A stretch of DNA of 64,000 nt from Streptomyces sp. NBC_00078. Its GTDB lineage: Bacteria; Actinomycetota; Actinomycetes; Streptomycetales; Streptomycetaceae. Location of the stretch: positions 5,332,001 to 5,396,000 of the forward strand of contig NZ_JAPELX010000001.1 of the NCBI RefSeq assembly GCF_026343335.1. Direction: 5' to 3'. The position numbers were made by a program, and so were the translations under genes. Below are positions 1 through 64,000 of the stretch, in pieces; positions within the stretch are counted from its first letter, which is position 1, and each line of letters starts with the position of its first letter. The notes beneath the pieces were generated by a model, which was given only the letters and a program-made list of their open reading frames with translations, ran no database searches and was not told where the DNA came from.

Positions 1-96
1 ATCCGCTCCGGCGGAGGCCGCTCGCCCCCGCCGGGCCGGCTCGTCCTTGCGATCGTGAGGGTCGCGTCCGCCGAGGCACGGCAGACGCGGTCCCGG

Positions 97-822
97 TCAC
101 GGGGCGGGAGCGGGAGCCGGGTTGCCGTAGTAGGCGTCGGGGCCGTGTTTGCGGGTGTAGTGGCGGGCCAGGAGGTGCGGGGGCGGCGGGGTGGTGGGGG
201 TCAGGGCCATGGTGTTGAGGGCGATGTCGGCGACGGCCTCACAGATGATGGCGTGTTCGAGGGATTTGCGGGCGCTGGGGCCCCAGGTGAAGGGGCCGTG
301 GCTGGCGACGAGGGCGGCGGGGACCTCGGCCGCCCGCTGGTCGTCTTCCTTCAGCATGTCCACGATGACGCGGCCGGTGTTGTACTCGTAGTCCTTCGCG
401 CACTGTTCGGCCGTGAGGTCGGGGGTGCACGGGATGGGGCCGTTGAAGGTGTCCGCGTGGGTGGTGCCGAGGACGGGTATGTCGCGCCGGGCCTGGGCGA
501 AGGCGACGGCGTGCGTGGAGTGGGTGTGGGTGACGCCGCCGATGGAGGGGAACGCCAGGTAGAGGCAGCGGTGGGTCTCGGTGTCGGTGGAGGGGCGCAG
601 GTGGCCGTCGACGACCGCGCCGTCGGACAGGCGCACCGTCACCAGGTCGTCGACGGTCAGGGCGTCGTAGGGGACGCCGGAGGGCTTGATGACGAACACG
701 CCCGCCTCCCGGTCGACTCCGCTGACGTTTCCCCAGGTCAGGGTCGCCAGGCCGACCTGGGGGATGGTGAGGTTGGCGTCCAGTACCTCTTGCCGCAGGC
801 CGTCGCGGACTCGTGCGGTCAT
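97..822 (-). CDS. araD: L-ribulose-5-phosphate 4-epimerase
   Basis: A 241-residue class II aldolase/adducin-family protein that converts L-ribulose-5-phosphate to D-xylulose-5-phosphate, the last step of cytosolic L-arabinose catabolism. Seen: the early LTWGNVSG segment, KPSGVPYD, the metal-ligand segment HTHSTHA (about residue 97) and ASHGPFTWG near residue 170, all typical of AraD. The ATG at 822 follows AGAAGGAG at a good distance. It is the last gene of a minus-strand araB-araA-araD unit, 34 bases after araA. The proline-rich C-terminal tail (NPAPAPAP) is probably unstructured. Family assignment is firm; substrate follows from the operon. Confidence 0.95.
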   Translation of the reverse strand: MTARVRDGLRQEVLDANLTIPQVGLATLTWGNVSGVDREAGVFVIKPSGVPYDALTVDDLVTVRLSDGAVVDGHLRPSTDTETHRCLYLAFPSIGGVTHTHSTHAVAFAQARRDIPVLGTTHADTFNGPIPCTPDLTAEQCAKDYEYNTGRVIVDMLKEDDQRAAEVPAALVASHGPFTWGPSARKSLEHAIICEAVADIALNTMALTPTTPPPPHLLARHYTRKHGPDAYYGNPAPAPAP

Positions 823-856
823 GAGGTCGTCTCCTTCTGCAAGCGGTTCATGGGCG

Positions 857-2374
857 TCACAGGGCCTGGGCGAGCCGGTGGTAGGCGGCGTTCCAGCGGA
901 TTTCCTTGCCGAACTGCGCGCTGGTGGTGTTCTCGTCGATGGTGAGCAGCTCGACGCCGGTCATGGCCGCGTAGTCGGTCAGGGTCTCGGTGTCGACCGC
1001 CGAGCTGAGGACGGTGTGGTGCGGGGCGCCGGCGAGCAGCCAGCTCTCCGCCGACTCCGCCAGGGACGGGCGCGGCTTCCACACGGCACGGGCCACCGGC
1101 AGGCGGCGCAGCGGCTCGCTGGGGGCGACGACGTCGACGGCGTTGGCGGTCAGCCGGAAGCGGTCGCCGAGGTCGGAGAGGCCGACGACGACGGCGGGGC
1201 CCTCGGCCGCGCTGAAGACCAGGCGGACCGGGTCCTCACGGCCGCCGATGGACAGCGGGTGTATCTCGCAGCTGGGGCGGTCGGCGGCGATCGAGGGGCA
1301 GACCTCCAGCATGTGGGCGCCCAGGACGAGAGGGGTGCCGGGGCCGAGGTGGTAGGTGTAGTCCTCCATGAAGCTGGTGCCGCCGGGGTTGCCCGCGCCC
1401 ATGACCTTCATCGTGCGCAGCAGGGCGGAGGTCTTCCAGTCACCCTCGCCGCCGAAGCCGTAGCCGTCGGCCATGAGGCGCTGGACGGCGAGTCCGGGAA
1501 GCTGGCGCAGGCCGCCGAGGTCCTCGAAGTTGGTGGTGAAGGCGGTGAAGCCGCCCTCGGTGAGGAAGGTGCGCAGGCCGATTTCGAGGCGGGCGGCGTA
1601 GCGGAGCGAGTCGTGCTGGTCGCCCCCGGGGCGCAGCGCGGGGACCACGTCGTACAACTCGACGTACTCGGCGGCGAGTTCGGCGGTCGCCTTGTCCTCG
1701 ACCTCGTCGACGACGGCGACCAGGTCGTTCACGCCGTAGGTGTTGACCGAGTACCCGAACCGGATCTGGGCCTCGACCTTGTCGCCCTCGGTCACGGCGA
1801 CGTCGCGCATGTTGTCGCCGAAGCGGGCGAGCCGCAGGGTGCGTGAGGCGTGGCGGCCGACGGCGGCGCGGGCCCAGGCGGTGACCCGGTGTACGACCCT
1901 GGGGTCGGTGGCGTGACCGGCGACGATCTTGCGGTCGACGCCGATGCGGGACTCGATGTGCCCGAACTCACGGTCGCCGTGGGCGGCCTGGTTCAGGTTC
2001 ATGAAGTCCATGTCGATGGTCGGCCACGGCAGCGACAGGTTGTACTGGGTGTGCAGGTGGAGCAACGGCCGGTCCAGGGCGCTGAGTCCGGCGATCCACA
2101 TCTTGGCGGGCGAGAACGTGTGCATCCAGACGATCACACCCACGCAGGCGTCGGAGGCGCTCGCCTCCTGGCACATCCGGCGGATCGACTCGGCGTCGGT
2201 CAGGACCGGCTTCCACACGATCTTGACCGGGATCTCCCCGGTGCTGCCGAGGACCTCGGCGATACTCCTGGACTGGTCGGCCACCTGGCGCAGGACGTCG
2301 TCGCCGTACAGGCCCTGGCTTCCGGTGAGGAACCAGATCTCCTGCTCGGGATAGGGGTGGGCGTTGTTCTCCAT
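857..2374 (-). CDS. araA: L-arabinose isomerase
   Basis: A 505-residue L-arabinose isomerase, the usual length, catalysing L-arabinose to L-ribulose in the cytosol with a divalent metal. Seen: the N-terminal [12 protein letters not shown] signature, [17 protein letters not shown] about residue 100, and the conserved C-terminal regions around [11 protein letters not shown] and [11 protein letters not shown]. The reading frame stays open far upstream, but the start is placed at the ATG at 2372-2374 because it follows AAGGAACC and gives [14 protein letters not shown], the normal N-terminus. It lies between araB (47 bases upstream) and araD. Confidence 0.96.
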
Positions 2375-2421
2375 GAGGTTCCTTTCGAAGGGGGTCGACC
2401 GTGGGCGCGGGGCGGTGCCGC

Positions 2422-4104
2422 TCAGGCGGACGCCTCGGCTCGGATGCGGCGCAGGCGGTGCATGACCTCGTTGGCGCCACGGCCGAAGTATTCGTGCAGG
2501 AGCCGGTATTCGGCGTACAGGCGGTCGTAGGCCGCGGCCCGCTCGGGGTCGGGCTGGTAGACGGCCGGACGCGCCTTGCCCATGGCCTGGGCGGCGGCGC
2601 GGATGTCCGCGTACGCGCCCGCCGCCACCGCCGCGTGCATCGCCGAGCCGAGGGCGGGACCCTGCGCCGAGTCGATGACGCCGAGGGGGAGCCGGGTGAC
2701 GTCGGAGTAGATCTGCATCAGCAGCGCGTTCTTCGTGAGCCCGCCCGCGATGATCAGCTCTTCGACCGGGACGCCGGACGCCTTGAACGTCTCGATGATG
2801 GTGCGGGTACCGAAGGCCGTGGCCTCCAGGAGCGCCCGGTAGATGTCCTCGGGGCGGGTCGACAGGGTCTGCCCCACCAGGACGCCGCTGAGGTCGTGGT
2901 CGACCAGGACGGAACGGTTGCCGCTGTGCCAGTCCAGGGCGATCAGGCCGTGCTCGCCGATCTCCTGCCCGGCCGCGAGGGCCGTCAGGTGCTCGTGCGC
3001 GTCCCGGCCGAGGGCGGCGGCCTCCTCGGCGTACGACGCGGGGAAGGAGGTGCGGACGAACCAGCCGAAGATGTCGCCGACGCCGCTCTGCCCGGCCTCG
3101 TATCCCCACAGGCCCGGCAGGATGCCGCCCTCGACGACGCCGCACATGCCCGGCACCTCGGCCCACTGGTCGGAGCTCATCACATGGCAGGTGGAGGTGC
3201 CCATGATGGCGACCATGCGGCCCGGTTCCACCGCGGTCGCCGCGGGAGCGGTCACATGGGCGTCGACGTTTCCGACGCACACGGCGATGCCTTCGGGCAG
3301 TCCGGTCCATTCCGCCGCCTCGGCGGTCAGCCGCCCGGCCAGATCGCCGAGTTGGCCGATCGGATGGTCCAGCTTGTCGCTCACGAAGCCGGCGAAGCCG
3401 GGGTTGAGGGTGGCGAGATAGTCGGCGGAGGGGTAGCTGCCGTCCTGGTACTGGCCCTTGTATCCGGCGGTGCAGGCGTTGCGGACGTAATTACCGGACA
3501 GACGCCAGACGATCCAGTCGGCGGCCTCGATCCAGCGGTCGGTCAGCTCGTACAGCTCGGGGTCCTCCTCCAGCAGTTGGAGGGCCTTGGCGAACTCCCA
3601 CTCCGAGGAGATCTTTCCGCCGTACCGCTTCAGCCACGGCTCCTTGCGCGCCTCGGCCAGCTCCGTGATCCGGTCGGCCTGCGCCTGCGCGGCATGGTGG
3701 CGCCACAGCTTGACGTAGGCGTGCGGCCGGCCGGCGAGGTCGGGGAGCTCGCACAGGGGCGTGCCGTCGGCGAGGACCGGCAGGACCGTGCAGGCGGTGA
3801 AGTCCGTGCCGATACCGACGACCTGCTCCGGCCGTACACCGGCGCGGGCCAGCGCCTCGGGTACGGCGATGCGCAGGACGTCGACGTAGTCCGAGGGCAC
3901 CTGAAGCGCCCAGTCGGGCGGCAGCGGGGTTCCGTCGGGAAGAGCCCGGTCCAGGACCGCATGGGTGTACGGGTGCTCGGCGGCGGCCAGTTCGGTGCCG
4001 TCGGCGACCCGGACCACCACGGCCCGCCCCGACAGCGTCCCGTAGTCGACTCCGATGACGTAGGTGTCGGGCTGGGTGTCTTCGCTGTTCTCGGCGTTCA
4101 CCAC
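2422..4104 (-). CDS. araB: L-ribulokinase (FGGY carbohydrate kinase)
   Basis: A 560-residue FGGY-family kinase that phosphorylates L-ribulose to L-ribulose-5-phosphate with ATP. Seen: N-terminal phosphate-binding [35 protein letters not shown] and the C-terminal ATP-site segment [17 protein letters not shown]. The start is one of two adjacent GTG codons (4104 or 4101) behind GAAAGGCGG; the open frame reaches much further upstream, but that part is unrelated low-complexity translation. It is the first enzyme gene of the ara unit, which is read from the promoter near 4700. Confidence 0.95.
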
Positions 4105-4219
4105 CGGGCTGCCGCCTTTCTGTTCGGTATTTCGGTTGCTGTTCGGAAATGTGAATAAAGTGAAGGGGAACCTCGGGGCACAGGCGCCGGCAGGGGTCCG
4201 GCTCAGGTGCCCCGGGCCT

Positions 4220-4585
4220 CTACCGGAGCAGGCCGTCAGCCGGTGAGCGGCGCGACGGTGATGCGGTCGACGGCGGGTGCGCAGGCGCGGGGTCCGCGCC
4301 GAGGTTCGCTTCGAAGGCGGCCGGGGAGCCGGGGAACGGCTCGTGCCAGTGGGTGATGCCCGGCAGGGCGTTGCCGGTCTTCGCCCAGGGGTGGAAGTCG
4401 CCCGTGGGGCGCGCGTCGTCATGCGTCTCGACGGGGCCGGCGATCGGGGCGTTCGCAACGATCGACCGGATCCTGTTGCAAACGGTCGTCCGGTCGCTGT
4501 GGGAACTGCTCGGCGCGTTGGCGTAGTTGCCGGCGTCCGAACTTCCCGGCCTCTTGCGCGGCGCTGCAGGACCTGTCGCCGTCAT
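4220..4585 (-). CDS. unrecognised leader ORF upstream of araB
   Basis: An open frame of 121 codons between the ara promoter and araB. Its ATG at 4585 follows AAAGGAG at good spacing, which is the main reason to list it. The translation (MTATGPAAPRKRPG, later GDFHPWAKTGNALPG) matches nothing I recognise and is rich in Pro, Ser and Ala. It could be a small conserved protein, a translated leader, or a relic of a longer gene whose body was lost. Only 115 bases separate its stop from araB, so it would be co-transcribed. Function unknown. Confidence 0.35.
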   Translation of the reverse strand: MTATGPAAPRKRPGSSDAGNYANAPSSSHSDRTTVCNRIRSIVANAPIAGPVETHDDARPTGDFHPWAKTGNALPGITHWHEPFPGSPAAFEANLGADPAPAHPPSTASPSRRSPADGLLR

Positions 4586-4653
4586 GACGATGCTCTCCTT
4601 TCGGGGCTTCGGCCGGATCGGCGTGCGAGGGCGGACCGCCACTGTCCGGGATC

Positions 4654-4668
4654 TCGAACTGCGTTCGA
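4654..4668. promoter_or_regulatory. operator-like palindrome of the ara operon
   Basis: Perfect inverted repeat TCGAAC-TGC-GTTCGA. It lies about 12-26 bases downstream of the start point predicted from the promoter at 4687-4715, a typical position for a repressor that blocks elongation. The regulator gene is not in the window. Confidence 0.5.
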
Positions 4669-4686
4669 TACTTCGTCCAGCGATTG

Positions 4687-4715
4687 AAGGTATGGCCATG
4701 CCCGCCGAGCGTCAA
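4687..4715 (-). promoter_or_regulatory. vegetative promoter for araBAD
   Basis: Read on the minus strand: -35 TTGACG (4710-4715), 17-base spacer, -10 TACCTT (4687-4692), fitting the Streptomyces HrdB consensus TTGACN-17-TANNNT. The predicted start is near 4680, giving a long leader before araB. Confidence 0.55.
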
Positions 4716-5545
4716 TATCTCCGCCGAAAAAGGCACTTCAGTGCTGGGCGCCCGGCGGGCTCGCCGCCTCGCTCGCTACCCGACGTTACTCAAACGTAAT
4801 GGCCCGCTTGTCGCGTAACCCCTTGACCGGTGGGAAGGGAGGGGGCTCATATGACCTCCGCATCACTCATCATTTTCAGGGGGTACGGTGCCGTGGCACA
4901 CTCGGCGCACAGCAGCACCTCCCTGGCAGGTTGTCCAGGACCTCCTGGCCGCAGGCTGCGCTGCCGAGCGGGGCCGGAAGGTCCGGCGCGGCCGCCGGGC
5001 GGCCGGGCGGATCCTGCAAACCCTGCGGGCCCCGCAAGGTCAACCTGTTCCAGTCCTGCCGCCGGACGGTCACCAAGGAGGTGCGGTCATGGCCCAACCA
5101 CTGCCGTGGCCGCCGACCTTGGCCGATGTCCCGCAGCCGGCCTCTCACCCCGCAAACGGCGGGGGCCGGGAGCTGCTCCGGCAGGCGGCCCGGAGGCTGA
5201 GCGCGGTCTTGGGCGGCCAACGATTAGACGGCCCTTCTCGTTGCGGACGCAGGGTGAGACCGACGCCTGTACCCCCTGCTGCGCCGCCGAGTTGGGGTTC
5301 TCCTGCGTCCCGGAGCCGGAGTGCGCGGCACCTTCCCGGACTACGGCCCGTGAGGGCCTCTCCGCGGTGGCGGAACGCGGGCCTCACCCCGTGCTCCTGG
5401 AGCCGGTCAGGAGCGGACCGGGGCCGTGACCCGGCTGGAACACCTTTGGTCGTCGTCGAGCCCGGACTCATCGTCCGCGCCGGCGCCACGACCACTCCCC
5501 CAAGCCTCACCCTGCCCTGACCATCATCTGACGGACCAGCCACTT
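4716..5545. other. intergenic region without a recognised gene
   Basis: About 830 bases between the ara promoter and the operator of the sugar transporter. Frames are open on both strands because of GC content, but none gives a protein I recognise. The best candidate is a plus-strand frame 5089-5520 (143 codons) whose ATG follows AAGGAGG at 8 bases; its first 45 codons look Streptomyces-like and it contains a TTA codon (in QRLDG), but the remainder is Ser/Arg/Pro-rich translation typical of a wrong frame. It may be a truncated or frameshifted relic. Confidence 0.4.
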
Positions 5546-5565
5546 ATGTTCGTCATGTCGAACAT
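5546..5565. promoter_or_regulatory. operator palindrome upstream of the sugar ABC operon
   Basis: Perfect 20-base inverted repeat ATGTTCG-TCATGT-CGAACAT, 107 bases before the start of the binding-protein gene at 5673. It has the two-fold symmetry of a LacI, ROK or GntR-type operator. Its GTTCG-N6-CGAAC core recurs twice at 53989-54052, upstream of an XRE-cupin gene. Confidence 0.6.
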
Positions 5566-5672
5566 TGGCCGACCCTCGGAATGACATCACTTTCCACGGC
5601 TTCTGACGGAACGCCAGAAGCCGCAGGCAGCCGAGTCCCATCCCCGGGCCCGCTCAACCAAGGAGAACAAGC

Positions 5673-6677
5673 ATGCTCAACAGAAGGAACTTCCTCACCG
5701 CGGCGGTCGGCGTGGCGGCTGCGACGACCGGACTCGCGGCCTGTGCCAAGGGCGACGGCAACAAGTCGGCCTCCGGCGGCGGCAGCGACGCGATCACCCT
5801 CGGCTTCTCCCAGGTCGGCTCGGAGAGCGGCTGGCGCAGCGCCAACACCAACTCGGTGAAGGCGGCCGCGAAGACGGCGGGTTACACCCTCAAGTTCTCC
5901 GACGCCCAGCAGAAGCAGGAGAACCAGATCTCCGCGATCCGCAGCTACATCGCCCAGAAGGTCGACGTCATCGCCTTCTCGCCGGTGGTCGTCACGGGCT
6001 GGGACGCGGTGCTCAAGGAGGCCAAGGCGGCGAAGATCCCGGTGGTCCTCACCGACCGCTCCGTGGAGACCTCCGACCAGTCCCTGTACGTCACCCTGGT
6101 CGGCTCCGACTTCACCGACGAGGGCCGCCGCGCCGGCAAGCTCCTGGAGAAGGTCCTGGCCAAGGCCGGCCACAAGGGCTCGGTGAAGATCGCCCAGCTG
6201 GAGGGCACCACCGGTGCCGCCCCGGCGATCGAGCGCGCCAAGGGCTTCAAGGAGGTCATGGACGCGGACCACGCCGGCGACTGGAAAATCGTCGTCAGCC
6301 AGACCGGTGACTTCACCCGCGCCGGCGGCAAGCAGGTCATGGCCGCCTTCCTCCAGTCCAACCCGGACATCGACGTCCTCTTCGCGCACAACGACGACAT
6401 GGCCATCGGCGCCATCCAGTCCATCGAGGCGGCGGGCAAGAAGCCCGGCAAGGACATCCTCATCGTCTCCTGCGACGGCGTCCACGACGGCTTCGTGGCC
6501 ATGTCCGAGGGCAAGATCAACGCCATCGTCGAGTGCAACCCGATGCTCGGCCCCCAGCTGATGGAGGCCGTGAAGAAGGTCCACGAAGGCCAGAAGGTCG
6601 AGCGCTGGATCAAGACCAAGGAGGGCGACTTCATGCAGGACCAGGCCAAGGCCGCGCTCCCCACTCGCAAGTACTGA
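5673..6677 (+). CDS. sugar ABC transporter substrate-binding lipoprotein (YtfQ-like)
   Basis: A 334-residue periplasmic-binding-protein-family lipoprotein, exported and anchored outside the membrane. Seen: a twin-arginine start (LNRRNFLTAA), hydrophobic stretch and lipobox LAAC with Cys near residue 24, then a type I sugar-binding fold with GFSQVGSESGWR, VDVIAFSPVV, TDRSVE and NDDMAIGAIQ. The GFSQ-GSES-WR opening and overall pattern are those of YtfQ-type galactofuranose/arabinose binders. It heads a four-gene transporter beside araBAD, so L-arabinose or an arabinose-containing sugar is the likely ligand; that is inference. Confidence 0.9.
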   Translation: MLNRRNFLTAAVGVAAATTGLAACAKGDGNKSASGGGSDAITLGFSQVGSESGWRSANTNSVKAAAKTAGYTLKFSDAQQKQENQISAIRSYIAQKVDVIAFSPVVVTGWDAVLKEAKAAKIPVVLTDRSVETSDQSLYVTLVGSDFTDEGRRAGKLLEKVLAKAGHKGSVKIAQLEGTTGAAPAIERAKGFKEVMDADHAGDWKIVVSQTGDFTRAGGKQVMAAFLQSNPDIDVLFAHNDDMAIGAIQSIEAAGKKPGKDILIVSCDGVHDGFVAMSEGKINAIVECNPMLGPQLMEAVKKVHEGQKVERWIKTKEGDFMQDQAKAALPTRKY

Positions 6678-6695
6678 CCGACCGTCTCCACCGGC

Positions 6696-6741
6696 AGGGA
6701 GCCTCCTCCCGACCGACATCCCTGGGTCGGCGGGGCTCCCT
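6696..6741 (+). terminator. two-tier stem between binding-protein and ATPase genes
   Basis: Outer stem AGGGAGCC/GGCTCCCT (8 bp) encloses an inner stem CCCGACC/GGGTCGG (7 bp). It has no U-tract. Placed just after the binding-protein gene, such stems usually shield the upstream mRNA or attenuate read-through, so the binding protein is made in excess of the membrane parts. Confidence 0.55.
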
Positions 6742-6774
6742 GCGGACCGGGACCCATTCATGAGGAGCACTGCC

Positions 6775-8313
6775 ATGGCAGAGCCGCGGCCCGTCCTGGA
6801 GATGACGGGCGTAGTCAAGGAGTTTCCGGGGGTGAGGGCTCTGTCGGGCGTCGACTTCCGGCTCTTCCCGGGCGAGATCCATGCGCTGATGGGCGAGAAC
6901 GGCGCCGGAAAGTCCACGCTGATCAAGGTGCTGACGGGCGTCTACTCCCTGGACGACGGCACGATCACCCTCGACGGTAAGTCCGTACGGATCGGCAGCC
7001 CGCTGCAGGCGCAGCAGGCCGGCATCAGTACGGTCTACCAGGAGGTCAACCTCTGCCCCAACCTGTCCGTGGCGGAGAACATCTTCATCGGACGCGAACC
7101 CACCCGCGCCGGCCGCATCCAGTGGAAGCGGATGCGTGAGGAGGCGGCGCAGCTGGTCGACCGGCTCGGACTGGACATCGACGTCAGCGCGCCGCTGTCC
7201 TCGTACCCGCTCGCCGTGCAGCAACTGGTCGCGATCGTACGGTCGGTGGGCCCCGGGAACGGCGACACCGAGGGAGCCGGCACCAAGGTGCTGGTCCTCG
7301 ACGAGCCGACCTCCAGCCTCGACCGCGACGAGGTCCTCGAACTCTTCCGCCTGATGCGGCAGTTGAGGGACGAGGGCGTCGCGATCCTGTTCGTGTCGCA
7401 CTTCCTCGACCAGATCTACGAGATCTGCGACCGCATGACCATCCTGCGCAACGGCACCCTGGTCGGCGAACACCTGGTCCGTGACCTCGACCAGGTCGGC
7501 CTGATCGAGCTGATGATCGGCAAGGCCCTGGACCAGCTCGAGGGACTGCACGAGCACCAGATGCACTCCGGCGTGGGCGAGACGCTGGTCAAGGCCGAGG
7601 GGCTCGGCCGCACCGGCGGGATCGCCCCCTTCGACCTGGAGATCAAGAAGGGCGAGGTGCTCGGCCTCGCCGGCCTGCTGGGCTCCGGCCGCACCGAGCT
7701 GGCCCGGCTGCTGTTCGGCGCTGACCAGCCCGACAGCGGCAAGGTGACCATCGGTGGCAAGCAGGCCTCGATGAGCGCCCCGAACGACGCCATCCGCGCC
7801 GGGGTCGCGTTCTGCTCGGAGAACCGCAAGACCGAGGGCCTGGTCCCCGAGCTGACGGTGCGCGAGAACATCATCCTCGCCCTCCAGGCGTCCCGCGGCT
7901 GGATACGGCCCATACCGGCCGCCCAGCGCGACGAACTCGTCGCCAAGTACATCAAGGCACTGGACATCCGCCCCGCCGACCCGGAGGCCCGCGTCGGCCG
8001 GCTCAGCGGCGGCAACCAGCAGAAGGTGCTGCTCGCCCGCTGGCTGATCACCCAGCCGCAGCTGCTGATCCTGGACGAGCCGACGCGCGGTATCGACGTC
8101 GGCGCCAAGGCGGAGATCCAGAAACTGGTGGTCTCCCTCTCCGAGGACGGCATGGCCGTGCTGTACATCGCGGCCGAACTGGAAGAGGTCCTCCGCCTCA
8201 GCCACACCATCGGAGTGCTGCGCGACCGCAAGCTGGTGGCGCAGCTGACCAACGGACCGGAGATCACCACCAGCAAGATCCTCGAGACCATCGCGAGCGG
8301 AGAACACCAGTGA
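6775..8313 (+). CDS. sugar ABC transporter ATP-binding protein (two NBDs, YtfR-like)
   Basis: A 512-residue sugar importer ATPase with two fused nucleotide-binding domains. Seen in domain 1: Walker A GENGAGKSTL near residue 40 and Walker B VLVLDEPTSSLD. Domain 2 has a degenerate Walker A (GLLGSGRTEL), a good signature LSGGNQQKV and Walker B LLILDEPTRGID, as in AraG/RbsA/YtfR. The frame opens at 6760, but ATG 6775 is preferred because GAGGAG lies six bases before it. It overlaps the next gene by four bases. It powers uptake through the two permeases that follow. Confidence 0.93.
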   Translation: MAEPRPVLEMTGVVKEFPGVRALSGVDFRLFPGEIHALMGENGAGKSTLIKVLTGVYSLDDGTITLDGKSVRIGSPLQAQQAGISTVYQEVNLCPNLSVAENIFIGREPTRAGRIQWKRMREEAAQLVDRLGLDIDVSAPLSSYPLAVQQLVAIVRSVGPGNGDTEGAGTKVLVLDEPTSSLDRDEVLELFRLMRQLRDEGVAILFVSHFLDQIYEICDRMTILRNGTLVGEHLVRDLDQVGLIELMIGKALDQLEGLHEHQMHSGVGETLVKAEGLGRTGGIAPFDLEIKKGEVLGLAGLLGSGRTELARLLFGADQPDSGKVTIGGKQASMSAPNDAIRAGVAFCSENRKTEGLVPELTVRENIILALQASRGWIRPIPAAQRDELVAKYIKALDIRPADPEARVGRLSGGNQQKVLLARWLITQPQLLILDEPTRGIDVGAKAEIQKLVVSLSEDGMAVLYIAAELEEVLRLSHTIGVLRDRKLVAQLTNGPEITTSKILETIASGEHQ

Positions 8314-9401
8314 CCACCACCTCCCGCTGGCGAGCACTGACGCATCACCACCTGTTCTGGCCAGTCGCGATCCTGATCGCTCTGCTGCTCGTCAACGTCC
8401 CCTTCACGCCCGACTTCTTCTCGATCAAGATGACGCACGGCCACCTCTACGGCAGCCTCGTCTCGATCGTGCTGTTCGGCTCGCCGCTCATCCTGGTGGC
8501 GGTCGGCATGACCCTGGTCATCGCCACCGGCGGCATCGACCTCTCCGTCGGTGCGGTGGTCGCCATCACCGGCGCCCTGACCTGTTCGTACATCAGTCAC
8601 CAGGCCGACCAGAACACCCTGTCCGCGGTGTGGCTGGCGATGGGCGTCGGCCTGGTGGCCGCGGTCGTCTGCGGTCTGTGGAACGGCTTCCTGGTGGCCA
8701 GGATGGGAATCCAGCCCATCATCGCGACCCTCATCATCATGGTCGCGGGGCGAGGCGTCGCCCAGCTGATCACCGACGGCCAGATCATCACCATCAACAG
8801 TGACCCGTACCAGCTGATCGGCGGCGGCTACTGGCTGACGCTGCCCTTCTCCATCTTCGTGGTGGCCGCGGTGGTGGCCGTCACCGTGGTGCTGACCCGC
8901 CGCACGGCGCTCGGCCTGCTGGTCGAGTCGGTCGGCGGCAACGCCGAGGCCAGCCGCCTGGTCGGCATCAGGTCCACGCGTATCAAGATCATGGTCTACA
9001 TGTTCTGCGCGCTGTGCGCGGGCATCGCGGGCCTGATGATCAGTTCCAACACCTCGGCGGCCGACGGCAACAACGCCGGCCTGTGGATCGAACTCGACGC
9101 GATCCTCGCCGTGGTGATCGGCGGTACCTCGCTGACCGGCGGCCGGTTCTCCATCGGCGGCACGGTGGTCGGCGCCCTCGTCATCCAGACCCTGACCACC
9201 ACGATCTACACCATCGGCGTGCCGACCCAGACCAACCTGGTCTTCAAGGCCGCCGTCGTCATCGTCGTCTGCCTGCTGCAGTCCCCGAAGTTCCGGGCCA
9301 AGGTCTTCGGCGCGAAGGACCCCAGGCGCCCGCGCCGGGACGCCGCGGCGGAGCCCGCTCCGGCGGCCGACGCCGCCCCGAAGATGGAGGTGCCGCGATG
9401 A
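8310..9401 (+). CDS. sugar ABC transporter permease (YtfT-like)
   Basis: A 363-residue polytopic membrane protein of the RbsC/AraH/YtfT family. Seen: hydrophobic helices throughout and the family motif VIATGGIDLSVGAVVAITGAL near residue 70, plus GLWNGFLVARMGIQPIIATL and ELDAILAVVIGGTSLTGG. It starts within the stop of the ATPase gene (GTGA overlap), indicating translational coupling. A charged Ala/Pro-rich C-terminus (DAAAEPAPAADAAP) is predicted cytoplasmic. It forms half of the membrane channel with the next gene. Confidence 0.92.
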   Translation: MTTTSRWRALTHHHLFWPVAILIALLLVNVPFTPDFFSIKMTHGHLYGSLVSIVLFGSPLILVAVGMTLVIATGGIDLSVGAVVAITGALTCSYISHQADQNTLSAVWLAMGVGLVAAVVCGLWNGFLVARMGIQPIIATLIIMVAGRGVAQLITDGQIITINSDPYQLIGGGYWLTLPFSIFVVAAVVAVTVVLTRRTALGLLVESVGGNAEASRLVGIRSTRIKIMVYMFCALCAGIAGLMISSNTSAADGNNAGLWIELDAILAVVIGGTSLTGGRFSIGGTVVGALVIQTLTTTIYTIGVPTQTNLVFKAAVVIVVCLLQSPKFRAKVFGAKDPRRPRRDAAAEPAPAADAAPKMEVPR

Positions 9402-10417
9402 GCGCGACCACCCAGACCCCCAAGGCAGCGCAGAGCGGCACCATGTCCCGCGCCGCCCGCCTGCTCGGCGGCAAGCGGCTGCCCGTCATGGTCACGGCAG
9501 CCCTGTTCGTCGCCATGTACCTCGGTGGCCTCAGCCGGTACCAGAACTACGGGTTCGCCGAACCCCAGGTGTTCCTCAACCTGTTCATCGACAACAGCTA
9601 TCTGCTGGTGGCAGCCATCGGTGCCACCTTCGTCATCATCTCCGGCGGCATCGACCTGTCCGTGGGCTCGATGATCGGCTTCACCACCATGTTCACGGCG
9701 TGGCTGGTGGAACGTCAGGGGCTGCCCCTGGTGCTGGTGGTCCCCCTCGCGCTGGCCGTCGGCGCCTTCGGTGGCTTCCTGATGGGCTATGTGATCCACA
9801 ATTTCGAGATCCAGCCGTTCATCGTCACCCTCGCAGGGCTCTTCCTCTTCCGCGGACTGTGCCTGGTCATCAGCAAGGAGTCGATCTCCATCAGCGACGC
9901 CGAGGTGGGCACCCTGGCCCAGACGCGGGTGTCGCTCGGCCTGGGGGACCTGTCGATCGGCGCCGTCGTGGCCCTGGTCGTCCTCGGCGTCGCCTACTAC
10001 GTGCTCCAGTACACCCGCTTCGGACGCCGTGTGTACGCCATCGGCGGCAACGAGCAGTCGGCGCTGCTCATGGGTCTTCCGCTGGGCGGCACGAAGATCG
10101 CCGTGTACACGGTGAGCGGCTTCTGCTCCGCCCTGGCGGGTCTGCTGTTCATGCTGTACATCCAGTCGGGCGACCCGCTGCACGCCGTCGGCATGGAACT
10201 CGACGCCATCGCCGCCGTGGTCATCGGCGGCACCCTGCTGACCGGCGGTTCCGGTTATGTGCTGGGCACGCTCTTCGGTGTGCTGGTGCTCGGCCTGATC
10301 AAGAGCGTCATCACGTTCGAGGGGACGCTCAGCTCCTGGTGGACGAAGATCGCCACGGGTGTGCTGCTGTGCGCGTTCATCCTGGTCCAGCGGACCATGA
10401 CGGCACGCCGGAAGTGA
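9398..10417 (+). CDS. sugar ABC transporter permease (YjfF-like)
   Basis: A 339-residue second permease of the same family, the YjfF-type partner. Seen: ISGGIDLSVGSMIGFT, IQPFIVTLAGLFLFRG, YAIGGNEQSALLMG and ELDAIAAVVIGGTLLTGG. The ATG at 9398 overlaps the TGA of the preceding permease. The operon probably ends at the inverted repeat near 10502. With two different permeases and one double ATPase, the transporter matches the YtfQRT-YjfF architecture. Confidence 0.92.
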   Translation: MSATTQTPKAAQSGTMSRAARLLGGKRLPVMVTAALFVAMYLGGLSRYQNYGFAEPQVFLNLFIDNSYLLVAAIGATFVIISGGIDLSVGSMIGFTTMFTAWLVERQGLPLVLVVPLALAVGAFGGFLMGYVIHNFEIQPFIVTLAGLFLFRGLCLVISKESISISDAEVGTLAQTRVSLGLGDLSIGAVVALVVLGVAYYVLQYTRFGRRVYAIGGNEQSALLMGLPLGGTKIAVYTVSGFCSALAGLLFMLYIQSGDPLHAVGMELDAIAAVVIGGTLLTGGSGYVLGTLFGVLVLGLIKSVITFEGTLSSWWTKIATGVLLCAFILVQRTMTARRK

Positions 10418-10501
10418 TGACCTGACCGGCGGGGGCAACGGCGCCCTGCACCCTGGTGCGCACGGTATGCGTTCTCAGCAGCCCGGAAGCCTTCCTCAAG
10501 C

Positions 10502-10551
10502 AGCCGGCTCACCAGCGGCGGGGTCCGACACCCGCCACTCGTGAGCCGGCT
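10502..10551 (+). terminator. inverted repeat downstream of the sugar operon
   Basis: AGCCGGCTCAC (10502-10512) and GTGAGCCGGCT (10541-10551) form an 11-bp perfect stem with a 28-base GC-rich loop, 85 bases after the last permease. Probable transcription terminator for the ABC operon. Confidence 0.6.
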
Positions 10552-10649
10552 TGTCGCTGTCCCGGAGGCCGGCCACCGGGGTGGGCGGCCCGCTCAGTCG
10601 TGGGATGCGACGGCGCGGTCGCCCGTCATCCACGGCGACCGGGACGCGG

Positions 10650-10742
10650 TCAGGCCCAGGGGCTGACCGCCCTGAAGGAGCTGTCGGCGCGGAACGTGGC
10701 GGTGTCCTGGAAGGCGTCGAGGCGCAGTTCGTAGTGGTAGTG
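10650..10742 (-). pseudogene. 3' tail of an AbfB-domain (arabinofuranosidase-type) gene
   Basis: About 30 codons ending in a stop at 10650-10652 read LRLDAFQDTATFRAD and SSFRAVSPWA. This resembles the last repeat of AbfB (CBM42) arabinose-binding domains, whose consensus has LRLD...TATFRADATF. The 5' side stops exactly where the IS605-type right end begins (10743-10778). The remnant therefore looks like the tail of a secreted alpha-L-arabinofuranosidase or other AbfB-bearing hydrolase, lost when the IS inserted or recombined. Its place beside araBAD fits such a gene. Identification rests on a short segment. Confidence 0.5.
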
Positions 10743-10778
10743 GCGGAGTTGACTTGCTCCTCGGGCTGAAGCCCGAGG
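10743..10778 (-). mobile_element. IS200/IS605-type right end (remnant 1)
   Basis: Read on the minus strand, hairpin CCTCGGGC-TTCA-GCCCGAGG (10759-10778) followed by AGCAAGTCAAC. The same TTCA-loop stem followed by a TCAAC-like terminus occurs at the complete tnpB element (32773-32803) and, in variant form, at 44015-44047. It abuts the AbfB remnant. Confidence 0.6.
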
Positions 10779-10800
10779 GTTCTGGCCTTCTCGTCCGTTG

Positions 10801-10821
10801 CTGTGCCGCTACGCGGCACAG
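10801..10821 (-). ncRNA. hairpin overlapping the tnpB stop, possible omega-RNA remnant
   Basis: Perfect 9-bp stem CTGTGCCGC/GCGGCACAG with a 3-base loop, spanning the tnpB fragment's stop codon. TnpB guide (omega) RNAs are encoded across the 3' end of tnpB and the right end of the element, so this and the 10759-10778 hairpin may be what is left of that scaffold. Transcription is not shown. Confidence 0.3.
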
Positions 10822-11042
10822 GTTTCGGGCGGGAATCCGCGGCTTCCTGTTTCTTCGCGCTGTGCCGGGACGAGCCCTGGTCCTACCGGCGCTCCGCAGG
10901 CTGTGACCGCCAGTCCGGCGGCCGTCTTGACGTTGATCGCGGCGTTGTGGTCGCGGTCGTGGAGGGTGCCGCAGGCGGTCCATTCCCTGACGTTCAGGGG
11001 CTTGGATCCGTCTTTGACACCGCAGGCCGAGCAGGGCCGGCA
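10809..11042 (-). pseudogene. tnpB 3' fragment (IS605/IS1341-type)
   Basis: The last 78 or so codons of a TnpB-family RNA-guided nuclease: CSACGVKDG, then HDRDHNAAINVKTAAG containing the third RuvC Asp, and the tail ETGSRGFPPE common to actinobacterial TnpBs. Everything upstream, including the first two RuvC residues, is gone. The second zinc-knuckle half reads VREWTACG where two cysteines are expected, so even this part is damaged. Its 5' side ends next to the terminator and attL of the integrated element. Not functional. Confidence 0.8.
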
Positions 11043-11051
11043 CATGACAAA

Positions 11052-11073
11052 GGCGGGACCCGAAAGCCCCGCC
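11052..11073 (-). terminator. original terminator of the integration target gene
   Basis: GGCGGG...CCCGCC stem, 22 bases downstream of the displaced 3' end (stop at 11095). A diverged version is found beyond the other junction (21735-21755), so the element carries its own copy of the gene end plus trailer. Confidence 0.45.
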
Positions 11074-11116
11074 CGCACCAAACGAAGCCCCAGCTCAGGG
11101 CCAGACCAGGCAATAC

Positions 11117-11170
11117 GGCTGATGCCCCGCCTCATGCAACCGATGGCTGAAGTCCTGCCACTCGTGCAGC
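11117..11170. repeat. attL: 54-bp direct repeat, left junction of the integrated element
   Basis: Identical over 54 bases to 21801-21854. On the minus strand it encodes LHEWQDFSHRLHEAGHQ, then continues as PYCLVWP and a stop at 11095: the displaced native 3' end of the gene now at 21779-22210. Similarity extends imperfectly for about 65 bases further left. This is the left boundary of a 10.7 kb insertion by a tyrosine recombinase. Confidence 0.9.
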
Positions 11171-11277
11171 GATTGGGGGCGGGAGGGGGCTGACCTGGGG
11201 TTTCGCGGGAAAGTGTGCGTTGAACTGGGAAAACTCCTTTCGGTAGTTCTCACGGGCCAACGCCGTTTCCCAGGCTC

Positions 11278-11297
11278 ATGTGCCCTGGATGTGCCCT
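11278..11297 (+). repeat. arm-type integrase repeats, left
   Basis: Two copies of ATGTGCCCT at 11278-11286 and 11289-11297, 11 bases apart. The same nonamer occurs twice with the same 11-base period at 21682-21701 near attR. This is the layout of arm-binding sites of a tyrosine integrase. Just downstream is a run of five GGGCT pentamers (11313-11337) of no evident function. Confidence 0.55.
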
Positions 11298-11339
11298 GGG
11301 GTGTTCGCTCCTGGGCTGGGCTGGGCTGGGCTGGGCTCG

Positions 11340-11735
11340 GGAGCCGGAGCGGCTGGCCACTGACCCGCGGCTCCTGGGCCGCGACGACATCGTGACCCTC
11401 CTCAACCGGATGCGCTACCAAGTGCGACAGGGAGAAGTCGCCGCCGCGCGCCACGTCGTCGATCTCCGCCACCTGCGGCGCATGGTCCTCTGCATGCGAA
11501 GCCTCGGGCTGACGCAGCCCCATCAGCCCCTGCACGGATTGTCCGAGCAGTTCACGCTCCAGCCCGAGGACATCCCCGACGACCCCGAGGACACTGGCGC
11601 CGGCCGCGACCTCCCGCCGGAGGTGATGCGCCAACTCTGTGACCGCCTCGACGTCTTGGGTGCCGGCGACCCGCATGCCCGCACCGCGGTCGAGCTGTTG
11701 ATGGACACCGGCCGCCGCCCGGACGAGATCCGAGG
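11340..11735 (+). pseudogene. site-specific integrase fragment
   Basis: Internal part of a large actinobacterial tyrosine recombinase: LLGRDDIVTLLNRMRYQV, HVVDLRHLRRMV, then LPPEVMRQLCDRLDVLGAG and ELLMDTGRRPDEI, where the first catalytic Arg (GRRPDE) would lie. There is no start codon in context and no C-terminal catalytic box (HxxR, Tyr). The sequence runs directly into the DUF6262-like fragment. A decayed second mobile element captured within the island. Confidence 0.65.
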
Positions 11736-12013
11736 AAGGACGGCTGGCTGCCGTCAGCCGAGCTTCCTTGCAAGCCGACCTGGCCAATGCGCTGGAGCGG
11801 AACACCCGTCTCGCCATGCGGGTGCGCCAATTGGAGAAGCGCCTGTCCCAGCAGCTCGGCGAGCAGGCATGGAGTGAGTCCGGACTCGGGGCCTCGCCGG
11901 ACATCGACCATCTCCTTCGACACGTCGTGCGACTGGAACAGGATCTCGCCGAGAAGTGCGGAGAGCTTGAGGCAAGGACGGAGGAACTCGAAGCAGCTCG
12001 GACCGCTAACTGA
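11736..12013 (+). pseudogene. DUF6262-like protein C-terminal fragment
   Basis: About 85 codons with RASLQADLANALERN, RVRQLEKRLSQQLGEQAW and a long predicted coiled coil (HVVRLEQDLAEKCGELEAR). This is the C-terminal pattern of the small DUF6262-type proteins that accompany multi-integrase elements in actinomycetes. The N-terminal half is missing. It adjoins an integrase fragment, so both probably derive from one such element by internal deletion. Confidence 0.55.
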
Positions 12014-12134
12014 GAACGTGTTTGGTCCTGGAGCAGGTTCCGCGCCAGCTCAGGACAGCTTCGCCAGCGGTGTTATCGGCTCGCCGGGCAGCTACACAGC
12101 TGCCCGGCGAGCCAATCAGTTCACCACAACGTCC
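12014..12134. mobile_element. short segment with a perfect 16-bp hairpin, possible IS end
   Basis: GGCTCGCCGGGCAGCT-ACAC-AGCTGCCCGGCGAGCC at 12078-12113 is a perfect 16-bp stem. The segment lies between two unrelated gene fragments and codes for nothing recognisable. It may be an IS terminus or a strong bidirectional terminator; no second terminus was found. Confidence 0.35.
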
Positions 12135-13010
12135 CAGGGTCGAGGACGGGACCGCGCCGGAGCTGACCAAGGCGTCGCCGGTGGGAAGGACCAGCTTCGT
12201 GGTGGTGGCGCGGTAGAGGCTGTCGTACGCCGTGACCTGCTTGGTGTAGGCGCTGCCGGAGACTCCGCCGGCATAGCGGGTCGAGGAGTCCACCTGGCCC
12301 TTGGCCAGGGTGTCGTAGGCGTAGTGGGTGAGCTTGTTAGCGTCGACCTGTTCCTCCAGCGTGGAGGTCAGGTCGGCGGTCGAGGCGGCGCTCCAGGTGT
12401 CGGTGGTGCGGCCGAGGGTGTCATAGGCGTAGATCGTGACCCGGCCGGCGCCGTCCTTGGTCCAGGAGGTCTGGTCGAGGTTGTTGTAGCCGGTGGTGAC
12501 GGTGCCCTTGTCGGGGTCGGTGGCGGAGGTCTGGCGTCCGAAGAGGTCGTAGACGTAGGACCACTTGCTGTCAGGACCGGTGATCGTGGACTGCTTGCCG
12601 TCGCGGGTGTAGGTGTACGCGGTGGAGGTGTAGGCGGCGCCGGTGGTGGCCCCGTAGCCGGTGTCGGCCGGGGAGGTACCGGAGTATTCGCGGCGTTCCA
12701 CCGTCCGACCTCGCGCGTCGGTGATGGTGCGGACCGCTGAGCCGCCGGAGACGGCGGTGGTGGCGGTGGAGTCACCGGTGTAACTGCTGGAGGTGGACCA
12801 CTTCTGCACGCCGTAGACGAACAGGGTGTTCGACGTGGGGCGTTCGGCGCCGTCGAAGACGACCTCAGTCTGCTTGGGCGCCTCGCCGTACTCGGCCCGG
12901 GTGTAGGTGCCTGACGGGGTTGCCGTCGAGTCGAAAATGTCGGCGTACGTCTCGTAGGCCAGGCCCCGGCTGTCGTAGCGGGTGTCCGTCAGCAGCCGGC
13001 CCCCGATCGC
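12135..13010 (-). pseudogene. RHS/YD-repeat protein internal fragment
   Basis: About 290 codons of tandem YD-type repeats: DTRYDSRGLAYE, YVYDLFGRQTSATDPDKG, IYAYDTLGRTTDTWS, THYAYDTLAKGQ and AYDSLYRATTTKLVLPTG. RHS/YD-repeat proteins are very large secreted or surface shells carrying C-terminal toxins. Here both ends are missing: upstream the frame passes into arsC-derived DNA, downstream it ends at the hairpin segment, so it cannot make a shell or a toxin. The open frame continues through both junctions (12006-13409), but the flanks do not read as RHS. Confidence 0.85.
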
Positions 13011-13280
13011 AGCTGTGCCGGTACGCCGAGCTCGTCCAGTAGTCCGCGAAGCCCGCGCTCGATTTCGTCGCGGATGGGCCGAACGTCCGCGGCGGTCTTT
13101 CCCGCAGGGTCGTCCAGAGTCCAGTCGAGGTAGCGCTTGCCGGGGAAGACCGGGCAGGCGTCGCCGCAGCCCATGGTGACGACGACGTCGGCGGCGCGGA
13201 CGATCTCGTCGGTCCAGGGCTTGGCGAACTCGCGGGAGATGTCGATGCCGCGTTCGGAGCCGCGGCATCCGCCAAGCGCT
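12989..13280 (-). pseudogene. arsenate reductase (ArsC) 3' fragment
   Basis: The C-terminal two-thirds of a low-molecular-weight-phosphatase-type arsenate reductase: GIDISREFAKPWTDEIV, VVTMGCGDACPVFPGKRYLDW, DDPAGKTAADVRPIRDEIE. The N-terminal P-loop with the catalytic Cys (normally CVHNAGRS) is absent and replaced by unrelated sequence, so it is inactive. Its 3' end overlaps the RHS fragment in another frame. Confidence 0.8.
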
Positions 13281-13491
13281 GATGGAATGTCGTGGGTGGC
13301 CCTCACCCCGGGTGGCGTCGGTTCCGCAGCACCAGCAGCCCAGATGACCGACACGCAGTTCCACGAGTCGACGGAGCTGTCGCCTGGCTCGAAGCACCCA
13401 ATGGTTCAAGGCCGGACGAACAACTGGAGTGATCCGAGTCCCTGTCGACTGTCCCGCTGCGTCAAGGCGTTCCCTCCCAGCGGGTGCGCGG
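13281..13491. other. short stretch without recognised content
   Basis: About 210 bases between the arsC fragment and the next intact gene. No gene, strong hairpin or promoter was recognised. It lies at the end of the gene-fragment mosaic. Confidence 0.4.
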
Positions 13492-13857
13492 CTACTTCGA
13501 GGCGTCCTCGATGGCCTCGAAGATGTCGGCGTCGGTCTCCTTCTGCCAGTCGGGCAGGTCGGGCCAGTCGGCGACGTATCCGGGCTTGGGGTCCTCGAAG
13601 TGCTTGTACATCTGGGCGGTCCAGCAGGTGGCGACGAAGCGGCTCTTCTGCTCGCGCGTGAGCCGGGATGCGTGGCCGTCGCTGCGGTCGAGGAACTGTC
13701 GCACCTGGTCGAACACCGCGCCGGCGGCCTGGCGCTCCCACTCCGGGGTCTCTTCCCAGGGGGTGATGTAGCCGGGCTTGGGTTCGCCAGGGAAGTGCTT
13801 TCGAACGCCGGTGATCCAAGCCTCGCGGAACACTCGTGCCCCCTCGATCTGCGACAT
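13492..13857 (-). CDS. small protein with an internal duplication (unknown function)
   Basis: A 121-residue protein I do not recognise by name. Two related halves are visible: KHFPGEPKPGYITPWEETPEW (residues about 20-40) and KHFEDPKPGYVADWPDLPDW (about 86-105), each followed by an acidic/aromatic segment ending in F-x-x-I/V. Start ATG at 13857 follows GAGGGGAAGG; an in-frame ATG at 13884 lacks a site. It starts 14 bases after the stop of the XRE/TPR regulator on the same strand, so it is probably co-transcribed with it. It is soluble, with no signal peptide. Confidence 0.7.
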   Translation of the reverse strand: MSQIEGARVFREAWITGVRKHFPGEPKPGYITPWEETPEWERQAAGAVFDQVRQFLDRSDGHASRLTREQKSRFVATCWTAQMYKHFEDPKPGYVADWPDLPDWQKETDADIFEAIEDASK

Positions 13858-13871
13858 GCCTTCCCCTCTCG

Positions 13872-15128
13872 TCACGTCGTGCACAGTGCGTCGATCTCGG
13901 CGCCCAGTTCGACCACACGGGCGTCGCGGGCGAGGGGGCCGAGGTCGGTTCGTAGCCCCTGGAGTTTACGGGCGACGTAGCCGGAGGACGTCGTCCGGGC
14001 GAGCTGCAGGGCCTCGCGGCCGTAGGTGAGGACCTGGTCCGGGTCGCGGCGCTTGGCACCGATGGACGCGAGGTCGGTCAGGACTGCGCCGCGTCGCCGG
14101 AAGGACTGGCCGGAGGCGAGCAGGTCCTGGCTCAGGGCGGTCGAGAGGGCCTTCTCGGCGAGGTCGAGGCGCCCGAGTTGGAGGTAGCGGGCGCCGCGTT
14201 CCTCGGCGAGGCGGGAGCCGTCGAAGCGCAGCCAGCCGCCGTTGTGGGCCGGGCCGCTCAGGTCTGTCACCTTTTCCGCCTCGTCCAGGGCACGCTCGCA
14301 GGCGGACAGGTTCCCGAGGGCGGCATACGCCTCGGCCTGGACGGAGGCGACCCAGTACCGGGTGGACAGCGAGCTGTCTCCGTGCCGCGCCACCCTCTCA
14401 GCGGCCGAGAGGGTGCCGACCGCCTCTGCGTAGTGGTGCTCGTAGAGGTCGACGTATGCGTGTCGGACCAGGGCGCATGCCCAGAGGTCGTAGGACTGGG
14501 CTTCTTTGCTGGCGGAGGCGGCGAGTGTGTAGGACGCGGCTGCGTCGGTGTAGCGGTTGCCGTCGAAGGACAGTTCTCCGGCGAGCTGGAAGAGGTCGCC
14601 GGCCGCGCTGCACAGGGCCTGGGATTCCGCCGCCGGTTGGCCGTCGAGGGTGTCGTTGAGCGTGGTGAGCTGGTCGCGAACGATCGGGTACACGGAGCCC
14701 TTGGCGCGGGCGAGTTGGTACACCTGCCACAGGTGGCCGTTCATGCGCAGGAAGTCTTCGGACGTCCCGCGCCGGGCTCCGTCGGCGAGGGCGGCGCTCT
14801 CGTCGGCGGGCAGCGCCACCAGGGCGCTGGTGACGGCTATGGCGCGCAGAAACTGGCGTCGGATCATGTCGTCGAGGTCCCCTGAGCCGTGGTGGTCGCG
14901 AGGCGGCGACCCTGCCGACTCCGGGCTGGCTGCTTGTGGCTGTCCCACCAGGGCGTCGAGTTCGTCAAGGTCAAGGTGCAGCAGCTCGGCCAGCCGTGGT
15001 CGTAATGGCGGCTGGGGGGTGGTGGTCCGAGTTTCCCAACGCCCGATCGTGCGCCGGTCGACGCCGAGGGCGTGCGCGAGCTCTTCCTGACTGTAGCCCA
15101 GCGCCCTGCGCCGCTCTGCAAGCCCCAT
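13872..15128 (-). CDS. XRE-family regulator with TPR-like C-terminal domain
   Basis: A 418-residue DNA-binding protein. Residues 1-60 are a helix-turn-helix (RRRALGYSQEELAHALGVDRRTIGRWE), followed by a linker and about 300 helical residues with repeated A/Y/L patterns (SYTLAASASKEAQSYD, VQAEAYAALGNLSACERAL, RYLQLGRLDLAEKAL) typical of TPR sensor domains in Streptomyces regulators. It is divergent from the 15295 gene, with phased TGTCCCA repeats in between, so it is the likely local regulator of the peptide-like locus. The TPR part may bind a small peptide or partner protein; that is inference. Confidence 0.88.
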   Translation of the reverse strand: MGLAERRRALGYSQEELAHALGVDRRTIGRWETRTTTPQPPLRPRLAELLHLDLDELDALVGQPQAASPESAGSPPRDHHGSGDLDDMIRRQFLRAIAVTSALVALPADESAALADGARRGTSEDFLRMNGHLWQVYQLARAKGSVYPIVRDQLTTLNDTLDGQPAAESQALCSAAGDLFQLAGELSFDGNRYTDAAASYTLAASASKEAQSYDLWACALVRHAYVDLYEHHYAEAVGTLSAAERVARHGDSSLSTRYWVASVQAEAYAALGNLSACERALDEAEKVTDLSGPAHNGGWLRFDGSRLAEERGARYLQLGRLDLAEKALSTALSQDLLASGQSFRRRGAVLTDLASIGAKRRDPDQVLTYGREALQLARTTSSGYVARKLQGLRTDLGPLARDARVVELGAEIDALCTT

Positions 15129-15178
15129 GCCGCCCCCTTTCCACGTTCCGGTCCGTGTCTACCCTGGCGGCGCTGATC

Positions 15179-15207
15179 TGTCCCATGAGTGTCCCAGGAC
15201 TGCCCCA
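15179..15207. promoter_or_regulatory. three 11-bp-phased repeats, candidate operator
   Basis: TGTCCCA at 15179 and 15190 and TGCCCCA at 15201 repeat at exactly 11-base intervals, one helical turn, in the divergent region between the XRE/TPR gene and the DUF6415-like gene. This suits cooperative binding of a regulator on one face of the DNA. Confidence 0.5.
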
Positions 15208-15294
15208 TGGATGCCGTGGTCCGCGCCAACCCGAGCCGGTTTTCTGGACGTTGTCAGCCACGACAACCGTGGACACCGGAGAAGGGGTGCGGGC

Positions 15295-15667
15295 ATGGGA
15301 ACTCACAGCGCCATGTCGTCCGAGGCGGCGCAGCTCTCGATCGTCTTGGAGACGGTCGACGAGGCCGTGGACACGGCGCTCGCCGTCGGGCTGGCGATGC
15401 CCGATCGTCCGGTGATCGACGCGACGACCCGGGACCTGGTCGGCCACCTCAGAGAGCTGATGGCCGAGGACCTCGGCTTCGACGAGGATCCAGCCGTGCA
15501 GGCGCTGTTCCGAGAGGGCTATCGGGTCCTCGACTTGACGCGCCGGCCCACAGCGGAGTCCACCCACTTCGGCGCCTACCAAGTACATGCGCGAAGTCGG
15601 CCTGCTGACCAGGCGCTTCGCCGACGCCTACCGCGAGAAGCAGGAACAGGACGAAGCCGATGGCTGA
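15295..15667 (+). pseudogene. DUF6415-like protein with a +1 frameshift
   Basis: First gene on the plus strand of the peptide-like locus, ATG 15295 after AGAAGGGG. The first 95 codons (LSIVLETVDEAVDTALAV, LVGHLRELMAEDLGF, ALFREGYRVLDLTRRP) look like DUF6415, annotated in Streptomyces near small natural-product clusters. After GAY the expected continuation KYMREVGLLTRRFADAYREK is present in the next frame; removing one C at about 15580 restores one protein of about 123 residues ending at 15667. It may be a real mutation, programmed shift or sequence error. Role unknown. Confidence 0.6.
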
Positions 15668-15806
15668 CGAAGCGCCCACTGATCTGCCCGTGCGCAGGCC
15701 GGGAGCGACCCTGCCGGAGCAGGAGCGGGCACGGCGCCTGTTCATCAGCCCACCCGGTCTACCACCCATCGTTCTGCAACCCAAGAAGGGCCACAGCGAA
15801 CAGTGA
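15660..15806 (+). CDS. small basic protein (48 residues), unknown
   Basis: ATG 15660 overlaps the restored stop of the DUF6415-like gene, and the stop overlaps the next start (CAGTGA). It encodes 48 residues, Pro- and charge-rich: LPVRRPGATLPEQE, then ERARRLFISPPG and a basic tail PKKGHSEQ. No recognised family. Chained overlaps on both sides argue that it is translated as part of the cluster. Confidence 0.5.
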   Translation: MADEAPTDLPVRRPGATLPEQERARRLFISPPGLPPIVLQPKKGHSEQ

Positions 15807-15895
15807 GGAACCAGATCACGGCCCAAGTCCTGTACGTCGTCTCGGTCCTTGCGCTCGGCGGCTCGATCACGCTGGCGGTGTCGCGAGGATGGTGA
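15803..15895 (+). CDS. single-helix membrane micropeptide 1
   Basis: GTG 15803 to TGA 15895: 30 residues with one hydrophobic helix (VLYVVSVLALGGSITLAV) followed by SRGW. It is translationally coupled to the preceding gene by overlap. Similar in size to the next micropeptide. It may be a membrane anchor, immunity or export helper; function unknown. Confidence 0.5.
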   Translation: MRNQITAQVLYVVSVLALGGSITLAVSRGW

Positions 15896-15916
15896 GACGG
15901 GGAAGCGACAGGCGCC

Positions 15917-16015
15917 ATGGCCCCTTACGGCTGGCGGCAGTGGCTGCTGTCCGCCCTGATCATCGGCTCTGCCTCACCGGTCGCCTGGGCCTTCTGGTAC
16001 TACGACCGCTCCTAG
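15917..16015 (+). CDS. single-helix membrane micropeptide 2
   Basis: ATG 15917 to TAG 16015: 32 residues, a cationic aromatic start (YGWRQW), one hydrophobic helix (LLSALIIGSASPVAWAF) and a WYYDRS tail. Begins 21 bases after micropeptide 1. Unknown function; listed because two consecutive short frames with membrane helices are unlikely by chance. Confidence 0.5.
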   Translation: MAPYGWRQWLLSALIIGSASPVAWAFWYYDRS

Positions 16016-16037
16016 CCGTCGACGGGCAATCACCGAC

Positions 16038-16122
16038 TCCCGCTCCGGCCGCGCGAGCCCTCAGGAAGACCCGGTTTCCCCGCCGGGGCGGGCTCAGCAA
16101 CTCCCCAGCGGCCGGAGCGGGA
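16038..16122 (+). repeat. long-range 15-bp inverted repeat
   Basis: TCCCGCTCCGGCCGC (16038-16052) and its exact complement (16108-16122) enclose 55 bases containing a smaller CCCCGCCGGGG fold. It follows the micropeptides and precedes the candidate precursor, so it may terminate the first transcript or be a structured leader of the precursor mRNA. Confidence 0.45.
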
Positions 16123-16278
16123 TCTCGCCACGGACAAACCCGGCGCCCTGCCGCCGTGGTGACCGCAGTACCCCGATAAGCCCCCGTCCCGGTCGCCGGA
16201 TCTGCCCGCGGCCGGGGCGGGTCCAGGGCTCCGCAGTTCGCGGGGCTCGTCCACTCACTCCGTAGGAGAGGAACGGCC

Positions 16279-16395
16279 ATGAACATCGACGAACTGTTCA
16301 CCGGTGACCTGGTCACCGGCGTCCCCAGCATGGACGCGGCGCTGCTCGACAAGATGCCGGGCGGCGGCGACAACAACGGCGACCACTGCAGCTGA
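16279..16395 (+). CDS. candidate RiPP precursor peptide (38 residues)
   Basis: ATG 16279, preceded by TAGGAGAGGAA, encodes MNIDELFTGDLVTGVPSMDA followed by ALLDKMPGGGDNNGDHCS. The first 25 residues are acidic and amphipathic, like a leader. The last 11-12 are a Gly/Asp/Asn-rich core (GGGDNNGDHCS) with one Cys. It sits directly before an ATP-dependent amide-forming enzyme and a methyltransferase, with a strong hairpin in between, which is how many RiPP precursors are arranged. No known precursor family is recognised. Core boundary and modification are inference; it may instead be a small regulatory peptide. Confidence 0.6.
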   Translation: MNIDELFTGDLVTGVPSMDAALLDKMPGGGDNNGDHCS

Positions 16396-16408
16396 TCAAC
16401 CTATGAGC

Positions 16409-16443
16409 GCGGTGGAGCAGGGCCACGCGCCCTGCTCCACCGC
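16409..16443 (+). terminator. perfect 15-bp hairpin between precursor and modifying genes
   Basis: Stem GCGGTGGAGCAGGGC (16409-16423), loop CACGC, and exact complement 16429-16443, starting 13 bases after the precursor stop. It probably attenuates transcription or stabilises the precursor mRNA, so peptide is made in excess over enzymes. There is no U-tract. Confidence 0.7.
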
Positions 16444-16465
16444 CTCGTGAGTGAAGGAGAAGCGG

Positions 16466-17938
16466 GTGCTTTCGTTTCGTTTGCGACTGGCCGACACCCG
16501 GAGCACGAACTGGCGCTGGGACACAGACCGTTGGGTAAACGGGCAGAGCTGGATCAGGCCGGCTCATGTAGCCGTCCTGGACGCAGAACTCGTGCCGGGT
16601 GACGGAACCGGCGTCTGTGCGCTGGTGAGAGAGGACAAGGGCGGGGAGGTGGACTTCACGTCAGTCCTTCTCCGCCCCGACGAGGTGCAGGTGTCGGCGG
16701 GCGTGTTCGGCACCGCGCCGCTGTACCTCGTAGCAGTCGGAGAAGACCTGTACGGCTCCTGGGACTTGGTGGACCTGCGGATCCACCTGCGACCTGACCG
16801 ACTCAATCCCCGGGTCGTGGCACGCACCCTGAGCAGACAACACCGCTACAGCGCGGACACCCTCTTCGAAGGGGTGTACCGGCTCACGGAACGCGCTACG
16901 GCCGTCTTCACGACCGCCGGACTCACGATCCTCTACCCCGAGCCCGCCCAGCACGTGCTGAAACCTCGAAAGCTGCGCGCGGATGTTGACCCCGTAGACG
17001 CTTTCGATGCGCTACTGAACGGGGTCATGGCCGAGTGGCCTTCCACGGCAAACTGCGTCGGCGTGGAACTCTCCGGCGGGGCCGACTCGGGCAACGTGTC
17101 TCTCTCAGCCGCCGCAGCAGGCTTCGGCTCCATCCACACATTTGGGCTGCTCATGGGCGGCCGGATCGGCTGGCTCCAACAAGCCAGACGCCGCATGCTG
17201 GCGGATCACCTGGGCCTGCGGGACACCTTTGTCCCAGCCATTCAGTACCCGCCCTTCGTGCCTGGTGGGGTACGGGAACGCGGAGCGCCGCACGATCCGG
17301 CAGGAGCCTTCTACCAGGAGGCTTTCGACGTCCTGCGCGGACACGTAGCCGCTCGTGGCTGCGAGGTGATCTTCACGGGCGGTGGTGGGGACGAGGTCAA
17401 TGCCTGCCACTCGCGTACGAACGCCGAACTTCCCGCAGCCGATCCCGTCCCGTGGCTCGGCGACAAGACCATCGAGGCCCTGGCCCAGGTGGACGAGAAC
17501 CTCGCCCCCATCCCCGTGCTCCCTGTACCCACGCTCGTGGCCTTCGGCCTGCACAACCCCGCCTACCTGCGACTCGGGATCTGGCCGATCGCTCCACTCG
17601 TCCACCCCCGAGTCGTCCGCTTCATGGAACAGCTGCCACACGAGCACAAACGGGGCAAGGCGATGTTCCGCAACCGCCTGCGGCGCGCGGGACTGCCCGA
17701 GTCCGTCGCGGCCCCCAGCGAACCGGAGAACTTCCTCGCGGTCATGGAGAGGGGCCTGCGAAGTTACGGTCTTCCGCTTCTGGACGACGTGCTTCGCGAG
17801 TCACTGCTGGTCGATCTCGGCTACGTTGATCCGGTCGCCCTGGCCCGGGCCCGGGATCACGCCGAGAAAGCCCCCGTGGTGCCTGACCTGCTGTGCGACA
17901 CACTCGCCCTGGAAGTCGGACTCCGGAGCCTTGCATGA
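16466..17938 (+). CDS. asparagine-synthetase-like amide-forming enzyme
   Basis: A 490-residue member of the asparagine synthetase B superfamily. The PP-loop pyrophosphatase signature ELSGGADSG is at residues 201-209, with FTGGGGDEVN further on and KRGKAMFRNRLRRAGLP near the C-terminus, all as in AsnB-like synthetases and lasso-peptide cyclases. The N-terminal part keeps a nucleophile-hydrolase-like fold pattern but has no Cys at position 2, so it should not use glutamine. GTG 16466 is chosen because AAGGAG ends six bases before it; an upstream in-frame GTG at 16451 lacks a site. It likely adenylates a carboxylate and forms an intramolecular or small-molecule amide. Stop overlaps the methyltransferase start. 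Confidence 0.8.
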   Translation: MLSFRLRLADTRSTNWRWDTDRWVNGQSWIRPAHVAVLDAELVPGDGTGVCALVREDKGGEVDFTSVLLRPDEVQVSAGVFGTAPLYLVAVGEDLYGSWDLVDLRIHLRPDRLNPRVVARTLSRQHRYSADTLFEGVYRLTERATAVFTTAGLTILYPEPAQHVLKPRKLRADVDPVDAFDALLNGVMAEWPSTANCVGVELSGGADSGNVSLSAAAAGFGSIHTFGLLMGGRIGWLQQARRRMLADHLGLRDTFVPAIQYPPFVPGGVRERGAPHDPAGAFYQEAFDVLRGHVAARGCEVIFTGGGGDEVNACHSRTNAELPAADPVPWLGDKTIEALAQVDENLAPIPVLPVPTLVAFGLHNPAYLRLGIWPIAPLVHPRVVRFMEQLPHEHKRGKAMFRNRLRRAGLPESVAAPSEPENFLAVMERGLRSYGLPLLDDVLRESLLVDLGYVDPVALARARDHAEKAPVVPDLLCDTLALEVGLRSLA

Positions 17939-18684
17939 GCAGCCTGGACATCGTGGAGGCGGAACGCCTCGAAGCGTCCAACCTCTTCTACCGGGATCCT
18001 GCGCTGTACGACAGCGCGCAGGCCGACAGTGACAGCGCCAGTGTCTGCCTGGAGCTCATCGACCGGCACTGCCCGGCAGCCCGCACTTTGCTGGACTTCG
18101 GCTGCGGTACCGGCAGGGATCTGGAGCTGCTGGCCCAGCGCTTCGACTGCACCGGCATTGATCTACAGCCCGGCCTGGTCGACTACGCGCGCCGCACGCG
18201 CCCCGGACTCGACTGCCGGGTCGGGGACATGCGTACTGTCCGACTCGGTCACACTGCTGACGTCCTGGTGTGCCTGGGGAACTCGCTCGCCTACGTGCAC
18301 GACAACGCGGACATCCAGGCAGCATTCCAGACATTCGCCGCGCACGCGCATCCGAACACCCTGCTCGTGTTGTGCTCCCCAATAGCCCCGATAGAGTCCC
18401 CGAGTCCTCAACAGGCTGGTGTCGAGACCCGCCTCGGGTCTGCCACCGTGGCCATCAGCTACGAGTGGGATCTGCGGACGCAGATCAACACCATGCGCCG
18501 GCACTGGGTGTTCGATTCGGGCGAGGAGTACCACGACTCCATCCGGCGACGTGTTCTCGGCCCTCGCGAACTGGAGCTGTACGCGCTCTCCGCCGGATTC
18601 AAGGTCCTGGAGATCGTGAACGAAGCAGGTGCACTGCCTGTCTCTGGCCCAAGCGCCTACACCGTAGCTCGCTATCAAGGGTGA
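17935..18684 (+). CDS. class I SAM-dependent methyltransferase
   Basis: A 249-residue methyltransferase with motif I LLDFGCGTGRD (residues 52-62), acidic post-motif GIDLQPGLVDYA, and VLVCLGNSLAYV as the motif IV region. The ATG overlaps the TGA of the synthetase-like gene (ATGA), so the two are coupled. The fold resembles small-molecule or peptide methyltransferases with a C-terminal beta-rich cap (YEWDLRTQINTMRRHWVF). In this context the likely substrate is the product of the neighbouring synthetase, perhaps a carboxyl or amine of the peptide; that is inference. Confidence 0.88.
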   Translation: MSSLDIVEAERLEASNLFYRDPALYDSAQADSDSASVCLELIDRHCPAARTLLDFGCGTGRDLELLAQRFDCTGIDLQPGLVDYARRTRPGLDCRVGDMRTVRLGHTADVLVCLGNSLAYVHDNADIQAAFQTFAAHAHPNTLLVLCSPIAPIESPSPQQAGVETRLGSATVAISYEWDLRTQINTMRRHWVFDSGEEYHDSIRRRVLGPRELELYALSAGFKVLEIVNEAGALPVSGPSAYTVARYQG

Positions 18685-18925
18685 AGCGTCGGCTAATTCC
18701 GTCGCAGCATGGAGAGATGGACCAGCCATCATCTGACTGTAAATGTCGCGGATGCTGGCGCGTTGCTCGACGCGGGAGGCGGTCGGGTTGGCACAGCCCC
18801 CTGTCGAATACGGCGATCCGGAATGATCGGAGATTCGTCGTCAGCCACATGGTTCAGGTGGCCCGCCAGTACGGGCTGAGCCATCAGATGCACAGCATCG
18901 AGGGCATCCGAAGGGACCAGTAGAG
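18685..18925 (+). pseudogene. remnant gene between methyltransferase and YdcF-like gene
   Basis: About 240 bases with lower coding quality. A start-like frame at 18709 (MERWTSHHLTVNVADAGALLDAG) runs out without a clear domain. A frame ending at 18923, immediately before the next start, reads VVSHMVQVARQYGLSHQMHS. The two lie in different frames and look like the ends of one internally deleted gene, but neither family is recognised. Confidence 0.35.
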
Positions 18926-19615
18926 ATGAGTCAGGGAGTGCCAGTGCCCAAGCACGAGCGGCGCCAGATCACCGACGAGCAGTTCCACGACGCGACGCTG
19001 ATCTGGGACTACCACCGGATGCGCCATGAGCAGCGGCCCTGCTCGGCGGCGATCGGCCTGGGCAGCCACGACCTCGGCGTCGCCACCACGGCCGTCAACC
19101 TCTACCGCGCTGGCCTTTTCCCGGTCGTGGTCTTCAGCGGCGGCAACAGCCCCACCACCCGCACCCGCTTCCCGCGCGGCGAGGCGGTCCACTACCGCGA
19201 GCATGCGCTGAGTCTGGGTGTGCCGAACGAGGCCATCCGGGTCGAGCCGAAGGCAGCCAACACCGGCCAGAACATCACCTTCTCCCGCGAGCTGCTGGCC
19301 GAGGCCGGCATCGCGGTCGAGTCGCTGCTGCTGATCTCCAAGCCGTACATGGAGCGCCGCTCGTATGCGACGTGCCGCAAGTTGTGGCCGGAGGTTGAGG
19401 TCGTGTGCGCCTCCGAGCCGCTGGAGTTGGACGACTACATCAAGTCGATCGGCGACGAGAAGCTCGTCGTCGACATGCTCGTCGGCGACCTGCAACGGGT
19501 GATCGAGTACCCGAAGCTCGGCTTCGCCGTCGAGCAGGACGTACCGGGCGATGTGAGTAGCGCTTACGAGCGCCTCCTGGACGCCGGCTTCGACAGTCGC
19601 GTCGTCAGTACCTGA
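18926..19615 (+). CDS. YdcF/SanA/ElyC-type DUF218 protein
   Basis: A 229-residue DUF218 protein. Seen: AIGLGSHDLGVATTAVNLYRAG, VVFSGGNSP, EAVHYREHALSLGVP and NTGQNITFSRELL, the usual YdcF series with a DUF218 metal/nucleotide-type pocket. No membrane helix, so unlike SanA/ElyC it should be cytosolic. Start ATG 18926 with a weak upstream site; a GTG three codons in is possible. YdcF-like proteins recur beside peptide and nucleoside clusters in actinomycetes, but their reaction is not established. It is the last plus-strand gene of the locus. Confidence 0.8.
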   Translation: MSQGVPVPKHERRQITDEQFHDATLIWDYHRMRHEQRPCSAAIGLGSHDLGVATTAVNLYRAGLFPVVVFSGGNSPTTRTRFPRGEAVHYREHALSLGVPNEAIRVEPKAANTGQNITFSRELLAEAGIAVESLLLISKPYMERRSYATCRKLWPEVEVVCASEPLELDDYIKSIGDEKLVVDMLVGDLQRVIEYPKLGFAVEQDVPGDVSSAYERLLDAGFDSRVVST

Positions 19616-19647
19616 TCCGCTGAGCATCGGGCCGAAGTGGCAGGTGT

Positions 19648-20043
19648 TCAGGAGCCGGGAAGCAGCGCGAGCACGGTGGACTGGACGAGCTGGGCAGCGG
19701 TGAGGAGGTTGGGGATGCCCCCGCAGCGTTCGACGAGGTTCTGGAGCATGTAGCGCAGGGTGCCGGGATCGCGTTCGGGTTCGTCCAGGCGCGGGGTGAT
19801 CACGTCGAGATCGCGCAGGGCGGCGTCCACTTCGGGGTACTGGCCGCGCAGTTCTTCCAGGCGGCGTCGGAGTCCCTCGATGCTTTCGCGGGCTTCGGTG
19901 ACGGCTTCGTTGGTGATGTTGTTGGTCTGGCTGACGTTCTGGGAGAACGCTGCAGCTTGGGCGGGCCCGGTCATGTGACCGGTGTTGATGATCCCGAAGT
20001 TGGGACCGTTCGGGGCCGGGTCGGGCTGGCGGCGGATGGGCAT
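19648..20043 (-). CDS. helical protein with N-terminal amyloid-like motif
   Basis: A 131-residue protein. Residues 15-41 contain NFGIINTGHMTGPAQAAAFS, a Gly/Asn/Gln-rich segment that matches the last 27 residues of the gene just upstream (17 of 27 identical). The rest is helical (EARESIEGLRRRLEELRGQY; NLVERCGGIPNLLTAAQLVQ) and ends in a short hydrophobic tail. Motifs of this G-x-M-x-GP-x-QA type resemble bacterial amyloid-signalling (BASS/RHIM-like) motifs that pair receptors and effectors encoded side by side. Begins 25 bases after the upstream stop. Function is inference. Confidence 0.6.
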   Translation of the reverse strand: MPIRRQPDPAPNGPNFGIINTGHMTGPAQAAAFSQNVSQTNNITNEAVTEARESIEGLRRRLEELRGQYPEVDAALRDLDVITPRLDEPERDPGTLRYMLQNLVERCGGIPNLLTAAQLVQSTVLALLPGS

Positions 20044-20068
20044 GCGGGGCTCCAGGGGGTCTTGCCGG

Positions 20069-20454
20069 TCAGTTCGTCATGGAGGGGTTGGCGGAGAGCG
20101 GTGCGGCCTGCACGGGGCCGGTCATAGTGCCGCCGTTCATGACGCCGAAGTTGTAGATCGCGGTGGCCTGTTGCTGGTAGGCGGCGATGTCGACGTTGTG
20201 GTTGCGCAGGAAGATCTCGGTGGAGTCAAAGACGCGGCGCTGCATCATCTGCACGTAGTAGCGGGCGTCGTCATTCGTGTGCATGTCTTCGATCCAACGG
20301 ACGCTGTTGACCTCGCGAAGGCTGACCGGCCCGCTGCCGGGATCGAGTTCTGGGCGCTTGCGCGGCTTGCGGCGTATGAGCCGGTCGAGCCCGAGGTAGA
20401 TGTCACCGAGGGCGTTGAAGGCTGTGCGGCTGAGCCACTTGAGGGAAGAGGATG
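20069..20454 (-). pseudogene. 5'-truncated protein with C-terminal amyloid-like motif
   Basis: A frame ending at 20069 whose last 27 residues (NFGVMNGGTMTGPVQAAPLS...) match the motif of the following gene. Upstream it reads WLSRTAFNALGDIYLGLDRL, VNSVRWIEDMHTNDDARYYV and STEIFLRNHNVDIAAYQQQA, a plausible helical effector-like domain. The only in-frame ATG is at MHTNDD. The good sequence runs without a start up to the integrase start at about 20452, where it stops making sense, so the 5' end appears lost at a junction. If translated from the internal ATG it would give about 70 residues. Confidence 0.5.
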
Positions 20455-21711
20455 GTCCCGACTGCCGACCACGGCATCGGTAAGCGTTGGCAGGTCCGTT
20501 ACCGCGACCTGGACGACCGCCAGCGCAAGGAGAACTTCCACACGAAGGCCGAGGCGGACAATCGCGCCGCCGAGGTCGACGTCGAGATCCGGCAGGGCTC
20601 CTACGTCGTCCCCGCCGAGACGAAGCAGACGCTCGTCGCCTACGCACAGAAGTGGCTCGACGCGAACTCCGTCGGCCCGACGACTGCGCTCCGCTATGAG
20701 GCGACGGTCCGCAACCACATCACCGAGCATCTCGGCCGACGCGAGATGCGATCCCTCAACCAGCCCTCGATCATCCAGGGTTGGATCCGGACGCTCCAGG
20801 ACAGCGGCCTCGAAGTGTCGACGATCGAGGGCATCTTCGACATCCTCTCCAGCATCCTCGGCGCGGCCGTGGAGGACGGGCTGCTGCCGAAGAACCCCTG
20901 CAAGGCGAAGTCGGTCAAGCTGCCGACGGCGACCAAGAAGAAGGTCATCCCTTGGTCGTTGGAGCGCGTACGCGCCGTCATCGCCGGGCTGCCGAAGCGC
21001 TTCCAGACAGGCGGCAAGCTCGCCTTCGGCTGCGGCCTGCGCCAGGGCGAGGTGTTCGGCTTCGCCGTCGAGGACATCGACTTCAAGGGCGGCTGGATCC
21101 ACGTCAACCGCCAGGTACGGCTTGTCGGTACGAAGCCCGTCTTCGCCCTGCCCAAAGGCAACAAGATCCGGTCAGTGCCCCTGCCGGCCCAACTTGCCGC
21201 CGCTTTCAAGGCCCACATGAAGGCGTTCCCGCCCGTCGCCGTCACCCTGCCCTGGGCCAAGCCGGACGGTGAACTGAAGACCTTCTGCCTCCTCTTCGTC
21301 GACGAGAAGAGCCGGGCCTACAACCGCAGCGTCTTCAACATGGGCGACTGGAAGCGCGCCCTGGCCGCCGCTGGCGTGATTCCTCCCCGCGAGCGCGGAG
21401 CGCGCTACCTCCAGGCGGCTCCGGAAGACGGCATGCACGCCCTCCGGCACGCGTACGCCTCCGTGCTCCTGGACGCGGGGGAGAGCATCAAGGCGCTCTC
21501 CGAGTACCTCGGCCACTCGGATCCTGGTTTCACGCTGCGGACGTACACGCACCTGCTGCCATCCAGCGAGACCCGCACCCGCAAGGCGATCGACGACGCC
21601 TTTACGGAAACGGAAGCCGAGGCGGAAGACGACGCCGACCCGCCCGCTACCCAGGGCACATCAGTGCCCCCAGCGAAATCAATGTGCCCTCAATGTGCCC
21701 TGGCCGCCTGA
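20452..21711 (+). CDS. tyrosine recombinase (integrase) of the integrated element
   Basis: A 419-residue phage/ICE-type integrase. Seen: N-terminal arm/SAM-like regions (YAQKWLDANSVGPTTALRYE, TVRNHITEHLGRREM), then the catalytic domain with GCGLRQGEVFGFA (first Arg), HALRHAYASVLLDAG (HxxR), LGHSDPGFTLRTYTH with the His/Trp-position His and nucleophile Tyr. The start MVPTADHGIGKRWQVRYRD is a few residues shorter than usual and lies at the junction with the truncated gene upstream. Its 3' end contains the arm-type repeats, and it is 70 bases from attR, as expected for a site-specific element integrase. Confidence 0.92.
   Translation: MVPTADHGIGKRWQVRYRDLDDRQRKENFHTKAEADNRAAEVDVEIRQGSYVVPAETKQTLVAYAQKWLDANSVGPTTALRYEATVRNHITEHLGRREMRSLNQPSIIQGWIRTLQDSGLEVSTIEGIFDILSSILGAAVEDGLLPKNPCKAKSVKLPTATKKKVIPWSLERVRAVIAGLPKRFQTGGKLAFGCGLRQGEVFGFAVEDIDFKGGWIHVNRQVRLVGTKPVFALPKGNKIRSVPLPAQLAAAFKAHMKAFPPVAVTLPWAKPDGELKTFCLLFVDEKSRAYNRSVFNMGDWKRALAAAGVIPPRERGARYLQAAPEDGMHALRHAYASVLLDAGESIKALSEYLGHSDPGFTLRTYTHLLPSSETRTRKAIDDAFTETEAEAEDDADPPATQGTSVPPAKSMCPQCALAA
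21653..21701 (+). repeat. arm-type integrase repeats, right
   Basis: ATGTGCCCT at 21682-21690 and 21693-21701 (11-base period) plus one inverted copy AGGGCACAT at 21653-21661, all within the 3' end of the integrase gene. The direct pair has the same sequence and spacing as 11278-11297 near attL. Confidence 0.55.
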
Positions 21712-21778
21712 CGGCCCCTCTCCGGCACTGAAAAGGGCGAGGCCCGAGGACCCCGCCCGCTACCAACGAAACCCCAGG

Positions 21779-22210
21779 TCACGGCCACACAAGGCAATAA
21801 GGCTGATGCCCCGCCTCATGCAACCGATGGCTGAAGTCCTGCCACTCGTGCAGCAGTTGGTAGACGTTGAACGCGTCGCGCGGGCCGCCGCGGTCCGGGA
21901 CCGTCGACCAGATGAAGGCTGCCGCGCCCACGGCTTCCTCGCCTATGCCGCGCAGGGGGTCGACGACCGTCATGGGGAGCTTGACGACCGCGTAGTCGGG
22001 GTGCAGGACGACCAGTTCGAGCGGCGGGACCTTGTGGAGGGGGACGCCTTCGATGCCCGTCAGCACCATCGCCGCCATCGTCTCCGGTTTGATCTTGGTG
22101 AACATGCCGTTCATGCCGAGCTCGTCGCCGCCGAGTTCCTCGGGGCGCATCGAGATCGGGACGCGGGCCGCGGTCGCGCCGTCCGGCGCGCCGAAGTACT
22201 TGTACGTCAC
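21779..22210 (-). CDS. conserved actinobacterial protein, integration target
   Basis: A 143-residue protein of unknown function, probably conserved in Streptomyces. Features: TYKYFGAPDGATAARVPISM at the start, GMFTKIKPETMAAMVLTG, LELVVLHPDYAVVKLPM, and the C-terminal HEWQDFSHRLHEAGHQPYCL. GTG 22210 is chosen because upstream codons are low-complexity. The 3' end lies in attR: the last seven codons come from the inserted element but encode the same PYCLVWP as the displaced copy at 11095. No catalytic motif or membrane segment is evident. Divergent from hemL. Confidence 0.8.
   Translation of the reverse strand: MTYKYFGAPDGATAARVPISMRPEELGGDELGMNGMFTKIKPETMAAMVLTGIEGVPLHKVPPLELVVLHPDYAVVKLPMTVVDPLRGIGEEAVGAAAFIWSTVPDRGGPRDAFNVYQLLHEWQDFSHRLHEAGHQPYCLVWP
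21801..21854. repeat. attR: right junction of the integrated element
   Basis: Identical to 11117-11170 over 54 bases and part of the target gene's coding end. The element supplies a replacement tail to its left (21779-21800) that still encodes PYCLVWP-stop through synonymous codons, so the target protein is unchanged by integration. Confidence 0.9.
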
Positions 22211-22752
22211 CCCCACCCGACCACCATTCCTGCTCCCCGCCCGGAGCGGCTCGCCCCGCCGGTCGATCCGCCGGTCGGTCCGATCGGGCTCAATCGGTAC
22301 ACCCTGCGCCTGACGGGCTTCGGCCTCCTCCGCCTCGCGTCGGTGCTTTCCCCGCCGGGCACGTCGAGGACCCAGGTCGTCAGTCCCCTCGCCCAGTCCG
22401 CCACCGCGATGCATATCTCCACCCGACTGCTTTTCTAGGATGCGTGGGCCCCGCCGCGCAACCCGATCATCGTGTCAGTGACCTCCCCCACGGCCGCCCG
22501 CCGAAACGTGCGTTGAAACACCTGTCCGCAGGATCTTCGCAGCCTCTGAACAAGCCTCCGTACACCTATACGTACGCCAGGGCCGTTTGAGCTGTGTGTA
22601 TCAGGTCCCAGTTTCGCAGATCGCGCGAGGAGGCGGCTGTCTCTCGGGTCAGCAGCAGCGCTCGCGGCCGCCCGCTCACCCTGGCCTACCCTGAGGATGT
22701 CCCTTGCAACCGGAGCCGGGTAAGTCGGAGAAGGTCGGAGAAGTCGCAGGTC
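22211..22752. other. divergent intergenic region upstream of hemL
   Basis: About 540 bases between the target gene and hemL. It should hold the hemL promoter, but no clear -35/-10 pair was identified. A short direct repeat (GTCGGAGAAGGTCGGAGAAGTCGCAGG) lies just before the hemL start. Open frames over 22290-22440 are wrong-strand translations. Confidence 0.4.
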
Positions 22753-24072
22753 ATGAGCGAACTGCCATATTCATACGAAGCGCCTGTCTCACAGGCACTG
22801 TTCGACCGGGCCGCGGCCGTCACGCCCGGCGGCGTGAACTCCCCGGTGCGAGCCTTCCGTGCAGTGGGCGGTACGCCCCGCTTCATGGTGTCGGGTACGG
22901 GCCCGTATCTGACGGACGCGGACGGGCGGGAGTACGTCGACCTGGTGTGTTCCTGGGGTCCGATGATCCTCGGGCACTCCCGCCCCGAGGTCGTCGCGGC
23001 CGTTCAGGACGCCGTCTCGCGCGGCACCTCCTTCGGGACGCCCGGCGAGGGCGAGGTCGCCCTGGCCGAGGAGATGGTCGGGCGGATCGAGCCCCTTGAG
23101 CAGGTGCGGCTCGTGTCCAGCGGGACCGAGGCGACCATGAGCGCCATCCGGCTCGCCCGCGGGTTCACGCGGCGCACCAAGGTGATCAAGTTCGCCGGGT
23201 GTTATCACGGTCACGTCGACTCGCTGCTGGCTGCCGCGGGCAGCGGTGTGGCCACCTTCGCGCTGCCCGACACCCCCGGCGTCACCGGCGCCCAGGCCGG
23301 CGACACGATCGTCCTTCCCTACAACGACCTGGAGGCCGTCCACGAGGCCTTCCACCGGCACCCCGGTGAGATCGCCTGTGTGATCACCGAGGCCTCGCCC
23401 GGGAACATGGGCGTCGTACCGCCGCAGCCCGGCTTCAACCAGGGACTGAAGGACGCCTGCTCGAAGAACGGCGCGCTCTTCATCTCCGACGAGGTCATGA
23501 CAGGCTTCCGGACCAGCCGTGCCGGGTGGTTCGGGATCGACGGGGCCAGGCCCGACCTGATGACCTTCGGGAAGGTGATGGGGGGTGGCTTCCCGGCCGC
23601 CGCCTTCGGTGGTCGTGCCGAGGTGATGGCGCACCTCGCGCCCGCCGGGCCCGTCTACCAGGCCGGCACTCTCTCCGGGAACCCGGTCGCCACGGCGGCC
23701 GGCCTCGCCCAGCTGCGGCTCCTCGACGAGGCCGCCTACGACAAGGTCGACACGGTGTCGGAGACCGTCCGGTCGCTCGTCACCGAGGCGCTCACCAAGG
23801 AAGGCGTCGCACACCGGCTGCAGAACGCCTCCAACATGTTCTCCGTCTTCTTCGCGGACCGTGAGGTCCGCGACTACGAGGACGCCAAGAAGCAGGAGTC
23901 CTTCCGCTACACCGCGTTCTTCCACTCGATGCTGGCGCAGGGCGTCTATCTGCCGCCCTCGTCCTTCGAGTCCTGGTTCGTGTCCACGGCCCACGACGAA
24001 CAGGCCGTACAGCGCATCGCCGACGCCCTTCCGGCGGCGGCCCGAGCGGCGGCGGAGGCCAAGGCAGCATGA
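22753..24072 (+). CDS. hemL: glutamate-1-semialdehyde 2,1-aminomutase
   Basis: A 439-residue PLP enzyme that makes 5-aminolevulinate from glutamate-1-semialdehyde in C5 tetrapyrrole synthesis. Seen: [72 protein letters not shown] and the PLP-lysine segment [21 protein letters not shown] 22753 gives the normal N-terminus; the longer upstream frame is spurious. Its stop overlaps the phosphatase start. The heme link fits the cytochrome c maturation genes downstream. Confidence 0.97.
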
Positions 24073-24767
24073 GCGACAGCAACAACACGGCGGGCAGCGA
24101 CATCACGGTCGTACACGTCATGCGGCACGGTGAGGTCGCCAACCCGGACGGGGTGCTGTACGGGCGGCTCGCCGGGTACCACCTGTCCGAACTCGGACGG
24201 CAGATGGCCGACCGGGTCGCCGAGCACCTCGCGCCCCGCGACATCACCTACGTCTGCGCCTCCCCGCTGGAGCGGGCCCAGGAGACGGCGACCCCGATCG
24301 CCAAGGCGCACGGGCTCGACCTCGCCACCGACGAGCGCCTCATCGAGGCCGACAACGTCTTCCAGGGCAAGACCTTCGGGGTGGGCGACGGCGCGCTGCG
24401 CAATCCCGGGAACTGGAAGCACCTCGTCAACCCGTTCAAGCCGTCCTGGGGCGAGCCCTACGTCGACATCGTCGTACGGATGATGCGGGCGCTGGACGCC
24501 GCCAAGGACCAGGCGCGTGGGCACGAGGCCGTGCTGGTCAGTCATCAGCTGCCGATCTGGATCGTGCGCTCGTACGTCGAGAAGCGGCGGCTGTGGCACG
24601 ACCCGCGCAAGCGGCAGTGCACGCTCGCCTCGCTGACGAGCTTCACGTACCAGGGCGACAGGCTCGTGTCCGTCGGCTACAGCGAGCCGGCCATCGACCT
24701 CGTACCCGCCCATCTCCGGGCCGGTGCCAAGCCGGTGCAGGGGAAGTCGAAGGCCTTCGGTGCGTAG
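24069..24767 (+). CDS. histidine phosphatase family protein
   Basis: A 232-residue phosphoglycerate-mutase-like phosphatase. Seen: the phosphohistidine box [35 protein letters not shown] and [14 protein letters not shown] with the second catalytic His. It overlaps hemL by four bases (ATGA). The family covers phosphomonoesterases of many substrates; specificity cannot be read here. The same hemL-phosphatase pairing is, from memory, conserved in Streptomyces. Confidence 0.9.
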
Positions 24768-24980
24768 GAGTCGGTCCGCGCAGGAGTCCGTGTCGGCGGT
24801 CGGAGTCCTCGTCGGAGTCCGTGTCGGAGGCTCCGGTGCCGGGACGATGGACATTCCTTTTGGGTTCCATGACACGTTCGTGACATTTGTTGCGAGATCG
24901 ACTTGATCGAGGGGAACCTCCCCGTTCGTCATGTCCTCTGACTGAGTGACAATCAGGGCACATGACGAATCGGGGTTGGA
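24768..24980. other. intergenic region with short GGAGTCCGTGTCGG repeats
   Basis: GGAGTCCGTGTCGG occurs twice near 24783 and 24815, with related GGAGTCC copies between them. Downstream the sequence becomes AT-richer (24855-24905), where a promoter for the deacetylase-like gene is likely. Confidence 0.35.
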
Positions 24981-26258
24981 ATGCGCGCGCTCTCTCGCAG
25001 GGGAATGCTCGGTCTCGGCGCGGGCGCCGCGGCAGCCGCGGGGCTCTCGGGCTGCGGCAGTCTCACGCAGTCAGACGGACCGAACCCTGCTCCGGGTTCC
25101 CACGGCGGCGAATCCGCCAAGCCGTCGCACCCCGCCCGTCCCCTCGGTGACGGCTCGACCTCCTTCACCGGCAAGCAGCCCCACCAGCCGGGCAAGCCCG
25201 AGCCGCTGGAACCCGGCCAGGCCCCGCCCCAGTTCGTGATCTTCTCCTGGGACGGCGCCGGTGAGGTCGGCAACGGCCTCTTCCCCCGCTTCCTCGACCT
25301 CGCCAAGCAGCACCAGGCGTCCATGACCTTCTTCCTCTCCGGGCTCTATCTGCTGCCCGAGTCGAAGAAGCGCCTCTACAACCCGCCGAACAACCCGCGC
25401 GGCGCCTCCGACATCGGCTACCTCACCGACGAGCACGTCAAGGCCACGCTGGCCAACGTCCACCGTGCCTGGCTCGAAGGGCACGAGATAGGCACCCACT
25501 TCAACGGGCACTTCTGCTCCGGCTACGGCACCGTCGGCAACTGGACGCCCGCCCAGTGGCAGAGCGAGATCCAGCAGGCGAAGGCCTTCGTCAAGGAGTG
25601 GCGGACCAACACCGGCTGGACCGACCTGCCTTCGCTGCCCTTCGACTACGACAAGGAACTCGTCGGCGGCCGCACGCCCTGTCTGCTCGGCCAGAACAAC
25701 CTGCTGCCCACCGCCAAGAAGCTCGGCTGGCGCTACGACGCCTCCTCGCCCGGCGGCCGCCAGGTCTGGCCCGACAAGAAGCAGGGCGTGTGGGACCTGC
25801 CGCTGCAGCAGGTCCCCTTCCCCGGGCGGTCCTTCGAGGTCCTGTCGATGGACTACAACATGCTCGCCAACCAGTCGGTCAACTCGACCAACGCGCCCGC
25901 CTACAACTACCCGGCCTGGCGCACCCAGTCCACGCAGGCCTACATATCAGGCTTCAAGCGGGCATACGAGACGAACCGGGCTCCCTTCTTCGTCGGCAAC
26001 CACTTCGAGCACTGGAACGGCGGCATATACATGGACTCCGTCGAGGAGGCCTTCAAGCACATCGCACGGGAGAAGGAGAAGGGCGGGGACGTACGCCTGG
26101 TCTCCTTCCGGCAGTTCGTCGACTGGATGGACGTACAGAAGCCGGAGGTGCTCGCCAAACTGCGCACGCTCGACGTCGGACAGCAGCCGGTCGGCGGCTG
26201 GAAGACGTTCCTGAAGGACACCTCGCCGACGTCCTCCACGACGTCCTCCTCGACCTAG
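24981..26258 (+). CDS. polysaccharide-deacetylase-like lipoprotein
   Basis: A 425-residue exported lipoprotein. Tat-type start SRRGMLGLGAG, then lipobox LSGC with Cys near residue 25. The mature part has a NodB-fold pattern: FVIFSWDGAGEV, SMTFFLSGLYLLPES, EIGTHFNGHFCSGYG (metal-type His-x-x-His region) and FVGNHFEHWNGGIYMDSVEEAF. It probably acts at the cell surface on a glycan or ester substrate; metal ligands differ somewhat from classical chitin deacetylases, so activity is uncertain. Precedes the cytochrome c maturation operon. Confidence 0.82.
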   Translation: MRALSRRGMLGLGAGAAAAAGLSGCGSLTQSDGPNPAPGSHGGESAKPSHPARPLGDGSTSFTGKQPHQPGKPEPLEPGQAPPQFVIFSWDGAGEVGNGLFPRFLDLAKQHQASMTFFLSGLYLLPESKKRLYNPPNNPRGASDIGYLTDEHVKATLANVHRAWLEGHEIGTHFNGHFCSGYGTVGNWTPAQWQSEIQQAKAFVKEWRTNTGWTDLPSLPFDYDKELVGGRTPCLLGQNNLLPTAKKLGWRYDASSPGGRQVWPDKKQGVWDLPLQQVPFPGRSFEVLSMDYNMLANQSVNSTNAPAYNYPAWRTQSTQAYISGFKRAYETNRAPFFVGNHFEHWNGGIYMDSVEEAFKHIAREKEKGGDVRLVSFRQFVDWMDVQKPEVLAKLRTLDVGQQPVGGWKTFLKDTSPTSSTTSSST

Positions 26259-26351
26259 TCCTCGGCCTCCGGGCAGGCCGCCTGAAATGCGGTTGTCCCT
26301 CCGCAAGGGGGGTGCGCAAGATCCCCGGAACGGACATGCGAAACTTTTCAC

Positions 26352-26975
26352 ATGAGTGCCGCAAGCCGCGCCCCGTTGCGCTCGAACCGCGCACGTCGCC
26401 GAGTAGTCCTGACCACCGCCGGCGCCGCGGTCGCCACGCTGCTGATGTCCGCCTGCTCCTCCGGAGGCACCTCCGGCGGAGGCGGTGACACCAACTTCGT
26501 CATGGGCAAGGACGGCATCTCCACCGCCAAGAAGGGGGAGCGCGCCCAGGCTCCCGACCTGTCCGGCAAGACGGTGGACGGCAGGCAACTCGACGTCGCC
26601 TCCTACAAGGGCAAGGTCGTGGTGCTGAACGTGTGGGGCTCCTGGTGTCCCCCCTGCCGCGCCGAGGCGCCGGGCTTCGAGAAGGTCTCCCAGGACCTGA
26701 AGACCAAGGACGTCCAGTTCGTCGGCATCAACACCCGTGACACCAGCACCGCCGGCGCCCGCGCCTTCGAGAAGCAGTACGGCGTCAGCTTCCCCAGCCT
26801 GTACGACCCCACGGGCAGACTGATGCTCCGTTTCAAGAAGGGCACCCTCAACCCGCAGGCGATCCCCTCCACTCTCGTCCTCGACCGCGAGGGCAAGATC
26901 GCCGCGCGTTCGCTGGCCGCGCTCACCGAGGAAAAGCTGCGCAGGATGATCGACCCGGTCCTCGCGGAGAAGTGA
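26352..26975 (+). CDS. resA: TlpA/ResA-type thiol-disulfide lipoprotein
   Basis: A 207-residue thioredoxin-fold protein. N-terminal RRRVVLTTAGAAVATLLMSAC is a signal with lipobox Cys; the active site is NVWGSWCPPCRAEAPGF (CPPC), followed by GINTRDTSTAGARAFEK and the cis-Pro region IPSTLVLDREG. It reduces apocytochrome c thiols outside the membrane before heme attachment, together with CcdA, ResB and CcsB encoded immediately downstream. Two bases separate it from ccdA. Confidence 0.94.
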   Translation: MSAASRAPLRSNRARRRVVLTTAGAAVATLLMSACSSGGTSGGGGDTNFVMGKDGISTAKKGERAQAPDLSGKTVDGRQLDVASYKGKVVVLNVWGSWCPPCRAEAPGFEKVSQDLKTKDVQFVGINTRDTSTAGARAFEKQYGVSFPSLYDPTGRLMLRFKKGTLNPQAIPSTLVLDREGKIAARSLAALTEEKLRRMIDPVLAEK

Positions 26976-26976
26976 C

Positions 26977-27750
26977 GTGACCTCAGTCACCATGCTCGCC
27001 GCGGCTACCGACCCTAACCAGACGGTCATGCAAGGCACCCTGCTGCTCGCCCTGCCCATCGCCCTGCTCGGCGGACTCGTCTCCTTCTTCTCCCCGTGCG
27101 TCCTGCCGCTCGTCCCCGGCTATCTGTCGTACGTCACCGGGGTGGCCGGCACCGACCTCGCCGAGGCCCGACGCGGCCGGATGGTCGCGGGCGCCTCCCT
27201 CTTCGTACTCGGCTTCACCGCCGTGTTCGTCTCCAGCGGCGCCCTGTTCGGCTACTTCGGCGACACCCTCCAGGACAACAAGGGCGTCCTGAGCAAGGTG
27301 CTGGGCGCGCTCATGATCCTCATGGGTGTCTTCTTCATGGGGCTGATGCCCTGGATGACCCAGCGGGAGTTCCGCTTCCACCGCAGGCCCGCCGCCGGGC
27401 TGGCCGGTGCCCCGCTGCTCGGCGCGCTGTTCGGCATCGGCTGGACCCCGTGCATCGGCCCGACCCTCGCCTCAGTGATCGCCCTCTCCTCCCAGCAGGG
27501 CAGCGCGGGCCGCGGGGCCATACTGACCGTCGCCTACTGCCTCGGCCTCGGTGTGCCGTTCGTGCTCGCCGCGGTCGCCTTCCGCAAGGCGCTCGGCGCC
27601 TTCGGCTGGGTCAAGCGCCACTATGTCTGGGTGATGCGGATCGGCGGCACGATGATGATCGTGACCGGTCTGCTGCTGCTCACCGGCGCCTGGGACAGCA
27701 TCGTGCAGGACATGCAGTCCTGGTCCACCGGCTTCACCGTGGGGATCTGA
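26977..27750 (+). CDS. ccdA: cytochrome c biogenesis protein CcdA
   Basis: A 257-residue six-helix membrane protein that moves electrons from cytoplasmic thioredoxin to ResA. Seen: LGGLVSFFSPCVLPLVPGYLSYVTG with the first conserved Cys, GIGWTPCIGPTLASVI with the second. GTG start at 26977, one base after the resA stop. Typical length. Confidence 0.95.
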   Translation: MTSVTMLAAATDPNQTVMQGTLLLALPIALLGGLVSFFSPCVLPLVPGYLSYVTGVAGTDLAEARRGRMVAGASLFVLGFTAVFVSSGALFGYFGDTLQDNKGVLSKVLGALMILMGVFFMGLMPWMTQREFRFHRRPAAGLAGAPLLGALFGIGWTPCIGPTLASVIALSSQQGSAGRGAILTVAYCLGLGVPFVLAAVAFRKALGAFGWVKRHYVWVMRIGGTMMIVTGLLLLTGAWDSIVQDMQSWSTGFTVGI

Positions 27751-27753
27751 TCG

Positions 27754-29496
27754 ATGAGCAAGACCACAACCGGTACGACCCCCGAGCGTGTCGACGACGA
27801 CCTCGGCGCCGCCGGCTCCCAGCTCTCCACCGCTCCCAAGGAGGATTCGCCGAACCTGCCCTCCATGGGCGTGATCGGCTGGGCCCGCTGGTTCTGGCGG
27901 CAGCTCACCTCCATGCGGGTCGCGCTGCTCCTGCTCCTGCTCCTCTCACTCGGCGCGATCCCCGGCTCGCTGATCCCGCAGACCGGCATCGACGAGACGA
28001 AGGTCGCCGACTTCCGCAAGGCCCACACCTTCCTCGCGCCGGTCTACGACAGGCTCGGTCTCTTCCACGTCTACAGCTCGGTGTGGTTCTCCGCGATCTA
28101 CATCCTGCTGTTCGTCTCCCTCATCGGCTGCATCATCCCGCGCACCTGGCAGTTCATCGGCCAGCTGCGCGGCCGCCCGCCGGGCGCGCCCAAGCGGCTG
28201 ACCCGGCTGCCCGCCTACACCACCTGGCGCACCGAGACCGAGCCGGAGCAGGTCCGTGAGACCGCGCTCGCCCTCCTCGACAAGCGCCGCTTCCGCGCCC
28301 ACCTCGCCGGTGACGCCGTCGCCGCCGAGAAGGGCTATCTGCGGGAGGTCGGCAACCTCGCCTTCCACATCGCGCTGATCGTGCTGCTGACCGCCTTCGC
28401 CTGGGGCCAGTTGTTCAAGTCCGAGGGCAACAAGGTGGTCGTCGAGGGCGGCGGCTTCTCCAACACCACCACCCAGTACGACGACTTCAAGTCCGGCAAC
28501 CTCTTCACCACCGACGACCTGGTGCCGTTCAGCTTCACCCTGGACAAGTTCACGGGCACCTACGAGACGAGCGGTCCGAACCGGGGCACCCCGCGCACCT
28601 ACCAGGCGAGCCTCACCTACCAAGTGGGCGCCTACGGCAAGGGCCGGAAGGACCTCGTCAAGGTCAACGAACCGCTGGAGATCGGCGACGCGAAGGTCTA
28701 CCTCACCGCCCACGGCTACGCACCCCTCATCACCGTCCGCGACGGCAAGGGCAACGTCGTCTACCGCGACGCCGTACCTCTCCTTCCGCTCGACTCCAAC
28801 GTCACCTCCACCGGTGTGGCCAAGGTCCTCGACGGCTACAAGAACGCCCAGGGCGTCAGGGAGCAGCTGGGCATCTCGGCCTTCTTCCTGCCGACGTACA
28901 CCAAGGGCAGCGAGACGGCCTCCACCTTCCCGGCACTGAACAACCCCGTGCTGAACCTGACCCCCTTCCACGGCGACCTCGGTGTCGACTCGGGCATCCC
29001 GCAGAGCGTGTACCAGCTCGACAAGTCGCATGTGAAGGACTACAAGGACGCCAAGGGCGCCCAGCTCAGGGACAACCTCAGGCCCGGCCAGACCATGAAG
29101 CTCCCGAACGGTGCCGGCTCGATCACCTACGAAGGCACCAAGGAGTGGGCGAACTTCCAGGTCGTCCAGCAGGCCGGCACCAAGTGGGCGCTCGGCGGTG
29201 CCCTCACCGCCATCTTCGGCCTCGCCGGCTCCCTGTTCATCCAGCGCCGCCGCGTGTGGGTACGGGCGGTGAAGGGCGCCGACGGTGTGACGGTCGTGGA
29301 GATGGCCGGACTCGGCCGCAGCGAGTCCGCGAAGGTACCCGAGGAACTCGGCGACCTCGCCGGGATCCTGTACGACCGGGCGCCGGGCGCGCCCGAGCCC
29401 GACGACCAGGCCGCCGAGGCCGGCTCCCCGGACCAAGACGACACCACCACCCCCGACTCCCAAGTCCTCCCTGCCGAAGGGGCTGAGACGACATGA
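27754..29496 (+). CDS. resB: cytochrome c biogenesis protein ResB
   Basis: A 580-residue integral membrane protein of System II heme delivery. Seen: hydrophobic helices (MRVALLLLLLLSLGAIPGSLIPQ; YILLFVSLIGCIIPR; FHIALIVLLTAFAWGQ), a large extracytoplasmic domain containing PNRGTPRTYQASLTYQVG and FLPTYTKGSETAS, a last helix (LGGALTAIFGLAGSLFIQRRR) and a long acidic C-terminus rich in Glu/Asp/Pro. It forms the heme channel with CcsB, whose start overlaps its stop. Confidence 0.95.
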   Translation: MSKTTTGTTPERVDDDLGAAGSQLSTAPKEDSPNLPSMGVIGWARWFWRQLTSMRVALLLLLLLSLGAIPGSLIPQTGIDETKVADFRKAHTFLAPVYDRLGLFHVYSSVWFSAIYILLFVSLIGCIIPRTWQFIGQLRGRPPGAPKRLTRLPAYTTWRTETEPEQVRETALALLDKRRFRAHLAGDAVAAEKGYLREVGNLAFHIALIVLLTAFAWGQLFKSEGNKVVVEGGGFSNTTTQYDDFKSGNLFTTDDLVPFSFTLDKFTGTYETSGPNRGTPRTYQASLTYQVGAYGKGRKDLVKVNEPLEIGDAKVYLTAHGYAPLITVRDGKGNVVYRDAVPLLPLDSNVTSTGVAKVLDGYKNAQGVREQLGISAFFLPTYTKGSETASTFPALNNPVLNLTPFHGDLGVDSGIPQSVYQLDKSHVKDYKDAKGAQLRDNLRPGQTMKLPNGAGSITYEGTKEWANFQVVQQAGTKWALGGALTAIFGLAGSLFIQRRRVWVRAVKGADGVTVVEMAGLGRSESAKVPEELGDLAGILYDRAPGAPEPDDQAAEAGSPDQDDTTTPDSQVLPAEGAETT

Positions 29497-30593
29497 CTCT
29501 CGCCGCCGGAACCGAGTTGGCCACGGCCACCAACGAACACCTCGCGAACATCAGCAACACGCTGATCTACTCCGCGATGGCCGTCTACACCCTGGCCTTC
29601 TTCGCGTACATCGCCGAATGGCTCTTCGGCAGCCGCAGCCGGGTCGGCCGCACCGCCGCGGCGCTCACCCCCGGTGCCGAGAAGTCCGGGAAAGCCCCGG
29701 CCGTCACCGTGAAGAAGGCCGGCGGGACCGCCGTGCTGGAGCGGCCCAAGGTCGTCGTACGGGCCTCGGCCGGTGCGCGCGACGTGCCCGACGGGCCCGG
29801 GGCGCACGGCGGGGACGAGCAGGGCGACCTCTTCGGGCGTATCGCCATCTCGCTCACCGTGCTCGCCTTCCTCGTCCACCTCGCCGGTGTGGCCACCCGC
29901 GCGGCCTCGGTGGAGCGGGCGCCGTGGGGCAACATGTACGAGTTCAACATCACCTTCTCCACCGTCGCCGTCGGCGTGTACCTCACGCTGCTCGCGCTGA
30001 AGAAGAACATCCGCTGGCTCGGCCTGTTCCTGATCACCACGGTCCTCCTCGACCTCGGCATCGCCGTCACTGTCTTGTACACCGCCAGTGACCAGTTGGT
30101 TCCCGCCCTCCACTCGTACTGGCTCTACATCCACGTCTCCACCGCCATCCTGTGCGGCGCGGTCTTCTACGTGGGCGCCGTCGGCACGCTGCTGTACCTC
30201 TTCAAGGACTCGTACGAGAGCAAGCTGGAGAGCGGCGGCACGCCCGGCCGCTTCGCCACGTCCTTCCTGGAGCGGCTGCCCGCCTCGTCCTCCCTGGACA
30301 AGTTCTCGTACCGCATCAACGCGGCCGTCTTCCCGCTGTGGACGTTCACGATCATCGCGGGCGCGATCTGGGCCGAGTCGGCCTGGGGCCGTTACTGGGG
30401 CTGGGACCCGAAGGAGACCTGGGCGTTCATCACCTGGGTCGCCTACGCCTGCTACCTGCACGCCCGCGCCACGGCCGGCTGGAAGGGCCGCAAGGCCGCC
30501 TACCTGGCCCTGATCGCCTTCGGCTGCTGGCTGTTCAACTACTACGGCGTGAACATCTTCGTCTCCGGCAAGCACTCCTACGCGGGGGTGTGA
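29493..30593 (+). CDS. ccsB: cytochrome c biogenesis protein CcsB/ResC
   Basis: A 366-residue membrane protein of the CcsA/ResC family. The heme-binding WWD segment reads AESAWGRYWGWDPKETWAF, with conserved His in LHSYWLYIHVSTAI and YACYLHARAT. It begins within the ResB stop (ATGA). With ResB it carries heme outwards and attaches it to apocytochromes. Ends 62 bases before an unrelated SRPBCC gene. Confidence 0.95.
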   Translation: MTLAAGTELATATNEHLANISNTLIYSAMAVYTLAFFAYIAEWLFGSRSRVGRTAAALTPGAEKSGKAPAVTVKKAGGTAVLERPKVVVRASAGARDVPDGPGAHGGDEQGDLFGRIAISLTVLAFLVHLAGVATRAASVERAPWGNMYEFNITFSTVAVGVYLTLLALKKNIRWLGLFLITTVLLDLGIAVTVLYTASDQLVPALHSYWLYIHVSTAILCGAVFYVGAVGTLLYLFKDSYESKLESGGTPGRFATSFLERLPASSSLDKFSYRINAAVFPLWTFTIIAGAIWAESAWGRYWGWDPKETWAFITWVAYACYLHARATAGWKGRKAAYLALIAFGCWLFNYYGVNIFVSGKHSYAGV

Positions 30594-30655
30594 GCCCGAG
30601 CGGGGTGTGAGCCGGGCACGTGCGCAACGCCGCCCGGCGGGTCAGGCTGGTGTAC

Positions 30656-31057
30656 ATGACCGGTTCCATAGAACCCATAGAACAGGGCACCAGCCAGACC
30701 CACGGGAGCACGCACCTCCTGCACTTTCTGGTGCGGGTCCCCAGGCCCGTGGAGCAGGTCTGGGAGGCGGTGGCCGCCCCCGAGGGGCTCGCGCGGTGGT
30801 TCGCCGCCGCCGACGTCCTCGAACCCCGGCTCGGCGGCGCGGTCACTCTTCGTGACGTGGGGAGCGGCCAGGTCACCGCGTGGGACGTGGACCGGGTCGC
30901 CGAGTACACGGTGGGTGACGGCGGCCGGATCCGCTTCCATCTGGAGCGGGACGGGGACGACGGCACGACGGTGCGCTTCACCCACGAGTTCCGGGGCGAG
31001 ACCGAGACCGAGGAGCGCTGGCGGGCCCGCTTCGAGCGGCTGATCAGCCCACCGTGA
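30656..31057 (+). CDS. SRPBCC/AHSA1-like domain protein
   Basis: A 133-residue START-like protein: FLVRVPRPVEQVWEAVAAPEGLARWFA, then GGAVTLRDVGSGQVTAWD and GTTVRFTHEFRGE, with C-terminal helix EERWRARFERL. Such proteins bind hydrophobic ligands or act as Hsp90 activator-like folds. ATG 30656 is preferred over an upstream codon because it opens the domain. Its 3' end overlaps the convergent oxygenase remnant by 14 bases. Confidence 0.8.
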   Translation: MTGSIEPIEQGTSQTHGSTHLLHFLVRVPRPVEQVWEAVAAPEGLARWFAAADVLEPRLGGAVTLRDVGSGQVTAWDVDRVAEYTVGDGGRIRFHLERDGDDGTTVRFTHEFRGETETEERWRARFERLISPP

Positions 31058-31278
31058 TCGAGTCCAGCTTCTCCCGCAGGTACACGTGCGAGTCCACCGG
31101 CTCGTACGCTACCCGCCCCACCGGCGCCGGTACGGACTCCACGATCGTGCCCGGTGTGCACTCGCCGAAGTAGACGAGGGACATCAGCTCCTCGGTGGGT
31201 GCGTCCGCGGGCGGCGGCAGGACGCGGTGGCGGCCCGAGCGCCAGCGGTCGCCGGTCCAACGGGCCATCAGATCACCT
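31044..31278 (-). pseudogene. isopenicillin-N-synthase-family oxygenase, C-terminal fragment
   Basis: Last 78 codons of a 2-oxoglutarate/Fe(II) or IPNS-like oxygenase: GDLMARWTGDRWRSGRHRVLP (third iron His and the 2OG/substrate Arg-x-Ser region), EELMSLVYFGECTPGT, VDSHVYLREKLDSITVG. The N-terminal ~250 residues, including the first His-x-Asp, are missing. The break at about 31278 is the left end of the tnpB element. Confidence 0.8.
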
Positions 31279-31542
31279 GTTTCTTGCGAGGAGGCCCCGG
31301 CGTTCACGCCGGGAGGAATCGCATCCGGGTGTCGCGACGCGGAGCGTCGCCGCATCCGGTTCGGGGCGCGGAGCGCCCGCGGCTGTCGGCATCGCCGAGG
31401 TGATGCGAACGCGTGTACCCGTGATCGCTGGTCGGGGTGATGGCCGGGGAATCATGGTCCGTGTGTGCGGCTGTCGTACGTATGGTCCTTCGGAGGATTC
31501 GGGACGGCGCGGTGTCCCGGCCCAGGACCATGAGGGGGCGAG

Positions 31543-32763
31543 ATGGCGCGGGTGGAGGCGACTGCGGAGGCCGGGCATGCCCGGTACACCTTTCGGCTGC
31601 GCCTGTCGTCCGCCGCCCGTACCGCCCTGGCGGCGGAGTGGGACCGATGCCGTTGGGTGTGGAACGAATGCGCCGCCAAGTCCAGGGCCATACACCTGCA
31701 CAACAAGGCCACCGGGCAGAAGGCCACGTGCGGTCCGGCTCAGCTCGACAGGATGCTGACCGAGGCCCGCGCCCGTACGCCATGGCTGCGGGAGGGCTCG
31801 TCGGTTGTCCAGCAGCAGGTCATCCGCGACTTCGGCCGCTCCCGCACCAAGGCACAGAAGGACATCAAGGCGCGCCTGCCCATGGCGCGTCAGGCCGGGA
31901 TGCCGAAGTGGAAGACGAAACGCGAGGCGCTGCCGTCCCTCAACTACACCCGGCGCGGGTTCCGGTTGAAGGACGGCCGGCTGCACCTGGCGGGTGGCAT
32001 CGTCGTGACGGTGGTGTGGTCGCGGGAACTGCCGGCCGAGCCGTCCTCGGTACGCGTCTACCAGGACAGTCTCGGACACTGGTATGGCTCGTTCGTCGTC
32101 CCTGCCCAGGTTGAGCCCCTGCCTCGGACCGGCCGTGTACTCGGCGTCGACTGGGGCGTGAAGGAGACCGCGACCACCACATCCGACGCGCACGACCTGC
32201 CGCACGCCGGGCACGGCAAGAAGGCCAGGACGAAGCTGACCCGGTATGACCGGATGATGGCCCGCCGCAAGCCGAAGAAGGGCCGGCCCGGGTCGAAGGG
32301 CTACCACGAGGCGAAGAAACTGCGGGCGAAGGCGCACAAGAAGGTTGCGAGGCAGCGTCAGGACACCGGCCGCAAGTGGGCCAAAAAGGCTGTCCGCGAC
32401 CACGATGCCATCGCTGTCGAGGACTTCCGTCCGAAGTTCCTCGCCAGGACCACGATGGCCCGCAAGGCCGCTGACGCCGCCATCGGCGCCACCAAGGCCG
32501 CTCTGATCGCGATGGGCCGCAAGCACGGGCGGGACATCCGCCTCGTCCACCCCGCGCACACCACGATGGACTGCGCGCACTGCGATGCGAGAGCCAAGCA
32601 TCGCCTGCCGCTGGGTGAGCGCACCTACACCTGCACCGTGTGCGGAAACGTGTCCCCACGGGACAAGAACTCCGCACGCGTCATGCTCGTCCGGGCTGGT
32701 CTCAACCCGGCTGGCGCTGATGGCGGAAGACCTCCTGGAGCGCTGCTCCAGGAGGCAGCCTGA
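31543..32763 (+). CDS. tnpB: TnpB RNA-guided nuclease
   Basis: A complete 406-residue TnpB. RuvC residues are intact: Asp203 in GVDWGVKETATT, Glu293 in VEDFRPKFLAR and Asp374 in PRDKNSARVMLVRAG. The zinc finger reads CAHCDARAKHRLPLGE and TYTCTVCG. The N-terminal OrfB-type region (FRLRLSSAARTALAAEWDRC) is present. TnpB cuts DNA at sites specified by an omega RNA made from the 3' end of its own gene and the element's right end. There is no tnpA here, so movement would need help in trans. The ATG at 31543 follows GGGGCGAG. Confidence 0.93.
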   Translation: MARVEATAEAGHARYTFRLRLSSAARTALAAEWDRCRWVWNECAAKSRAIHLHNKATGQKATCGPAQLDRMLTEARARTPWLREGSSVVQQQVIRDFGRSRTKAQKDIKARLPMARQAGMPKWKTKREALPSLNYTRRGFRLKDGRLHLAGGIVVTVVWSRELPAEPSSVRVYQDSLGHWYGSFVVPAQVEPLPRTGRVLGVDWGVKETATTTSDAHDLPHAGHGKKARTKLTRYDRMMARRKPKKGRPGSKGYHEAKKLRAKAHKKVARQRQDTGRKWAKKAVRDHDAIAVEDFRPKFLARTTMARKAADAAIGATKAALIAMGRKHGRDIRLVHPAHTTMDCAHCDARAKHRLPLGERTYTCTVCGNVSPRDKNSARVMLVRAGLNPAGADGGRPPGALLQEAA

Positions 32764-32803
32764 GCCAGGAATCCCCTTCCCTTCAGGGAGGGGAGGATTC
32801 AAC
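32600..32803 (+). ncRNA. predicted omega-RNA region of the tnpB element
   Basis: By analogy with characterised TnpB systems, the guide scaffold should cover the last part of tnpB and the right end, including the TTCA-loop stem at 32773-32793. The guide would read into flanking DNA just after 32803 (here the deaminase remnant). Only the stem and position are seen; transcription is inferred. Confidence 0.35.
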
Positions 32804-33041
32804 ATGGTCGTACCGCGATACACGACCGCTGCCGTCCCGACGCGCGGAACGCGGCCGTCTCCGCGTGCATCGACGGGTCGTCGTCCTGGACGCGCCGGTT
32901 GCGGCCGCGGCCGAGGAGGGTGCCGTCGGCGCCGTAGAGGGCGGCGCCGATCGGGATGCCGCCCTCCGCGAGCCCGGCACGGGCCTCCTCGACGGCGGTC
33001 GCGAGCCAGGTGCGGGCCTCTGCGTGATCCATGGCTCTCAT
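32804..33041 (-). pseudogene. cytidine/guanine-deaminase-family N-terminal fragment
   Basis: First ~75 codons of a nucleoside deaminase (CDA-fold): MRAMDHAEARTWLATAVEEA, GGIPIGAALYGADGTLLGRGRN, DPSMHAETAAFRASGRQRS with the zinc His-Ala-Glu active site. After GRQRS the expected YRGTTM is present two bases out of frame, then the tnpB element begins. The PCxxC half of the zinc site is gone, so it is inactive. It lies on the same strand as the oxygenase fragment on the other side of the element. Confidence 0.8.
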
Positions 33042-33082
33042 GCTGCTGTGGCCGCGGCGCCGGGGCAATGCGGTGCGGTGGT

Positions 33083-34012
33083 TCAGCGGAGGGTGACGAG
33101 GCTCGGCCCGTTGAAGGGGGCGTAGCTCGTCACCGTCCTCGGGGTGCGCAGGGTGTCGTCCTCGGCGAACAGCTGCCGTGCCGCGGCCAAGGACACGTCG
33201 CCGCTCACGACCGGGGCCACACGGTCGTAGAAGGCGCGGGACGGCTCGGGCAGGGGCTCCCCGGGCTCGCCCTCGGCCTCTCCCCACACGTCCCACAGCA
33301 GTGTCTCGACCTTGTTCAGCGCCGCGAGGTCGAGCCGGATGCTGCCGGACACGTACCGCTCGCCCCAGAACGGCCCCTCCTCGGGTGCGTGCAGTCCGAA
33401 GGTGGCCTGATCCGCGCCGTGCTCGCGGATCGCCCGCCATGCCTCACCCGCGACGAGGAAGCGGTCGCGCGGGACGTCCATGGGGTCGAAGTCGACCTTC
33501 CAGTGGGCGGTGACGAAGGGGTCGGCGAGCTGGGCGTCGGCGAACAGCCAGCCGCGGTCCTCGTCCCAGTACTCGGTGACGACGTGGTCGACATGGAAGC
33601 CGTCGGAGCCCCAGTAGTCGGCGAAGCCGATCCGGATGCGGGCCGGGACGCCCGCGTGCCGCAGGAGCGAGCAGTGCAGCAGCGAGAAGTCCCGGCAGGT
33701 CCCGACGAACCGGTCGCCCACCTCGCGCCGCCGGTCCAGCGGTGCCTCGTTCCGCCCGATGAGGATCCGCAGGATGTCGTCGATGTAGCGGGCCTCGGCG
33801 TCGTTGTGGAGACGGTCGGCGGGGTGGGTGTGGCCGTAGAGCTCGCCCTCCACCCGGTGGATCATCAAGTTCCTTGAGATGCCGGCGAGTTGGGCTGGGT
33901 CGCGGGGCAGGTCGGTGTAGTGGCGGGCGAGTTCGCCGGGGTCGGAGAAGGTGCTGTGCGAGGCGTGGAAGTCGAGCGACACGACGGGCCTCCCGAAGGC
34001 GTCATCGGCCAC
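33083..34012 (-). CDS. transglutaminase-like domain protein
   Basis: A 309-residue protein with the transglutaminase-like core: VGDRFVGTCRDFSLLHCSLLRHAGVPARI (Cys), GFHVDHVVTEYWDEDRGW (His) and FADAQLADPF (Asp). N-terminal region DPGELARHYTDLPRDP and C-terminal helices are outside the core. No signal peptide, so probably a cytosolic protease or transamidase-fold protein; substrate unknown. Stands alone on the minus strand. Confidence 0.88.
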   Translation of the reverse strand: MADDAFGRPVVSLDFHASHSTFSDPGELARHYTDLPRDPAQLAGISRNLMIHRVEGELYGHTHPADRLHNDAEARYIDDILRILIGRNEAPLDRRREVGDRFVGTCRDFSLLHCSLLRHAGVPARIRIGFADYWGSDGFHVDHVVTEYWDEDRGWLFADAQLADPFVTAHWKVDFDPMDVPRDRFLVAGEAWRAIREHGADQATFGLHAPEEGPFWGERYVSGSIRLDLAALNKVETLLWDVWGEAEGEPGEPLPEPSRAFYDRVAPVVSGDVSLAAARQLFAEDDTLRTPRTVTSYAPFNGPSLVTLR

Positions 34013-34105
34013 GCGTTCGAATACGGGCCGGTGCGGTCCACCGTGTCAAAATTCGCCAGGAATTGTCCAGTTGGAGGGGGCGACTGCGGTGTGCGGTGTG
34101 CGGTG

Positions 34106-34777
34106 TCACGCGCGCTGCCAGACCGTCACGGCGAGGTCGATGTGGTCGGCGTCCGGGATGCCGGTCACCTCGACGTAGGCGACCCGCAGGTTCTCCGTGC
34201 CGACGCAGGCCCGGTCGCCCTTCTGCACGTCCAGCGACGGCTGCCCCAGCCGGGTGTTGAGGAGCGTGGCGCACTGCGCCCGCGTCGGCGGCCGGGAGTC
34301 GGTCCAGCGGACGAGGGCGGAGGCGCCGTAGAGCTGGGCGGCTCCCTGGACGGCGACGTCGCCCACGGGGGCCCGGCCGGGCGGTACGTCGTCCAGGAAC
34401 CAGCCCCGCACACCCGCGGTGCCGTCCAGCCGCAGGGAGCCCTGCCAGCGCACCCGGCTCTCCGCGGTCGGCGCGGGGGCCGGCGTCGAGGCCGGAGCGG
34501 GGGTCTTCCCGGGCGTCGACGGCGGTGCGGTCGTCGGCTCGGGCGGGTCCGGGTGGGAGGCGGCCGTCGTGGGGCCGGGGGCCGGAGTGTCCGAGGCGGG
34601 CGTGGGCGGCGGCGTCGATGGCGAGGACGTGCCGCTCGCGGTCGGCGGGCGGTTCAGCGCGACGACCAGCGTCACCGTCGCCGTGATCAGGGCCGCCGTC
34701 AGTGTGCCGGTGAGCGTGATGAGCGCCGCCTTCACCCCGGTGTCCTGGCTTCGAAACCAGCGGAGAAACCTCACCAT
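34106..34777 (-). CDS. membrane-anchored Pro/Thr-rich protein
   Basis: A 223-residue protein: short cytoplasmic start (VRFLRWFRSQDTG), one transmembrane helix (LTAALITATVTLVVALN), a roughly 70-residue Pro/Ser/Thr-rich linker, and a folded extracellular domain (VRGWFLDDVPPG, ALVRWTDSRPPTRAQCATLL, LRVAYVEVTGIPDADHIDLA) with two Cys that could form a disulfide. Resembles Streptomyces serine-protease-like or sensor stalk proteins, but no family is recognised. Confidence 0.7.
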   Translation of the reverse strand: MVRFLRWFRSQDTGVKAALITLTGTLTAALITATVTLVVALNRPPTASGTSSPSTPPPTPASDTPAPGPTTAASHPDPPEPTTAPPSTPGKTPAPASTPAPAPTAESRVRWQGSLRLDGTAGVRGWFLDDVPPGRAPVGDVAVQGAAQLYGASALVRWTDSRPPTRAQCATLLNTRLGQPSLDVQKGDRACVGTENLRVAYVEVTGIPDADHIDLAVTVWQRA

Positions 34778-34837
34778 GGCGTCCCTCTCCTGCCGGATGG
34801 ACCGTCAACTGTACGTTCATGGAAGGGGCGTTGGCGA

Positions 34838-35551
34838 TCAGGGAGAACCGGCCGCGAGGTACTCGTACAGCATCCCCGCCCCTTCGAGCATCGCCCGCGT
34901 CCGCTCCGTCAGCGCCTGCCCGCGTGCGGTGATCGCCGCCCGCAGTGCCTCGCTGCTGCCCTCCCGGCGCAGGCCCTCCAGGACCGGGCGGATCTGGTCG
35001 AGGAGGTAGTCGCTGCGGCGCAGGGTGTGGACCAGCCGGGCGTCCCGCACGTCCGCCGGGCTGTACGTCCGGTACCGGGTCCCCCGCTCCCGCCCCGGCG
35101 CGAGCAGCCCCGCCTCCTCCCACACCCGCAGCGCGGACGGCCGTACGCCGAGCAGCGCGGCGACCTCTCCGACGCGCAGCCCGCCAGGGCCGGGCGCCGG
35201 CTGCGGATCCGCCCGCGCCAGCGCCTCCAACGCCTCACCGCACGCCCGGAGATCGGACCGCTCGGTGTGCCGGGCGGCGTGCGTGGCGTCCACCAGGGCG
35301 AGGGCGCCCGGGGTGTCCCCGGCGTGCACGGTCCGCATGATCCGGGTCGCCGCCACCGGTCCGTACCCCTTCAGTAACGCCCGGTACGTCAGCAGCGCGC
35401 GCCGGTGCGCATCGGTGAAGGTGCGGTGTCCGGACTCGGTACGGGTGGCCGGGGGCAGGACGCCCGCGTCCTCGTAGGTGCGGATCTGCTGGGTGGAGAC
35501 ACCGGCCAGGCGGGCGAGGTCCACGGGGCGGAGGTGGTCGGTGTTCGTCAT
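34838..35551 (-). CDS. MerR-family regulator with two helix-turn-helix domains
   Basis: A 237-residue protein with two MerR-type DNA-binding segments in tandem: LARLAGVSTQQIRTYEDAGV (residues 11-30) with GHRTF wing, and VGEVAALLGVRPSALRVWEE (about 126-145) with TRYRTYSPADV wing. Normal MerR proteins have one per chain and dimerise; this one may act as an intramolecular pair. No metal-binding Cys are seen. Divergent from the 35669 gene. ATG 35551 chosen because it precedes the first HTH. Confidence 0.85.
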   Translation of the reverse strand: MTNTDHLRPVDLARLAGVSTQQIRTYEDAGVLPPATRTESGHRTFTDAHRRALLTYRALLKGYGPVAATRIMRTVHAGDTPGALALVDATHAARHTERSDLRACGEALEALARADPQPAPGPGGLRVGEVAALLGVRPSALRVWEEAGLLAPGRERGTRYRTYSPADVRDARLVHTLRRSDYLLDQIRPVLEGLRREGSSEALRAAITARGQALTERTRAMLEGAGMLYEYLAAGSP

Positions 35552-35668
35552 CTGTCTGAAGAGTACGGTCGCGGGGCGACTCGGTCGGCACGGTTTCCGG
35601 ATCTTCACCAACAGGCGGATTCCAGGTGGAAACCGGGCGAGAACGACCCTGTCGCCTACGGTGAGGGC

Positions 35669-35971
35669 GTGGACGAAGAAGAGGACCAGCGCATGGCCGC
35701 CCTCGCCCCGGAGGTCTCCCGTCTCTCCATCGACCTGCTGCGCAGGGCGGTCGGCAGCTACCCGGCCGAACGGGTCGCCCAGGAGGCCCTGGAGTGCGCC
35801 GACGACGTCCTGGAGCGCTTCGGCACGGACGGCCTGCGCGTCCTCGTCATGAGTCTCGGATGCTGGGCGACGGTGCAGGTGGAGATCAACGCGCACGCTT
35901 CGGGCCGGCCGCCGGAGTCCCTCCTCGACGACATGCAGCTGACGTGGCTGGAGGCCGACCCGGAGGGCTGA
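35669..35971 (+). CDS. small acidic protein, unknown
   Basis: A 100-residue acidic protein, GTG start at 35669. Predicted helical: PEVSRLSIDLLRRAVGSYPA, VAQEALECADDVLERFGTDG, LRVLVMSLGCWATVQVEINA. No known domain recognised. It is divergent from the double-HTH MerR gene and may be controlled by it. Confidence 0.6.
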   Translation: MDEEEDQRMAALAPEVSRLSIDLLRRAVGSYPAERVAQEALECADDVLERFGTDGLRVLVMSLGCWATVQVEINAHASGRPPESLLDDMQLTWLEADPEG

Positions 35972-36026
35972 GTGCGGCTGGGACGCGCCGTCCTGGCGAA
36001 CGGGCCGGCCGCTGCGCGTGAGGCCG

Positions 36027-37013
36027 TCAGGTCGTGAGCCGGGCGTTCACCCTGAGCAGCAGCTTGCCCGTGCTCGTGCGAGTGCCCATCAGCCGGTGCG
36101 CCTCCGCCGCCTCCTCCAGCCCGAACTCCGCCGTCACCGGCAACGACACCGTGCCGTCCAGCACCTTCGCGAAGGCCCGCCCGGCGAGCGAACGCAGCTC
36201 GCCCGGAGCCGTCTTCGCCAGGGTCAGGATCGAGAATCCGCCGACCGAGATCCCCGTCGGGTACAGCTCGGGCTGCCCCACGCTCCACGCCGGAGCCGAA
36301 CTCGCGTTGCCGAAGGAGACCAGGCGCCCGAAGACCGCGAGCGAGGCCAGGCTCGACCGGAGGGTCTCGCCGCCGACCGGGTCGAGGGCGAGGTCGACCC
36401 CGCGGCCGTCCGTCGCCGCCCGCACCGCGTCCTTGAACTCCCCGACGAACACCTCGTCGTACCCGTACTCGCGCGCGTGGGCGGCCTTGGCCTCGCCCGA
36501 CACCACCCCGTACACCCTGCCGGCGCCCGCGGCCTTCGCCAACTGCCCCACCACCGTGCCGACTCCGCCCGCCGCGCCCTGCACGAGCACCGTCTCCCCG
36601 GGCTGCAGCCGGCCCACGGTGTGCACCAGGGCGTACGCCGTCGGCAGTACGGCCGGCAAGGTCGCCGCCGTACGCAGATCGACGCCCGCCGGGACCGGGA
36701 AGACCGCCGAGGCGTTCGCCAGCACCACGTCCGCGTAGGCGCCGCCCTCGGTCATCGCGGTCACCTCCTGGCCGACGGACAGCCCCGTCACGCCCTCGCC
36801 GACGGCCCGGATCCGCCCGGAGGCTTCGAGCCCGGGCACGAAGGGCAACTGCGGCACCCGGTAGCCCTCCCCGCGTGCCTTGAGGTCCGCGAAGTTGATC
36901 CCGGTGTACGCCACCTCGACGCTCACCCGGCCGGGACCCGGCTCGGGCACCTCGGCCTCCACCACCTTCAGGACCTCGGGACCGCCGTACTCCTTGATCT
37001 CGACCGCGCGCAT
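36027..37013 (-). CDS. zinc-free quinone oxidoreductase (MDR family)
   Basis: A 328-residue NADPH:quinone-reductase-like protein. Seen: AVEIKEYGGPEVLKVVE, TGINFADLKARGEGY, PFVPGLEASG, and the nucleotide-binding VLVQGAAGGVGTVVGQLAKA (GxGxxG) with DLALDPVGGETL. Lacks the zinc cysteines of alcohol dehydrogenases. Divergent from an ArsR-family gene with an inverted repeat between them, so its expression is probably controlled by that regulator. Confidence 0.9.
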   Translation of the reverse strand: MRAVEIKEYGGPEVLKVVEAEVPEPGPGRVSVEVAYTGINFADLKARGEGYRVPQLPFVPGLEASGRIRAVGEGVTGLSVGQEVTAMTEGGAYADVVLANASAVFPVPAGVDLRTAATLPAVLPTAYALVHTVGRLQPGETVLVQGAAGGVGTVVGQLAKAAGAGRVYGVVSGEAKAAHAREYGYDEVFVGEFKDAVRAATDGRGVDLALDPVGGETLRSSLASLAVFGRLVSFGNASSAPAWSVGQPELYPTGISVGGFSILTLAKTAPGELRSLAGRAFAKVLDGTVSLPVTAEFGLEEAAEAHRLMGTRTSTGKLLLRVNARLTT

Positions 37014-37031
37014 GCCGGACCACCCCTGACT

Positions 37032-37087
37032 CGAGTGTTCAATGAAAAGCGAACACTGGCGAGTGTATGGTTTTCATCGAACACTCG
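37032..37087. promoter_or_regulatory. operator region between oxidoreductase and ArsR genes
   Basis: CGAGTGTTC (37032-37040) and its complement GAACACTCG (37079-37087) flank a pair of related TTCAATGAAAA / TTTTCATCGAA half-sites. Placed exactly between divergent starts, it is the likely binding site of the ArsR-family regulator. Confidence 0.55.
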
Positions 37088-37109
37088 GCAAGGCGTGAAG
37101 GAGCTTCGC

Positions 37110-37445
37110 ATGACGCAGCGCACCAGTCATCGGACCGCCCCCGAGCACACCCACCCCGACGATGTTCCCGTCCAGACCGCACTCGCCGCACTCGCCGACC
37201 CCGTACGCATCGGCCTGGTAAGGGAGTTGGCGGGATCGCAGGAGTGGTCGCGCAGCTGCGGCAGCTTCGACGTGCCGGTCGGCAAGGCGGCCCTGAGCCA
37301 TCACTTCGCGGTGCTGCGGGGCGCGGGCCTTGTGGAGCAGCGGGACGATGGGCCCAGGCGGGTCAACCGGTTGCGGAGGGCGGAGTTCGAAGCCCGGTTC
37401 CCGGGACTGCTGGAGCTGGTCCTGCGGGGCGAGCCGACGCCCTGA
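37110..37445 (+). CDS. ArsR-family winged-helix regulator
   Basis: A 111-residue HTH protein: ALAALADPVRIGLVRELAGS, SFDVPVGKAALSHHFAVLRGAGLVEQRDDG, RRVNRLRRAEFEARFPGLLEL. ATG 37110 follows GAAGGAG. There are no obvious metal-binding Cys pairs apart from SCGSF, so it may sense a redox or quinone-type signal. Divergent from the quinone oxidoreductase. Confidence 0.87.
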   Translation: MTQRTSHRTAPEHTHPDDVPVQTALAALADPVRIGLVRELAGSQEWSRSCGSFDVPVGKAALSHHFAVLRGAGLVEQRDDGPRRVNRLRRAEFEARFPGLLELVLRGEPTP

Positions 37446-37608
37446 ACGCCCTCGCCGAGCCCATCCCCGAGAAGGCGTACGGAGAGAGCGGCAGCAGGTA
37501 CGTCACGGTCGAACACGTCGATCAGGCCTGGCCCTTCGGCATCGCCGGCCCGCTGTCACCACAGTTCAAGCCATGTGCGTTCTCGGCCAGTTGGCGCGAA
37601 CCGGCTGG

Positions 37609-38004
37609 TCAGTCCGCGCTGGGCTCCTCGCCCCGCTCGCGTCGCCGCAGCTCCTCCTCGCGGCGCCGCAGGTCGGCCTCCCAGTCCTTGAGGAGCGCCT
37701 CGTCCTTCTTGTTCTCTTCCTTCAGGGACTTCAGGAACTCGGGGTTGTCGTCGGGCGCGACGAACTCCGTGCGGTGGTTGCGGTGCCACTCCGAGGGTGT
37801 GGACCCGCCGGCCGGGGCGCCGCGCTGCTTGCCCGCGAGCAGCCAGGCGACCGGACCGACCAGCACCTCGCCGAACAGCAGGATGATGAGCACCCAGACC
37901 ACCTTGGGCAGCCCGCGCACCTGCTCCTCGGGGGTGTTCAGGCAATCGATGAAGGCGTAGATCCACAGCGCCAGGACCAGCAGGAACGGCAGATACCTGA
38001 CCAT
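37609..38004 (-). CDS. PLDc_N-domain membrane protein
   Basis: A 131-residue protein with two transmembrane helices (YLPFLLVLALWIYAFIDCL; VVWVLIILLFGEVLVGPVAWLL), the short phospholipase-D-nuclease N-terminal type domain, followed by a charged coiled-coil tail (LKEENKKDEALLKDWEADLR). Common next to the menaquinone decarboxylase gene, with which it is divergent. Role unknown. Confidence 0.8.
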   Translation of the reverse strand: MVRYLPFLLVLALWIYAFIDCLNTPEEQVRGLPKVVWVLIILLFGEVLVGPVAWLLAGKQRGAPAGGSTPSEWHRNHRTEFVAPDDNPEFLKSLKEENKKDEALLKDWEADLRRREEELRRRERGEEPSAD

Positions 38005-38092
38005 GGTGGTGCGATCCCCCAGGAGACGGTGAAGGGGCGCTCCACGGCCCCGGTGACGGGGTCAGGGTAGCGGGTGACCGATACTGGGACGC

Positions 38093-39544
38093 ATGGCTTA
38101 CGACGATCTTCGCTCCCTGCTCAGGGCATTGGAACGCGAGGGCGACCTCAAGCGCGTCAAGGCCGAGGTCGACCCGTACCTGGAGGTCGGGGAGATCGTC
38201 GACCGGGTACAGAAGTCGGGGGGACCGGCGCTGCTCTTCGAGAACGTGAAGGGCTCCGCGATGCCCCTCGCGATGAACGTCTTCGGGACCGACCGCCGGC
38301 TGCTGAAGGCCCTGGGGCTGAAGTCGTACGGGGACATCTCCGAGAAGATCGGCGGACTGCTGCGCCCCGAGCTGCCGCACGGCTTCGTCGGCGTCCGCGA
38401 GGCCTTCGGGAAACTCGGCGCGATGACGCACGTACCGCCGAAGAAGGTGAAGGAAGCCCCCGTACAGGAGGTCGTCCTCACCGGCGACGACGTGGACCTG
38501 GAGCAGCTGCCGGCCCTGTTCACCTGGCCGCAGGACGGCGGGTCCTTCTTCAACCTGGGGCTCACCCACACCAAGGACCCGGAGAGCGGCATCCGGAACC
38601 TGGGCCTGTACCGGCTGCAGCGCCACGACAGGCGCACCATCGGCATGCACTGGCAGATCCACAAGGACAGCCGCAACCACTACCAGGTCGCGGCGCGCAG
38701 GGGCGAGCGGCTGCCGGTCGCGATCGCCTTCGGATGTCCGCCCGCGGTGACGTACGCCTCCACCGCGCCGCTGCCCGGCGACATCGACGAGTACCTCTTC
38801 GCCGGGTTCATCGCCGGCAAGCGCATCGAGATGGTCGACTGCAAGACCGTTCCGCTGCAGGTGCCGGCCCAGGCGGAGGTCGTGATCGAGGGCTGGCTGG
38901 AGCCCGGAGAGATGCTCCCCGAGGGCCCCTTCGGCGACCACACCGGCTTCTACACCCCGCAGGAGCCCTTCCCCGCGCTGAAGATCGACTGCGTGACGAT
39001 GCGGAAGCGGCCGCTGCTTCAGTCGATCGTCGTAGGCCGCCCTCCGACGGAGGACGGACCTCTCGGCCGTGCGACGGAGCGGTTCTTCCTCCCGCTGCTG
39101 AAGATCATCGTCCCGGACATCGTGGACTACCACCTGCCCGAGGCCGGCGGCTTCCACAACTGCGCGATCGTCTCGATCGACAAGAAGTACCCCAAGCACG
39201 CCCAGAAGGTCATGCACGCTGTCTGGGGGGCACACATGATGTCCCTGACGAAGCTGATCGTGGTCGTGGACTCCGACTGCGACGTCCACGACCTCCACGA
39301 GGTCGCGTGGCGGGCCCTCGGCAACACCGACTACGCCCGGGACCTCAGCGTCGTCGAGGGCCCCGTCGACCACCTCGACCATGCCTCCTACCAGCAGTTC
39401 TGGGGCGGCAAGGCGGGCATCGACGCGACGAGGAAGTGGCCCGAGGAGGGCTACACACGCGACGGCGGCTGGCCCGACATGGTGGTGTCCGACCCCGAGA
39501 CGGCGGCGAAGGTCGACCGTCGTTGGAAGGAGTACGGCCTTTGA
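38093..39544 (+). CDS. UbiD-family menaquinone biosynthesis decarboxylase
   Basis: A 483-residue prenyl-FMN-dependent decarboxylase (the SCO4490-type of the futalosine pathway). Seen: DLRSLLRALEREGDLKRVKAEV, RNLGLYRLQRHDRRTIGMHW, PVAIAFGCPPAVTYASTAPLP, EGPFGDHTGFYTPQEPFP with the catalytic Glu region, and AHMMSLTKLIVVVDSDCDVHD. It removes the carboxylate from the prenylated naphthoate after MqnP. Its stop overlaps the next start (TTGA). Confidence 0.93.
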   Translation: MAYDDLRSLLRALEREGDLKRVKAEVDPYLEVGEIVDRVQKSGGPALLFENVKGSAMPLAMNVFGTDRRLLKALGLKSYGDISEKIGGLLRPELPHGFVGVREAFGKLGAMTHVPPKKVKEAPVQEVVLTGDDVDLEQLPALFTWPQDGGSFFNLGLTHTKDPESGIRNLGLYRLQRHDRRTIGMHWQIHKDSRNHYQVAARRGERLPVAIAFGCPPAVTYASTAPLPGDIDEYLFAGFIAGKRIEMVDCKTVPLQVPAQAEVVIEGWLEPGEMLPEGPFGDHTGFYTPQEPFPALKIDCVTMRKRPLLQSIVVGRPPTEDGPLGRATERFFLPLLKIIVPDIVDYHLPEAGGFHNCAIVSIDKKYPKHAQKVMHAVWGAHMMSLTKLIVVVDSDCDVHDLHEVAWRALGNTDYARDLSVVEGPVDHLDHASYQQFWGGKAGIDATRKWPEEGYTRDGGWPDMVVSDPETAAKVDRRWKEYGL

Positions 39545-40443
39545 GCAGCGCATCCGCCGCGATCCCGCAGCCAGGACGCACCAAGGCGTTCCTCCGCCTG
39601 GTGATGATCGAGCACTCGGTCTTCGCCCTGCCCTTCGCCTACATCGCCGCCCTCACGGCGATGTTCCAGTGGGACAGGAACATCCACTGGGGGCGGCTGC
39701 TCCTGGTCACCATCTGCATGGTGGGCCTGCGCACCTTCGCCATGGCGGTCAACCGGATCATCGACCGCGAGATCGACGCCCGTAACCCGCGCACGGCGCA
39801 CCGCGAACTGGTCACCGGCGCGATGACGGTGAAGCACGCCTGGACGGGCGCCCTGGTCGCCCTGGTGGTCTTCCTGGGCTCGGCGGCCCTGCTGAACCCG
39901 CTCTGCCTCGCCCTGGCGCCCATCGCGGTGATTCCGATGGTGGTCTACCCCTACGGGAAACGCTTCACGAACTTCCCCCAGGCCATCCTCGGCCTCGCGC
40001 AGGCGATGGGCCCCGTCGGCGGCTGGCTCGCGATCAGCGGGGAGTGGTCCTGGGACGCCACGATCCTCGGCCTCGCGGTCGGCATCTGGATCGGCGGCTT
40101 CGACCTGATCTACGCCTGCCAGGACGTCGAGACCGACCGCGAGATCGGCGTCCTGTCGGTCCCGGCCCGCTTCGGCATCCCGGCCGCGGTGTGGGGCGCC
40201 CGGGCCTGCCACACGGTGACCACGGCGCTCTTCGTCTGGTACGCGGTGGTGACGGACGCGGGCGGCTTCTTCTGGGTCGGCCTGATGATCGTCGCCGGCG
40301 CGTTCGTCTACGAGCACTCCATCGTGCGCCCGCACGACCTGACCCGCCTGAACAGGGCGTTCTTCAGCGTCAACGGCTTCATCGGCATCGCCCTGTTCGC
40401 ATGCGCGCTCCTGGACCTGCTGGTGCGCGGGCTCACGGTGTAG
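39541..40443 (+). CDS. mqnP: menaquinone biosynthesis prenyltransferase MqnP
   Basis: A 300-residue UbiA-superfamily prenyltransferase with many helices. First Asp motif region AVNRIIDREIDARNPRTAHRE (NRxxDxxxD), second YACQDVETDREIGVLSV. TTG start at 39541 within the UbiD stop. It attaches the polyprenyl tail to dihydroxynaphthoate in the membrane. Works with the adjacent UbiD/UbiX-type genes. Confidence 0.93.
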   Translation: MSSASAAIPQPGRTKAFLRLVMIEHSVFALPFAYIAALTAMFQWDRNIHWGRLLLVTICMVGLRTFAMAVNRIIDREIDARNPRTAHRELVTGAMTVKHAWTGALVALVVFLGSAALLNPLCLALAPIAVIPMVVYPYGKRFTNFPQAILGLAQAMGPVGGWLAISGEWSWDATILGLAVGIWIGGFDLIYACQDVETDREIGVLSVPARFGIPAAVWGARACHTVTTALFVWYAVVTDAGGFFWVGLMIVAGAFVYEHSIVRPHDLTRLNRAFFSVNGFIGIALFACALLDLLVRGLTV

Positions 40444-40536
40444 CGGGCTCACCGTGCAGGCACAGGGGTGGTGCGGGCCGGCGGCGGAGCAGGCACGCCG
40501 TCGCCAGACCCGTCACCGGGCCGAAGGTGCGCGGCC

Positions 40537-41142
40537 TCACCGTCCGAGCGCCGCAGTGGTGGGGGACCGGCGGCCGAACCAGAACGCCGTCGCCACGCCC
40601 GTCGCCAGGCCGATCAGGTGGGCCTGCCAGCTGACGCCCGTCTGCAGCGGGGAGAGGCCGAACAGGATCGAGCCGCCCCAGACCGCACCCACCAGCAGGC
40701 CGACCACGACTCCGAGCGGGCGGCGCTCCACGAAGCCGCTGACCAGCAGGAAGCCGAAGAGGCCGAAGATCAGGCCGGAGGCACCCGCCGTGTTGCTGTG
40801 CGCCGGGGCCGTCAGCCACACACCCAGCCCGTCGGCCACGATGACGACCATGCACACCGCGGCGAACCGGCGCAGGCCGCCCAGGGCCGCGAGAAAGCCC
40901 ATGACCAGCAGCGGCACGCTGTTGGCGGCCACATGGGCGAAGCCGAAGTGGATGAACGCGGCCGGGACGACGTCGATCAGCTCGGACGGCTCGCGCGGTG
41001 TGATGCCCAGGCCGTCCAGTGCGTGGCCGCTGACCACGTCGATCACTTCCAGCAGCCACAGCAGGGCCACCCAGCCCACCATCAGCTTGGCCGCGGCCTT
41101 GGCGCGCTCCGCGCGCGACCACTCAAGCTCCGTACCCGACAT
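40537..41142 (-). CDS. rhomboid-family intramembrane protease
   Basis: A 201-residue six-helix protein. Catalytic Ser in NTAGASGLIFGLFGF (GxSG), catalytic His in SWQAHLIGLATG, and HFGFAHVAANSVPLLVMGF as the family's helix 2 His-Asn segment. ATG 41142 chosen; upstream translation is not rhomboid-like. It cleaves membrane substrates; targets unknown. It lies convergent to mqnP and divergent from the UbiX gene. Confidence 0.88.
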   Translation of the reverse strand: MSGTELEWSRAERAKAAAKLMVGWVALLWLLEVIDVVSGHALDGLGITPREPSELIDVVPAAFIHFGFAHVAANSVPLLVMGFLAALGGLRRFAAVCMVVIVADGLGVWLTAPAHSNTAGASGLIFGLFGFLLVSGFVERRPLGVVVGLLVGAVWGGSILFGLSPLQTGVSWQAHLIGLATGVATAFWFGRRSPTTAALGR

Positions 41143-41233
41143 GGCACCCCCCACTGCTCCCTCGTCCCCTCCAGGGAACGCCCGGACCCCCTTGCCCGGT
41201 TCCCACCCCGCGGCGCCGGATAGGCTCGGTGTC

Positions 41234-41917
41234 GTGAACCCAGTCAAGCCAGGAGAGACGCCGCGTACGCCTTGGATCGTAGGGGTCTCCGGTGCTTCCG
41301 GCACCCCCTATGCCGCCTCGGTGCTGCGCGCGCTGCTCGACGCCGGCGAGAGCGTGGACCTGGTGGTCAGCCGGGCCTCGCGGCTCACCATGCTGGACGA
41401 GACGGGGATCTCCTTCCGGGACGCCCACTGGCAGGACGACCTGCGTGAATGGCTGTCCCGGGGCGCCGACGGAAAGCCGGGGACCTTTCCGGTGGACATC
41501 GGGGGCGTACGGCACTGGAGCGCGGGGGACCTCGCCGCCGGCCCGTCCTCGGGGTCGTATCCGAGCAAGGGCATGCTGATCGTGCCCGCCTCCACGGCCT
41601 GCGTGGCCGGTGTCGCGCTCGGCCTCTCCAAGGACCTGTTGCAGCGGGCGGCGAGCGTCACCCTGAAGGAGCGCCGCCCGCTGGTGGTGGCCGTACGCGA
41701 GACCCCGCTCAGCGGCCAGACCCTGCGCCATCTCGTCACCCTGGACGACGCCGGCGCGAGTGTCGTACCGGCCTCACCGGGCTTCTACGCGGGCGCGACC
41801 CACATCCAGGACCTCGTGGACTTCGTCGCCGGACGGGTGCTGGACGCGGCGGGCGTCGAGCACGGCCTCTACCGGCGGTGGAAGGGCGAACTGGGCGGCG
41901 GCACGCCGGGCCGGTAG
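41234..41917 (+). CDS. UbiX-like flavin prenyltransferase
   Basis: A 227-residue flavoprotein of the UbiX/Pad1 family, which makes prenyl-FMN for the UbiD-type decarboxylase. Seen: WIVGVSGASGTPYAASVLRAL, VVSRASRLTMLDE, YPSKGMLIVPASTACVAGVALG, LVVAVRETPLSGQTLRHLV. GTG start. Precedes the Lrp regulator and mqnE. Confidence 0.92.
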   Translation: MNPVKPGETPRTPWIVGVSGASGTPYAASVLRALLDAGESVDLVVSRASRLTMLDETGISFRDAHWQDDLREWLSRGADGKPGTFPVDIGGVRHWSAGDLAAGPSSGSYPSKGMLIVPASTACVAGVALGLSKDLLQRAASVTLKERRPLVVAVRETPLSGQTLRHLVTLDDAGASVVPASPGFYAGATHIQDLVDFVAGRVLDAAGVEHGLYRRWKGELGGGTPGR

Positions 41918-41973
41918 CAGTACCTCTCACCTCTCATCACTTCGGGAACTCTTCAGCGGAAGGCTTCGATCGC

Positions 41974-42429
41974 ATGGACGCGGTGGACAGGCAGCTCATC
42001 CAGGCCCTGAGAGAGAACGGCCGGGCCTCCTACGCGGAGCTGGGGCGCCTCGTCGGTCTGTCGGGACCCAGCGTCACCGACCGCATCAACCGGCTGGAGG
42101 CGGCCGGTGTCATCACCGGCTACCGCGCCACCGTCGACTCCGCCTCCCTCGGCCTCGGCGTCACCGCCCTCATCGGCATCTCGCTGTCCGACGCGGCCGA
42201 CCACGAGGACGTGGCCCGCCGGCTGAAGGACCTCGGCGAGATCGAGGACTGCTGGTTCATCGCGGGCGACGACTCGTACATGCTCAAGGTGCGTTCGCCG
42301 GACGTGGACGGGCTGGAGAAGACCATCCGGCGGCTCAGCGGCACCAAGGGCGTGTCCCGGACCCGTACCACCATCGTGCTCTCCACGAAGTGGGAGAACC
42401 GGGTCGGAGAGCTGCCCGAAGAGGCGTAG
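41974..42429 (+). CDS. Lrp/AsnC-family regulator
   Basis: A 151-residue regulator: N-terminal HTH (DRQLIQALRENGRASYAELG, LSGPSVTDRINRLEAAGV) and C-terminal RAM ligand-binding domain (LGVTALIGISLSDAADHEDV, WFIAGDDSYMLKVRSPDV). It lies between the UbiX and mqnE genes, so it may respond to an amino acid or pathway product. Start ATG 41974. Confidence 0.9.
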   Translation: MDAVDRQLIQALRENGRASYAELGRLVGLSGPSVTDRINRLEAAGVITGYRATVDSASLGLGVTALIGISLSDAADHEDVARRLKDLGEIEDCWFIAGDDSYMLKVRSPDVDGLEKTIRRLSGTKGVSRTRTTIVLSTKWENRVGELPEEA

Positions 42430-42482
42430 ACGTACGGTTGTCGAAGTGGTTGTCGCGGGGGTCGTCGGAGAGAGGTGTGGGC

Positions 42483-43646
42483 ATGGACGTCGGGCTCAAG
42501 CGCGAGCTGGAGGAGAAGGTCAGGGCCGGTGAACGGCTGACCCGTGAGGACGGCGTCGCGCTGTACGAGTCGGACGACCTGGCGTGGCTCGGCGGCCTCG
42601 CGCACGAGGTGCGCACGCGCAAGAACGGCGACGTCGTCCACTTCAACGTCAACCGCCACCTCAACATGACCAACGTGTGCACGGCCTCCTGCGCCTACTG
42701 CTCCTTCCAGCGCAAGCCGGGCGAGAAGGACGCGTACACGATGCGCATCGAGGAGGCGGTGAAGCTCGCCAAGGCGATGGAGGGCGAGAACCTCACCGAG
42801 CTGCACATCGTCAACGGCCTGCACCCGAACCTGCCGTGGCGCTACTACCCGCGTTCGCTGCGGGAGCTGAAGGCCGCCCTGCCGGACGTCTCGCTCAAGG
42901 CGTTCACGGCCACCGAGATCCACCACTTCGAGACGATCAGCGGTCTGTCGGCGTCGGAGATCCTGGACGAGCTGATCGACGCGGGTCTGGAGTCGCTCAC
43001 GGGCGGCGGCGCGGAGATCTTCGACTGGGAGGTCAGGCAGCACATCGTCGACCACCGCACCCACTGGGAGGACTGGTCGCGCATCCACCGCCTGGCGCAC
43101 GAGAAGGGCCTCAAGACCCCGTGCACCATGCTGTACGGCCACATCGAGGAGCCCCGTCACCGCGTCGACCACGTCCTGCGGCTGCGTGAACTCCAGGACG
43201 AGACCGGCGGCTTCCAGGTCTTCATCCCGCTCCGCTACCAGCACGACTTCGTGGACCTGAAGGACGGCAAGGTACGCAACCGGCTGCAGGCCCGCACCCA
43301 GATGGCGACCGGCGCGGAAGCCCTGAAGACCTTCGCGGTCTCCCGGCTGCTCTTCGACAACGTCCCGCACGTCAAGGTCTTCTGGGTCATGCACGGCGTC
43401 CAGACCGCCCAGCTCGCTCTCCAGCACGGCGCGGACGACATGGACGGCTCGGTCGTCGAGTACAAGATCACCCACGACGCCGACAACTACGGCACGCCGA
43501 ACAAGCTGACCCGCGAGGACCTCCTGGACCTCATCCGGGACGCGGGCTTCAGGCCGGTGGAGCGGAACACGCGGTACGAGATCATCAAGGAGTACGACGG
43601 CCCGGACGCGGCCCGCCGGGAGTCGCCGCAGCCCATGCGGGTGTGA
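42483..43646 (+). CDS. mqnE: aminofutalosine synthase MqnE
   Basis: A 387-residue radical SAM enzyme. Cluster motif CTASCAYCSFQRKPGEKDAY (CxxxCxxC), preceded by HFNVNRHLNMTNVC; later HIVNGLHPNLPWRYYP, KAFTATEIHHFETISG, LTGGGAEIFDWEVRQ. It makes aminodeoxyfutalosine from the MqnA product in the futalosine menaquinone route. The length and pattern fit MqnE rather than MqnC. Confidence 0.93.
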   Translation: MDVGLKRELEEKVRAGERLTREDGVALYESDDLAWLGGLAHEVRTRKNGDVVHFNVNRHLNMTNVCTASCAYCSFQRKPGEKDAYTMRIEEAVKLAKAMEGENLTELHIVNGLHPNLPWRYYPRSLRELKAALPDVSLKAFTATEIHHFETISGLSASEILDELIDAGLESLTGGGAEIFDWEVRQHIVDHRTHWEDWSRIHRLAHEKGLKTPCTMLYGHIEEPRHRVDHVLRLRELQDETGGFQVFIPLRYQHDFVDLKDGKVRNRLQARTQMATGAEALKTFAVSRLLFDNVPHVKVFWVMHGVQTAQLALQHGADDMDGSVVEYKITHDADNYGTPNKLTREDLLDLIRDAGFRPVERNTRYEIIKEYDGPDAARRESPQPMRV

Positions 43647-43676
43647 GCCGGTCCGGGCACGGGGTGCCCGGCGGGC

Positions 43677-44006
43677 GTGAGCCCCCGTACGACCGGGCCC
43701 GAGGACGCCTGCACCGCTGAGCCCTACCTCCCGGACCGCGGCGGCCTGCCTGCACTGCGCAAGGCGGGCGCCGGCTGCCGCGGCTGCCCCCTGCACCGGG
43801 ACGCCACCCGGACCGTCTTCGGCGAGGGCGACGCACACGCGCGCGTGATGCTCGTCGGCGAGCAGCCCGGTGACCAGGAGAACCGCCATTGCAAGCCGTT
43901 CGTCGGCCCCGCCGGGAAGCTCCTCGACCGCGCTCTCGGGGAAGCCGGCATCGACACGGCGGACGCGTACGTCACCAACGCCGTCAAGCACTTCAACATG
44001 ATCTAG
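43677..44006 (+). pseudogene. UdgX-like uracil-DNA glycosylase, 3'-truncated
   Basis: 109 codons of a family-4/UdgX uracil-DNA glycosylase: iron-sulfur Cys (AGAGCRGCPLHRDATRTVFGE), motif A region MLVGEQPGDQEN, FVGPAGKLLDRALGEAGID, AYVTNAVKHF. The frame then ends as NMI-stop inside an IS605-type right-end scar. The UdgX-defining KRRIH loop and the C-terminal half are missing, so it should be inactive. GTG start at 43677. Confidence 0.8.
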
Positions 44007-44048
44007 CCAGGAATCCCGGCCCTTTACTTCAGGGCCGGGCAGTTGACC
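44004..44048 (+). mobile_element. IS605-type right-end scar (remnant 3)
   Basis: CTAGCCAGGAATCCCGG followed by the stem CCCGGCCCT/AGGGCCGGG (44015-44039, loop TTACTTC) and CAGTTGAC. The leading GCCAGGAATCCC is the same as just after the complete tnpB gene (32764-32776). No tnpB remains, only the end. Confidence 0.7.
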
Positions 44049-44330
44049 ACCCACCGGCTGATGACGCACTGGGTGTGGCTGTACACGGTGATGGTGCACC
44101 CCCGCCACCAGGGCCGCGGCTACGGCCGCGACCTGCTGGCGGCCGCCGCCGACGCCGTCCGCGGCTTCCCCGGCACCGACGCGATACGGCTCACCTGCCG
44201 CGGCGGGAACGGCCTGGAGCGCTTCTACGGCTCCTGCGGCTACAAGGAGGCCGGCCGGATTCCCGGCGCGATCCGTGTCGCTCCCGGCGACGACCGGGAC
44301 GACGTCGTCATGCTGCTGCCGCTCACCTGA
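44049..44330 (+). pseudogene. GNAT acetyltransferase, N-terminally truncated
   Basis: About 93 codons of a GNAT fold: WVWLYTVMVHPRHQGRGYGRDL (acetyl-CoA pyrophosphate loop QGRGYG), IRLTCRGGNGLERFYGSCGYKEA. The first ~80 residues are absent; homology starts at the IS scar. A TTG could start translation, but the protein would lack its N-terminal strands. Confidence 0.7.
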
Positions 44331-44427
44331 CCGCCGTCCGCCACCGGTCCGACCCCCGTCGAAGATCGCAGGCCCGGCGTGCTTCACTGGACGGTGCCCC
44401 TTTTTGGAACCGGAAGAGTGGATTGAC

Positions 44428-44733
44428 ATGCTCCGCTACACGCTGATGCGCCTCGGGATCTTCGCGGGCTGCCTCGTGGTCGTCTGGGGCCTCGTCTACT
44501 CCGGCGTCGTCCCGCGCGGACTCGGTGACTCCAACGGCATGTGGGTCGTCCTGCTGTCCCTCCTGATCTCGGCCCCGATCAGCTTCGTGGTGCTGCGCAA
44601 GGAGCGGGACCGGGCCTCCGTACAGGTCGTCCAGCGGGTCGACCGGATGAAGGCCAACCTTGAGGCGAACGCCGCCCAGGAGGACGGCGCGGACGACGCG
44701 GCACGGGCGCACGGGCACACCTCGCAGTCGTAG
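44428..44733 (+). CDS. DUF4229 small membrane protein
   Basis: A 101-residue protein with two helices (LMRLGIFAGCLVVVWGLVYSG; GMWVVLLSLLISAPISFVVL) and a basic/acidic cytosolic tail (RKERDRASVQVVQRVDRMKA). Pattern matches DUF4229, common in actinobacteria next to menaquinone genes. Unknown role. Confidence 0.8.
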   Translation: MLRYTLMRLGIFAGCLVVVWGLVYSGVVPRGLGDSNGMWVVLLSLLISAPISFVVLRKERDRASVQVVQRVDRMKANLEANAAQEDGADDAARAHGHTSQS

Positions 44734-44784
44734 TCGTTGCATGAGCGGGGGTTGGGAGTACGGCCGCCCAACTACCCTTGCCCC

Positions 44785-45435
44785 ATGGGTGCCGTGAAGA
44801 CCAAGCGGATGCCGCGCGCGGTCCGTGAGCAGCAGATGATCGACGCCGCCGTGCGGACCTTCGGGCAGCGCGGATACATGGCCGCGTCGATGGACGAGAT
44901 CGCCGAACTGGCGGGCGTGTCCAAGCCGTTGGTCTATCTGTACCTGAACTCGAAGGAAGACCTGTTCACCGCCTGCATCCGCCGGGAGGCGAAGGCACTG
45001 GTGGAGGCGGTCCGGGCCGGCGTACGGCCCGACGTGCCGGCCGACCGCCAACTCTGGGAAGGGCTGCGGGCGTTCTTCACGCACACCGGGCAGCACCCCG
45101 ACGGCTGGGCGGTGCTGCACCTCCAGGCCCGGACCCGCGAACCGTTCGCGGCGGAGGTCACCGCGATGCGCGAGGAGATCGTCGCGTTCGTGACGGAGCT
45201 GATCGTGATCGCGGCCCGGGAGGCCCATCGCGATCCCGACCTCCCCGAGCGCGAGGTCGCCGGCCTCGCCGAGGCCCTGGTCGGCGCCGCCGAGTCGCTG
45301 GCCGCCTGGGCCAACACCACCCCCACCACCACGGCCCGCCAGGCGGCGGCCACCCTGATGAACTTCGCCTGGGCGGGACTGGGCAACCTCATGGAGGGGC
45401 GCCCGTGGGCGCCGCCCGCCACGCAGGAACCATGA
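44785..45435 (+). CDS. TetR-family regulator
   Basis: A 216-residue TetR protein: HTH (REQQMIDAAVRTFGQRGYMA, MDEIAELAGVSKPLVYLYLNSKEDLF) and a helical ligand-binding C-terminus (LQARTREPFAAEVTAMREEI). It may regulate the fatty-acid genes to the right, where palindromes lie at 46877-46906; that is inference. Confidence 0.87.
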   Translation: MGAVKTKRMPRAVREQQMIDAAVRTFGQRGYMAASMDEIAELAGVSKPLVYLYLNSKEDLFTACIRREAKALVEAVRAGVRPDVPADRQLWEGLRAFFTHTGQHPDGWAVLHLQARTREPFAAEVTAMREEIVAFVTELIVIAAREAHRDPDLPEREVAGLAEALVGAAESLAAWANTTPTTTARQAAATLMNFAWAGLGNLMEGRPWAPPATQEP

Positions 45436-45504
45436 CACCTGTCACGGGGTAAGGCGGACGCCGGACGCTGGGGGAGGGGAAGCCTGCGCCCGTACTTTCG
45501 TCGC

Positions 45505-45817
45505 ATGACGAAGAGCGGCGCCGCCCACCCGCAGAAGACCGACATCAAGGTGAGCCTCCTCGGCGGTCACCGCCTGGGGGGGCGAGACCCTCCACGAGCG
45601 CACCCTGACGGCCTCCCCGGACGGCGCCGAACTGCGCATCACCAAGCTGAGCCTCGTCGGCGGCGTCAGCCTCAGGGTCCGCCCCGACGTCCGCGTCGAG
45701 GTGCACGGCATCCGGCTGGGCGGAGTGAAGGACGACGGCCCGGCCGAGCCAGGTGGCCCCACGGTCCGCATCGACGCGTGGGGCCTGCTCTGCGGCGTCA
45801 CCGTCCGCCGGGGCTGA
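45505..45817 (+). pseudogene. LiaF-like small protein with poly-G frameshift
   Basis: ATG 45505: MTKSGAAHPQKTDIKVSLLGG followed by a G7 tract (45576-45582). Removing one G restores GETLHERTLTASPDGAELRI, TKLSLVGGVSLRVRPDVRVE and a C-terminus RIDAWGLLCGVTVRRG, resembling the cell-wall-stress LiaF/DUF1707-associated repeats. As written the frame is lost after HRLGG. May be a true mutation, slippage/phase variation, or sequence error. Confidence 0.6.
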
Positions 45818-45823
45818 GGCGGT

Positions 45824-46675
45824 TCAGCCGGTCAGGGGTGTCACCCGCCCGTTCACGTGGACGCGGCCCTCGCCCCCGCGCAGCTCGAACCGCCCCCGGC
45901 CCGCCGCGTACGTCACGCTCCCCGGCAGCAACACCGGCGCCCTGAACTGCGCCTCCAGCCGGGCTCGTTCGGGCGCCCCGTGGGCGGCGAGGCAGCGGGC
46001 CACCGTCCACATTCCGTGCGCGATGGCGCGGGGGAAGCCGAGGAGGCGGGCCGTGAGGGGGTGCAGATGGATGGGGTTGCGGTCGCCGGACGCCGCGCCG
46101 TAGCGCCGGCCGATGTCCCCGCCCAGCCGCCACTCGGCGACGGCGGGCAACGGTTCGGGTTCGTCCGAAGCCCGTGCGGGCATACGGCCCTGGGTCCTGT
46201 GCCGGGCCAGATACGTGCTCCTCGACTCCCACACGACATCTCCCTCGGCCCGCATCTCGGTGATCACCGAGGCCTCGGTGCCGCGCCGGTGCGGTTCCAA
46301 CCCGCCGATGTACACGGCGAGTTCGTACTCTCCGGTGGCCGCCGTCGTCCGCCGCCGGGTGATCTCGACCGACGTGTGGACGAGACCGAGCAGCGGCAGC
46401 GGGAAGCCCCGGTCGCTCATCAGCCGCATGGCCAGCGGAAAGCCCAGCACATGCGGATACGTGAGCGGCAGCGCGTCGTCGCCGGTCGCGAAGCCGCAGA
46501 CGCGCTCGTACGCCGCGAGCCGCGAGAGGTCGATGCGCAGTCCGGGCAGGACGAGCCGGTCGCGGGGGAACTCGGCGTCCGGGTGCGGGCGTTTGAACGG
46601 GGACAGCAGCGCCCCGCGGGCGAGCAGGGGACCGAGCGCGGGGGCACCGGACAGGACGACGGACACCGACCTCAC
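45824..46675 (-). CDS. MaoC-like hydratase/dehydratase
   Basis: A 283-residue double hot-dog protein. Hydratase-2 motif GAASGDRNPIHLHPLTARLLGF then PRAIAHGMWTVARCL (catalytic Asp/His). N-terminal half (LRIDLSRLAAYERVCGFATG, TYPHVLGFPLAMRLMSDRG) is a second hot-dog. GTG start at 46675 overlaps the stop of the FabG remnant. Likely acts on acyl-CoA or acyl-ACP chains, as its FabG neighbour would have. Confidence 0.85.
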   Translation of the reverse strand: MRSVSVVLSGAPALGPLLARGALLSPFKRPHPDAEFPRDRLVLPGLRIDLSRLAAYERVCGFATGDDALPLTYPHVLGFPLAMRLMSDRGFPLPLLGLVHTSVEITRRRTTAATGEYELAVYIGGLEPHRRGTEASVITEMRAEGDVVWESRSTYLARHRTQGRMPARASDEPEPLPAVAEWRLGGDIGRRYGAASGDRNPIHLHPLTARLLGFPRAIAHGMWTVARCLAAHGAPERARLEAQFRAPVLLPGSVTYAAGRGRFELRGGEGRVHVNGRVTPLTG

Positions 46676-46854
46676 ACCCCCAGCGGGCTCTGGCCGCAGA
46701 CTCGTACCACCTGCCGGCCTCCGTCGACGCAGACCTCGGCGGCCGTCCCGACCCCGATCACCCGGCCGCGGACGCAGGCGGACTTGAGGGAAAGGAGGAA
46801 GCGCAGGGAGGATCCCCCGGGCCTCCACGACAGACAGCGGTCGGCCATGTTCAT
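46672..46854 (-). pseudogene. FabG-like oxidoreductase remnant
   Basis: A 60-codon frame ending GGRQVVRVCGQSPLGV-stop, which matches the typical C-terminus of actinobacterial FabG-type 3-oxoacyl reductases (VVRVCGQSLLGA). The SDR fold upstream is gone; the first 30 codons are unrelated. Its stop overlaps the MaoC start, as in intact fabG-maoC pairs. Confidence 0.6.
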
Positions 46855-46876
46855 AACTCCCCACGTGTACGGTCTG

Positions 46877-46906
46877 CTTACTCCAGAGTAAGGTTACCCG
46901 AGGTAA
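46877..46906. promoter_or_regulatory. two adjacent palindromes, fatty-acid-type operator
   Basis: CTTACTC-CA-GAGTAAG (46877-46892) and TTACC-CGA-GGTAA (46894-46906) lie back to back upstream of the divergent FabG remnant and the acyl-CoA synthetase gene. They resemble TetR-type operators of fatty-acid genes. The TetR at 44785 is a candidate regulator. Confidence 0.5.
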
Positions 46907-47118
46907 GGAGAGGTCAGAAGGTGAAAATCGCTCACCATAGCGCCCGGTAGGGTCCTATAGGCAAGAAAAGCGACGAGGCTGCACATCCCCGACGCATCCC
47001 CACCGCCGGACAATCTCCGGACTTTCACCGGGTCATCACGCGAGCGCCGTACGATCTCCTCCCCTGACCTGCGGCAACTCTCCCGCAGGTCATCTCCGTT
47101 GAGACTCTGGGATCGCCC
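46907..47118. other. upstream region of the first acyl-CoA synthetase
   Basis: A 212-base leader between the operators and the GTG start at 47119. No confident promoter was identified. The stretch is relatively AT-rich at 46915-46975 and is the likely promoter site. Confidence 0.35.
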
Positions 47119-49116
47119 GTGTCCACCTCGCACCCGTCCACACCCGCGGCGGTCCACTCCACGACGTACGACGGCACGCCGGTTCTCGTGGAGCCCGAAC
47201 TCCTGCGGCAGGACGGAGAGGTGCGCGAGGCCTCCGTACCGCCCTTCGTCCCGAGGCTGACGCACGGTTCGCTCGCCGACCTGCCCTTCGACAACGCGCG
47301 CATCGCCCCCGGAGACAACGTCCTCAGCCGCAGGGCCGAGACGGGCCGCTGGTCGGACGTGACGGCGGCCCGGTTCGCCGACGAGGTACTGGCGGTGGCG
47401 AAGGGCCTGATCGCCGCGGGGCTGGTCCCCGGGGACCGGATCGCCGTCATGGCGCGGACCGTCTACGAGTGGACGCTCCTCGACTTCGCCGCCTGGGCCG
47501 CGGGCCTCGTCACCGTGCCGATCTACCCCACCTCCTCCGCCTTCCAGGCCCGGTGGATCCTCCAGGACTCCGGCGCCGCCGCGCTCGTCACGGAGACCGC
47601 CGCGCAGGCCGCGACCCTCGGCCCCGAACTCGACCGGGTGCCGGACCTACGGCACCTGTGGGTCATCGAGAAGGGCCATGTGGAGCGACTGGGCGAGCAC
47701 GGCGCACAGGTGCCGGACCAGGAGGTGGCCGTACGGCGCGGGATGCTCGGCCCCGACACCCTCGCCACCGTCGTCTACACCTCGGGCACCACCGGCCGCC
47801 CCAAGGGCTGCGCGATCACGCACGGCAACTTCTTCGCCGAGATCGACAATGCTGTCGAACTCCTCTATCCCGTGTTCCGGGCGCGCACGAGCGAGGAGGC
47901 CGCGGTCCTGCACTTCCTGCCGATGTCGCACATCTTCGGGCGCATGGTGGCGGTCGCCTGCATCCGCGCCCGGGTGCGCCTCGGGCACGCGCCGAGCCTG
48001 AAGTCGGATGAACTGCTGCCCGACCTGGCGAGCTTCCGGCCGACCTGTCTGGTCGCCATCCCGTACATGCTGGAGAAGGTGTTCAACGTGGCCCGCGCGC
48101 GGGCCGAGGCCGGCGGCCGGGTCACCTCCTTCGACCGCGCGGTGGGCGTGGCCTGCCGCTACGGCGAGGCGAAGGAGGCAGGCAAGGCGGGTACCGGCCC
48201 CGGCCCGAGCGCCTCGCTGAAGGCGGCCCGCTCCTTCTACGACCCGCTCGTGTACCGCCGTATCCGCAACGCCATGGGCGGCAGGGTCCGCTACATGATC
48301 TCCGGAGGCTCCCCGCTGGGCCGGCGGCTGGCCTCCTTCTACGCCGGAGCCGGCATCGAGATCTACGAGGGCTACGGCCTGACGGAGACGACGGGCGCGA
48401 CCACCGTCTCCCCACCCCTGAAGCCCCGCCTGGGCACGGTGGGCTGGCCACTGCCCGGCACCAGGGTCCGCATCGCAGCCGACGGCGAGATCCTGCTGGC
48501 CGGCGACCACGTGCTGCGCGGCTACTGGGACCCGAACGCCGGCGGGGTCGTTCCGGCGACCGTCGACGGCTGGCTCGCCACAGGCGACATCGGGCAGCTG
48601 GACGAAGAGGGCTACCTCACCATCACCGGCCGCAAGAAGGAGATGCTGATCACGGCGGGCGGCAAGAGCGTCGCCCCGGCCCCGCTGGAGAACTGGCTGC
48701 GCGCCCACCCCCTCATCTCCCAGGTCATGGTGGTCGGCGACACCCGCCCCTACGTCGGCGCCCTGATCACCCTCGACATGGAGGGCGTCAGCCACTGGCG
48801 CCGGATGCGCGGCAAGCACCCCGTGCCGGCCGAACTGCTCCTGGACGACGACGAGTTGAGGCAGGTCCTGCAGCGGGCGGTGGACGAGGCGAACAAGCTG
48901 GTCTCCCGCCCCGAGTCGATCCGCCGCTTCACGGTCCTCCCCGTCGACTTCACGGAGGAGGCCGGCCACCTCACCCCGTCGATGAAGCTGAAGAGGCAGG
49001 CGATCGCAGAGGAGTTCGCGGCACAGATCGAGCAGCTCTACGACCCCTACGGTGCGCGAACGTCCCGCCATGGGCGCGGGGAACCGCGCGACCAGCCACG
49101 GCAGACCGGCAGATGA
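47119..49116 (+). CDS. long-chain acyl-CoA synthetase 1 (FadD15-like)
   Basis: A 665-residue ANL-superfamily enzyme that activates fatty acids with ATP and CoA. Seen: VVYTSGTTGRPKGCAITHGN (P-loop), LPMSHIFGRMVAVACIRARV, YEGYGLTETTGATTV, GWLATGDIGQLDEEGYLTITGRKKEMLITAGGKSVAP. Ends with a short extra tail (YGARTSRHGRGEPRDQPRQ) encoded by a Streptomyces intergenic-type repeat, so the stop may have shifted. Tandem paralogue of the gene at 49332; middle regions share long identical runs. Confidence 0.93.
   Translation: MSTSHPSTPAAVHSTTYDGTPVLVEPELLRQDGEVREASVPPFVPRLTHGSLADLPFDNARIAPGDNVLSRRAETGRWSDVTAARFADEVLAVAKGLIAAGLVPGDRIAVMARTVYEWTLLDFAAWAAGLVTVPIYPTSSAFQARWILQDSGAAALVTETAAQAATLGPELDRVPDLRHLWVIEKGHVERLGEHGAQVPDQEVAVRRGMLGPDTLATVVYTSGTTGRPKGCAITHGNFFAEIDNAVELLYPVFRARTSEEAAVLHFLPMSHIFGRMVAVACIRARVRLGHAPSLKSDELLPDLASFRPTCLVAIPYMLEKVFNVARARAEAGGRVTSFDRAVGVACRYGEAKEAGKAGTGPGPSASLKAARSFYDPLVYRRIRNAMGGRVRYMISGGSPLGRRLASFYAGAGIEIYEGYGLTETTGATTVSPPLKPRLGTVGWPLPGTRVRIAADGEILLAGDHVLRGYWDPNAGGVVPATVDGWLATGDIGQLDEEGYLTITGRKKEMLITAGGKSVAPAPLENWLRAHPLISQVMVVGDTRPYVGALITLDMEGVSHWRRMRGKHPVPAELLLDDDELRQVLQRAVDEANKLVSRPESIRRFTVLPVDFTEEAGHLTPSMKLKRQAIAEEFAAQIEQLYDPYGARTSRHGRGEPRDQPRQTGR
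49071..49101 (+). repeat. Streptomyces-type dispersed repeat
   Basis: TGGGCGCGGGGAACCGCGCG followed by ACCAGCCACGGC, a sequence I have often seen near gene ends in Streptomyces genomes. Here it lies inside the last codons of the first synthetase gene and supplies its C-terminal tail. Confidence 0.5.
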
Positions 49117-49331
49117 CGGACGGCCGGTCGATGGCCCACCCCGCTGAGCTAACTGCACAGGCCCAGCCCGGGACCATTCCCGAACACGCACCAACTCCCC
49201 ATCCGGGCATCGTAGGATCGCCGTCCTACCCGCGGTAACCCTTCAGCCGCGCACCGCCGGTGAACGTCTCGGCACGCACTGCACGTACTTCACAGCAGAG
49301 CGGAATCGAGCTGCACGCCCCAGGAGCTGCC
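49117..49331. other. spacer between the two acyl-CoA synthetase genes
   Basis: 215 bases. Contains GGATCGCCGTCCTACCCGCGGTAAC upstream of the second gene, with a possible promoter, but no confident -35/-10 pair. No other gene seen. Confidence 0.35.
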
Positions 49332-51251
49332 ATGTCCGTGTCCGTGCCCTACCCGTCCGCGTCCGACTACGACGGTGTGCCCCAGCTCGTCGAGCCCGAG
49401 ATCCGGCGGCTGGACGGGGAGGTGCGCGAGGTGTCCGTGCCGTCGCTCGTCGCGCCGCCCATCCACGGTTCGCTCGCCGACCTGCCGTTCGACAACGCGG
49501 ACGCCGCGCCCGACGCGCGCGTCCTCAGCCGCCGTACGCAGGACGGGCACTGGGCGGACGTGACGGCGATGGAGTTCGCGGCGCAGGTCATGTCGCTGGC
49601 CAAGGGGCTGATCTCGGAAGGGCTGGTCCCCGGCGACCGTATCGCCGTCATGGCGCGGACGATCTACGAGTGGACGCTCCTCGACTTCGCCGCCTGGGCC
49701 GCGGGCCTCGTCACCGTGCCGATCTACCCCACCTCCTCCGTCTTCCAGACGCGGTGGATCCTCCAGGACTCCGGCGCGGTGGCCCTGGTGACCGAGACCG
49801 TGGGCCAGGCCGCCGCCCTCGGCCCGGAGCTGAACCGTCTGCCCGACCTGCGCCACATGTGGGTCGTCGAGAAGGGGCACCTGGAGCGCCTGGCCGAACT
49901 CGGCGCGCCCGTTCCCGAGCAGGAGGTCGCCGTACGCCGCGGCATGCTGGTCCCCGACACGCTCGCCACCGTCATCTACACCTCGGGCACCACCGGCCGC
50001 CCCAAGGGCTGCGTGCTCACGCACGGCAACTTCCTCGCGGAGGTCGACAACGCGACCGAACTCCTCTACCCGATCTTCAAGTCGAAGTCGACGGAGGACC
50101 CGGCCACCCTCCTCTTCCTCCCCATGTCACACGTCTTCGGCCGCATGGTCGCGATCGCCTGCATCCGGGCCCGGGTCCGCCTGGGCCACGCCCCGGGCCT
50201 GGACGCGGAAGCCCTCCTGGCCGACCTCGCCACGTTCCGCCCGACCTTCCTCCTCTGCATCCCCTACATGCTGGAGAAGATCTACAACAACGCGCGGGCC
50301 AAGTCGGAGTCCGGCGGCCGTGCTTCCGCCTTCGACCGTGCGGCGAGTGTCGCCGTCCGCTACGGCGAGGCGATGGAGGCCCGCCACGCCGGCACGGGCT
50401 CCGGCCCGAGCGCCGCACTGAAGACGTCCCGCGCCTTCTACGACCAGCTCGTCTACCGCCGTATCCGCAACGCCATGGGCGGCAGGATCCGCCACCTCAT
50501 CTCCGGCGGCTCCCCGCTCGGCCGCCGCCTCGCGGCCTTCTACGCGGGCGCGGGTATGGAGATCTACGAGGGGTACGGCCTCACCGAGTCCACCGGCGCC
50601 GCCACGGTCACCCCACCCCTCAAACCCCGCCTGGGCACGGTCGGTTGGCCGATGCCCGGCACCAAGGTCCGTATCGCGGCCGACGGCGAGATCCTGCTCA
50701 GCGGCGGCCAGGTCTTCCGCGGCTACTGGGACCCGCAGGGCGGCGGAGTGATCCCGTCCCAGACGGACGGCTGGTTCGCGACCGGCGACATCGGCCGCCT
50801 GGACGACGAGGGCTACCTCACCATCACCGGCCGCAAGAAGGAGATCCTGATCACCGCGGGCGGCAAGAACATGGCGCCGGCCCCCCTGGAGAACTGGCTC
50901 CGCTCGCACCCCCTGATCTCCCAGTGCATGGTCGTGGGGGACCGCCGCCCCTACATCGCCGCGCTCATCACCCTGGACCTGGAGGGTGTCAGTCACTGGC
51001 GCCGGATGAACGGCAGGCACCCCGTTCCCGCCGAACTCCTGGTCGACGACGACGAGTTGAGGGCGATCCTGCAGCGAGCGGTGGACGAGGCGAACAAACT
51101 GGTCTCCCGCCCGGAGTCCATCCGCCGCTTCGTCATCGTCCCCGGGGACTTCACGGAGGAGGGGGGCCATCTCACGCCGTCGATGAAACTGCGCCGGGAG
51201 ACGGTGATGCGTGACTTCGCGGCGTACGTGGAGGCGCTGTACGAGCGCTGA
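49332..51251 (+). CDS. long-chain acyl-CoA synthetase 2 (FadD15-like)
   Basis: A 639-residue paralogue of the preceding gene with the same motifs: VIYTSGTTGRPKGCVLTHGN, LPMSHVFGRMVAIACIRARV, YEGYGLTESTGAATV, GDIGRLDDEGYLTITGRKKE. ATG 49332 follows CAGGAGCTGCC; an upstream in-frame GTG at 49260 is rejected. Ends VEALYER without the extra tail. Two nearly full-length copies suggest duplication with diverging substrate preference or regulation. Confidence 0.94.
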   Translation: MSVSVPYPSASDYDGVPQLVEPEIRRLDGEVREVSVPSLVAPPIHGSLADLPFDNADAAPDARVLSRRTQDGHWADVTAMEFAAQVMSLAKGLISEGLVPGDRIAVMARTIYEWTLLDFAAWAAGLVTVPIYPTSSVFQTRWILQDSGAVALVTETVGQAAALGPELNRLPDLRHMWVVEKGHLERLAELGAPVPEQEVAVRRGMLVPDTLATVIYTSGTTGRPKGCVLTHGNFLAEVDNATELLYPIFKSKSTEDPATLLFLPMSHVFGRMVAIACIRARVRLGHAPGLDAEALLADLATFRPTFLLCIPYMLEKIYNNARAKSESGGRASAFDRAASVAVRYGEAMEARHAGTGSGPSAALKTSRAFYDQLVYRRIRNAMGGRIRHLISGGSPLGRRLAAFYAGAGMEIYEGYGLTESTGAATVTPPLKPRLGTVGWPMPGTKVRIAADGEILLSGGQVFRGYWDPQGGGVIPSQTDGWFATGDIGRLDDEGYLTITGRKKEILITAGGKNMAPAPLENWLRSHPLISQCMVVGDRRPYIAALITLDLEGVSHWRRMNGRHPVPAELLVDDDELRAILQRAVDEANKLVSRPESIRRFVIVPGDFTEEGGHLTPSMKLRRETVMRDFAAYVEALYER

Positions 51252-51269
51252 TGTGCCCGCCCGCCCCTG

Positions 51270-52034
51270 TCACACGGTGAGCCCGGGCAGGGGCTTTGCC
51301 GGGGCGGCCACGGCGCCGTACCGCACGTACCACTCGGTGGACATCACCCCGGCCCGGACCTCCGGCGCGAGCGCGGCCAGTCGCCCCGGCAGGGCGCCCC
51401 GCTCCACCTCACTGCGATGTGCCAGTACGGCGTCCAGCTTCCGCCCGATCCACGGCCCGACGTCGACGGCCGCGGTGATCCACTCGTCCGGCACGCTGTA
51501 CATCGCCCGGCCCGGCCGCAGCAGGACGCCGCCCAGCGCACGGGCGGCGGAGTCGGGGTGCGTGGCGAGATGGAGGGCGCCCGGCCGCCAGGGCGCGCCG
51601 GCCCGCGGGTACAGCCCGCCCCAGCCTGCGGCCTGCACCGCGAGCACGGTCACCCGGTGGGTGTGGACATGGTCGGGATGCCCGCTCAGCCCACCGTATG
51701 CGTCATGCGTGACGACGATGTCCGGCCTGAACTCCCGGATGTGCGCCACCAGTCGCCCCACCGCCTCGTCGAGCGGCGCGTCGCAGAGGCGGGGGCTGCC
51801 CGGCGCTGACTCCGGCACCTTCGCGTCGGCGTACCCGAGCATCCGGGGCTTGCCGGCCCCAAGGACGCGCAGTGCGTCGGCCAGCTCCGCGGCACGCCCT
51901 GTCTCCTCGGCCCAGGTCGCCGTGACGACGGCGGTCCGCGCGCCCGAGGCGGCGTGCCGGGCGAGCACGCCGCCTGCCGACAGGGACTCGTCGTCGGGGT
52001 GCGCGAAGACCGCGAGGAGGTTCGGCAGGGGCAT
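51270..52034 (-). CDS. PIG-L-family deacetylase
   Basis: A 254-residue LmbE/PIG-L-type zinc deacetylase. Metal motif LLAVFAHPDDESLSAGGVLAR (HPDD), DIVVTHDAYGGLSGHPDHVHTHRV (HxxH). These remove N-acetyl from sugar-linked substrates, as in mycothiol or natural-product pathways. Convergent with the synthetase. Substrate not readable. Confidence 0.9.
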   Translation of the reverse strand: MPLPNLLAVFAHPDDESLSAGGVLARHAASGARTAVVTATWAEETGRAAELADALRVLGAGKPRMLGYADAKVPESAPGSPRLCDAPLDEAVGRLVAHIREFRPDIVVTHDAYGGLSGHPDHVHTHRVTVLAVQAAGWGGLYPRAGAPWRPGALHLATHPDSAARALGGVLLRPGRAMYSVPDEWITAAVDVGPWIGRKLDAVLAHRSEVERGALPGRLAALAPEVRAGVMSTEWYVRYGAVAAPAKPLPGLTV

Positions 52035-52151
52035 CGAGGGATCACCTTCCGCTGCGGGAGCCGGGCCACATCACCGTGCCATCCCTGCGCGCCGGCGGCT
52101 CTCCGGAGGGAACGGGTGCCGACCCGGCGGCCGGGCCAGGGCCGAGTGGTC

Positions 52152-52802
52152 CTAGGCGCGGGGCTTGCGGGCGATGAGGCAGGCCTGCGGGACCGGCTCC
52201 GCGAGTTCCTCGTCCGCCTCGCGCACGGTCCGGGACAGCAGCGCGAACCCCGCCTCCGTCAGCAGGTCCGCCATGTGTTCCGGGCGGCGCCGCTGGAAGT
52301 CCAGCGAGACGGGGTGGCCCCACGGGTTGTCGTGCCGGCGCGGTACGTCTCCGGCCTGGAAGGCGAGCAGGAGGTGACCGCCGGGGGACAGCACACGGTG
52401 GAACTCGGCGAACAGGGACGGGAGCCGGTCCACAGGGGTGTGGATGGAGGAGTAGTAGGAGACGACACCTGCCAGGCTGCCGTCCGCATGGCCGAGGTCC
52501 AGCATCGACCCCTGCTCGAACCGCAGCACCGGGTTCTCGCGGCGCGCGATCGACAGCATCCCCTCCGACAGGTCCAGCCCGAACACCCGCAGGCCGAGCG
52601 AGGCGAGATACGCGGTGGTCCGGCCCGGTCCGCATCCCAGATCGGCCACGGGCCCGCCAGAGCCCACGAGTTCGGCGTAGGCGGCGAGCAGGGCCCGGTC
52701 CAGGGGCCGGTGGGTGAGCCCGTCGCCGAAGTGGTCGGCGTAGTCGTCGGCCACGGCGTCGTAGAAGGTGCGGGTGGCGGTGAGGAAGTCGGTGTCGGTC
52801 AT
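52152..52802 (-). CDS. class I SAM-dependent methyltransferase
   Basis: A 216-residue methyltransferase: motif I PVADLGCGPGRTTAYLASLG, GLDLSEGMLSIARREN, FEQGSMLDLGHADGSLAGVV and LSPGGHLLLAFQAGD. Ubiquinone/menaquinone methylase-like fold (MerA/UbiE type), small-molecule substrate unknown. ATG 52802 chosen. Confidence 0.88.
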   Translation of the reverse strand: MTDTDFLTATRTFYDAVADDYADHFGDGLTHRPLDRALLAAYAELVGSGGPVADLGCGPGRTTAYLASLGLRVFGLDLSEGMLSIARRENPVLRFEQGSMLDLGHADGSLAGVVSYYSSIHTPVDRLPSLFAEFHRVLSPGGHLLLAFQAGDVPRRHDNPWGHPVSLDFQRRRPEHMADLLTEAGFALLSRTVREADEELAEPVPQACLIARKPRA

Positions 52803-52965
52803 GGCCGGGGACGCTACCGGCGGCCACTGACATCGATACCCGTAGCGGTTCCGGCGGCCGTGGCCCGGCCCGGCCACTGACTGTCGCCCCGCAGGGCCGT
52901 CTTCGCGTTGTGCTGCCCGATCGCCGGAGCTGGTTCGGCGCCGCAACGCCCCGGCACCCGGCCGC

Positions 52966-53280
52966 TCACCCCACCCCGGTCATCCGCAGCACCGCGGTGG
53001 TGGCCGCCGCCCCCACCACCACCACCGCGAACGGCGCCCGCCGCCAGGCCAGCACACCCGCCACCAGCACCCCGCCCGGCCGCGCCCACCCGGCGAACCC
53101 CCCGCCCTCCGTCAGCGCCCCCGTCGCCAGCAGCGCGACGAGCAGGACGACCGCCCCGGCCGCCATCAACTCCTGCAGCCTTACCGGGAGTTTCACCCGC
53201 CCGTGCAGCACCGGCCCCACCAGCCGGAAGGCGTACGTCCCCATTGCCAGAGCCAGGATCAGCGCAACGGTCGCGGTCAT
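52966..53280 (-). CDS. AzlD-type branched-chain amino acid export subunit
   Basis: A 104-residue membrane protein of the AzlD family, with four hydrophobic helices (ALILALAMGTYAFRLVGPVL; LMAAGAVVLLVALLATGAL). Its start overlaps the azlC stop by four bases. It forms the small subunit of an AzlCD exporter for branched-chain amino acids or analogues. Confidence 0.85.
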   Translation of the reverse strand: MTATVALILALAMGTYAFRLVGPVLHGRVKLPVRLQELMAAGAVVLLVALLATGALTEGGGFAGWARPGGVLVAGVLAWRRAPFAVVVVGAAATTAVLRMTGVG

Positions 53281-54008
53281 TTCGCCGCCTCCTTACGGCC
53301 GTACAGGAACAGTCCGGCCAGTGCTGTCAGCACCGGCACCCCCGCCGGAACGGCCGGCGTCACCGCCAGGGCCACTGCGGCGCCGAGCAGCGCACACCGG
53401 CGTATGCGCGCGTCCTCGCGCAGGGTGGGCAGGACCAGCGCCACGAGCACCGCGGGGAAGGCCGCGTCCAGGCCGTACGCCGCCGTGTCCCCGAGGGCGC
53501 CCCCGGCCAGCGCCCCGGCCAGGACGCCCACGTTCCACACGACGAACAGGCCGATGCCCGAGACCCAGAACGCCGCCCGGCGCCGTACCGGATCCGGCTG
53601 GGCGAGAGCGAAGGCCACCGTCTCGTCGGTGACCAGATGGGCGCCCAGCAGACGCGCCGCCCGCCCCCGGCCGAGGATGTCCGCCACCGCGAGGCTGAAC
53701 GCGGCCGTCCGCGTGTTCAGGAGCAGGCCCGTGGCGGCCGCGGCGAGCGGACCGCCTCCGGCCAGCAGCACGCCGACCGCGCTGAACTGGGCCGATCCCG
53801 CGTACACCACCAGCGACATCACCACCGGAACCCACACCGGGAAACCGCCGGCCACGGAGATCGCGCCGAAGGACACACCGACGATGCCGCTTGCGAGCCA
53901 GACGAGTGAGCTGTCGCGGACGAGGTCTTTGCTGAGGCGGCCCCCGCAGACTCCTCTGCCGATGCCCCTGCCGATCCCTCTGCTGAGTGTTCGTTGCAGC
54001 GAACGCAT
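53277..54008 (-). CDS. AzlC-type branched-chain amino acid exporter
   Basis: A 243-residue membrane protein with the AzlC pattern: GIVGVSFGAISVAGGFPVWV, VYAGSAQFSAVGVLLAGGGP, RTAAFSLAVADIL, LVTDETVAFALAQPD. The N-terminus contains a repeated basic GIGRGIGRG, which may be cytosolic. Divergent from the XRE-cupin regulator, with GTTCG-N6-CGAAC palindromes between. Confidence 0.87.
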   Translation of the reverse strand: MRSLQRTLSRGIGRGIGRGVCGGRLSKDLVRDSSLVWLASGIVGVSFGAISVAGGFPVWVPVVMSLVVYAGSAQFSAVGVLLAGGGPLAAAATGLLLNTRTAAFSLAVADILGRGRAARLLGAHLVTDETVAFALAQPDPVRRRAAFWVSGIGLFVVWNVGVLAGALAGGALGDTAAYGLDAAFPAVLVALVLPTLREDARIRRCALLGAAVALAVTPAVPAGVPVLTALAGLFLYGRKEAAK

Positions 54009-54052
54009 GTTTTCTAGAATGGACAGCAGCTGCCGTGTTCGTCAAGGCGAAC
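53989..54052. promoter_or_regulatory. two GTTCG-N6-CGAAC operators
   Basis: GTTCG-TTGCAG-CGAAC (53989-54004) and GTTCG-TCAAGG-CGAAC (54037-54052), 48 bases apart, between azlC and the divergent XRE-cupin gene. The first overlaps the azlC start region. Likely sites of autoregulation by the XRE-cupin protein. Confidence 0.6.
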
Positions 54053-54076
54053 GATCGTACCGATGGAGCGAACAAC

Positions 54077-54649
54077 ATGTCCGATGCGCCTCCTCCGCCC
54101 TCCCGGCTCCCCCTCGACTGGATCGCCGCGGCGCTGCGGCGCGAGCGCACCCGGGCCGGGCTCTCCCTGTCCGAGCTGGCCAAACGGGCCGGGATCGCCA
54201 AGTCCACGCTCTCCCAGCTGGAGGCGGCGAGCGGGAATCCGAGCATGGAGACGATCTGGGCGCTGGCGGTGGCGCTCGGCGTGCCGTTCAGCGCACTGGT
54301 GGAGCCGCCGGTCCCGGCCGTCCAGGTGATCAGGGCGGGGGAGGGGCCCACCGTGCACTCCGAGCAGTCCAGCTATCTGGCCACCCTGCTGTCGGCCAGT
54401 CCGCCGGGAGCCCGCCGGGACATCTACTCCGTCCGGCTGGAGCCCGGCACCGTCCGCGACTCCCGGCCGCACATTCCGGGGACCGTCGAGCACATCGTGG
54501 TCAGCGCCGGCCGGGTGAAGGCGGGCCCGCCGGGCGAACAGGCGGAGCTCGGCCCGGGGGACTACATGGCCTACCGGGGGGACGTGCCGCACATGTACGA
54601 GGCGCTGGCGCCCGGGGCGACGTTCGTGCTGGTGATGCAGCACGTGTGA
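54077..54649 (+). CDS. XRE-family regulator with cupin domain
   Basis: A 190-residue regulator: HTH (RRERTRAGLSLSELAKRAGI, KSTLSQLEAASGNPSMETIW) and a C-terminal cupin (RLEPGTVRDSRPHIPGTVEH, ELGPGDYMAYRGDVPHMYEA) that should bind a small ligand. Divergent from azlCD, so it probably controls this exporter in response to an amino acid. ATG 54077 follows GGAGCG. Confidence 0.9.
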   Translation: MSDAPPPPSRLPLDWIAAALRRERTRAGLSLSELAKRAGIAKSTLSQLEAASGNPSMETIWALAVALGVPFSALVEPPVPAVQVIRAGEGPTVHSEQSSYLATLLSASPPGARRDIYSVRLEPGTVRDSRPHIPGTVEHIVVSAGRVKAGPPGEQAELGPGDYMAYRGDVPHMYEALAPGATFVLVMQHV

Positions 54650-54738
54650 GTTCTCGTGTGTGAGGTTCTCGCGTATGAGCCGGGTACTGGGCTGCGGACC
54701 GAGCCGTGTACTGGTCCGTGTAGCTGTGCGGGAAAGGC

Positions 54739-54771
54739 AGGAGCCCCGTTGCCTTGCGGCACGGGGCTCCT
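54739..54771. terminator. bidirectional terminator between XRE-cupin and cold-shock genes
   Basis: AGGAGCCCCGT (54739-54749) and ACGGGGCTCCT (54761-54771), an 11-bp perfect stem with an 11-base loop, between two convergent genes. Confidence 0.75.
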
Positions 54772-54824
54772 TGGGTACTGCTATCTGTTCCGGATCAAAG
54801 CACCAGGCTCCGAAGACCGAAGAC

Positions 54825-55028
54825 TCAGACGGGGGTGACGTTCTCCGCCTGCGGGCCCTTCGGGCCCTGGGTCACGTCGAAGGAGACCTGCTGGTTCTCC
54901 TCCAGCGAGCGGAAGCCGCTCGCATTGATCGCGGAGTAGTGAACGAAGACGTCGGGGCCGCCGCCTTCTTGGGCGATGAAGCCAAAGCCCTTTTCGGCGT
55001 TGAACCACTTCACGGTTCCGGTAGCCAT
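54825..55028 (-). CDS. cold-shock protein
   Basis: A 67-residue CspA-family nucleic-acid-binding protein: [20 protein letters not shown] (RNP1), DVFVHYSAI (RNP2), [20 protein letters not shown]. Start ATG 55028 follows AAGGAGGGC. The ~300-base leader upstream likely holds regulatory RNA structure typical of csp genes. RNA chaperone. Confidence 0.96.
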
Positions 55029-56185
<1,157 letters not shown>

Positions 56186-56379
56186 GGAGCGCGCTGCAGG
56201 CCTCAGAGCCCCTGCCACGGCCTTGCCGCACCCTTGCGTCGAGCCAGAGGCCGTGAAGGGTTCCAGCCCGTAGTCCGCGTGCTACAGCGCCAGGGCTGAC
56301 AACTGCGCTTTCCGAGTTGGGCGCGACGGGCCCGTCGGGGGTGGCGAAGTCCGAGTTCGCCGCCGTCGACGGACTGCCT
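56186..56379. other. short spacer with no recognised gene
   Basis: 194 bases between mqnA and the PQQ remnant. No strong hairpin or promoter recognised. Probably decayed upstream part of the PQQ-propeller gene. Confidence 0.35.
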
Positions 56380-56840
56380 TCGTCGGCGGCCCGCGGTCGC
56401 GGACGGCCCGGTCTTTCTGCCGGGTGAGAAGCTGACGGCCATCGACGCTGACACGGGCGCCACCGTGTGGACGCTCCCGCCGAGTGGCCGCCGCGGCTTC
56501 CACGACCCGACCGTCATCGACGGCGTGCTGTACGCCACCGACCTCGACCGGGGCATCCGGGCCGCCAACGCCGGGAACGGCAACCGGATCCGGCTCTGCG
56601 AGGACGGCAACCGCTTGACGCGAGAAGGTTCGTGCGGGCCGGGACGGCGCTGCAGCACTGCTCCGCCGGTGACATGGGCGGCGGCATCATCGCGCTGGTG
56701 GCCGGGGCCGGCAGGGTGCGTGCGCTGTACCTGGACCGACAGCACGGACGCCACCGGCCCACTGCCAGGTCGCCCTGTCGGGCAACCGGCTGCTGGTGAC
56801 GGGCGGGCAGGAGGTCCACGCCCTGCCGGCCGTCCGACGC
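56380..56840 (+). pseudogene. decayed PQQ-type beta-propeller gene
   Basis: Pieces of a PQQ/WD-like propeller in shifting frames: DGPVFLPGEKLTAIDADTGA, GFHDPTVIDGVLYATDLDRG and later ALSGNRLLVTGGQEVHALPA. Frames change near 56620 and 56760, and no start or full propeller is present. In Streptomyces a kinase or PQQ-propeller gene precedes this eccC homologue (from memory), so this is likely its ruin. Confidence 0.6.
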
Positions 56841-56987
56841 TGTCGTCCGCCGCTGACGCTGTCGTACGCCGCCGGTCGCGCGATGCCCTGTGGAGGGGCG
56901 GCCGAGCGCGGAAGCAGCCACTGCCATTAGTCTCCGTTAGCTGATGTAACGCACGGGGCCACAGGGGCCGACGGGAGGATGACCGCC

Positions 56988-59900
56988 ATGCGGATGCTGG
57001 TCACGGTCGTGCAGGAAGGTGGTGAGCCGCACGACGTTGTGATCGCAACGGACGACATGGCCACCGCCGGCGATGTTGCCGAGGTGTTGGGGGCGGCCCT
57101 CGGGCAACCCGCACCACACCCGGGCCACGGCGCGGGGAACGTGGTGCAGATGCCGGGCACGACCGCAGTCCCGATGCCCGGCTACGGAGCGGCGGCGACC
57201 CGGGCTCCCTCGCTGTGGGCCGACGGTCTGTACTGCGATCCGGAGGCACCGGCCGCCACCGTACTGCGCGACGGCATGCGCGTGTCCGTGGACGACTCGA
57301 TAGGCCCGCTCCTGCGCAAGGGCGAGCCGGTCGGCCAGTACGAGTTGAGGGTGGCCGGCGGACCCGCGGCCGGCCGGGTGGTCCGGCTGGGCGTGGGAGC
57401 GGCAACCGTGGGATCCGCGCCGACCTGCACGTTGCCCGTGTCCGACCCGTCGCTGCCGCAGGTCGCGCTCCGGGTGACGATCGACTTGCAGGGCGACACC
57501 AAGGTCAGTGCCGAAGGCGGCGCCGAGGTCCTGCTCGACGACGAAGCGGTGGAGACCGCGGCGTCCTGGCCGCTCGGCGGCGTCGTCCGGATCGGCGACT
57601 CGCTCCTCGTCCTCGACCGGGTGGCCGAGCCCGACGCCCATCTGTCCCTGATGAGCGAAGGCGGCCTCGCCTACAACCGCCCGCCCAGGCTGTCCCCCCT
57701 CAGACCCCGACGACGGCTCGTGGTGCCGGTCCCGCCCGGCAAGGGGGAGAAGGCCAAGTTCCAGCTCCTCATGGCGATCATGCCCCTGTTCTTCGGTCTG
57801 GGCATGTACTTCGTCACCAAACAGATCTACATGCTGGCGTTCTGCCTCATGAGCCCGCTGATGATGCTCGGCCAGTGGATCAGCGAGAACCGCGAGGGCA
57901 AGAAGAAGGACAAGACCTCGCTGAAGCAGTACAAGAAGGACTTCGCGCAACACAAGGCCGAACTGGCCGTCCTCGGCAAGGAGGAGCAGCGCGCCCGCCG
58001 CCAGGACGCCCCCGACCCGGCCGAGATCCTGCTCTTCGCCACCGGCCCGCGCCGCCGCCTGTGGGAACGTCGTCTCACCGACCCCGACGCGATGCTGCTC
58101 AGGATCGGCGTCGGCGGGCTTGAGTCCGACGTGGAACTCGCCCTGGCGCGCGGCGGCGTGTCGGGCGACGAGGAGAGTCCGCAGCCCCCGGTCCTGCCGG
58201 ACGTCCCGGTCACCCTCCCCTTCACCCGGCTCGGCGTCGTCGGGATCGCCGGTGACCGCGCGCGGGCGATGGCCACCGCCCGCTGGATCAGCGTCCAGGC
58301 CGCCGTCCTGCACAGCCCCCGGGACCTCTCCCTCGTGTCCCTGTCGGCGACCCAGGCGGCCGGAGCGGAGTGGCACTGGACCCACTGGCTGCCCCACACC
58401 AACCCCGAACAGGGCCAGGACTGCGTGGCGTTGGTCGGCTTCGACTCGGAAGGCATCACCCGCAGGGTCAACGAGCTGCTGAACGAGCTGACCCGGCGCA
58501 AGGCGGCCCGCGAACAGCAGAACGCCATGGGGCAGTTGTATCCGGACGCCAACATCCTGCTCATCCTGGACGGCGCCCGCCTCCTCCGGCGCGTCCCCGG
58601 CGTCCCCCAACTCCTCACCGAGGGGCCGCAGTACGGCATCATCGCCCTCTGCATCGACGAGGACGAGCGGCTCCTCCCCGAGGAGTGCAAGGCCGTCGTC
58701 GCCTGGTCCCCGGACGCGGCTCATCACGTCCGGGTGCGCGGCTACGGCATGGAGGGCGTGGGCGACATCCTGGCGGACCAGGTCACCTACGAGTGGTGCG
58801 AGCTGCTCGCCCGCTCCCTGGCGCCGGTTCGGGACGTCAGCCGCGACGACGCCGGCGCCGCGCTGCCGACCTCGGCCCGGCTGCTGAACCTGCTGAACAT
58901 GCCCAACCCCACCGGAGCGGACGTGGAACGCGTCTGGCACACGGGTGGCGCGACAACCTCCGCCCCGATCGGCATCGCGGCGGACGGCCCGTTCGTCCTG
59001 GACATCCGCAGGGACGGACCGCACGCGCTGGTGGCCGGTACGACCGGTGCCGGTAAGTCGGAGCTGCTGCAGACGATCATCGCCTCACTCGCGGTGGCGA
59101 ACCGTCCGGACGCCCTGAACTACGTACTCATCGACTACAAGGGCGGCAGCGCGTTCATGGACTGCGCCCGGCTGCCCCACACCGTCGGCATGGTCAGCGA
59201 CCTCGACGCCCATCTCACCGAGCGGGCCCTGGCCTCCCTCGCGGCCGAGCTGCACCGGCGCGAGCGAATCCTCTTCGACGCGGCCGCCAAGGACATCGAG
59301 GACTACAACGACACCCGCAAGCTCCGCCCCGAGCTGGAGCCCATGCCCCGACTCGTGCTGGTGATCGACGAGTTCGCCTCCCTGGTCGCCGAACTCCCGG
59401 ACTTCATCGCGGGCCTGGTCGACATCGCCCGTCGAGGACGTTCACTGGGCGTGCACCTGGTGCTGGCGACACAGCGCCCGGCGGGTGTGGTGAGCGCGGA
59501 CATCCGGGCCAACACGAACCTCCGGATCGCGCTGCGCGTGACGGACGCCTCGGAATCCCAGGACGTCATCGACGCCCCGGACTCGGGCGCGATCGCGAAG
59601 TCGACCCCCGGTCGCATGTACGTCCGCTCCGGCGCCCAGTCCCTGGTCGGCGTGCAGTCGGCCCGTATCGGTGGCCGCCGCCCGGCAACGGGACAGACCG
59701 GCCCGAAGGCGACGCTCCTGCCCCTGGCCTGGAACGCCTACAGCCGACCGCTCCCCAAGCAGGACCAGGCCGGCGACGACGGCACCATGGTCACCGACCT
59801 GGCGGTCCTGGTCGACGCGGTCCGCGACGGGGCGGCCCGCATGGGCTACGGCGAACAGCGCAGCCCGTGGCTGCCGCCGCTGGGGGAACAGGTGACCCTG

Positions 59901-61460
59901 CAGGAACTGGAGGAGTACGGGGCGGCGGGTTCCGGTGCCGACGTGGCGCCGATCCCGTACGGCCTCATCGACCTTCCCGCGAAGCAGAGCCGCACGCCGC
60001 TCGCCCTTGACCTGGTCCACGGCGAGCACACGCTGCTGCTCGGCGGCGCCCGCTCCGGCCGCTCGACGGCCCTGCGCACGCTGGCCGGTTCGCTGGCACG
60101 CGCCACTTCCCCGCACGACGTGCACCTCTACGGCATCGACTGCGGCTCCAACGCCCTCCTGCCGCTGATGCGGCTGCCGCACGTGGGCGCCGTGGTCACC
60201 CGCGACGAACCCGATCGCGTACGACGCCTGATCGACCGCCTGCTCGCTGAGATCGCCCGCCGGCAGCGGCTGCTCGCGATGGAGGGCGCGTCCAGTACCG
60301 CCGAGCAGCGCGCCGGGGCGGCGCCGGAGGACCGTCTGCCGTGGATGGTGCTCCTCCTGGACAGCTGGGAGGGCTTCGCCTCCACCTTCGAGAACTACAA
60401 CTACGGCTCGCTGCTCGAAGCGGCCCAGCGAATTTTCCGTGAAGGTTCGGCGGTGGGGCTGAAGGTGGTGATGACGGCCGACCGCAGCGGCCTGAGCGGT
60501 CACGTCTCCTCCGCTTTCGCGGACCGGCTCGTCATGCGTTTCGCCGACCCGAGCGACTACGCCACGGCCGGCCTCCAGCCCCGCGAGGTCCCGAAGAACA
60601 TGCCCCCGGGCCGTGCGCTGCGGATCACCGACATGGGCGTGAACGAGACCCAGATCGGTCTCCTTGCCGAGGACCCGGCGGGGCAGGCGCAGGTGCGCGC
60701 CCTGCGTGAGATCGCGGAGGAGGCGCGAGCACGTTACGCCCGTATTCCCGCCCAGCGCCGCCCTCTGCGGGTGGACGCACTGCCGTCCCGCATCACGGCG
60801 TCGGAGGCACTGGCCCTGGACCCCGACTTCGCTCCGTCGTCCCGCCTCTGGGCGCTGATCGGCGTGGGCGGCGACGAACTCCACCCCGTCGGCGTCGACC
60901 TGGAGGAGAACGGCCCCGGCTTCGTCATCGCGGGCCCGCCGAAGTCCGGCCGCTCCACCGTGCTGCTGGCCGCCACGGAGTCCCTGCTGCGCTCCGGCAC
61001 CCCCGTGGTGCTGGTCACCCCGCGACGCTCCCCGCTCCGTGACCTGGAGGGCAGGGACGGAGTCCTGGGCGTGCTCAACGCCGACAGCCGTGAGGACGAC
61101 CTGACGGAGCTGACCGCCAAGGCGCCGAACGGCACCTACGTGGTCGTCGCCGACGATGCCGAACTCCTCTACGACACAAGCCTCGACGAGGCCCTGGAGG
61201 CAGTCGTCCGCAAGGGCGCCGACGGCGGCATCGGCCTGCTCGCAGCCGGCACGACGGACAGCCTCTCCGGGCAGTACCGAGGCTTCGCCGTCGAGGCACG
61301 CAAGTCCCGCAACGGCGTACTGCTGACACCCCAGAGCCCGTCGGACGGCGAACTCTTCGGCATCCGGCTCCCCGCGAACAGCGGGGGCGGCACGGCGGGC
61401 AGCGGACTGTTCGTGTCGGGTGGGTCGTTCATGCCGATTCAGGGGGTCATGAACGGCTGA
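56988..61460 (+). CDS. eccC: type VII secretion ATPase EccC with FHA domain
   Basis: A 1490-residue FtsK/SpoIIIE-family ATPase driving ESX export. Order: an N-terminal ubiquitin-like region (residues 1-95), an FHA domain (about 114-211, AATVGSAPTCTLPVSDPSLP), two membrane helices (about 260-294), then three ATPase domains. Walker A of D1 is GTTGAGKSEL near residue 684, with Walker B LVLVIDEFASL; D2 GGARSGRST near 1019 and D3 GPPKSGRST near 1316 are less canonical. ATG 56988 follows GGGAGG; an ATG at 56979 is too close to the site. Likely binds WXG100 substrates nearby. Confidence 0.95.
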   Translation: MRMLVTVVQEGGEPHDVVIATDDMATAGDVAEVLGAALGQPAPHPGHGAGNVVQMPGTTAVPMPGYGAAATRAPSLWADGLYCDPEAPAATVLRDGMRVSVDDSIGPLLRKGEPVGQYELRVAGGPAAGRVVRLGVGAATVGSAPTCTLPVSDPSLPQVALRVTIDLQGDTKVSAEGGAEVLLDDEAVETAASWPLGGVVRIGDSLLVLDRVAEPDAHLSLMSEGGLAYNRPPRLSPLRPRRRLVVPVPPGKGEKAKFQLLMAIMPLFFGLGMYFVTKQIYMLAFCLMSPLMMLGQWISENREGKKKDKTSLKQYKKDFAQHKAELAVLGKEEQRARRQDAPDPAEILLFATGPRRRLWERRLTDPDAMLLRIGVGGLESDVELALARGGVSGDEESPQPPVLPDVPVTLPFTRLGVVGIAGDRARAMATARWISVQAAVLHSPRDLSLVSLSATQAAGAEWHWTHWLPHTNPEQGQDCVALVGFDSEGITRRVNELLNELTRRKAAREQQNAMGQLYPDANILLILDGARLLRRVPGVPQLLTEGPQYGIIALCIDEDERLLPEECKAVVAWSPDAAHHVRVRGYGMEGVGDILADQVTYEWCELLARSLAPVRDVSRDDAGAALPTSARLLNLLNMPNPTGADVERVWHTGGATTSAPIGIAADGPFVLDIRRDGPHALVAGTTGAGKSELLQTIIASLAVANRPDALNYVLIDYKGGSAFMDCARLPHTVGMVSDLDAHLTERALASLAAELHRRERILFDAAAKDIEDYNDTRKLRPELEPMPRLVLVIDEFASLVAELPDFIAGLVDIARRGRSLGVHLVLATQRPAGVVSADIRANTNLRIALRVTDASESQDVIDAPDSGAIAKSTPGRMYVRSGAQSLVGVQSARIGGRRPATGQTGPKATLLPLAWNAYSRPLPKQDQAGDDGTMVTDLAVLVDAVRDGAARMGYGEQRSPWLPPLGEQVTLQELEEYGAAGSGADVAPIPYGLIDLPAKQSRTPLALDLVHGEHTLLLGGARSGRSTALRTLAGSLARATSPHDVHLYGIDCGSNALLPLMRLPHVGAVVTRDEPDRVRRLIDRLLAEIARRQRLLAMEGASSTAEQRAGAAPEDRLPWMVLLLDSWEGFASTFENYNYGSLLEAAQRIFREGSAVGLKVVMTADRSGLSGHVSSAFADRLVMRFADPSDYATAGLQPREVPKNMPPGRALRITDMGVNETQIGLLAEDPAGQAQVRALREIAEEARARYARIPAQRRPLRVDALPSRITASEALALDPDFAPSSRLWALIGVGGDELHPVGVDLEENGPGFVIAGPPKSGRSTVLLAATESLLRSGTPVVLVTPRRSPLRDLEGRDGVLGVLNADSREDDLTELTAKAPNGTYVVVADDAELLYDTSLDEALEAVVRKGADGGIGLLAAGTTDSLSGQYRGFAVEARKSRNGVLLTPQSPSDGELFGIRLPANSGGGTAGSGLFVSGGSFMPIQGVMNG

Positions 61461-61477
61461 GCGCACGAGAAAGAGCA

Positions 61478-61690
61478 ATGTGGGACGTCGCCTGGAAGCA
61501 TCTGAAGAAGGCAGTCACGGACCTGGGCGACCCCAAGGCGACATGGACCGTGCATGCTGGACTCGTGGCCGGCGTCATCGGTTTCCAGTCGCACTTGTCC
61601 GAGAAGCTCTGGGGCGAGGCGGAGAAGTTCTCGCAGGAGGCCAAGGCCGCCTATGAGTGGCCGGCCAGGCCCCTTCCGGAATGCGATCGC
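61478..61690 (+). CDS. short helical protein after eccC, unknown
   Basis: ATG 61478, 18 bases after eccC: WDVAWKHLKKAVTDLGDPKA, AGLVAGVIGFQSHLSEKLWG, EAEKFSQEAKAAYEWPAR. The frame stays open to 62083, but after about 61690 it crosses a terminator and an opposite-strand gene and no longer looks coding. Probably a short or truncated ESX-associated gene, perhaps frameshifted near 61670. Confidence 0.4.
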
Positions 61691-61808
61691 ATTCGCGCCC
61701 GCTCGCAAAGCCCGTCTCCGAGGTGCGTGCCTCGGGCGACAACAGGAGTGACGGGCGGCGGGTCGCTCCAGGGGCGGGCAGGTGTCACCAAGGGGCCTGA
61801 ACGCGCCG

Positions 61809-61853
61809 CCGGGGCGCCGACTCGGAACCGTGGGTTCTCGGCCGGCGCCCCGG
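61809..61853. terminator. terminator between eccC unit and WXG100 gene
   Basis: CCGGGGCGCCG (61809-61819) and CGGCGCCCCGG (61843-61853), an 11-bp perfect stem with 23-base loop, between convergent transcription units. Confidence 0.7.
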
Positions 61854-61884
61854 GGGCAGTGTCATCCGCGCGGGCGGCCAGGAA

Positions 61885-62145
61885 TCAGGTGGCGCGCTCG
61901 ATGTTGTCGGCGCTCGTCTGCGCCGACTTGCTGGCCTCGTTCAGGGTGTCGACCCACTTCGAGAACGTCGGCTTGACGTCGTGCCAGTCGTGGCGGAAGC
62001 GGTCGGCCTTGGGGCCCTTCCAGAAGCCCTCGCTGTGGCTCGTCTTGCCGTCCAGGTCCTTGATCAGGACCTGGAGGTCGTGAGCCTTGTGAGCGAAGAG
62101 CTTGGAAAGCTCCCGGAGTTGCTGAAGATCTGCACCGCGATCCAT
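61885..62145 (-). CDS. WXG100/ESAT-6-like protein A
   Basis: An 86-residue WXG100 protein: two helices with the turn GFWKGPKADRFRHDW (WxG), preceded by LRELSKLFAHKAHDLQVLIK, and C-terminal YxxxD/E-like region TLNEASKSAQTSADNIE. ATG 62145 follows GGGGAGG. Small exported ESX substrate, divergent from the next WXG100 gene. Confidence 0.88.
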   Translation of the reverse strand: MDRGADLQQLRELSKLFAHKAHDLQVLIKDLDGKTSHSEGFWKGPKADRFRHDWHDVKPTFSKWVDTLNEASKSAQTSADNIERAT

Positions 62146-62351
62146 GGCGATCCTCCCCGTGTGGTTCAGAGGCAACCGGACTGTCCGTTTGCAACAGTGG
62201 ACGCTACCGCACCACACATAGCCGTCGTCCAGTGCTGCCGGAGATCTGATCATCCGGTGAACAAACCGTGGTCATCCGGGCAGGAGGGCCAGGTAAAACG
62301 GGACCCATGCGTCGGTATGCTGATGCTCTTGAGACAGCGGGGGAGGCTGTT

Positions 62352-62612
62352 ATGGCAAATCCTGACATACAGGAACTCAACCACCGTGCCAGCCAGTTGA
62401 GGTCGCTGGCTGACCACGTCGACGCGCTCGTCGACGCAGCCAAGAAGCACAGCACCGTCGGCATGAAATCCTGGTCGGGGCCGAACGCGGACCATGTGCG
62501 CGGCAAGCTGAAGAGCTGGCAGACGACGTGCGGCACGGTCGCCCAGGCGCTCCGCGACGAGGCGCACCAGTGCACCAAGGACGCCAAGGACCTGCAGAAC
62601 CAGAAGAAGTGA
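62352..62612 (+). CDS. WXG100/ESAT-6-like protein B
   Basis: An 86-residue WXG100 protein: LNHRASQLRSLADHVDALVD, SWSGPNADHVRGKLKSWQTT (WxG), ALRDEAHQCTKDAKDLQ. ATG 62352 follows GGGAGG. Same length as protein A but on the opposite strand, with a divergent promoter region of 206 bases between them. May pair as an Esx heterodimer. Confidence 0.9.
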   Translation: MANPDIQELNHRASQLRSLADHVDALVDAAKKHSTVGMKSWSGPNADHVRGKLKSWQTTCGTVAQALRDEAHQCTKDAKDLQNQKK

Positions 62613-62651
62613 GCCGGCGCTGACGCCGCCTCGCGGAAGGAACCCAGCCCA

Positions 62652-63491
62652 GTGCCTTCGTACGACAGCTCCCGAGCCCGTTTCCGCCTGGCAGACCGCC
62701 ACATCGCCGTCTTCGCCCACCTCTTGGACGGCGAGACACCACCCGAAGAGCTGTGGGAGTCGCTGGTCGAACTCCAGCGGATCGGCCTGGTCGGCGAGGA
62801 GGGCGAGTTGGCCCCGCTGCTGCGCGACCTGCTCGGCACGCTGGCCGACCCCATGGTGCTTATCCAGGTAGAGGTCACTGGTGAGCACGGCCCCGTCAAC
62901 CACGGCGTGGTCGTGGGCCAGGAAGCCGTCATCTCGCACGACGGCTGGCCGGGCGAGGAGGAGTCGGAGTACATCTCCATCGAGCCCAACACCCTCGTCT
63001 GGGAGCTGGCCCGCAAGGTCAATCTGCACCGTGGCGAGAAGCCCGAGGAGGGCGCCCCCGAGGTCCGCCTCAAGACGAAGATGGCGGCCCTGGACGCTGC
63101 GTTCGTGGCGCTGGAGGAACCCGGTGAGGACGACGACGCGACGCGGGAACTCGTACGCAAGGCGCTTGTCGAGGCCGACTCCGACCTCAAGGACCCGGCC
63201 CTCGGGCAGTTCCTGGAGCTGGTCGTCGCCCTCAACGCCACCTGGCGCATCACAACCGCCTGGGACGGCAAGCACGACGGCCAGACGTCCACCATGATCC
63301 GCGCTCTCGCCGTCTGGGACTGCGGCCCCCTCGGCTACTGGATCCGCGAACAGCCCGAGGAGCCCATCGTGCCGGGCCAGGTCGGCCCGGACAGCGCACT
63401 CGTGCTGGTGAGGTCCAACTCGGCCGAGGTCTGGGAGAAGATCACGGATCTGCTGCCGGACAAGGAAGAGCTGCCGATCCAGGGCGAGTGA
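62652..63491 (+). CDS. EspG-like ESX-associated protein
   Basis: A 279-residue protein: RLADRHIAVFAHLLDGETPP, ELWESLVELQRIGLVGEEGE, LIQVEVTGEHGPVNHGVVVG, then beta-rich and helical parts ending ITDLLPDKEELPIQGE. The pattern and place after WXG100 genes resemble ESX EspG-type cytosolic chaperones. GTG start at 62652, 39 bases after WXG100 B. Family call is tentative. Confidence 0.6.
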   Translation: MPSYDSSRARFRLADRHIAVFAHLLDGETPPEELWESLVELQRIGLVGEEGELAPLLRDLLGTLADPMVLIQVEVTGEHGPVNHGVVVGQEAVISHDGWPGEEESEYISIEPNTLVWELARKVNLHRGEKPEEGAPEVRLKTKMAALDAAFVALEEPGEDDDATRELVRKALVEADSDLKDPALGQFLELVVALNATWRITTAWDGKHDGQTSTMIRALAVWDCGPLGYWIREQPEEPIVPGQVGPDSALVLVRSNSAEVWEKITDLLPDKEELPIQGE

Positions 63492-63513
63492 CGGCAGAGA
63501 TTCTGTACAGAGC

Positions 63514-64000
63514 ATGAGGAACGTCAACCCGGATGACCTGGATCAGCTCGCCAAGCTGTTCGACGGCAGGGGCGGAGTACAGGACAAGCTCGACGAGGCT
63601 TTCGCCAGGGCTTCGCGACTGGGCGTCAGCGGCAAGCTGACAGCCGTCAAGCCCCTGCGGACCTGGGTCTCCGACACGGCGCCGGATCTACGGAAGAGGG
63701 CCGCCATCGCGCGGCTGGAGGACGGAGATCCAGAAGCCGGCCTTCGATGGGCCGGATTCGACCCCAAGGACATCGTCAAGGCCGGCGTCTACCTCAAGGC
63801 TCCGGGTGTCCTTCTCATTGCCAACGCGATGGCCATCAGCGGCGATTCGAAAGCGGATGCCTTCCGCCGCAAGTCGAGGGAGTCCCTTGACGACTGGGTC
63901 GACCGGCTGCGCGCGCATGGCGTCGCACAGATTCCGGCGCTGACGCCCTACGAGAAGGAGATCGCGGAGATCCTCGGTGATGTCGGCGATGCCACGTCCA
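63514..64000 (+). CDS. start of a probable ESX-secreted protein (partial)
   Basis: ATG 63514, open to the window end (162 codons seen). MRNVNPDDLDQLAKLFDGRG, LDEAFARASRLGVSGKLTAV, DWVDRLRAHGVAQIPALTPY. It begins 22 bases after the EspG-like gene. The alpha-helical N-terminus with NPDDLxxLAKLFDG resembles the leader domain of actinobacterial polymorphic toxins or ESX substrates. The C-terminal part lies outside the window, so function is open. Confidence 0.65.
   Translation, partial: MRNVNPDDLDQLAKLFDGRGGVQDKLDEAFARASRLGVSGKLTAVKPLRTWVSDTAPDLRKRAAIARLEDGDPEAGLRWAGFDPKDIVKAGVYLKAPGVLLIANAMAISGDSKADAFRRKSRESLDDWVDRLRAHGVAQIPALTPYEKEIAEILGDVGDATS

What the first reader, a model, noticed from the sequence alone, without database searches (positions are those of the whole stretch)
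15129..19615. Possible undescribed peptide (RiPP-like) pathway carried by the integrated element
A divergent XRE/TPR regulator faces a coupled plus-strand series: DUF6415-like gene, 48-residue protein, two single-helix micropeptides, a 38-residue candidate precursor, a strong hairpin, an asparagine-synthetase-like enzyme without the glutaminase Cys, a methyltransferase and a YdcF-like protein. AsnB-like enzymes lacking glutaminase include lasso-peptide cyclases and beta-lactam synthetases (established). Here the usual lasso leader-binding and protease proteins are absent, so the combination does not match a class I know. That the short peptide is the substrate is inference.
Basis: partly seen in the sequence, partly recalled or inferred. 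Interest (0 to 1): 0.86.

Follow-up and report, generated by a model that had tools for sequence, protein, structure and literature searches.

The report
Undescribed peptide pathway with asparagine-synthetase-like enzyme
A tiny, almost unchanging peptide gene sits just in front of an unusual asparagine-synthetase-like enzyme in many soil bacteria, which points to an undescribed family of ribosomally made, chemically modified peptides whose enzyme probably closes a ring between a fixed lysine and a fixed aspartate.

Summary
The 38-aa ORF (16279-16395) precedes a glutaminase-less asparagine-synthetase-like (AS-like) enzyme in 37 of 38 intact window-type loci; its last 14 residues are almost invariant. 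Eight of 11 decayed enzyme genes have lost it.

AS-like relatives down to 29-42% identity also have short ORFs upstream with the same design: leader [LVI]F-x7-V[P/Q], core K-x-x-[G/E]-x-x-D-x(3-5)-D/E. Lys stands exactly six residues before Asp in 21 of 22 (shuffle maximum 9). A leader+core pattern matched 56 times in 1.08 Mb, six frames; all 56 are precursors.

Tailoring genes follow core type: methyltransferase (window type), GNAT acetyltransferase, or ABC exporter. Lasso B1/B2 homologues: none in 80 loci; a separate lasso cluster lies 2.75 Mb away in the genome.

Best reading: an undescribed RiPP family. The AS-like enzyme probably adenylates the invariant Asp and the invariant Lys attacks, giving a seven-residue side-chain lactam without a protease. 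The RiPP assignment is strong; the bond is inferred. DUF6415, micropeptides and YdcF are accessory or unrelated. A 2026 survey lists lasso cyclases, TsrC, ScdTA and PesC as characterised AS-like RiPP enzymes, with about 300 uncharacterised; I found no description of this family.

The parts
13872..15128 (-). Divergently transcribed NsdA-family HTH/TPR regulator (418 aa)
   Evidence: NCBIfam NF053720 164 bits, cut-off 75. A different NsdA-family regulator is divergent to the same unit in the ~64% clade (447 bits) and in ABC-type loci (363 bits).
15295..15669 (+). DUF6415-like ORF, frameshifted after residue 96 compared with homologues; accessory
   Evidence: Pfam 18.0 bits, below gathering 27.5; homologues continue YMREVGLLTRRFADVYRE..; only in a subclade of about ten loci.
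15660..15806 (+). 48-aa ORF, accessory, function unknown
   Evidence: 62-85% identity in the window subclade only; no family match.
15803..15895 (+). 30-aa probable single-helix micropeptide, accessory
   Evidence: 56-86% identity in the same subclade.
15917..16015 (+). 32-aa probable single-helix micropeptide, accessory
   Evidence: 69-87% identity in the same subclade.
16279..16395 (+). Precursor peptide gene, 38 aa: MNIDELFTGDLVTGVPSMDAALLDKMPGGGDNNGDHCS
   Evidence: 37 of 38 intact window-type loci (plus in-frame variant L023); pN/pS 0.38; GGAGAGGA ribosome-binding site.
16294..16326 (+). Leader recognition motif LFTGDLVTGVP, [LVI]F-x7-V[P/Q]
   Evidence: 21 of 22 actinobacterial precursors share it; a VFAKAPRVGPTP-like stretch also occurs in a Rhizobium peptide.
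16351..16392 (+). Core segment KMPGGGDNNGDHCS with motif K-x-x-G-x-x-D; Lys25 and Asp31
   Evidence: Lys at -6 of Asp in 21 of 22 sequences, shuffle maximum 9 of 22; residues 24-37 invariant in the window clade except one indel variant.
16409..16443 (+). Hairpin between precursor and synthetase genes, 15-bp stem, 5-nt loop; probably trims read-through so that precursor exceeds enzyme
   Evidence: A strong hairpin of quite different sequence at the same place in window-type loci and in divergent L082, L085, L136, L187.
16466..17938 (+). AS-like amide-forming enzyme (490 aa, GTG start; ORF can be read from 16451), no N-terminal Cys
   Evidence: Asn_synthase 35.7 bits; conserved SGGxDS and GxGGDE motifs; nearest solved relatives beta-lactam and carbapenam synthetases.
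17935..18684 (+). Class I SAM methyltransferase coupled by ATGA overlap
   Evidence: Methyltransf_25 48.4 bits; found in 53 loci, all of window type, down to 42-45% identity in L136/L137.
18926..19615 (+). YdcF/DUF218 protein, neighbour, not part of the conserved unit
   Evidence: Pfam 62.6 bits; present only in the closest relatives L001, L002, L004.
20452..21711 (+). Tyrosine integrase, neighbour; mobility of the unit not shown
   Evidence: Phage_integrase 56 bits; partial copies downstream of the unit in L002-L004 only.

Best explanation
The region carries a minimal RiPP pathway of an undescribed family. The 38-aa peptide is the substrate. Its LFTGDLVTGVP segment is the recognition leader and is probably bound directly by the AS-like enzyme, because no separate recognition protein is encoded. 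The enzyme adenylates the side chain of the invariant Asp31. The side-chain amine of the invariant Lys25, six residues upstream, then attacks, giving an intramolecular isopeptide ring K-M-P-G-G-G-D. Because the nucleophile is a side chain and not a new N-terminus, no dedicated leader protease is needed before cyclisation. In the window subfamily the coupled methyltransferase then methylates the GDHCS tail or another core residue; in sister subfamilies an acetyltransferase or an exporter takes that place. A hairpin behind the precursor gene keeps precursor in excess of enzyme, and an NsdA-family regulator controls expression. Shown by sequence: precursor-enzyme pairing, both motifs, core-specific tailoring genes, missing B1/B2, missing glutaminase Cys. 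Inferred: adenylation of Asp, Lys as nucleophile, ring topology, methylation site, order of steps, final release by a housekeeping protease. My odds: RiPP pathway with this peptide as substrate about 0.9; Lys-Asp lactam given that, about 0.55.
For: Precursor in 37 of 38 intact window-type loci and absent in 8 of 11 broken ones. K-x5-D in 21 of 22 divergent precursors against a shuffle maximum of 9; the motif was written down before about 20 further precursors were read, and all of those fitted. Leader+core pattern specific to precursors in 1.08 Mb. Enzyme relatives are amide-forming and glutaminase-dead: carbapenam synthetase Foldseek E 1e-9, beta-lactam synthetase profile E 1e-8. GxGGDE loop like the lasso cyclase of the same genome, GHGGDE. 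MTase, GNAT and ABC genes follow core types; B1/B2 none in 80 loci. Hairpin at the same place with different sequence.
Against: No product, mass or structure is known. One precursor (ACP-fused, L089) has leader and Asp but no Lys, so Lys may not be the nucleophile everywhere. A second acidic residue 10-12 after Lys is also conserved and could be the acceptor. The Tyr of the beta-lactam-synthetase dyad is not conserved here. The AlphaFold model is weak (mean pLDDT 63.7), so binding of the leader by the N-terminal domain is untested.
Confidence: 0.52

Rival explanations
1. RiPP pathway, but the AS-like enzyme uses free ammonia (or another small amine) to amidate or nitrilate a carboxylate of the core or C-terminus, like TsrC, ScdTA or PesC.
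For: AS-like enzymes with these activities in RiPP pathways are published, and PesC works with ammonia (PMC13060819). Two conserved acidic residues offer targets.
Against: No homologue here has the nucleophilic Cys for glutamine use. A conserved Lys at fixed spacing would be unexplained. Type-1 C-termini vary (HCS, HCK, HCSK, HCSVQR), so the C-terminus is not a fixed target.
Confidence: 0.17
2. Protease-dependent lasso-like cyclisation: a housekeeping or trans-acting lasso protease frees an N-terminus near the Gly, and the enzyme joins it to the second Asp (ring of 8-10 residues).
For: GxGGDE loop as in the lasso cyclase; Gly three residues after Lys is common; own genome holds a lasso B1/B2 pair elsewhere.
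Against: B1/B2 absent from all 80 loci; Gly replaced by Glu in the ABC type (KPQESSD, KAAETSD); window-type cores would leave only a three-residue tail after Asp35.
Confidence: 0.1
3. Scaffold pathway: the enzyme attaches a small amine or amino acid to the activated Asp or C-terminus of an invariant carrier peptide, and the small molecule is later released, as in peptide-aminoacyl-tRNA-ligase pathways.
For: Core almost invariant across the window clade, as expected for a carrier; an ACP-fused precursor exists in L089.
Against: Cores differ strongly between subfamilies although K-x5-D stays; no oxidases or release peptidases in the conserved unit.
Confidence: 0.12
4. Not a RiPP: the short ORF is a regulatory leader peptide (attenuator) or signal unrelated to the enzyme's substrate, and the enzyme makes a small molecule.
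For: A hairpin follows the ORF; an NsdA-type regulator is adjacent.
Against: Protein-level conservation with synonymous change, Lys and Asp kept in cores of otherwise unrelated sequence, and core types that track different tailoring enzymes are hard to explain by attenuation.
Confidence: 0.07

Closest known systems
Lasso peptide pathways (NF033535 lasso cyclase, B1 RRE, B2 protease)
   Same: AS-like, glutaminase-dead enzyme next to a short precursor; predicted activation of an Asp side chain; GxGGDE loop.
   Different: Far below the cyclase cut-off (22.9 against 525 bits); no B1/B2; proposed nucleophile is a Lys side chain, not a new N-terminus.
Graspetides (omega-ester/omega-amide RiPPs)
   Same: Would give the same kind of bond, a Lys-Asp side-chain amide.
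   Different: Graspetides use ATP-grasp ligases; here an AS-like enzyme of another fold.
Beta-lactam synthetase and carbapenam synthetase
   Same: Nearest solved relatives; intramolecular amide formation by a glutaminase-dead AS-like enzyme.
   Different: Small-molecule substrates; the Tyr of their catalytic dyad falls on a variable position here.
TsrC, ScdTA and PesC (AS-like RiPP enzymes, PMC13060819)
   Same: AS-like enzymes acting on ribosomal peptides.
   Different: They amidate or nitrilate the C-terminus; here no glutaminase Cys and a variable C-terminus.
Daptide methyltransferase (NF041820)
   Same: Best NCBIfam match of the methyltransferase (30.8 bits; 58.8 for L136).
   Different: Cut-off 175 bits; no other daptide gene was recognised in the unit.

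Membership tests
RiPP (general) | Short ribosomal precursor with leader and core, genetically tied to a modifying enzyme | tested here: met
   37/38 intact loci, co-loss, shared leader and core motifs
RiPP (general) | Post-translational modification of the peptide shown | not testable with these tools
   needs expression and mass spectrometry
Lasso peptide | B1 (RRE) and B2 (transglutaminase-like protease) encoded with precursor and cyclase | tested here: not met
   0 of 80 loci
Lasso peptide | Cyclase of the lasso family | tested here: not met
   22.9 bits, cut-off 525; albusnodin type 19.8, cut-off 300
Lasso peptide | Acceptor Asp/Glu at core position 7-9 from a new N-terminus | tested here: inconclusive
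   no defined cleavage site; Gly of the motif is not conserved in the ABC type
Graspetide | ATP-grasp ligase next to precursor | tested here: not met
   the synthetase is PF00733, not ATP-grasp; no ATP-grasp match among the neighbouring window genes scanned
Glutamine-dependent asparagine synthetase | N-terminal Cys nucleophile and score over TIGR01536 | tested here: not met
   no Cys after Met in 32 aligned homologues; 24.1 bits, cut-off 267
Beta-lactam synthetase | Tyr of the catalytic dyad | tested here: not met
   aligned position is variable in the family
AS-like C-terminal amidase/nitrile synthetase (TsrC, ScdTA, PesC) | modification of the C-terminal carboxylate | not testable with these tools
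   C-terminus variable in window type; chemistry needs assay
Daptide | daptide methyltransferase over cut-off | tested here: not met
   30.8 and 58.8 bits, cut-off 175

The most novel reading that the evidence does not exclude
A new RiPP class in which a glutaminase-dead AS-like enzyme, acting alone and without leader protease or recognition protein, closes a seven-residue Lys-Asp side-chain lactam on an intact precursor; it occurs in several tailoring subfamilies in Actinomycetota and may reach rhizobial quorum-sensing loci.
Probability: 0.45. Interest if true: 0.86.

Novelty: new variant of a known kind. Interest (0 to 1): 0.78.

Why it matters
If right, this adds a further route to side-chain lactams in ribosomal peptides (besides ATP-grasp ligases and lasso cyclases) and supplies a one-enzyme, protease-free macrocyclase family with several natural core types. 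It also identifies part of the roughly 300 uncharacterised AS-like RiPP candidates, or candidates beyond them, reported in 2026 (PMC13060819). Strong relatives (E below 1e-40) occur in about 7-9% of the Streptomycetaceae and same-genus genomes sampled, yet at least one standard annotation missed the precursor, so these units are easily overlooked.

Tried and rejected
(1) Lasso cluster with hidden B proteins: no B1/B2 homologue within reach in 80 loci. (2) Chance ORF: rejected by conservation and pattern specificity. (3) DUF6415, micropeptides and YdcF as pathway members: rejected, restricted to close relatives. (4) Solved-structure hit for the single enzyme: none by phmmer; the profile finds beta-lactam synthetase. 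(5) AlphaFold of the synthetase: weak model, mean pLDDT 63.7; used only for a fold search. (6) Literature searches for core strings and for AS-like RiPP enzymes: no description of this family; most subscription papers and preprints are not in the library. (7) Rfam: nothing in 12000-23000; promoter and terminator scan: nothing. (8) Viral-contig scan with the family alignment could not run, no conserved stretch. (10) Tree with the own-genome lasso cyclase: its long branch makes the root unusable, but the window clade plus L126/L127 (the methyltransferase type) is one supported clade.
Full report
Observation. The synthetase probably starts at GTG 16466, preceded by AAGGAG, because homologues begin at this residue. 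The synthetase stop and methyltransferase start overlap (ATGA). None of the 32 aligned homologues has a Cys after Met1, so the glutaminase nucleophile is absent throughout the family.

The precursor is real. tblastn with the 38-aa peptide finds it just upstream of the synthetase in almost every relative. Among the 51 loci from public genomes, 38 intact synthetases with enough upstream sequence have 37 intact precursors: 36 fit the strict pattern and L023 carries an in-frame leader repeat. L026 has a frameshift in the leader. Of 11 decayed synthetases, eight have none. Over 53 copies and 33 distinct nucleotide versions pN/pS is 0.38; the leader drifts, residues 24-37 do not. On one conjugative Streptomyces plasmid the annotation names a different 58-aa ORF and misses the precursor.

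A wider family. Synthetases only 29-42% identical to the window's and two on Streptomyces plasmids are also preceded by short ORFs. From the first of these I wrote down a motif, K-x-x-[G/E]-x-[S/G]-D with a [LVI]F...VP leader. About twenty further precursors read afterwards all had K-x5-D. In 22 actinobacterial precursors Lys stands at -6 from an Asp in 21; residue shuffles reach at most 9. The exception is the ACP-fused precursor of L089. A second acidic residue follows at +10 to +12 from Lys. A strict leader+core pattern matches 56 times in six frames of 1.08 Mb; 54 are the upstream peptides and the remaining two are also precursors, in loci where the synthetase frame was not placed correctly. 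This pattern was derived from the same family, so the count measures specificity; searches are the prospective test.

Tailoring. Homology searches over 80 loci find the methyltransferase in 53 and a GNAT protein in 11; an ABC exporter-like protein lies beside the enzyme in six. They go with different core types: GGGDNNGDHCS-like, mainly YKKxSGSSDxxxTYDTT-like, and mainly KPxExSDQGRFED-like. The methyltransferase persists with the far relatives L136/L137, whose cores end in GD[H/Y]CSVQ[R/A]. NsdA-family or related regulators accompany most units. Lasso B1/B2 from the same genome's lasso cluster match nothing in these loci.

Enzyme. Pfam Asn_synthase is the only domain. Lasso-cyclase, albusnodin-type and asparagine-synthase models score far below cut-offs. 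A family profile finds beta-lactam synthetase first (E 1.2e-8), and Foldseek lists carbapenam synthetase, the hydroxyamidotransferase TsnB9 and beta-lactam synthetase, though the model is poor overall. The beta-lactam-synthetase Tyr position is variable; the GxGGDE loop resembles the genome's own lasso cyclase.

Operon. A strong hairpin follows the precursor gene in the window-type loci, with at least two unrelated sequence solutions, and in four divergent units. This fits the usual RiPP need for excess precursor (established for many RiPP operons; inference here).

Mechanism. By the established chemistry of AS-like enzymes, a carboxylate is adenylated and an amine attacks. The invariant carboxylate is Asp31, the invariant amine is Lys25. 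A Lys-Asp ring needs no new N-terminus, which explains why no protease or recognition protein is encoded. All of this is inference until a mass shift is measured. The ACP-fused precursor of L089 lacks the Lys and is the main counter-example.

Comparison. PMC13060819 (2026) surveys PF00733: about 3,500 of 3,800 RiPP-associated members are lasso cyclases, TsrC and ScdTA amidate, PesC makes nitriles, and about 300 are uncharacterised. Nothing found describes the present family. I call it a new variant of a known kind (RiPP with AS-like enzyme); if the lactam is confirmed it would be a class of its own.

Limits. Genomes were sampled, not enumerated. Literature coverage is partial. No chemistry was tested.

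Noticed in passing
window 15295-15669: The DUF6415-like gene is frameshifted after residue 96 compared with six intact homologues, so it may be decaying in this strain.
   Followed up: yes
L190 4290-6377, L201 1976-3805 (Rhizobium plasmids): A related AS-like enzyme (about 30% identity) with a conserved 52-aa upstream peptide (..AAMIKGGKPGDMDKLDV) lies close to acyl-homoserine-lactone synthase genes (and rhiA in L201); Lys-x5-Asp and a VFAKAPRVGPTP-like leader recur there.
   Followed up: partly
L089, upstream of the synthetase at 7427-9499 (-): A precursor-like leader (GVFAGEPVLAVPAL) is fused to an acyl-carrier-protein-like domain and its core lacks the Lys; an ABC transporter lies upstream.
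   Followed up: partly
L189 4463-6302 (Xanthomonas sacchari plasmid): Related AS-like enzyme with a 54-aa upstream ORF, an oligopeptide symporter before it and an S9 peptidase after it.
   Followed up: no
G000:C1 about 2578000-2580000 (L192, L194, L196): The same genome holds a separate lasso peptide cluster with B1, B2 and cyclase, 2.75 Mb from the window.
   Followed up: partly
L188 4765-7908 (Mesorhizobium plasmid): AS-like enzyme in a run with a 54-aa ORF, a phosphotransferase and a GNAT protein, near a radical SAM gene.
   Followed up: no
L023 and L062 precursors: The leader contains an in-frame repeat (MNVDELFTGDLITGDLITGDLITGVP..) that leaves the core intact; a natural leader-spacing variant.
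   Followed up: no

Follow-up and report, generated by a model that had tools for sequence, protein, structure and literature searches.

A conserved short peptide gene beside an asparagine synthetase-like enzyme gene in Streptomyces, and the Lys-Asp macrolactam proposed for it

The locus analyzed here, in Streptomyces sp. NBC_00078, raises the question of what is encoded by a very short open reading frame (ORF) that stands, across a hairpin, before the gene of an asparagine synthetase (AS)-like enzyme, and of what that enzyme may do to its product. The window, i.e. the whole stretch of DNA that was analyzed, is 64 kb long. The short frame and the residues on which the argument turns are:

16264..16271, + strand: ribosome-binding site of the precursor gene, aggagagg, read directly
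16279..16395, + strand: precursor peptide gene, 38 aa, a conserved ORF in single copy in the genome and under purifying selection
16351..16353, + strand: codon of Lys25, proposed amine partner of a cross-link; among relatives a K lies six residues N-terminal of a D
16369..16371, + strand: codon of Asp31, proposed to supply the carboxylate that the enzyme adenylates; K-x5-D in relatives

The original prediction claimed a 38-residue frame with a good ribosome site at this position, and this is confirmed, in that the ATG at 16279 has the site listed above just 5′ of it and the stop falls at 16393-16395; the peptide reads MNIDELFTGDLVTGVPSMDAALLDKMPGGGDNNGDHCS, and its gene has one match only in its own 9.33-Mb genome. 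One scan of genome contigs with the AS-like enzyme as query gave 51 Streptomyces loci, and the precursor frame was open in 40 of them, i.e. 39 intact frames and that of L032 (S. regalis), counted as open despite its different N-terminus; it was missing in ten, two at contig ends and eight with a truncated or frameshifted enzyme gene. An interrupted frame with the enzymes kept had been named as the case that would refute a precursor, and it was seen once, in L057, where the precursor is frameshifted and both enzyme and methyltransferase are intact (L019 looks like the same locus); this sole instance is set beside 37 of 38 loci that keep the frame open when only those with a full-length enzyme and the upstream DNA present are counted. 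The reverse, a broken enzyme gene with the precursor kept, was found in L074, L076, and L079.

Within the near clades 41 ORFs were found, of which L054 and L074 were excluded from selection and identity counts for their unusual length. Across the remaining 39, pN/pS was 0.15 and 0.21 inside the two clades and 0.32 between them, with pN of 0 for codons 28-37 in the between-clade comparison, and residues 24-37, DKMPGGGDNNGDHC, were identical in 39 of 39. The excluded precursors differ from this only in part: L054 has a longer leader and an unchanged core, and L074, whose enzyme gene is broken, has a core one Asn shorter (GGGDNGDHCS). Purifying selection on the ORF thus holds, as judged from patterns of substitution, and the reading of the ORF as a precursor is strongly supported so far as sequence comparison can support it. 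The general RiPP criterion is fulfilled too, i.e. a conserved short ORF whose core hardly varies and whose leader varies more, next to an enzyme that likely modifies peptides. Two oddities of the leader were observed in passing. That of L054 carries a threefold GDLIT repeat in a precursor of about 50 aa in all, and in L032 (about 5829-5838) homology to the precursor starts at codon 4, resembling a recombination break in the first codons; L032 gave no match to the upstream regulator.

Between the precursor gene and the enzyme gene lies a second conserved feature:

16409..16443, + strand: perfect 15-bp hairpin, a proposed attenuator or mRNA-end stabilizer, supported by folding and covariation

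This hairpin had been predicted as well, and its place and pairing were borne out by inspection of the arms (16409-16423 and 16429-16443, complementary at 15 of 15 positions around a 5-nt loop, with the first base 13 nt past the precursor stop and the whole before the enzyme gene) and by folding. The stretch 16390-16480 folded at −52.1 kcal/mol, compared with −32.6 ± 3.5 for shuffled versions (z −5.6, none of 200 as stable), and the intergenic stretch folded alone gave z −6.6. Most relatives have a hairpin at the same place with a different sequence and compensated pairs. Covariation was assessed on 36 intergenic sequences, 33 of them distinct, with 12 shared pairs, which were formed in 97.2% of cells, falling to 49–66% when the partner was slid; four pairs were changed on both sides, and there were 26 double-changed cells against 7.5 in shuffles (0 of 500). 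Two of the five covariation measures did not exceed shuffles, namely double-change pairs (reached in 111 of 500) and pair types (439 of 500). The hairpin does show compensatory changes. Folding of 37 loci from the wider family predicted a helix of 11 bp or more 3′ of the precursor, with small bulges permitted, in 34 of them (that of L129 overlapping the enzyme frame) and no such helix in L126, L127, and L138, where the hairpin is weak or absent. The perfect-stem test was significant in 13 of the 37 loci; folding energy was added because this test misses bulged stems and larger loops, and by that measure only 21 of 37 loci had two or fewer of 200 shuffles as stable. Given these results, and given that the hairpin of a Xanthomonas locus (L137) is followed by TTTT and resembles an intrinsic terminator, attenuation is plausible but unmeasured. 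That the hairpin causes an excess of precursor over enzyme remains an inference, without RNA evidence and with no T-run at the window's own hairpin.

Further upstream, at 16038-16052 and 16108-16122, there is a second perfect 15-nt inverted repeat with arms 55 nt apart, itself preceded by a small membrane-peptide-like frame at about 15918-16016. Several loci of L033-L042 and L043-L079 have small one-helix membrane-like peptides some 360–560 nt before the enzyme. Their length is 41 aa in one of the clades and 37 aa in the other, and they resemble each other in position but not in sequence.

The gene that follows the hairpin is:

16466..17938, + strand: AS-like enzyme, proposed Lys-Asp macrolactam synthetase (PF00733; SGGADS, GGDE, and a conserved Lys; no Cys2)

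Its frame has a first GTG at 16451 and an alternative GTG at 16466, the latter being the likelier start because relatives begin M-L-S. The only Pfam match is PF00733, at 35.7 bits for a cut-off of 21, and together with the SGGxDS motif and an AS fold, the fold being taken from a low-confidence model, this meets the criteria of the asparagine synthetase superfamily. In 11 of 11 diverse members (family profile A1), SGG.DS, GGDE, and K403 were invariant, and in all 11, with start codons as chosen by us, Cys was absent at residue 2, which is the residue for glutamine hydrolysis in class-II amidotransferases. Lasso-cyclase models scored the window enzyme at 22.9 of 525 bits (NF033535) and 19.8 of 300 (NF033561), and six of six further members fell under both cut-offs, the best at 39.5 of 300. 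Among sequences of solved structures, beta-lactam synthetase alone was matched by the profile at E≤0.001, with E 5e-5. A first structure model (pLDDT 57) was too poor, and a second (mean pLDDT 65, low confidence) served only to confirm the fold. It matched asparagine synthetases with Z 17.1–17.9 and rmsd 3.6–3.9 over 252–264 residues, and carbapenam/beta-lactam synthetases with Z 16.2–17.6 and rmsd 9.4–9.8 over 310–340, so that on this model the two are in effect tied; the top Foldseek match was beta-lactam synthetase (E 2.7e-15), with TM-scores of just 0.33–0.42 among these families. Lasso cyclases were not among the structural matches listed, which proves nothing.

Enzyme matches at E≤1e-30, distant ones included, occurred in 41 of 392 sampled genus genomes; at the same threshold the profile matched 12 of 394 genomes of the class (7 of 137 genera) and, in the phylum sample, 2 of 396, both already known. 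At E≤1e-5 there were 44 plasmid records, from rhizobia, Streptomyces, Aminobacter, and Xanthomonas, not all of which were examined. Relatives in Streptomyces, other actinomycetes, rhizobia, and on a Xanthomonas plasmid are also preceded by a short ORF, mostly across a hairpin. A phage origin was considered and rejected, as phage records gave no enzyme match and IMG/VR gave matches in two contigs only.

What these short ORFs share became apparent from the spacing of two residues. Neither this Lys/Asp pair nor the class of the enzyme had been part of the original prediction. For 33 distant loci (27 and a further six from plasmids), candidate ORFs were chosen on position, length, and ribosome site alone, with no rule on K or D, and a set of ORFs picked by the K-x5-D rule was excluded as evidence for it; the position rule was loosened for L101 because its ORF overlaps the enzyme start. 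A candidate was available in 31 of the 33, and K-x5-D was present in the nearest ORF in 26 and in the second ORF in two (L109 and L113), i.e. 28 of 31, compared with a background of 2.4% among 1506 short ORFs taken from these loci; other spacings in this background occurred at 1.7–2.7%. The motif was missing from the chosen ORFs of L111, L115, and L122. Two of these, L115 and L122, have enzyme matches without the N-terminal part, and in L111 (from the same genome as L086) the enzyme is complete and the leader disrupted, and DKAAETSD can still be read as the core. In loci examined after the pattern was noticed, among them the gamma-proteobacterial L137 and two IMG/VR loci (L135 and L136), eight of eight nearest ORFs had K-x5-D, comprising five new sequences (KIAGSSD, KPSGQGD, KPYLGDD, KVRLPGD, and KAPFPND) and three near copies; the distance limit was slightly wider here, as were, for some, the limits on ribosome site and length. 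Compared by eye, the heptamers hold only K and D constant. L135 and L106, a distant pair of loci, read YKKIAGSSD and TKKQGSSD here. Spacing six occurred in all 29 of a set of precursors assembled with the pattern known, the next best, twelve, in 21. In a free alignment of these 29 the K/D pairs did not fall in common columns, and 80% was reached by a single column, one of F. What is constant, as read from this alignment, is the K-to-D spacing and not the column. Chance occurrence is likelier in rhizobial peptides because they contain several K and D.

Our account of the locus proceeds from what was observed, namely conservation, selection, covariation, the enzyme family, and the Lys/Asp spacing, and we regard it as probable, short of confident. 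It proposes a RiPP system with an AS-like enzyme, a Lys25-Asp31 macrolactam, enzyme production limited by the hairpin, tailoring by a methyltransferase, and regulation of the NsdA family. The enzyme would recognize the leader half of the precursor, adenylate the side chain of Asp31 with ATP, and then form an amide. The amine is most likely supplied by the peptide, because the enzyme lacks the cysteine for drawing ammonia from glutamine, and its most likely donor would be Lys25, six residues before Asp31; adenylation of Asp and attack by Lys best explain an AS fold without the glutaminase cysteine together with a Lys and an Asp at fixed distance. The ring would span seven residues, as the macrolactam K-M-P-G-G-G-D followed by the tail NNGDHCS, and would close without prior removal of the leader and without a lasso-type leader peptidase, which fits the absence of lasso B1 and B2 matches nearby (window's genome only). 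Leader recognition, the bond, and the order of steps are inferred without a mass spectrum, and K-x5-D could instead mark a protease site at K and a modified Asp. The methyltransferase would then tailor the ring product, a place that may be taken by an acetyltransferase or ABC exporter gene in other branches, and the hairpin would lower read-through or protect the precursor mRNA, giving more precursor than enzyme; this RNA behaviour is inferred in the absence of RNA data.

Three other explanations were weighed. An unlinked protease might cut the leader and expose a new N-terminus that, rather than Lys, joins an Asp in a head-to-side-chain macrolactam, either as a lasso-like 8-residue ring from Gly28 to Asp35 or, with the cut after Lys25, as a 6-residue ring from Met26 to Asp31. 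Lasso cyclases do share the enzyme superfamily, lasso rings include a 1-to-8 spacing, and the window's Gly28-Asp35 has that spacing; Lys as the cleavage site would also account for its constancy. Nonetheless we consider this reading unlikely. In the window's genome there is no adjacent match to a PqqD-like B1 RRE (PF05402; matches at 1.19 and 2.578 Mb, with the locus at 5.348 Mb) or to a transglutaminase-like B2 peptidase (PF13471; matches at 2.578 Mb and, below cut-off, 9.04 Mb), and the tail would be only 3–4 residues. A core residue 1 with Asp/Glu at 7–9 was not met family-wide: the window fits 1 to 8, but the first Gly is not universal, with ESSD/ETSD cores lacking it, nor is a second acid, L101 having none after that Asp, and neither the ESSD/ETSD members nor L101 fit. 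Membership of the lasso peptides as such, a possibility prompted by Gly28-Asp35, was rejected on the missing B1/B2 matches, the low cyclase scores, and the poor fit of the wider family. The window's genome does have a lasso-type cluster elsewhere (L143, contig C1, about 2.578 Mb), with the short ORF MENNTTRDQQDLAESYEPPALVAVGEFSEDTLGFGSDHTDVLGKQGW, adjacent PqqD and Transglut_core3 matches, and a 604-aa cyclase that scores 269 bits against NF033561, just below the cut-off of 300.

It could also be that the enzyme amidates or dehydrates a carboxylate, producing an aspartimide, Asn in place of Asp, or a C-terminus in amide or nitrile form, with Lys serving for recognition only. PMC13060819 describes AS-like RiPP enzymes, TsrC, ScdTA, and PesC, that amidate or nitrilate C-termini, and states that PesC accepts free ammonia as well. 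This seems quite improbable to us here, given the lack of Cys2 in the diverse members under the starts chosen, C-termini that vary in length and residue over the family, and a fixed Lys spacing that it leaves unexplained. Most remote, and very improbable in our view, is that the ORF encodes a small protein or a leader peptide with a regulatory role, with the hairpin acting as an attenuator of the classical kind and the enzyme having some other substrate. Short leader peptides are common in attenuation and the hairpin is directly 3′ of the ORF, yet selection acts on amino acids, the core is nearly invariant, and the Lys/Asp pair is common across phyla; moreover, hairpin sequence differs between clades where the peptide core does not, an argument that does not cover alternative pairings with the ORF.

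The Lys25-Asp31 macrolactam remains our preferred reading, and two neighboring genes enter into it:

17935..18684, + strand: SAM-dependent methyltransferase (PF13649), proposed tailoring enzyme of the clade, with a 4-nt overlap with the enzyme gene
13872..15128, − strand: HTH-TPR regulator, assigned to the NsdA family by profile match (NF053720), divergently oriented and upstream of the cluster

A methyltransferase match adjoins the enzyme in 48 of 51 loci (absent in L078, L080, and L082), and in other branches an ABC transporter (L108) or a GNAT acetyltransferase (L101; in L112 the match is under the Pfam cut-off) was seen. The regulator, proposed to control the locus, scores 164–165 bits against NF053720 for a cut-off of 75, and among relatives all seven TPR-like neighbors tested exceeded this cut-off (13 possible regulators were seen, four others lying outside the test). 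No NsdA-family regulator was found by eye in L107 and L114 or listed in the annotated stretches of rhizobial loci. As the window's genome has 18 NF053720 matches above cut-off, we estimate chance adjacency of such a regulator within a few kb to be a matter of per cent. We know of no peptide ligand for the NsdA family, and sensing of the peptide by this regulator is speculation; regulation and function are inferred throughout. PMC12243394 describes NsdAsr, a protein of the NsdA family, as a negative regulator of rimocidin production.

Other genes near these loci were seen and are not taken as part of the system. Downstream, at 18926-21711, are a DUF218 (YdcF-like) gene and a tyrosine integrase gene; the former (18926-19615) was rejected as part of the cluster, with matches in just 3 of 51 loci (L032, L033, and L035), as was the latter (20452-21711), with an integrase of about 90% identity in L034 and L035 only. 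The nearby presence of that integrase in those two loci hints that an integrative element may adjoin the cluster; no tRNA gene was found in the 64-kb window. A defence system was likewise rejected, PADLOC giving only one model's methyltransferase domain and weak regulator matches. In Mesorhizobium L101 and L138 a phosphotransferase gene (APH-like in L101, which also has a GNAT gene) follows the AS-like gene, possibly for peptide phosphorylation or self-protection. On large Rhizobium plasmids (L100, L102, and L139) the core MIKGGKPGDMDKLDV occurs near acyl-homoserine-lactone synthase genes, with rhiA also nearby in L102 and L139.

Apart from lasso biosynthesis, the RiPP chemistry of AS-like enzymes is little explored, and this family offers a testable substrate rule, Lys six before Asp, with a likely precursor for each enzyme. 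If the account is true, the enzyme would, unlike lasso cyclases, close the ring on a peptide that still carries its leader, and would be easier to put to use, and if an NsdA-family regulator senses the peptide, ligands of such HTH-TPR regulators become approachable. The nearly invariant Streptomyces core suggests a dedicated role, e.g. in signalling or metal binding, and not that of a toxin of variable sequence. A broader proposal, which we put forward only tentatively and think rather doubtful, is that of a new RiPP class: a leader-bearing peptide with an AS-fold Lys-Asp (i, i+6) staple, no RRE partner or leader peptidase, and a distribution over plasmids and chromosomes that reaches from Streptomyces to rhizobia and Xanthomonas. 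Its nearly invariant product would be a modified-peptide signal, the ligand of the NsdA-family TPR regulator in actinomycetes and encoded beside acyl-homoserine-lactone synthase genes in Rhizobium. A literature search from which subscription papers were mostly absent found neither a description of this precursor and enzyme family nor any occurrence of four of its core strings. PMC13060819 counts about 3,800 candidates of the AS family next to RiPP elements, some 3,500 of them lasso-related and some 300 uncharacterized, and gives TsrC and ScdTA as amidating; the present family may be among those 300 or so.

Compared with known systems, the likeness to TsrC, ScdTA, and PesC is an AS-like enzyme acting on a ribosomal peptide, but PesC (PMC13060819) places glutamine-derived ammonia on a C-terminal carboxylate and the present family lacks Cys2. 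Lasso peptides resemble this system in a short precursor of leader and core and in an enzyme of the AS superfamily from which lactam formation by way of an adenylated Asp side chain is expected; they differ in that here no B1/B2 match is nearby in the window's genome, the enzyme is far under the cyclase cut-offs, and Lys-x5-Asp is fixed, and the family profile did not hit the lasso-type cyclase of the same genome at E≤10. Beta-lactam synthetase is the closest solved sequence to the family profile. Beta-lactam and carbapenam synthetases form intramolecular lactams by an AS fold without glutaminase, their substrates being small amino acids and not ribosomal peptides. Graspetides (microviridin-like, with omega-amides of Lys to Asp/Glu) share the proposed Lys-Asp side-chain lactam and a leader-containing peptide, but are made by ATP-grasp ligases, whereas the enzyme here is of PF00733 and no ATP-grasp was found among the window's neighbors or the relatives' neighbors scanned. 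RRNPP-type peptide signalling offers a last comparison, with an HTH-TPR regulator adjoining a small peptide gene in both, the regulator here being of the NsdA family.
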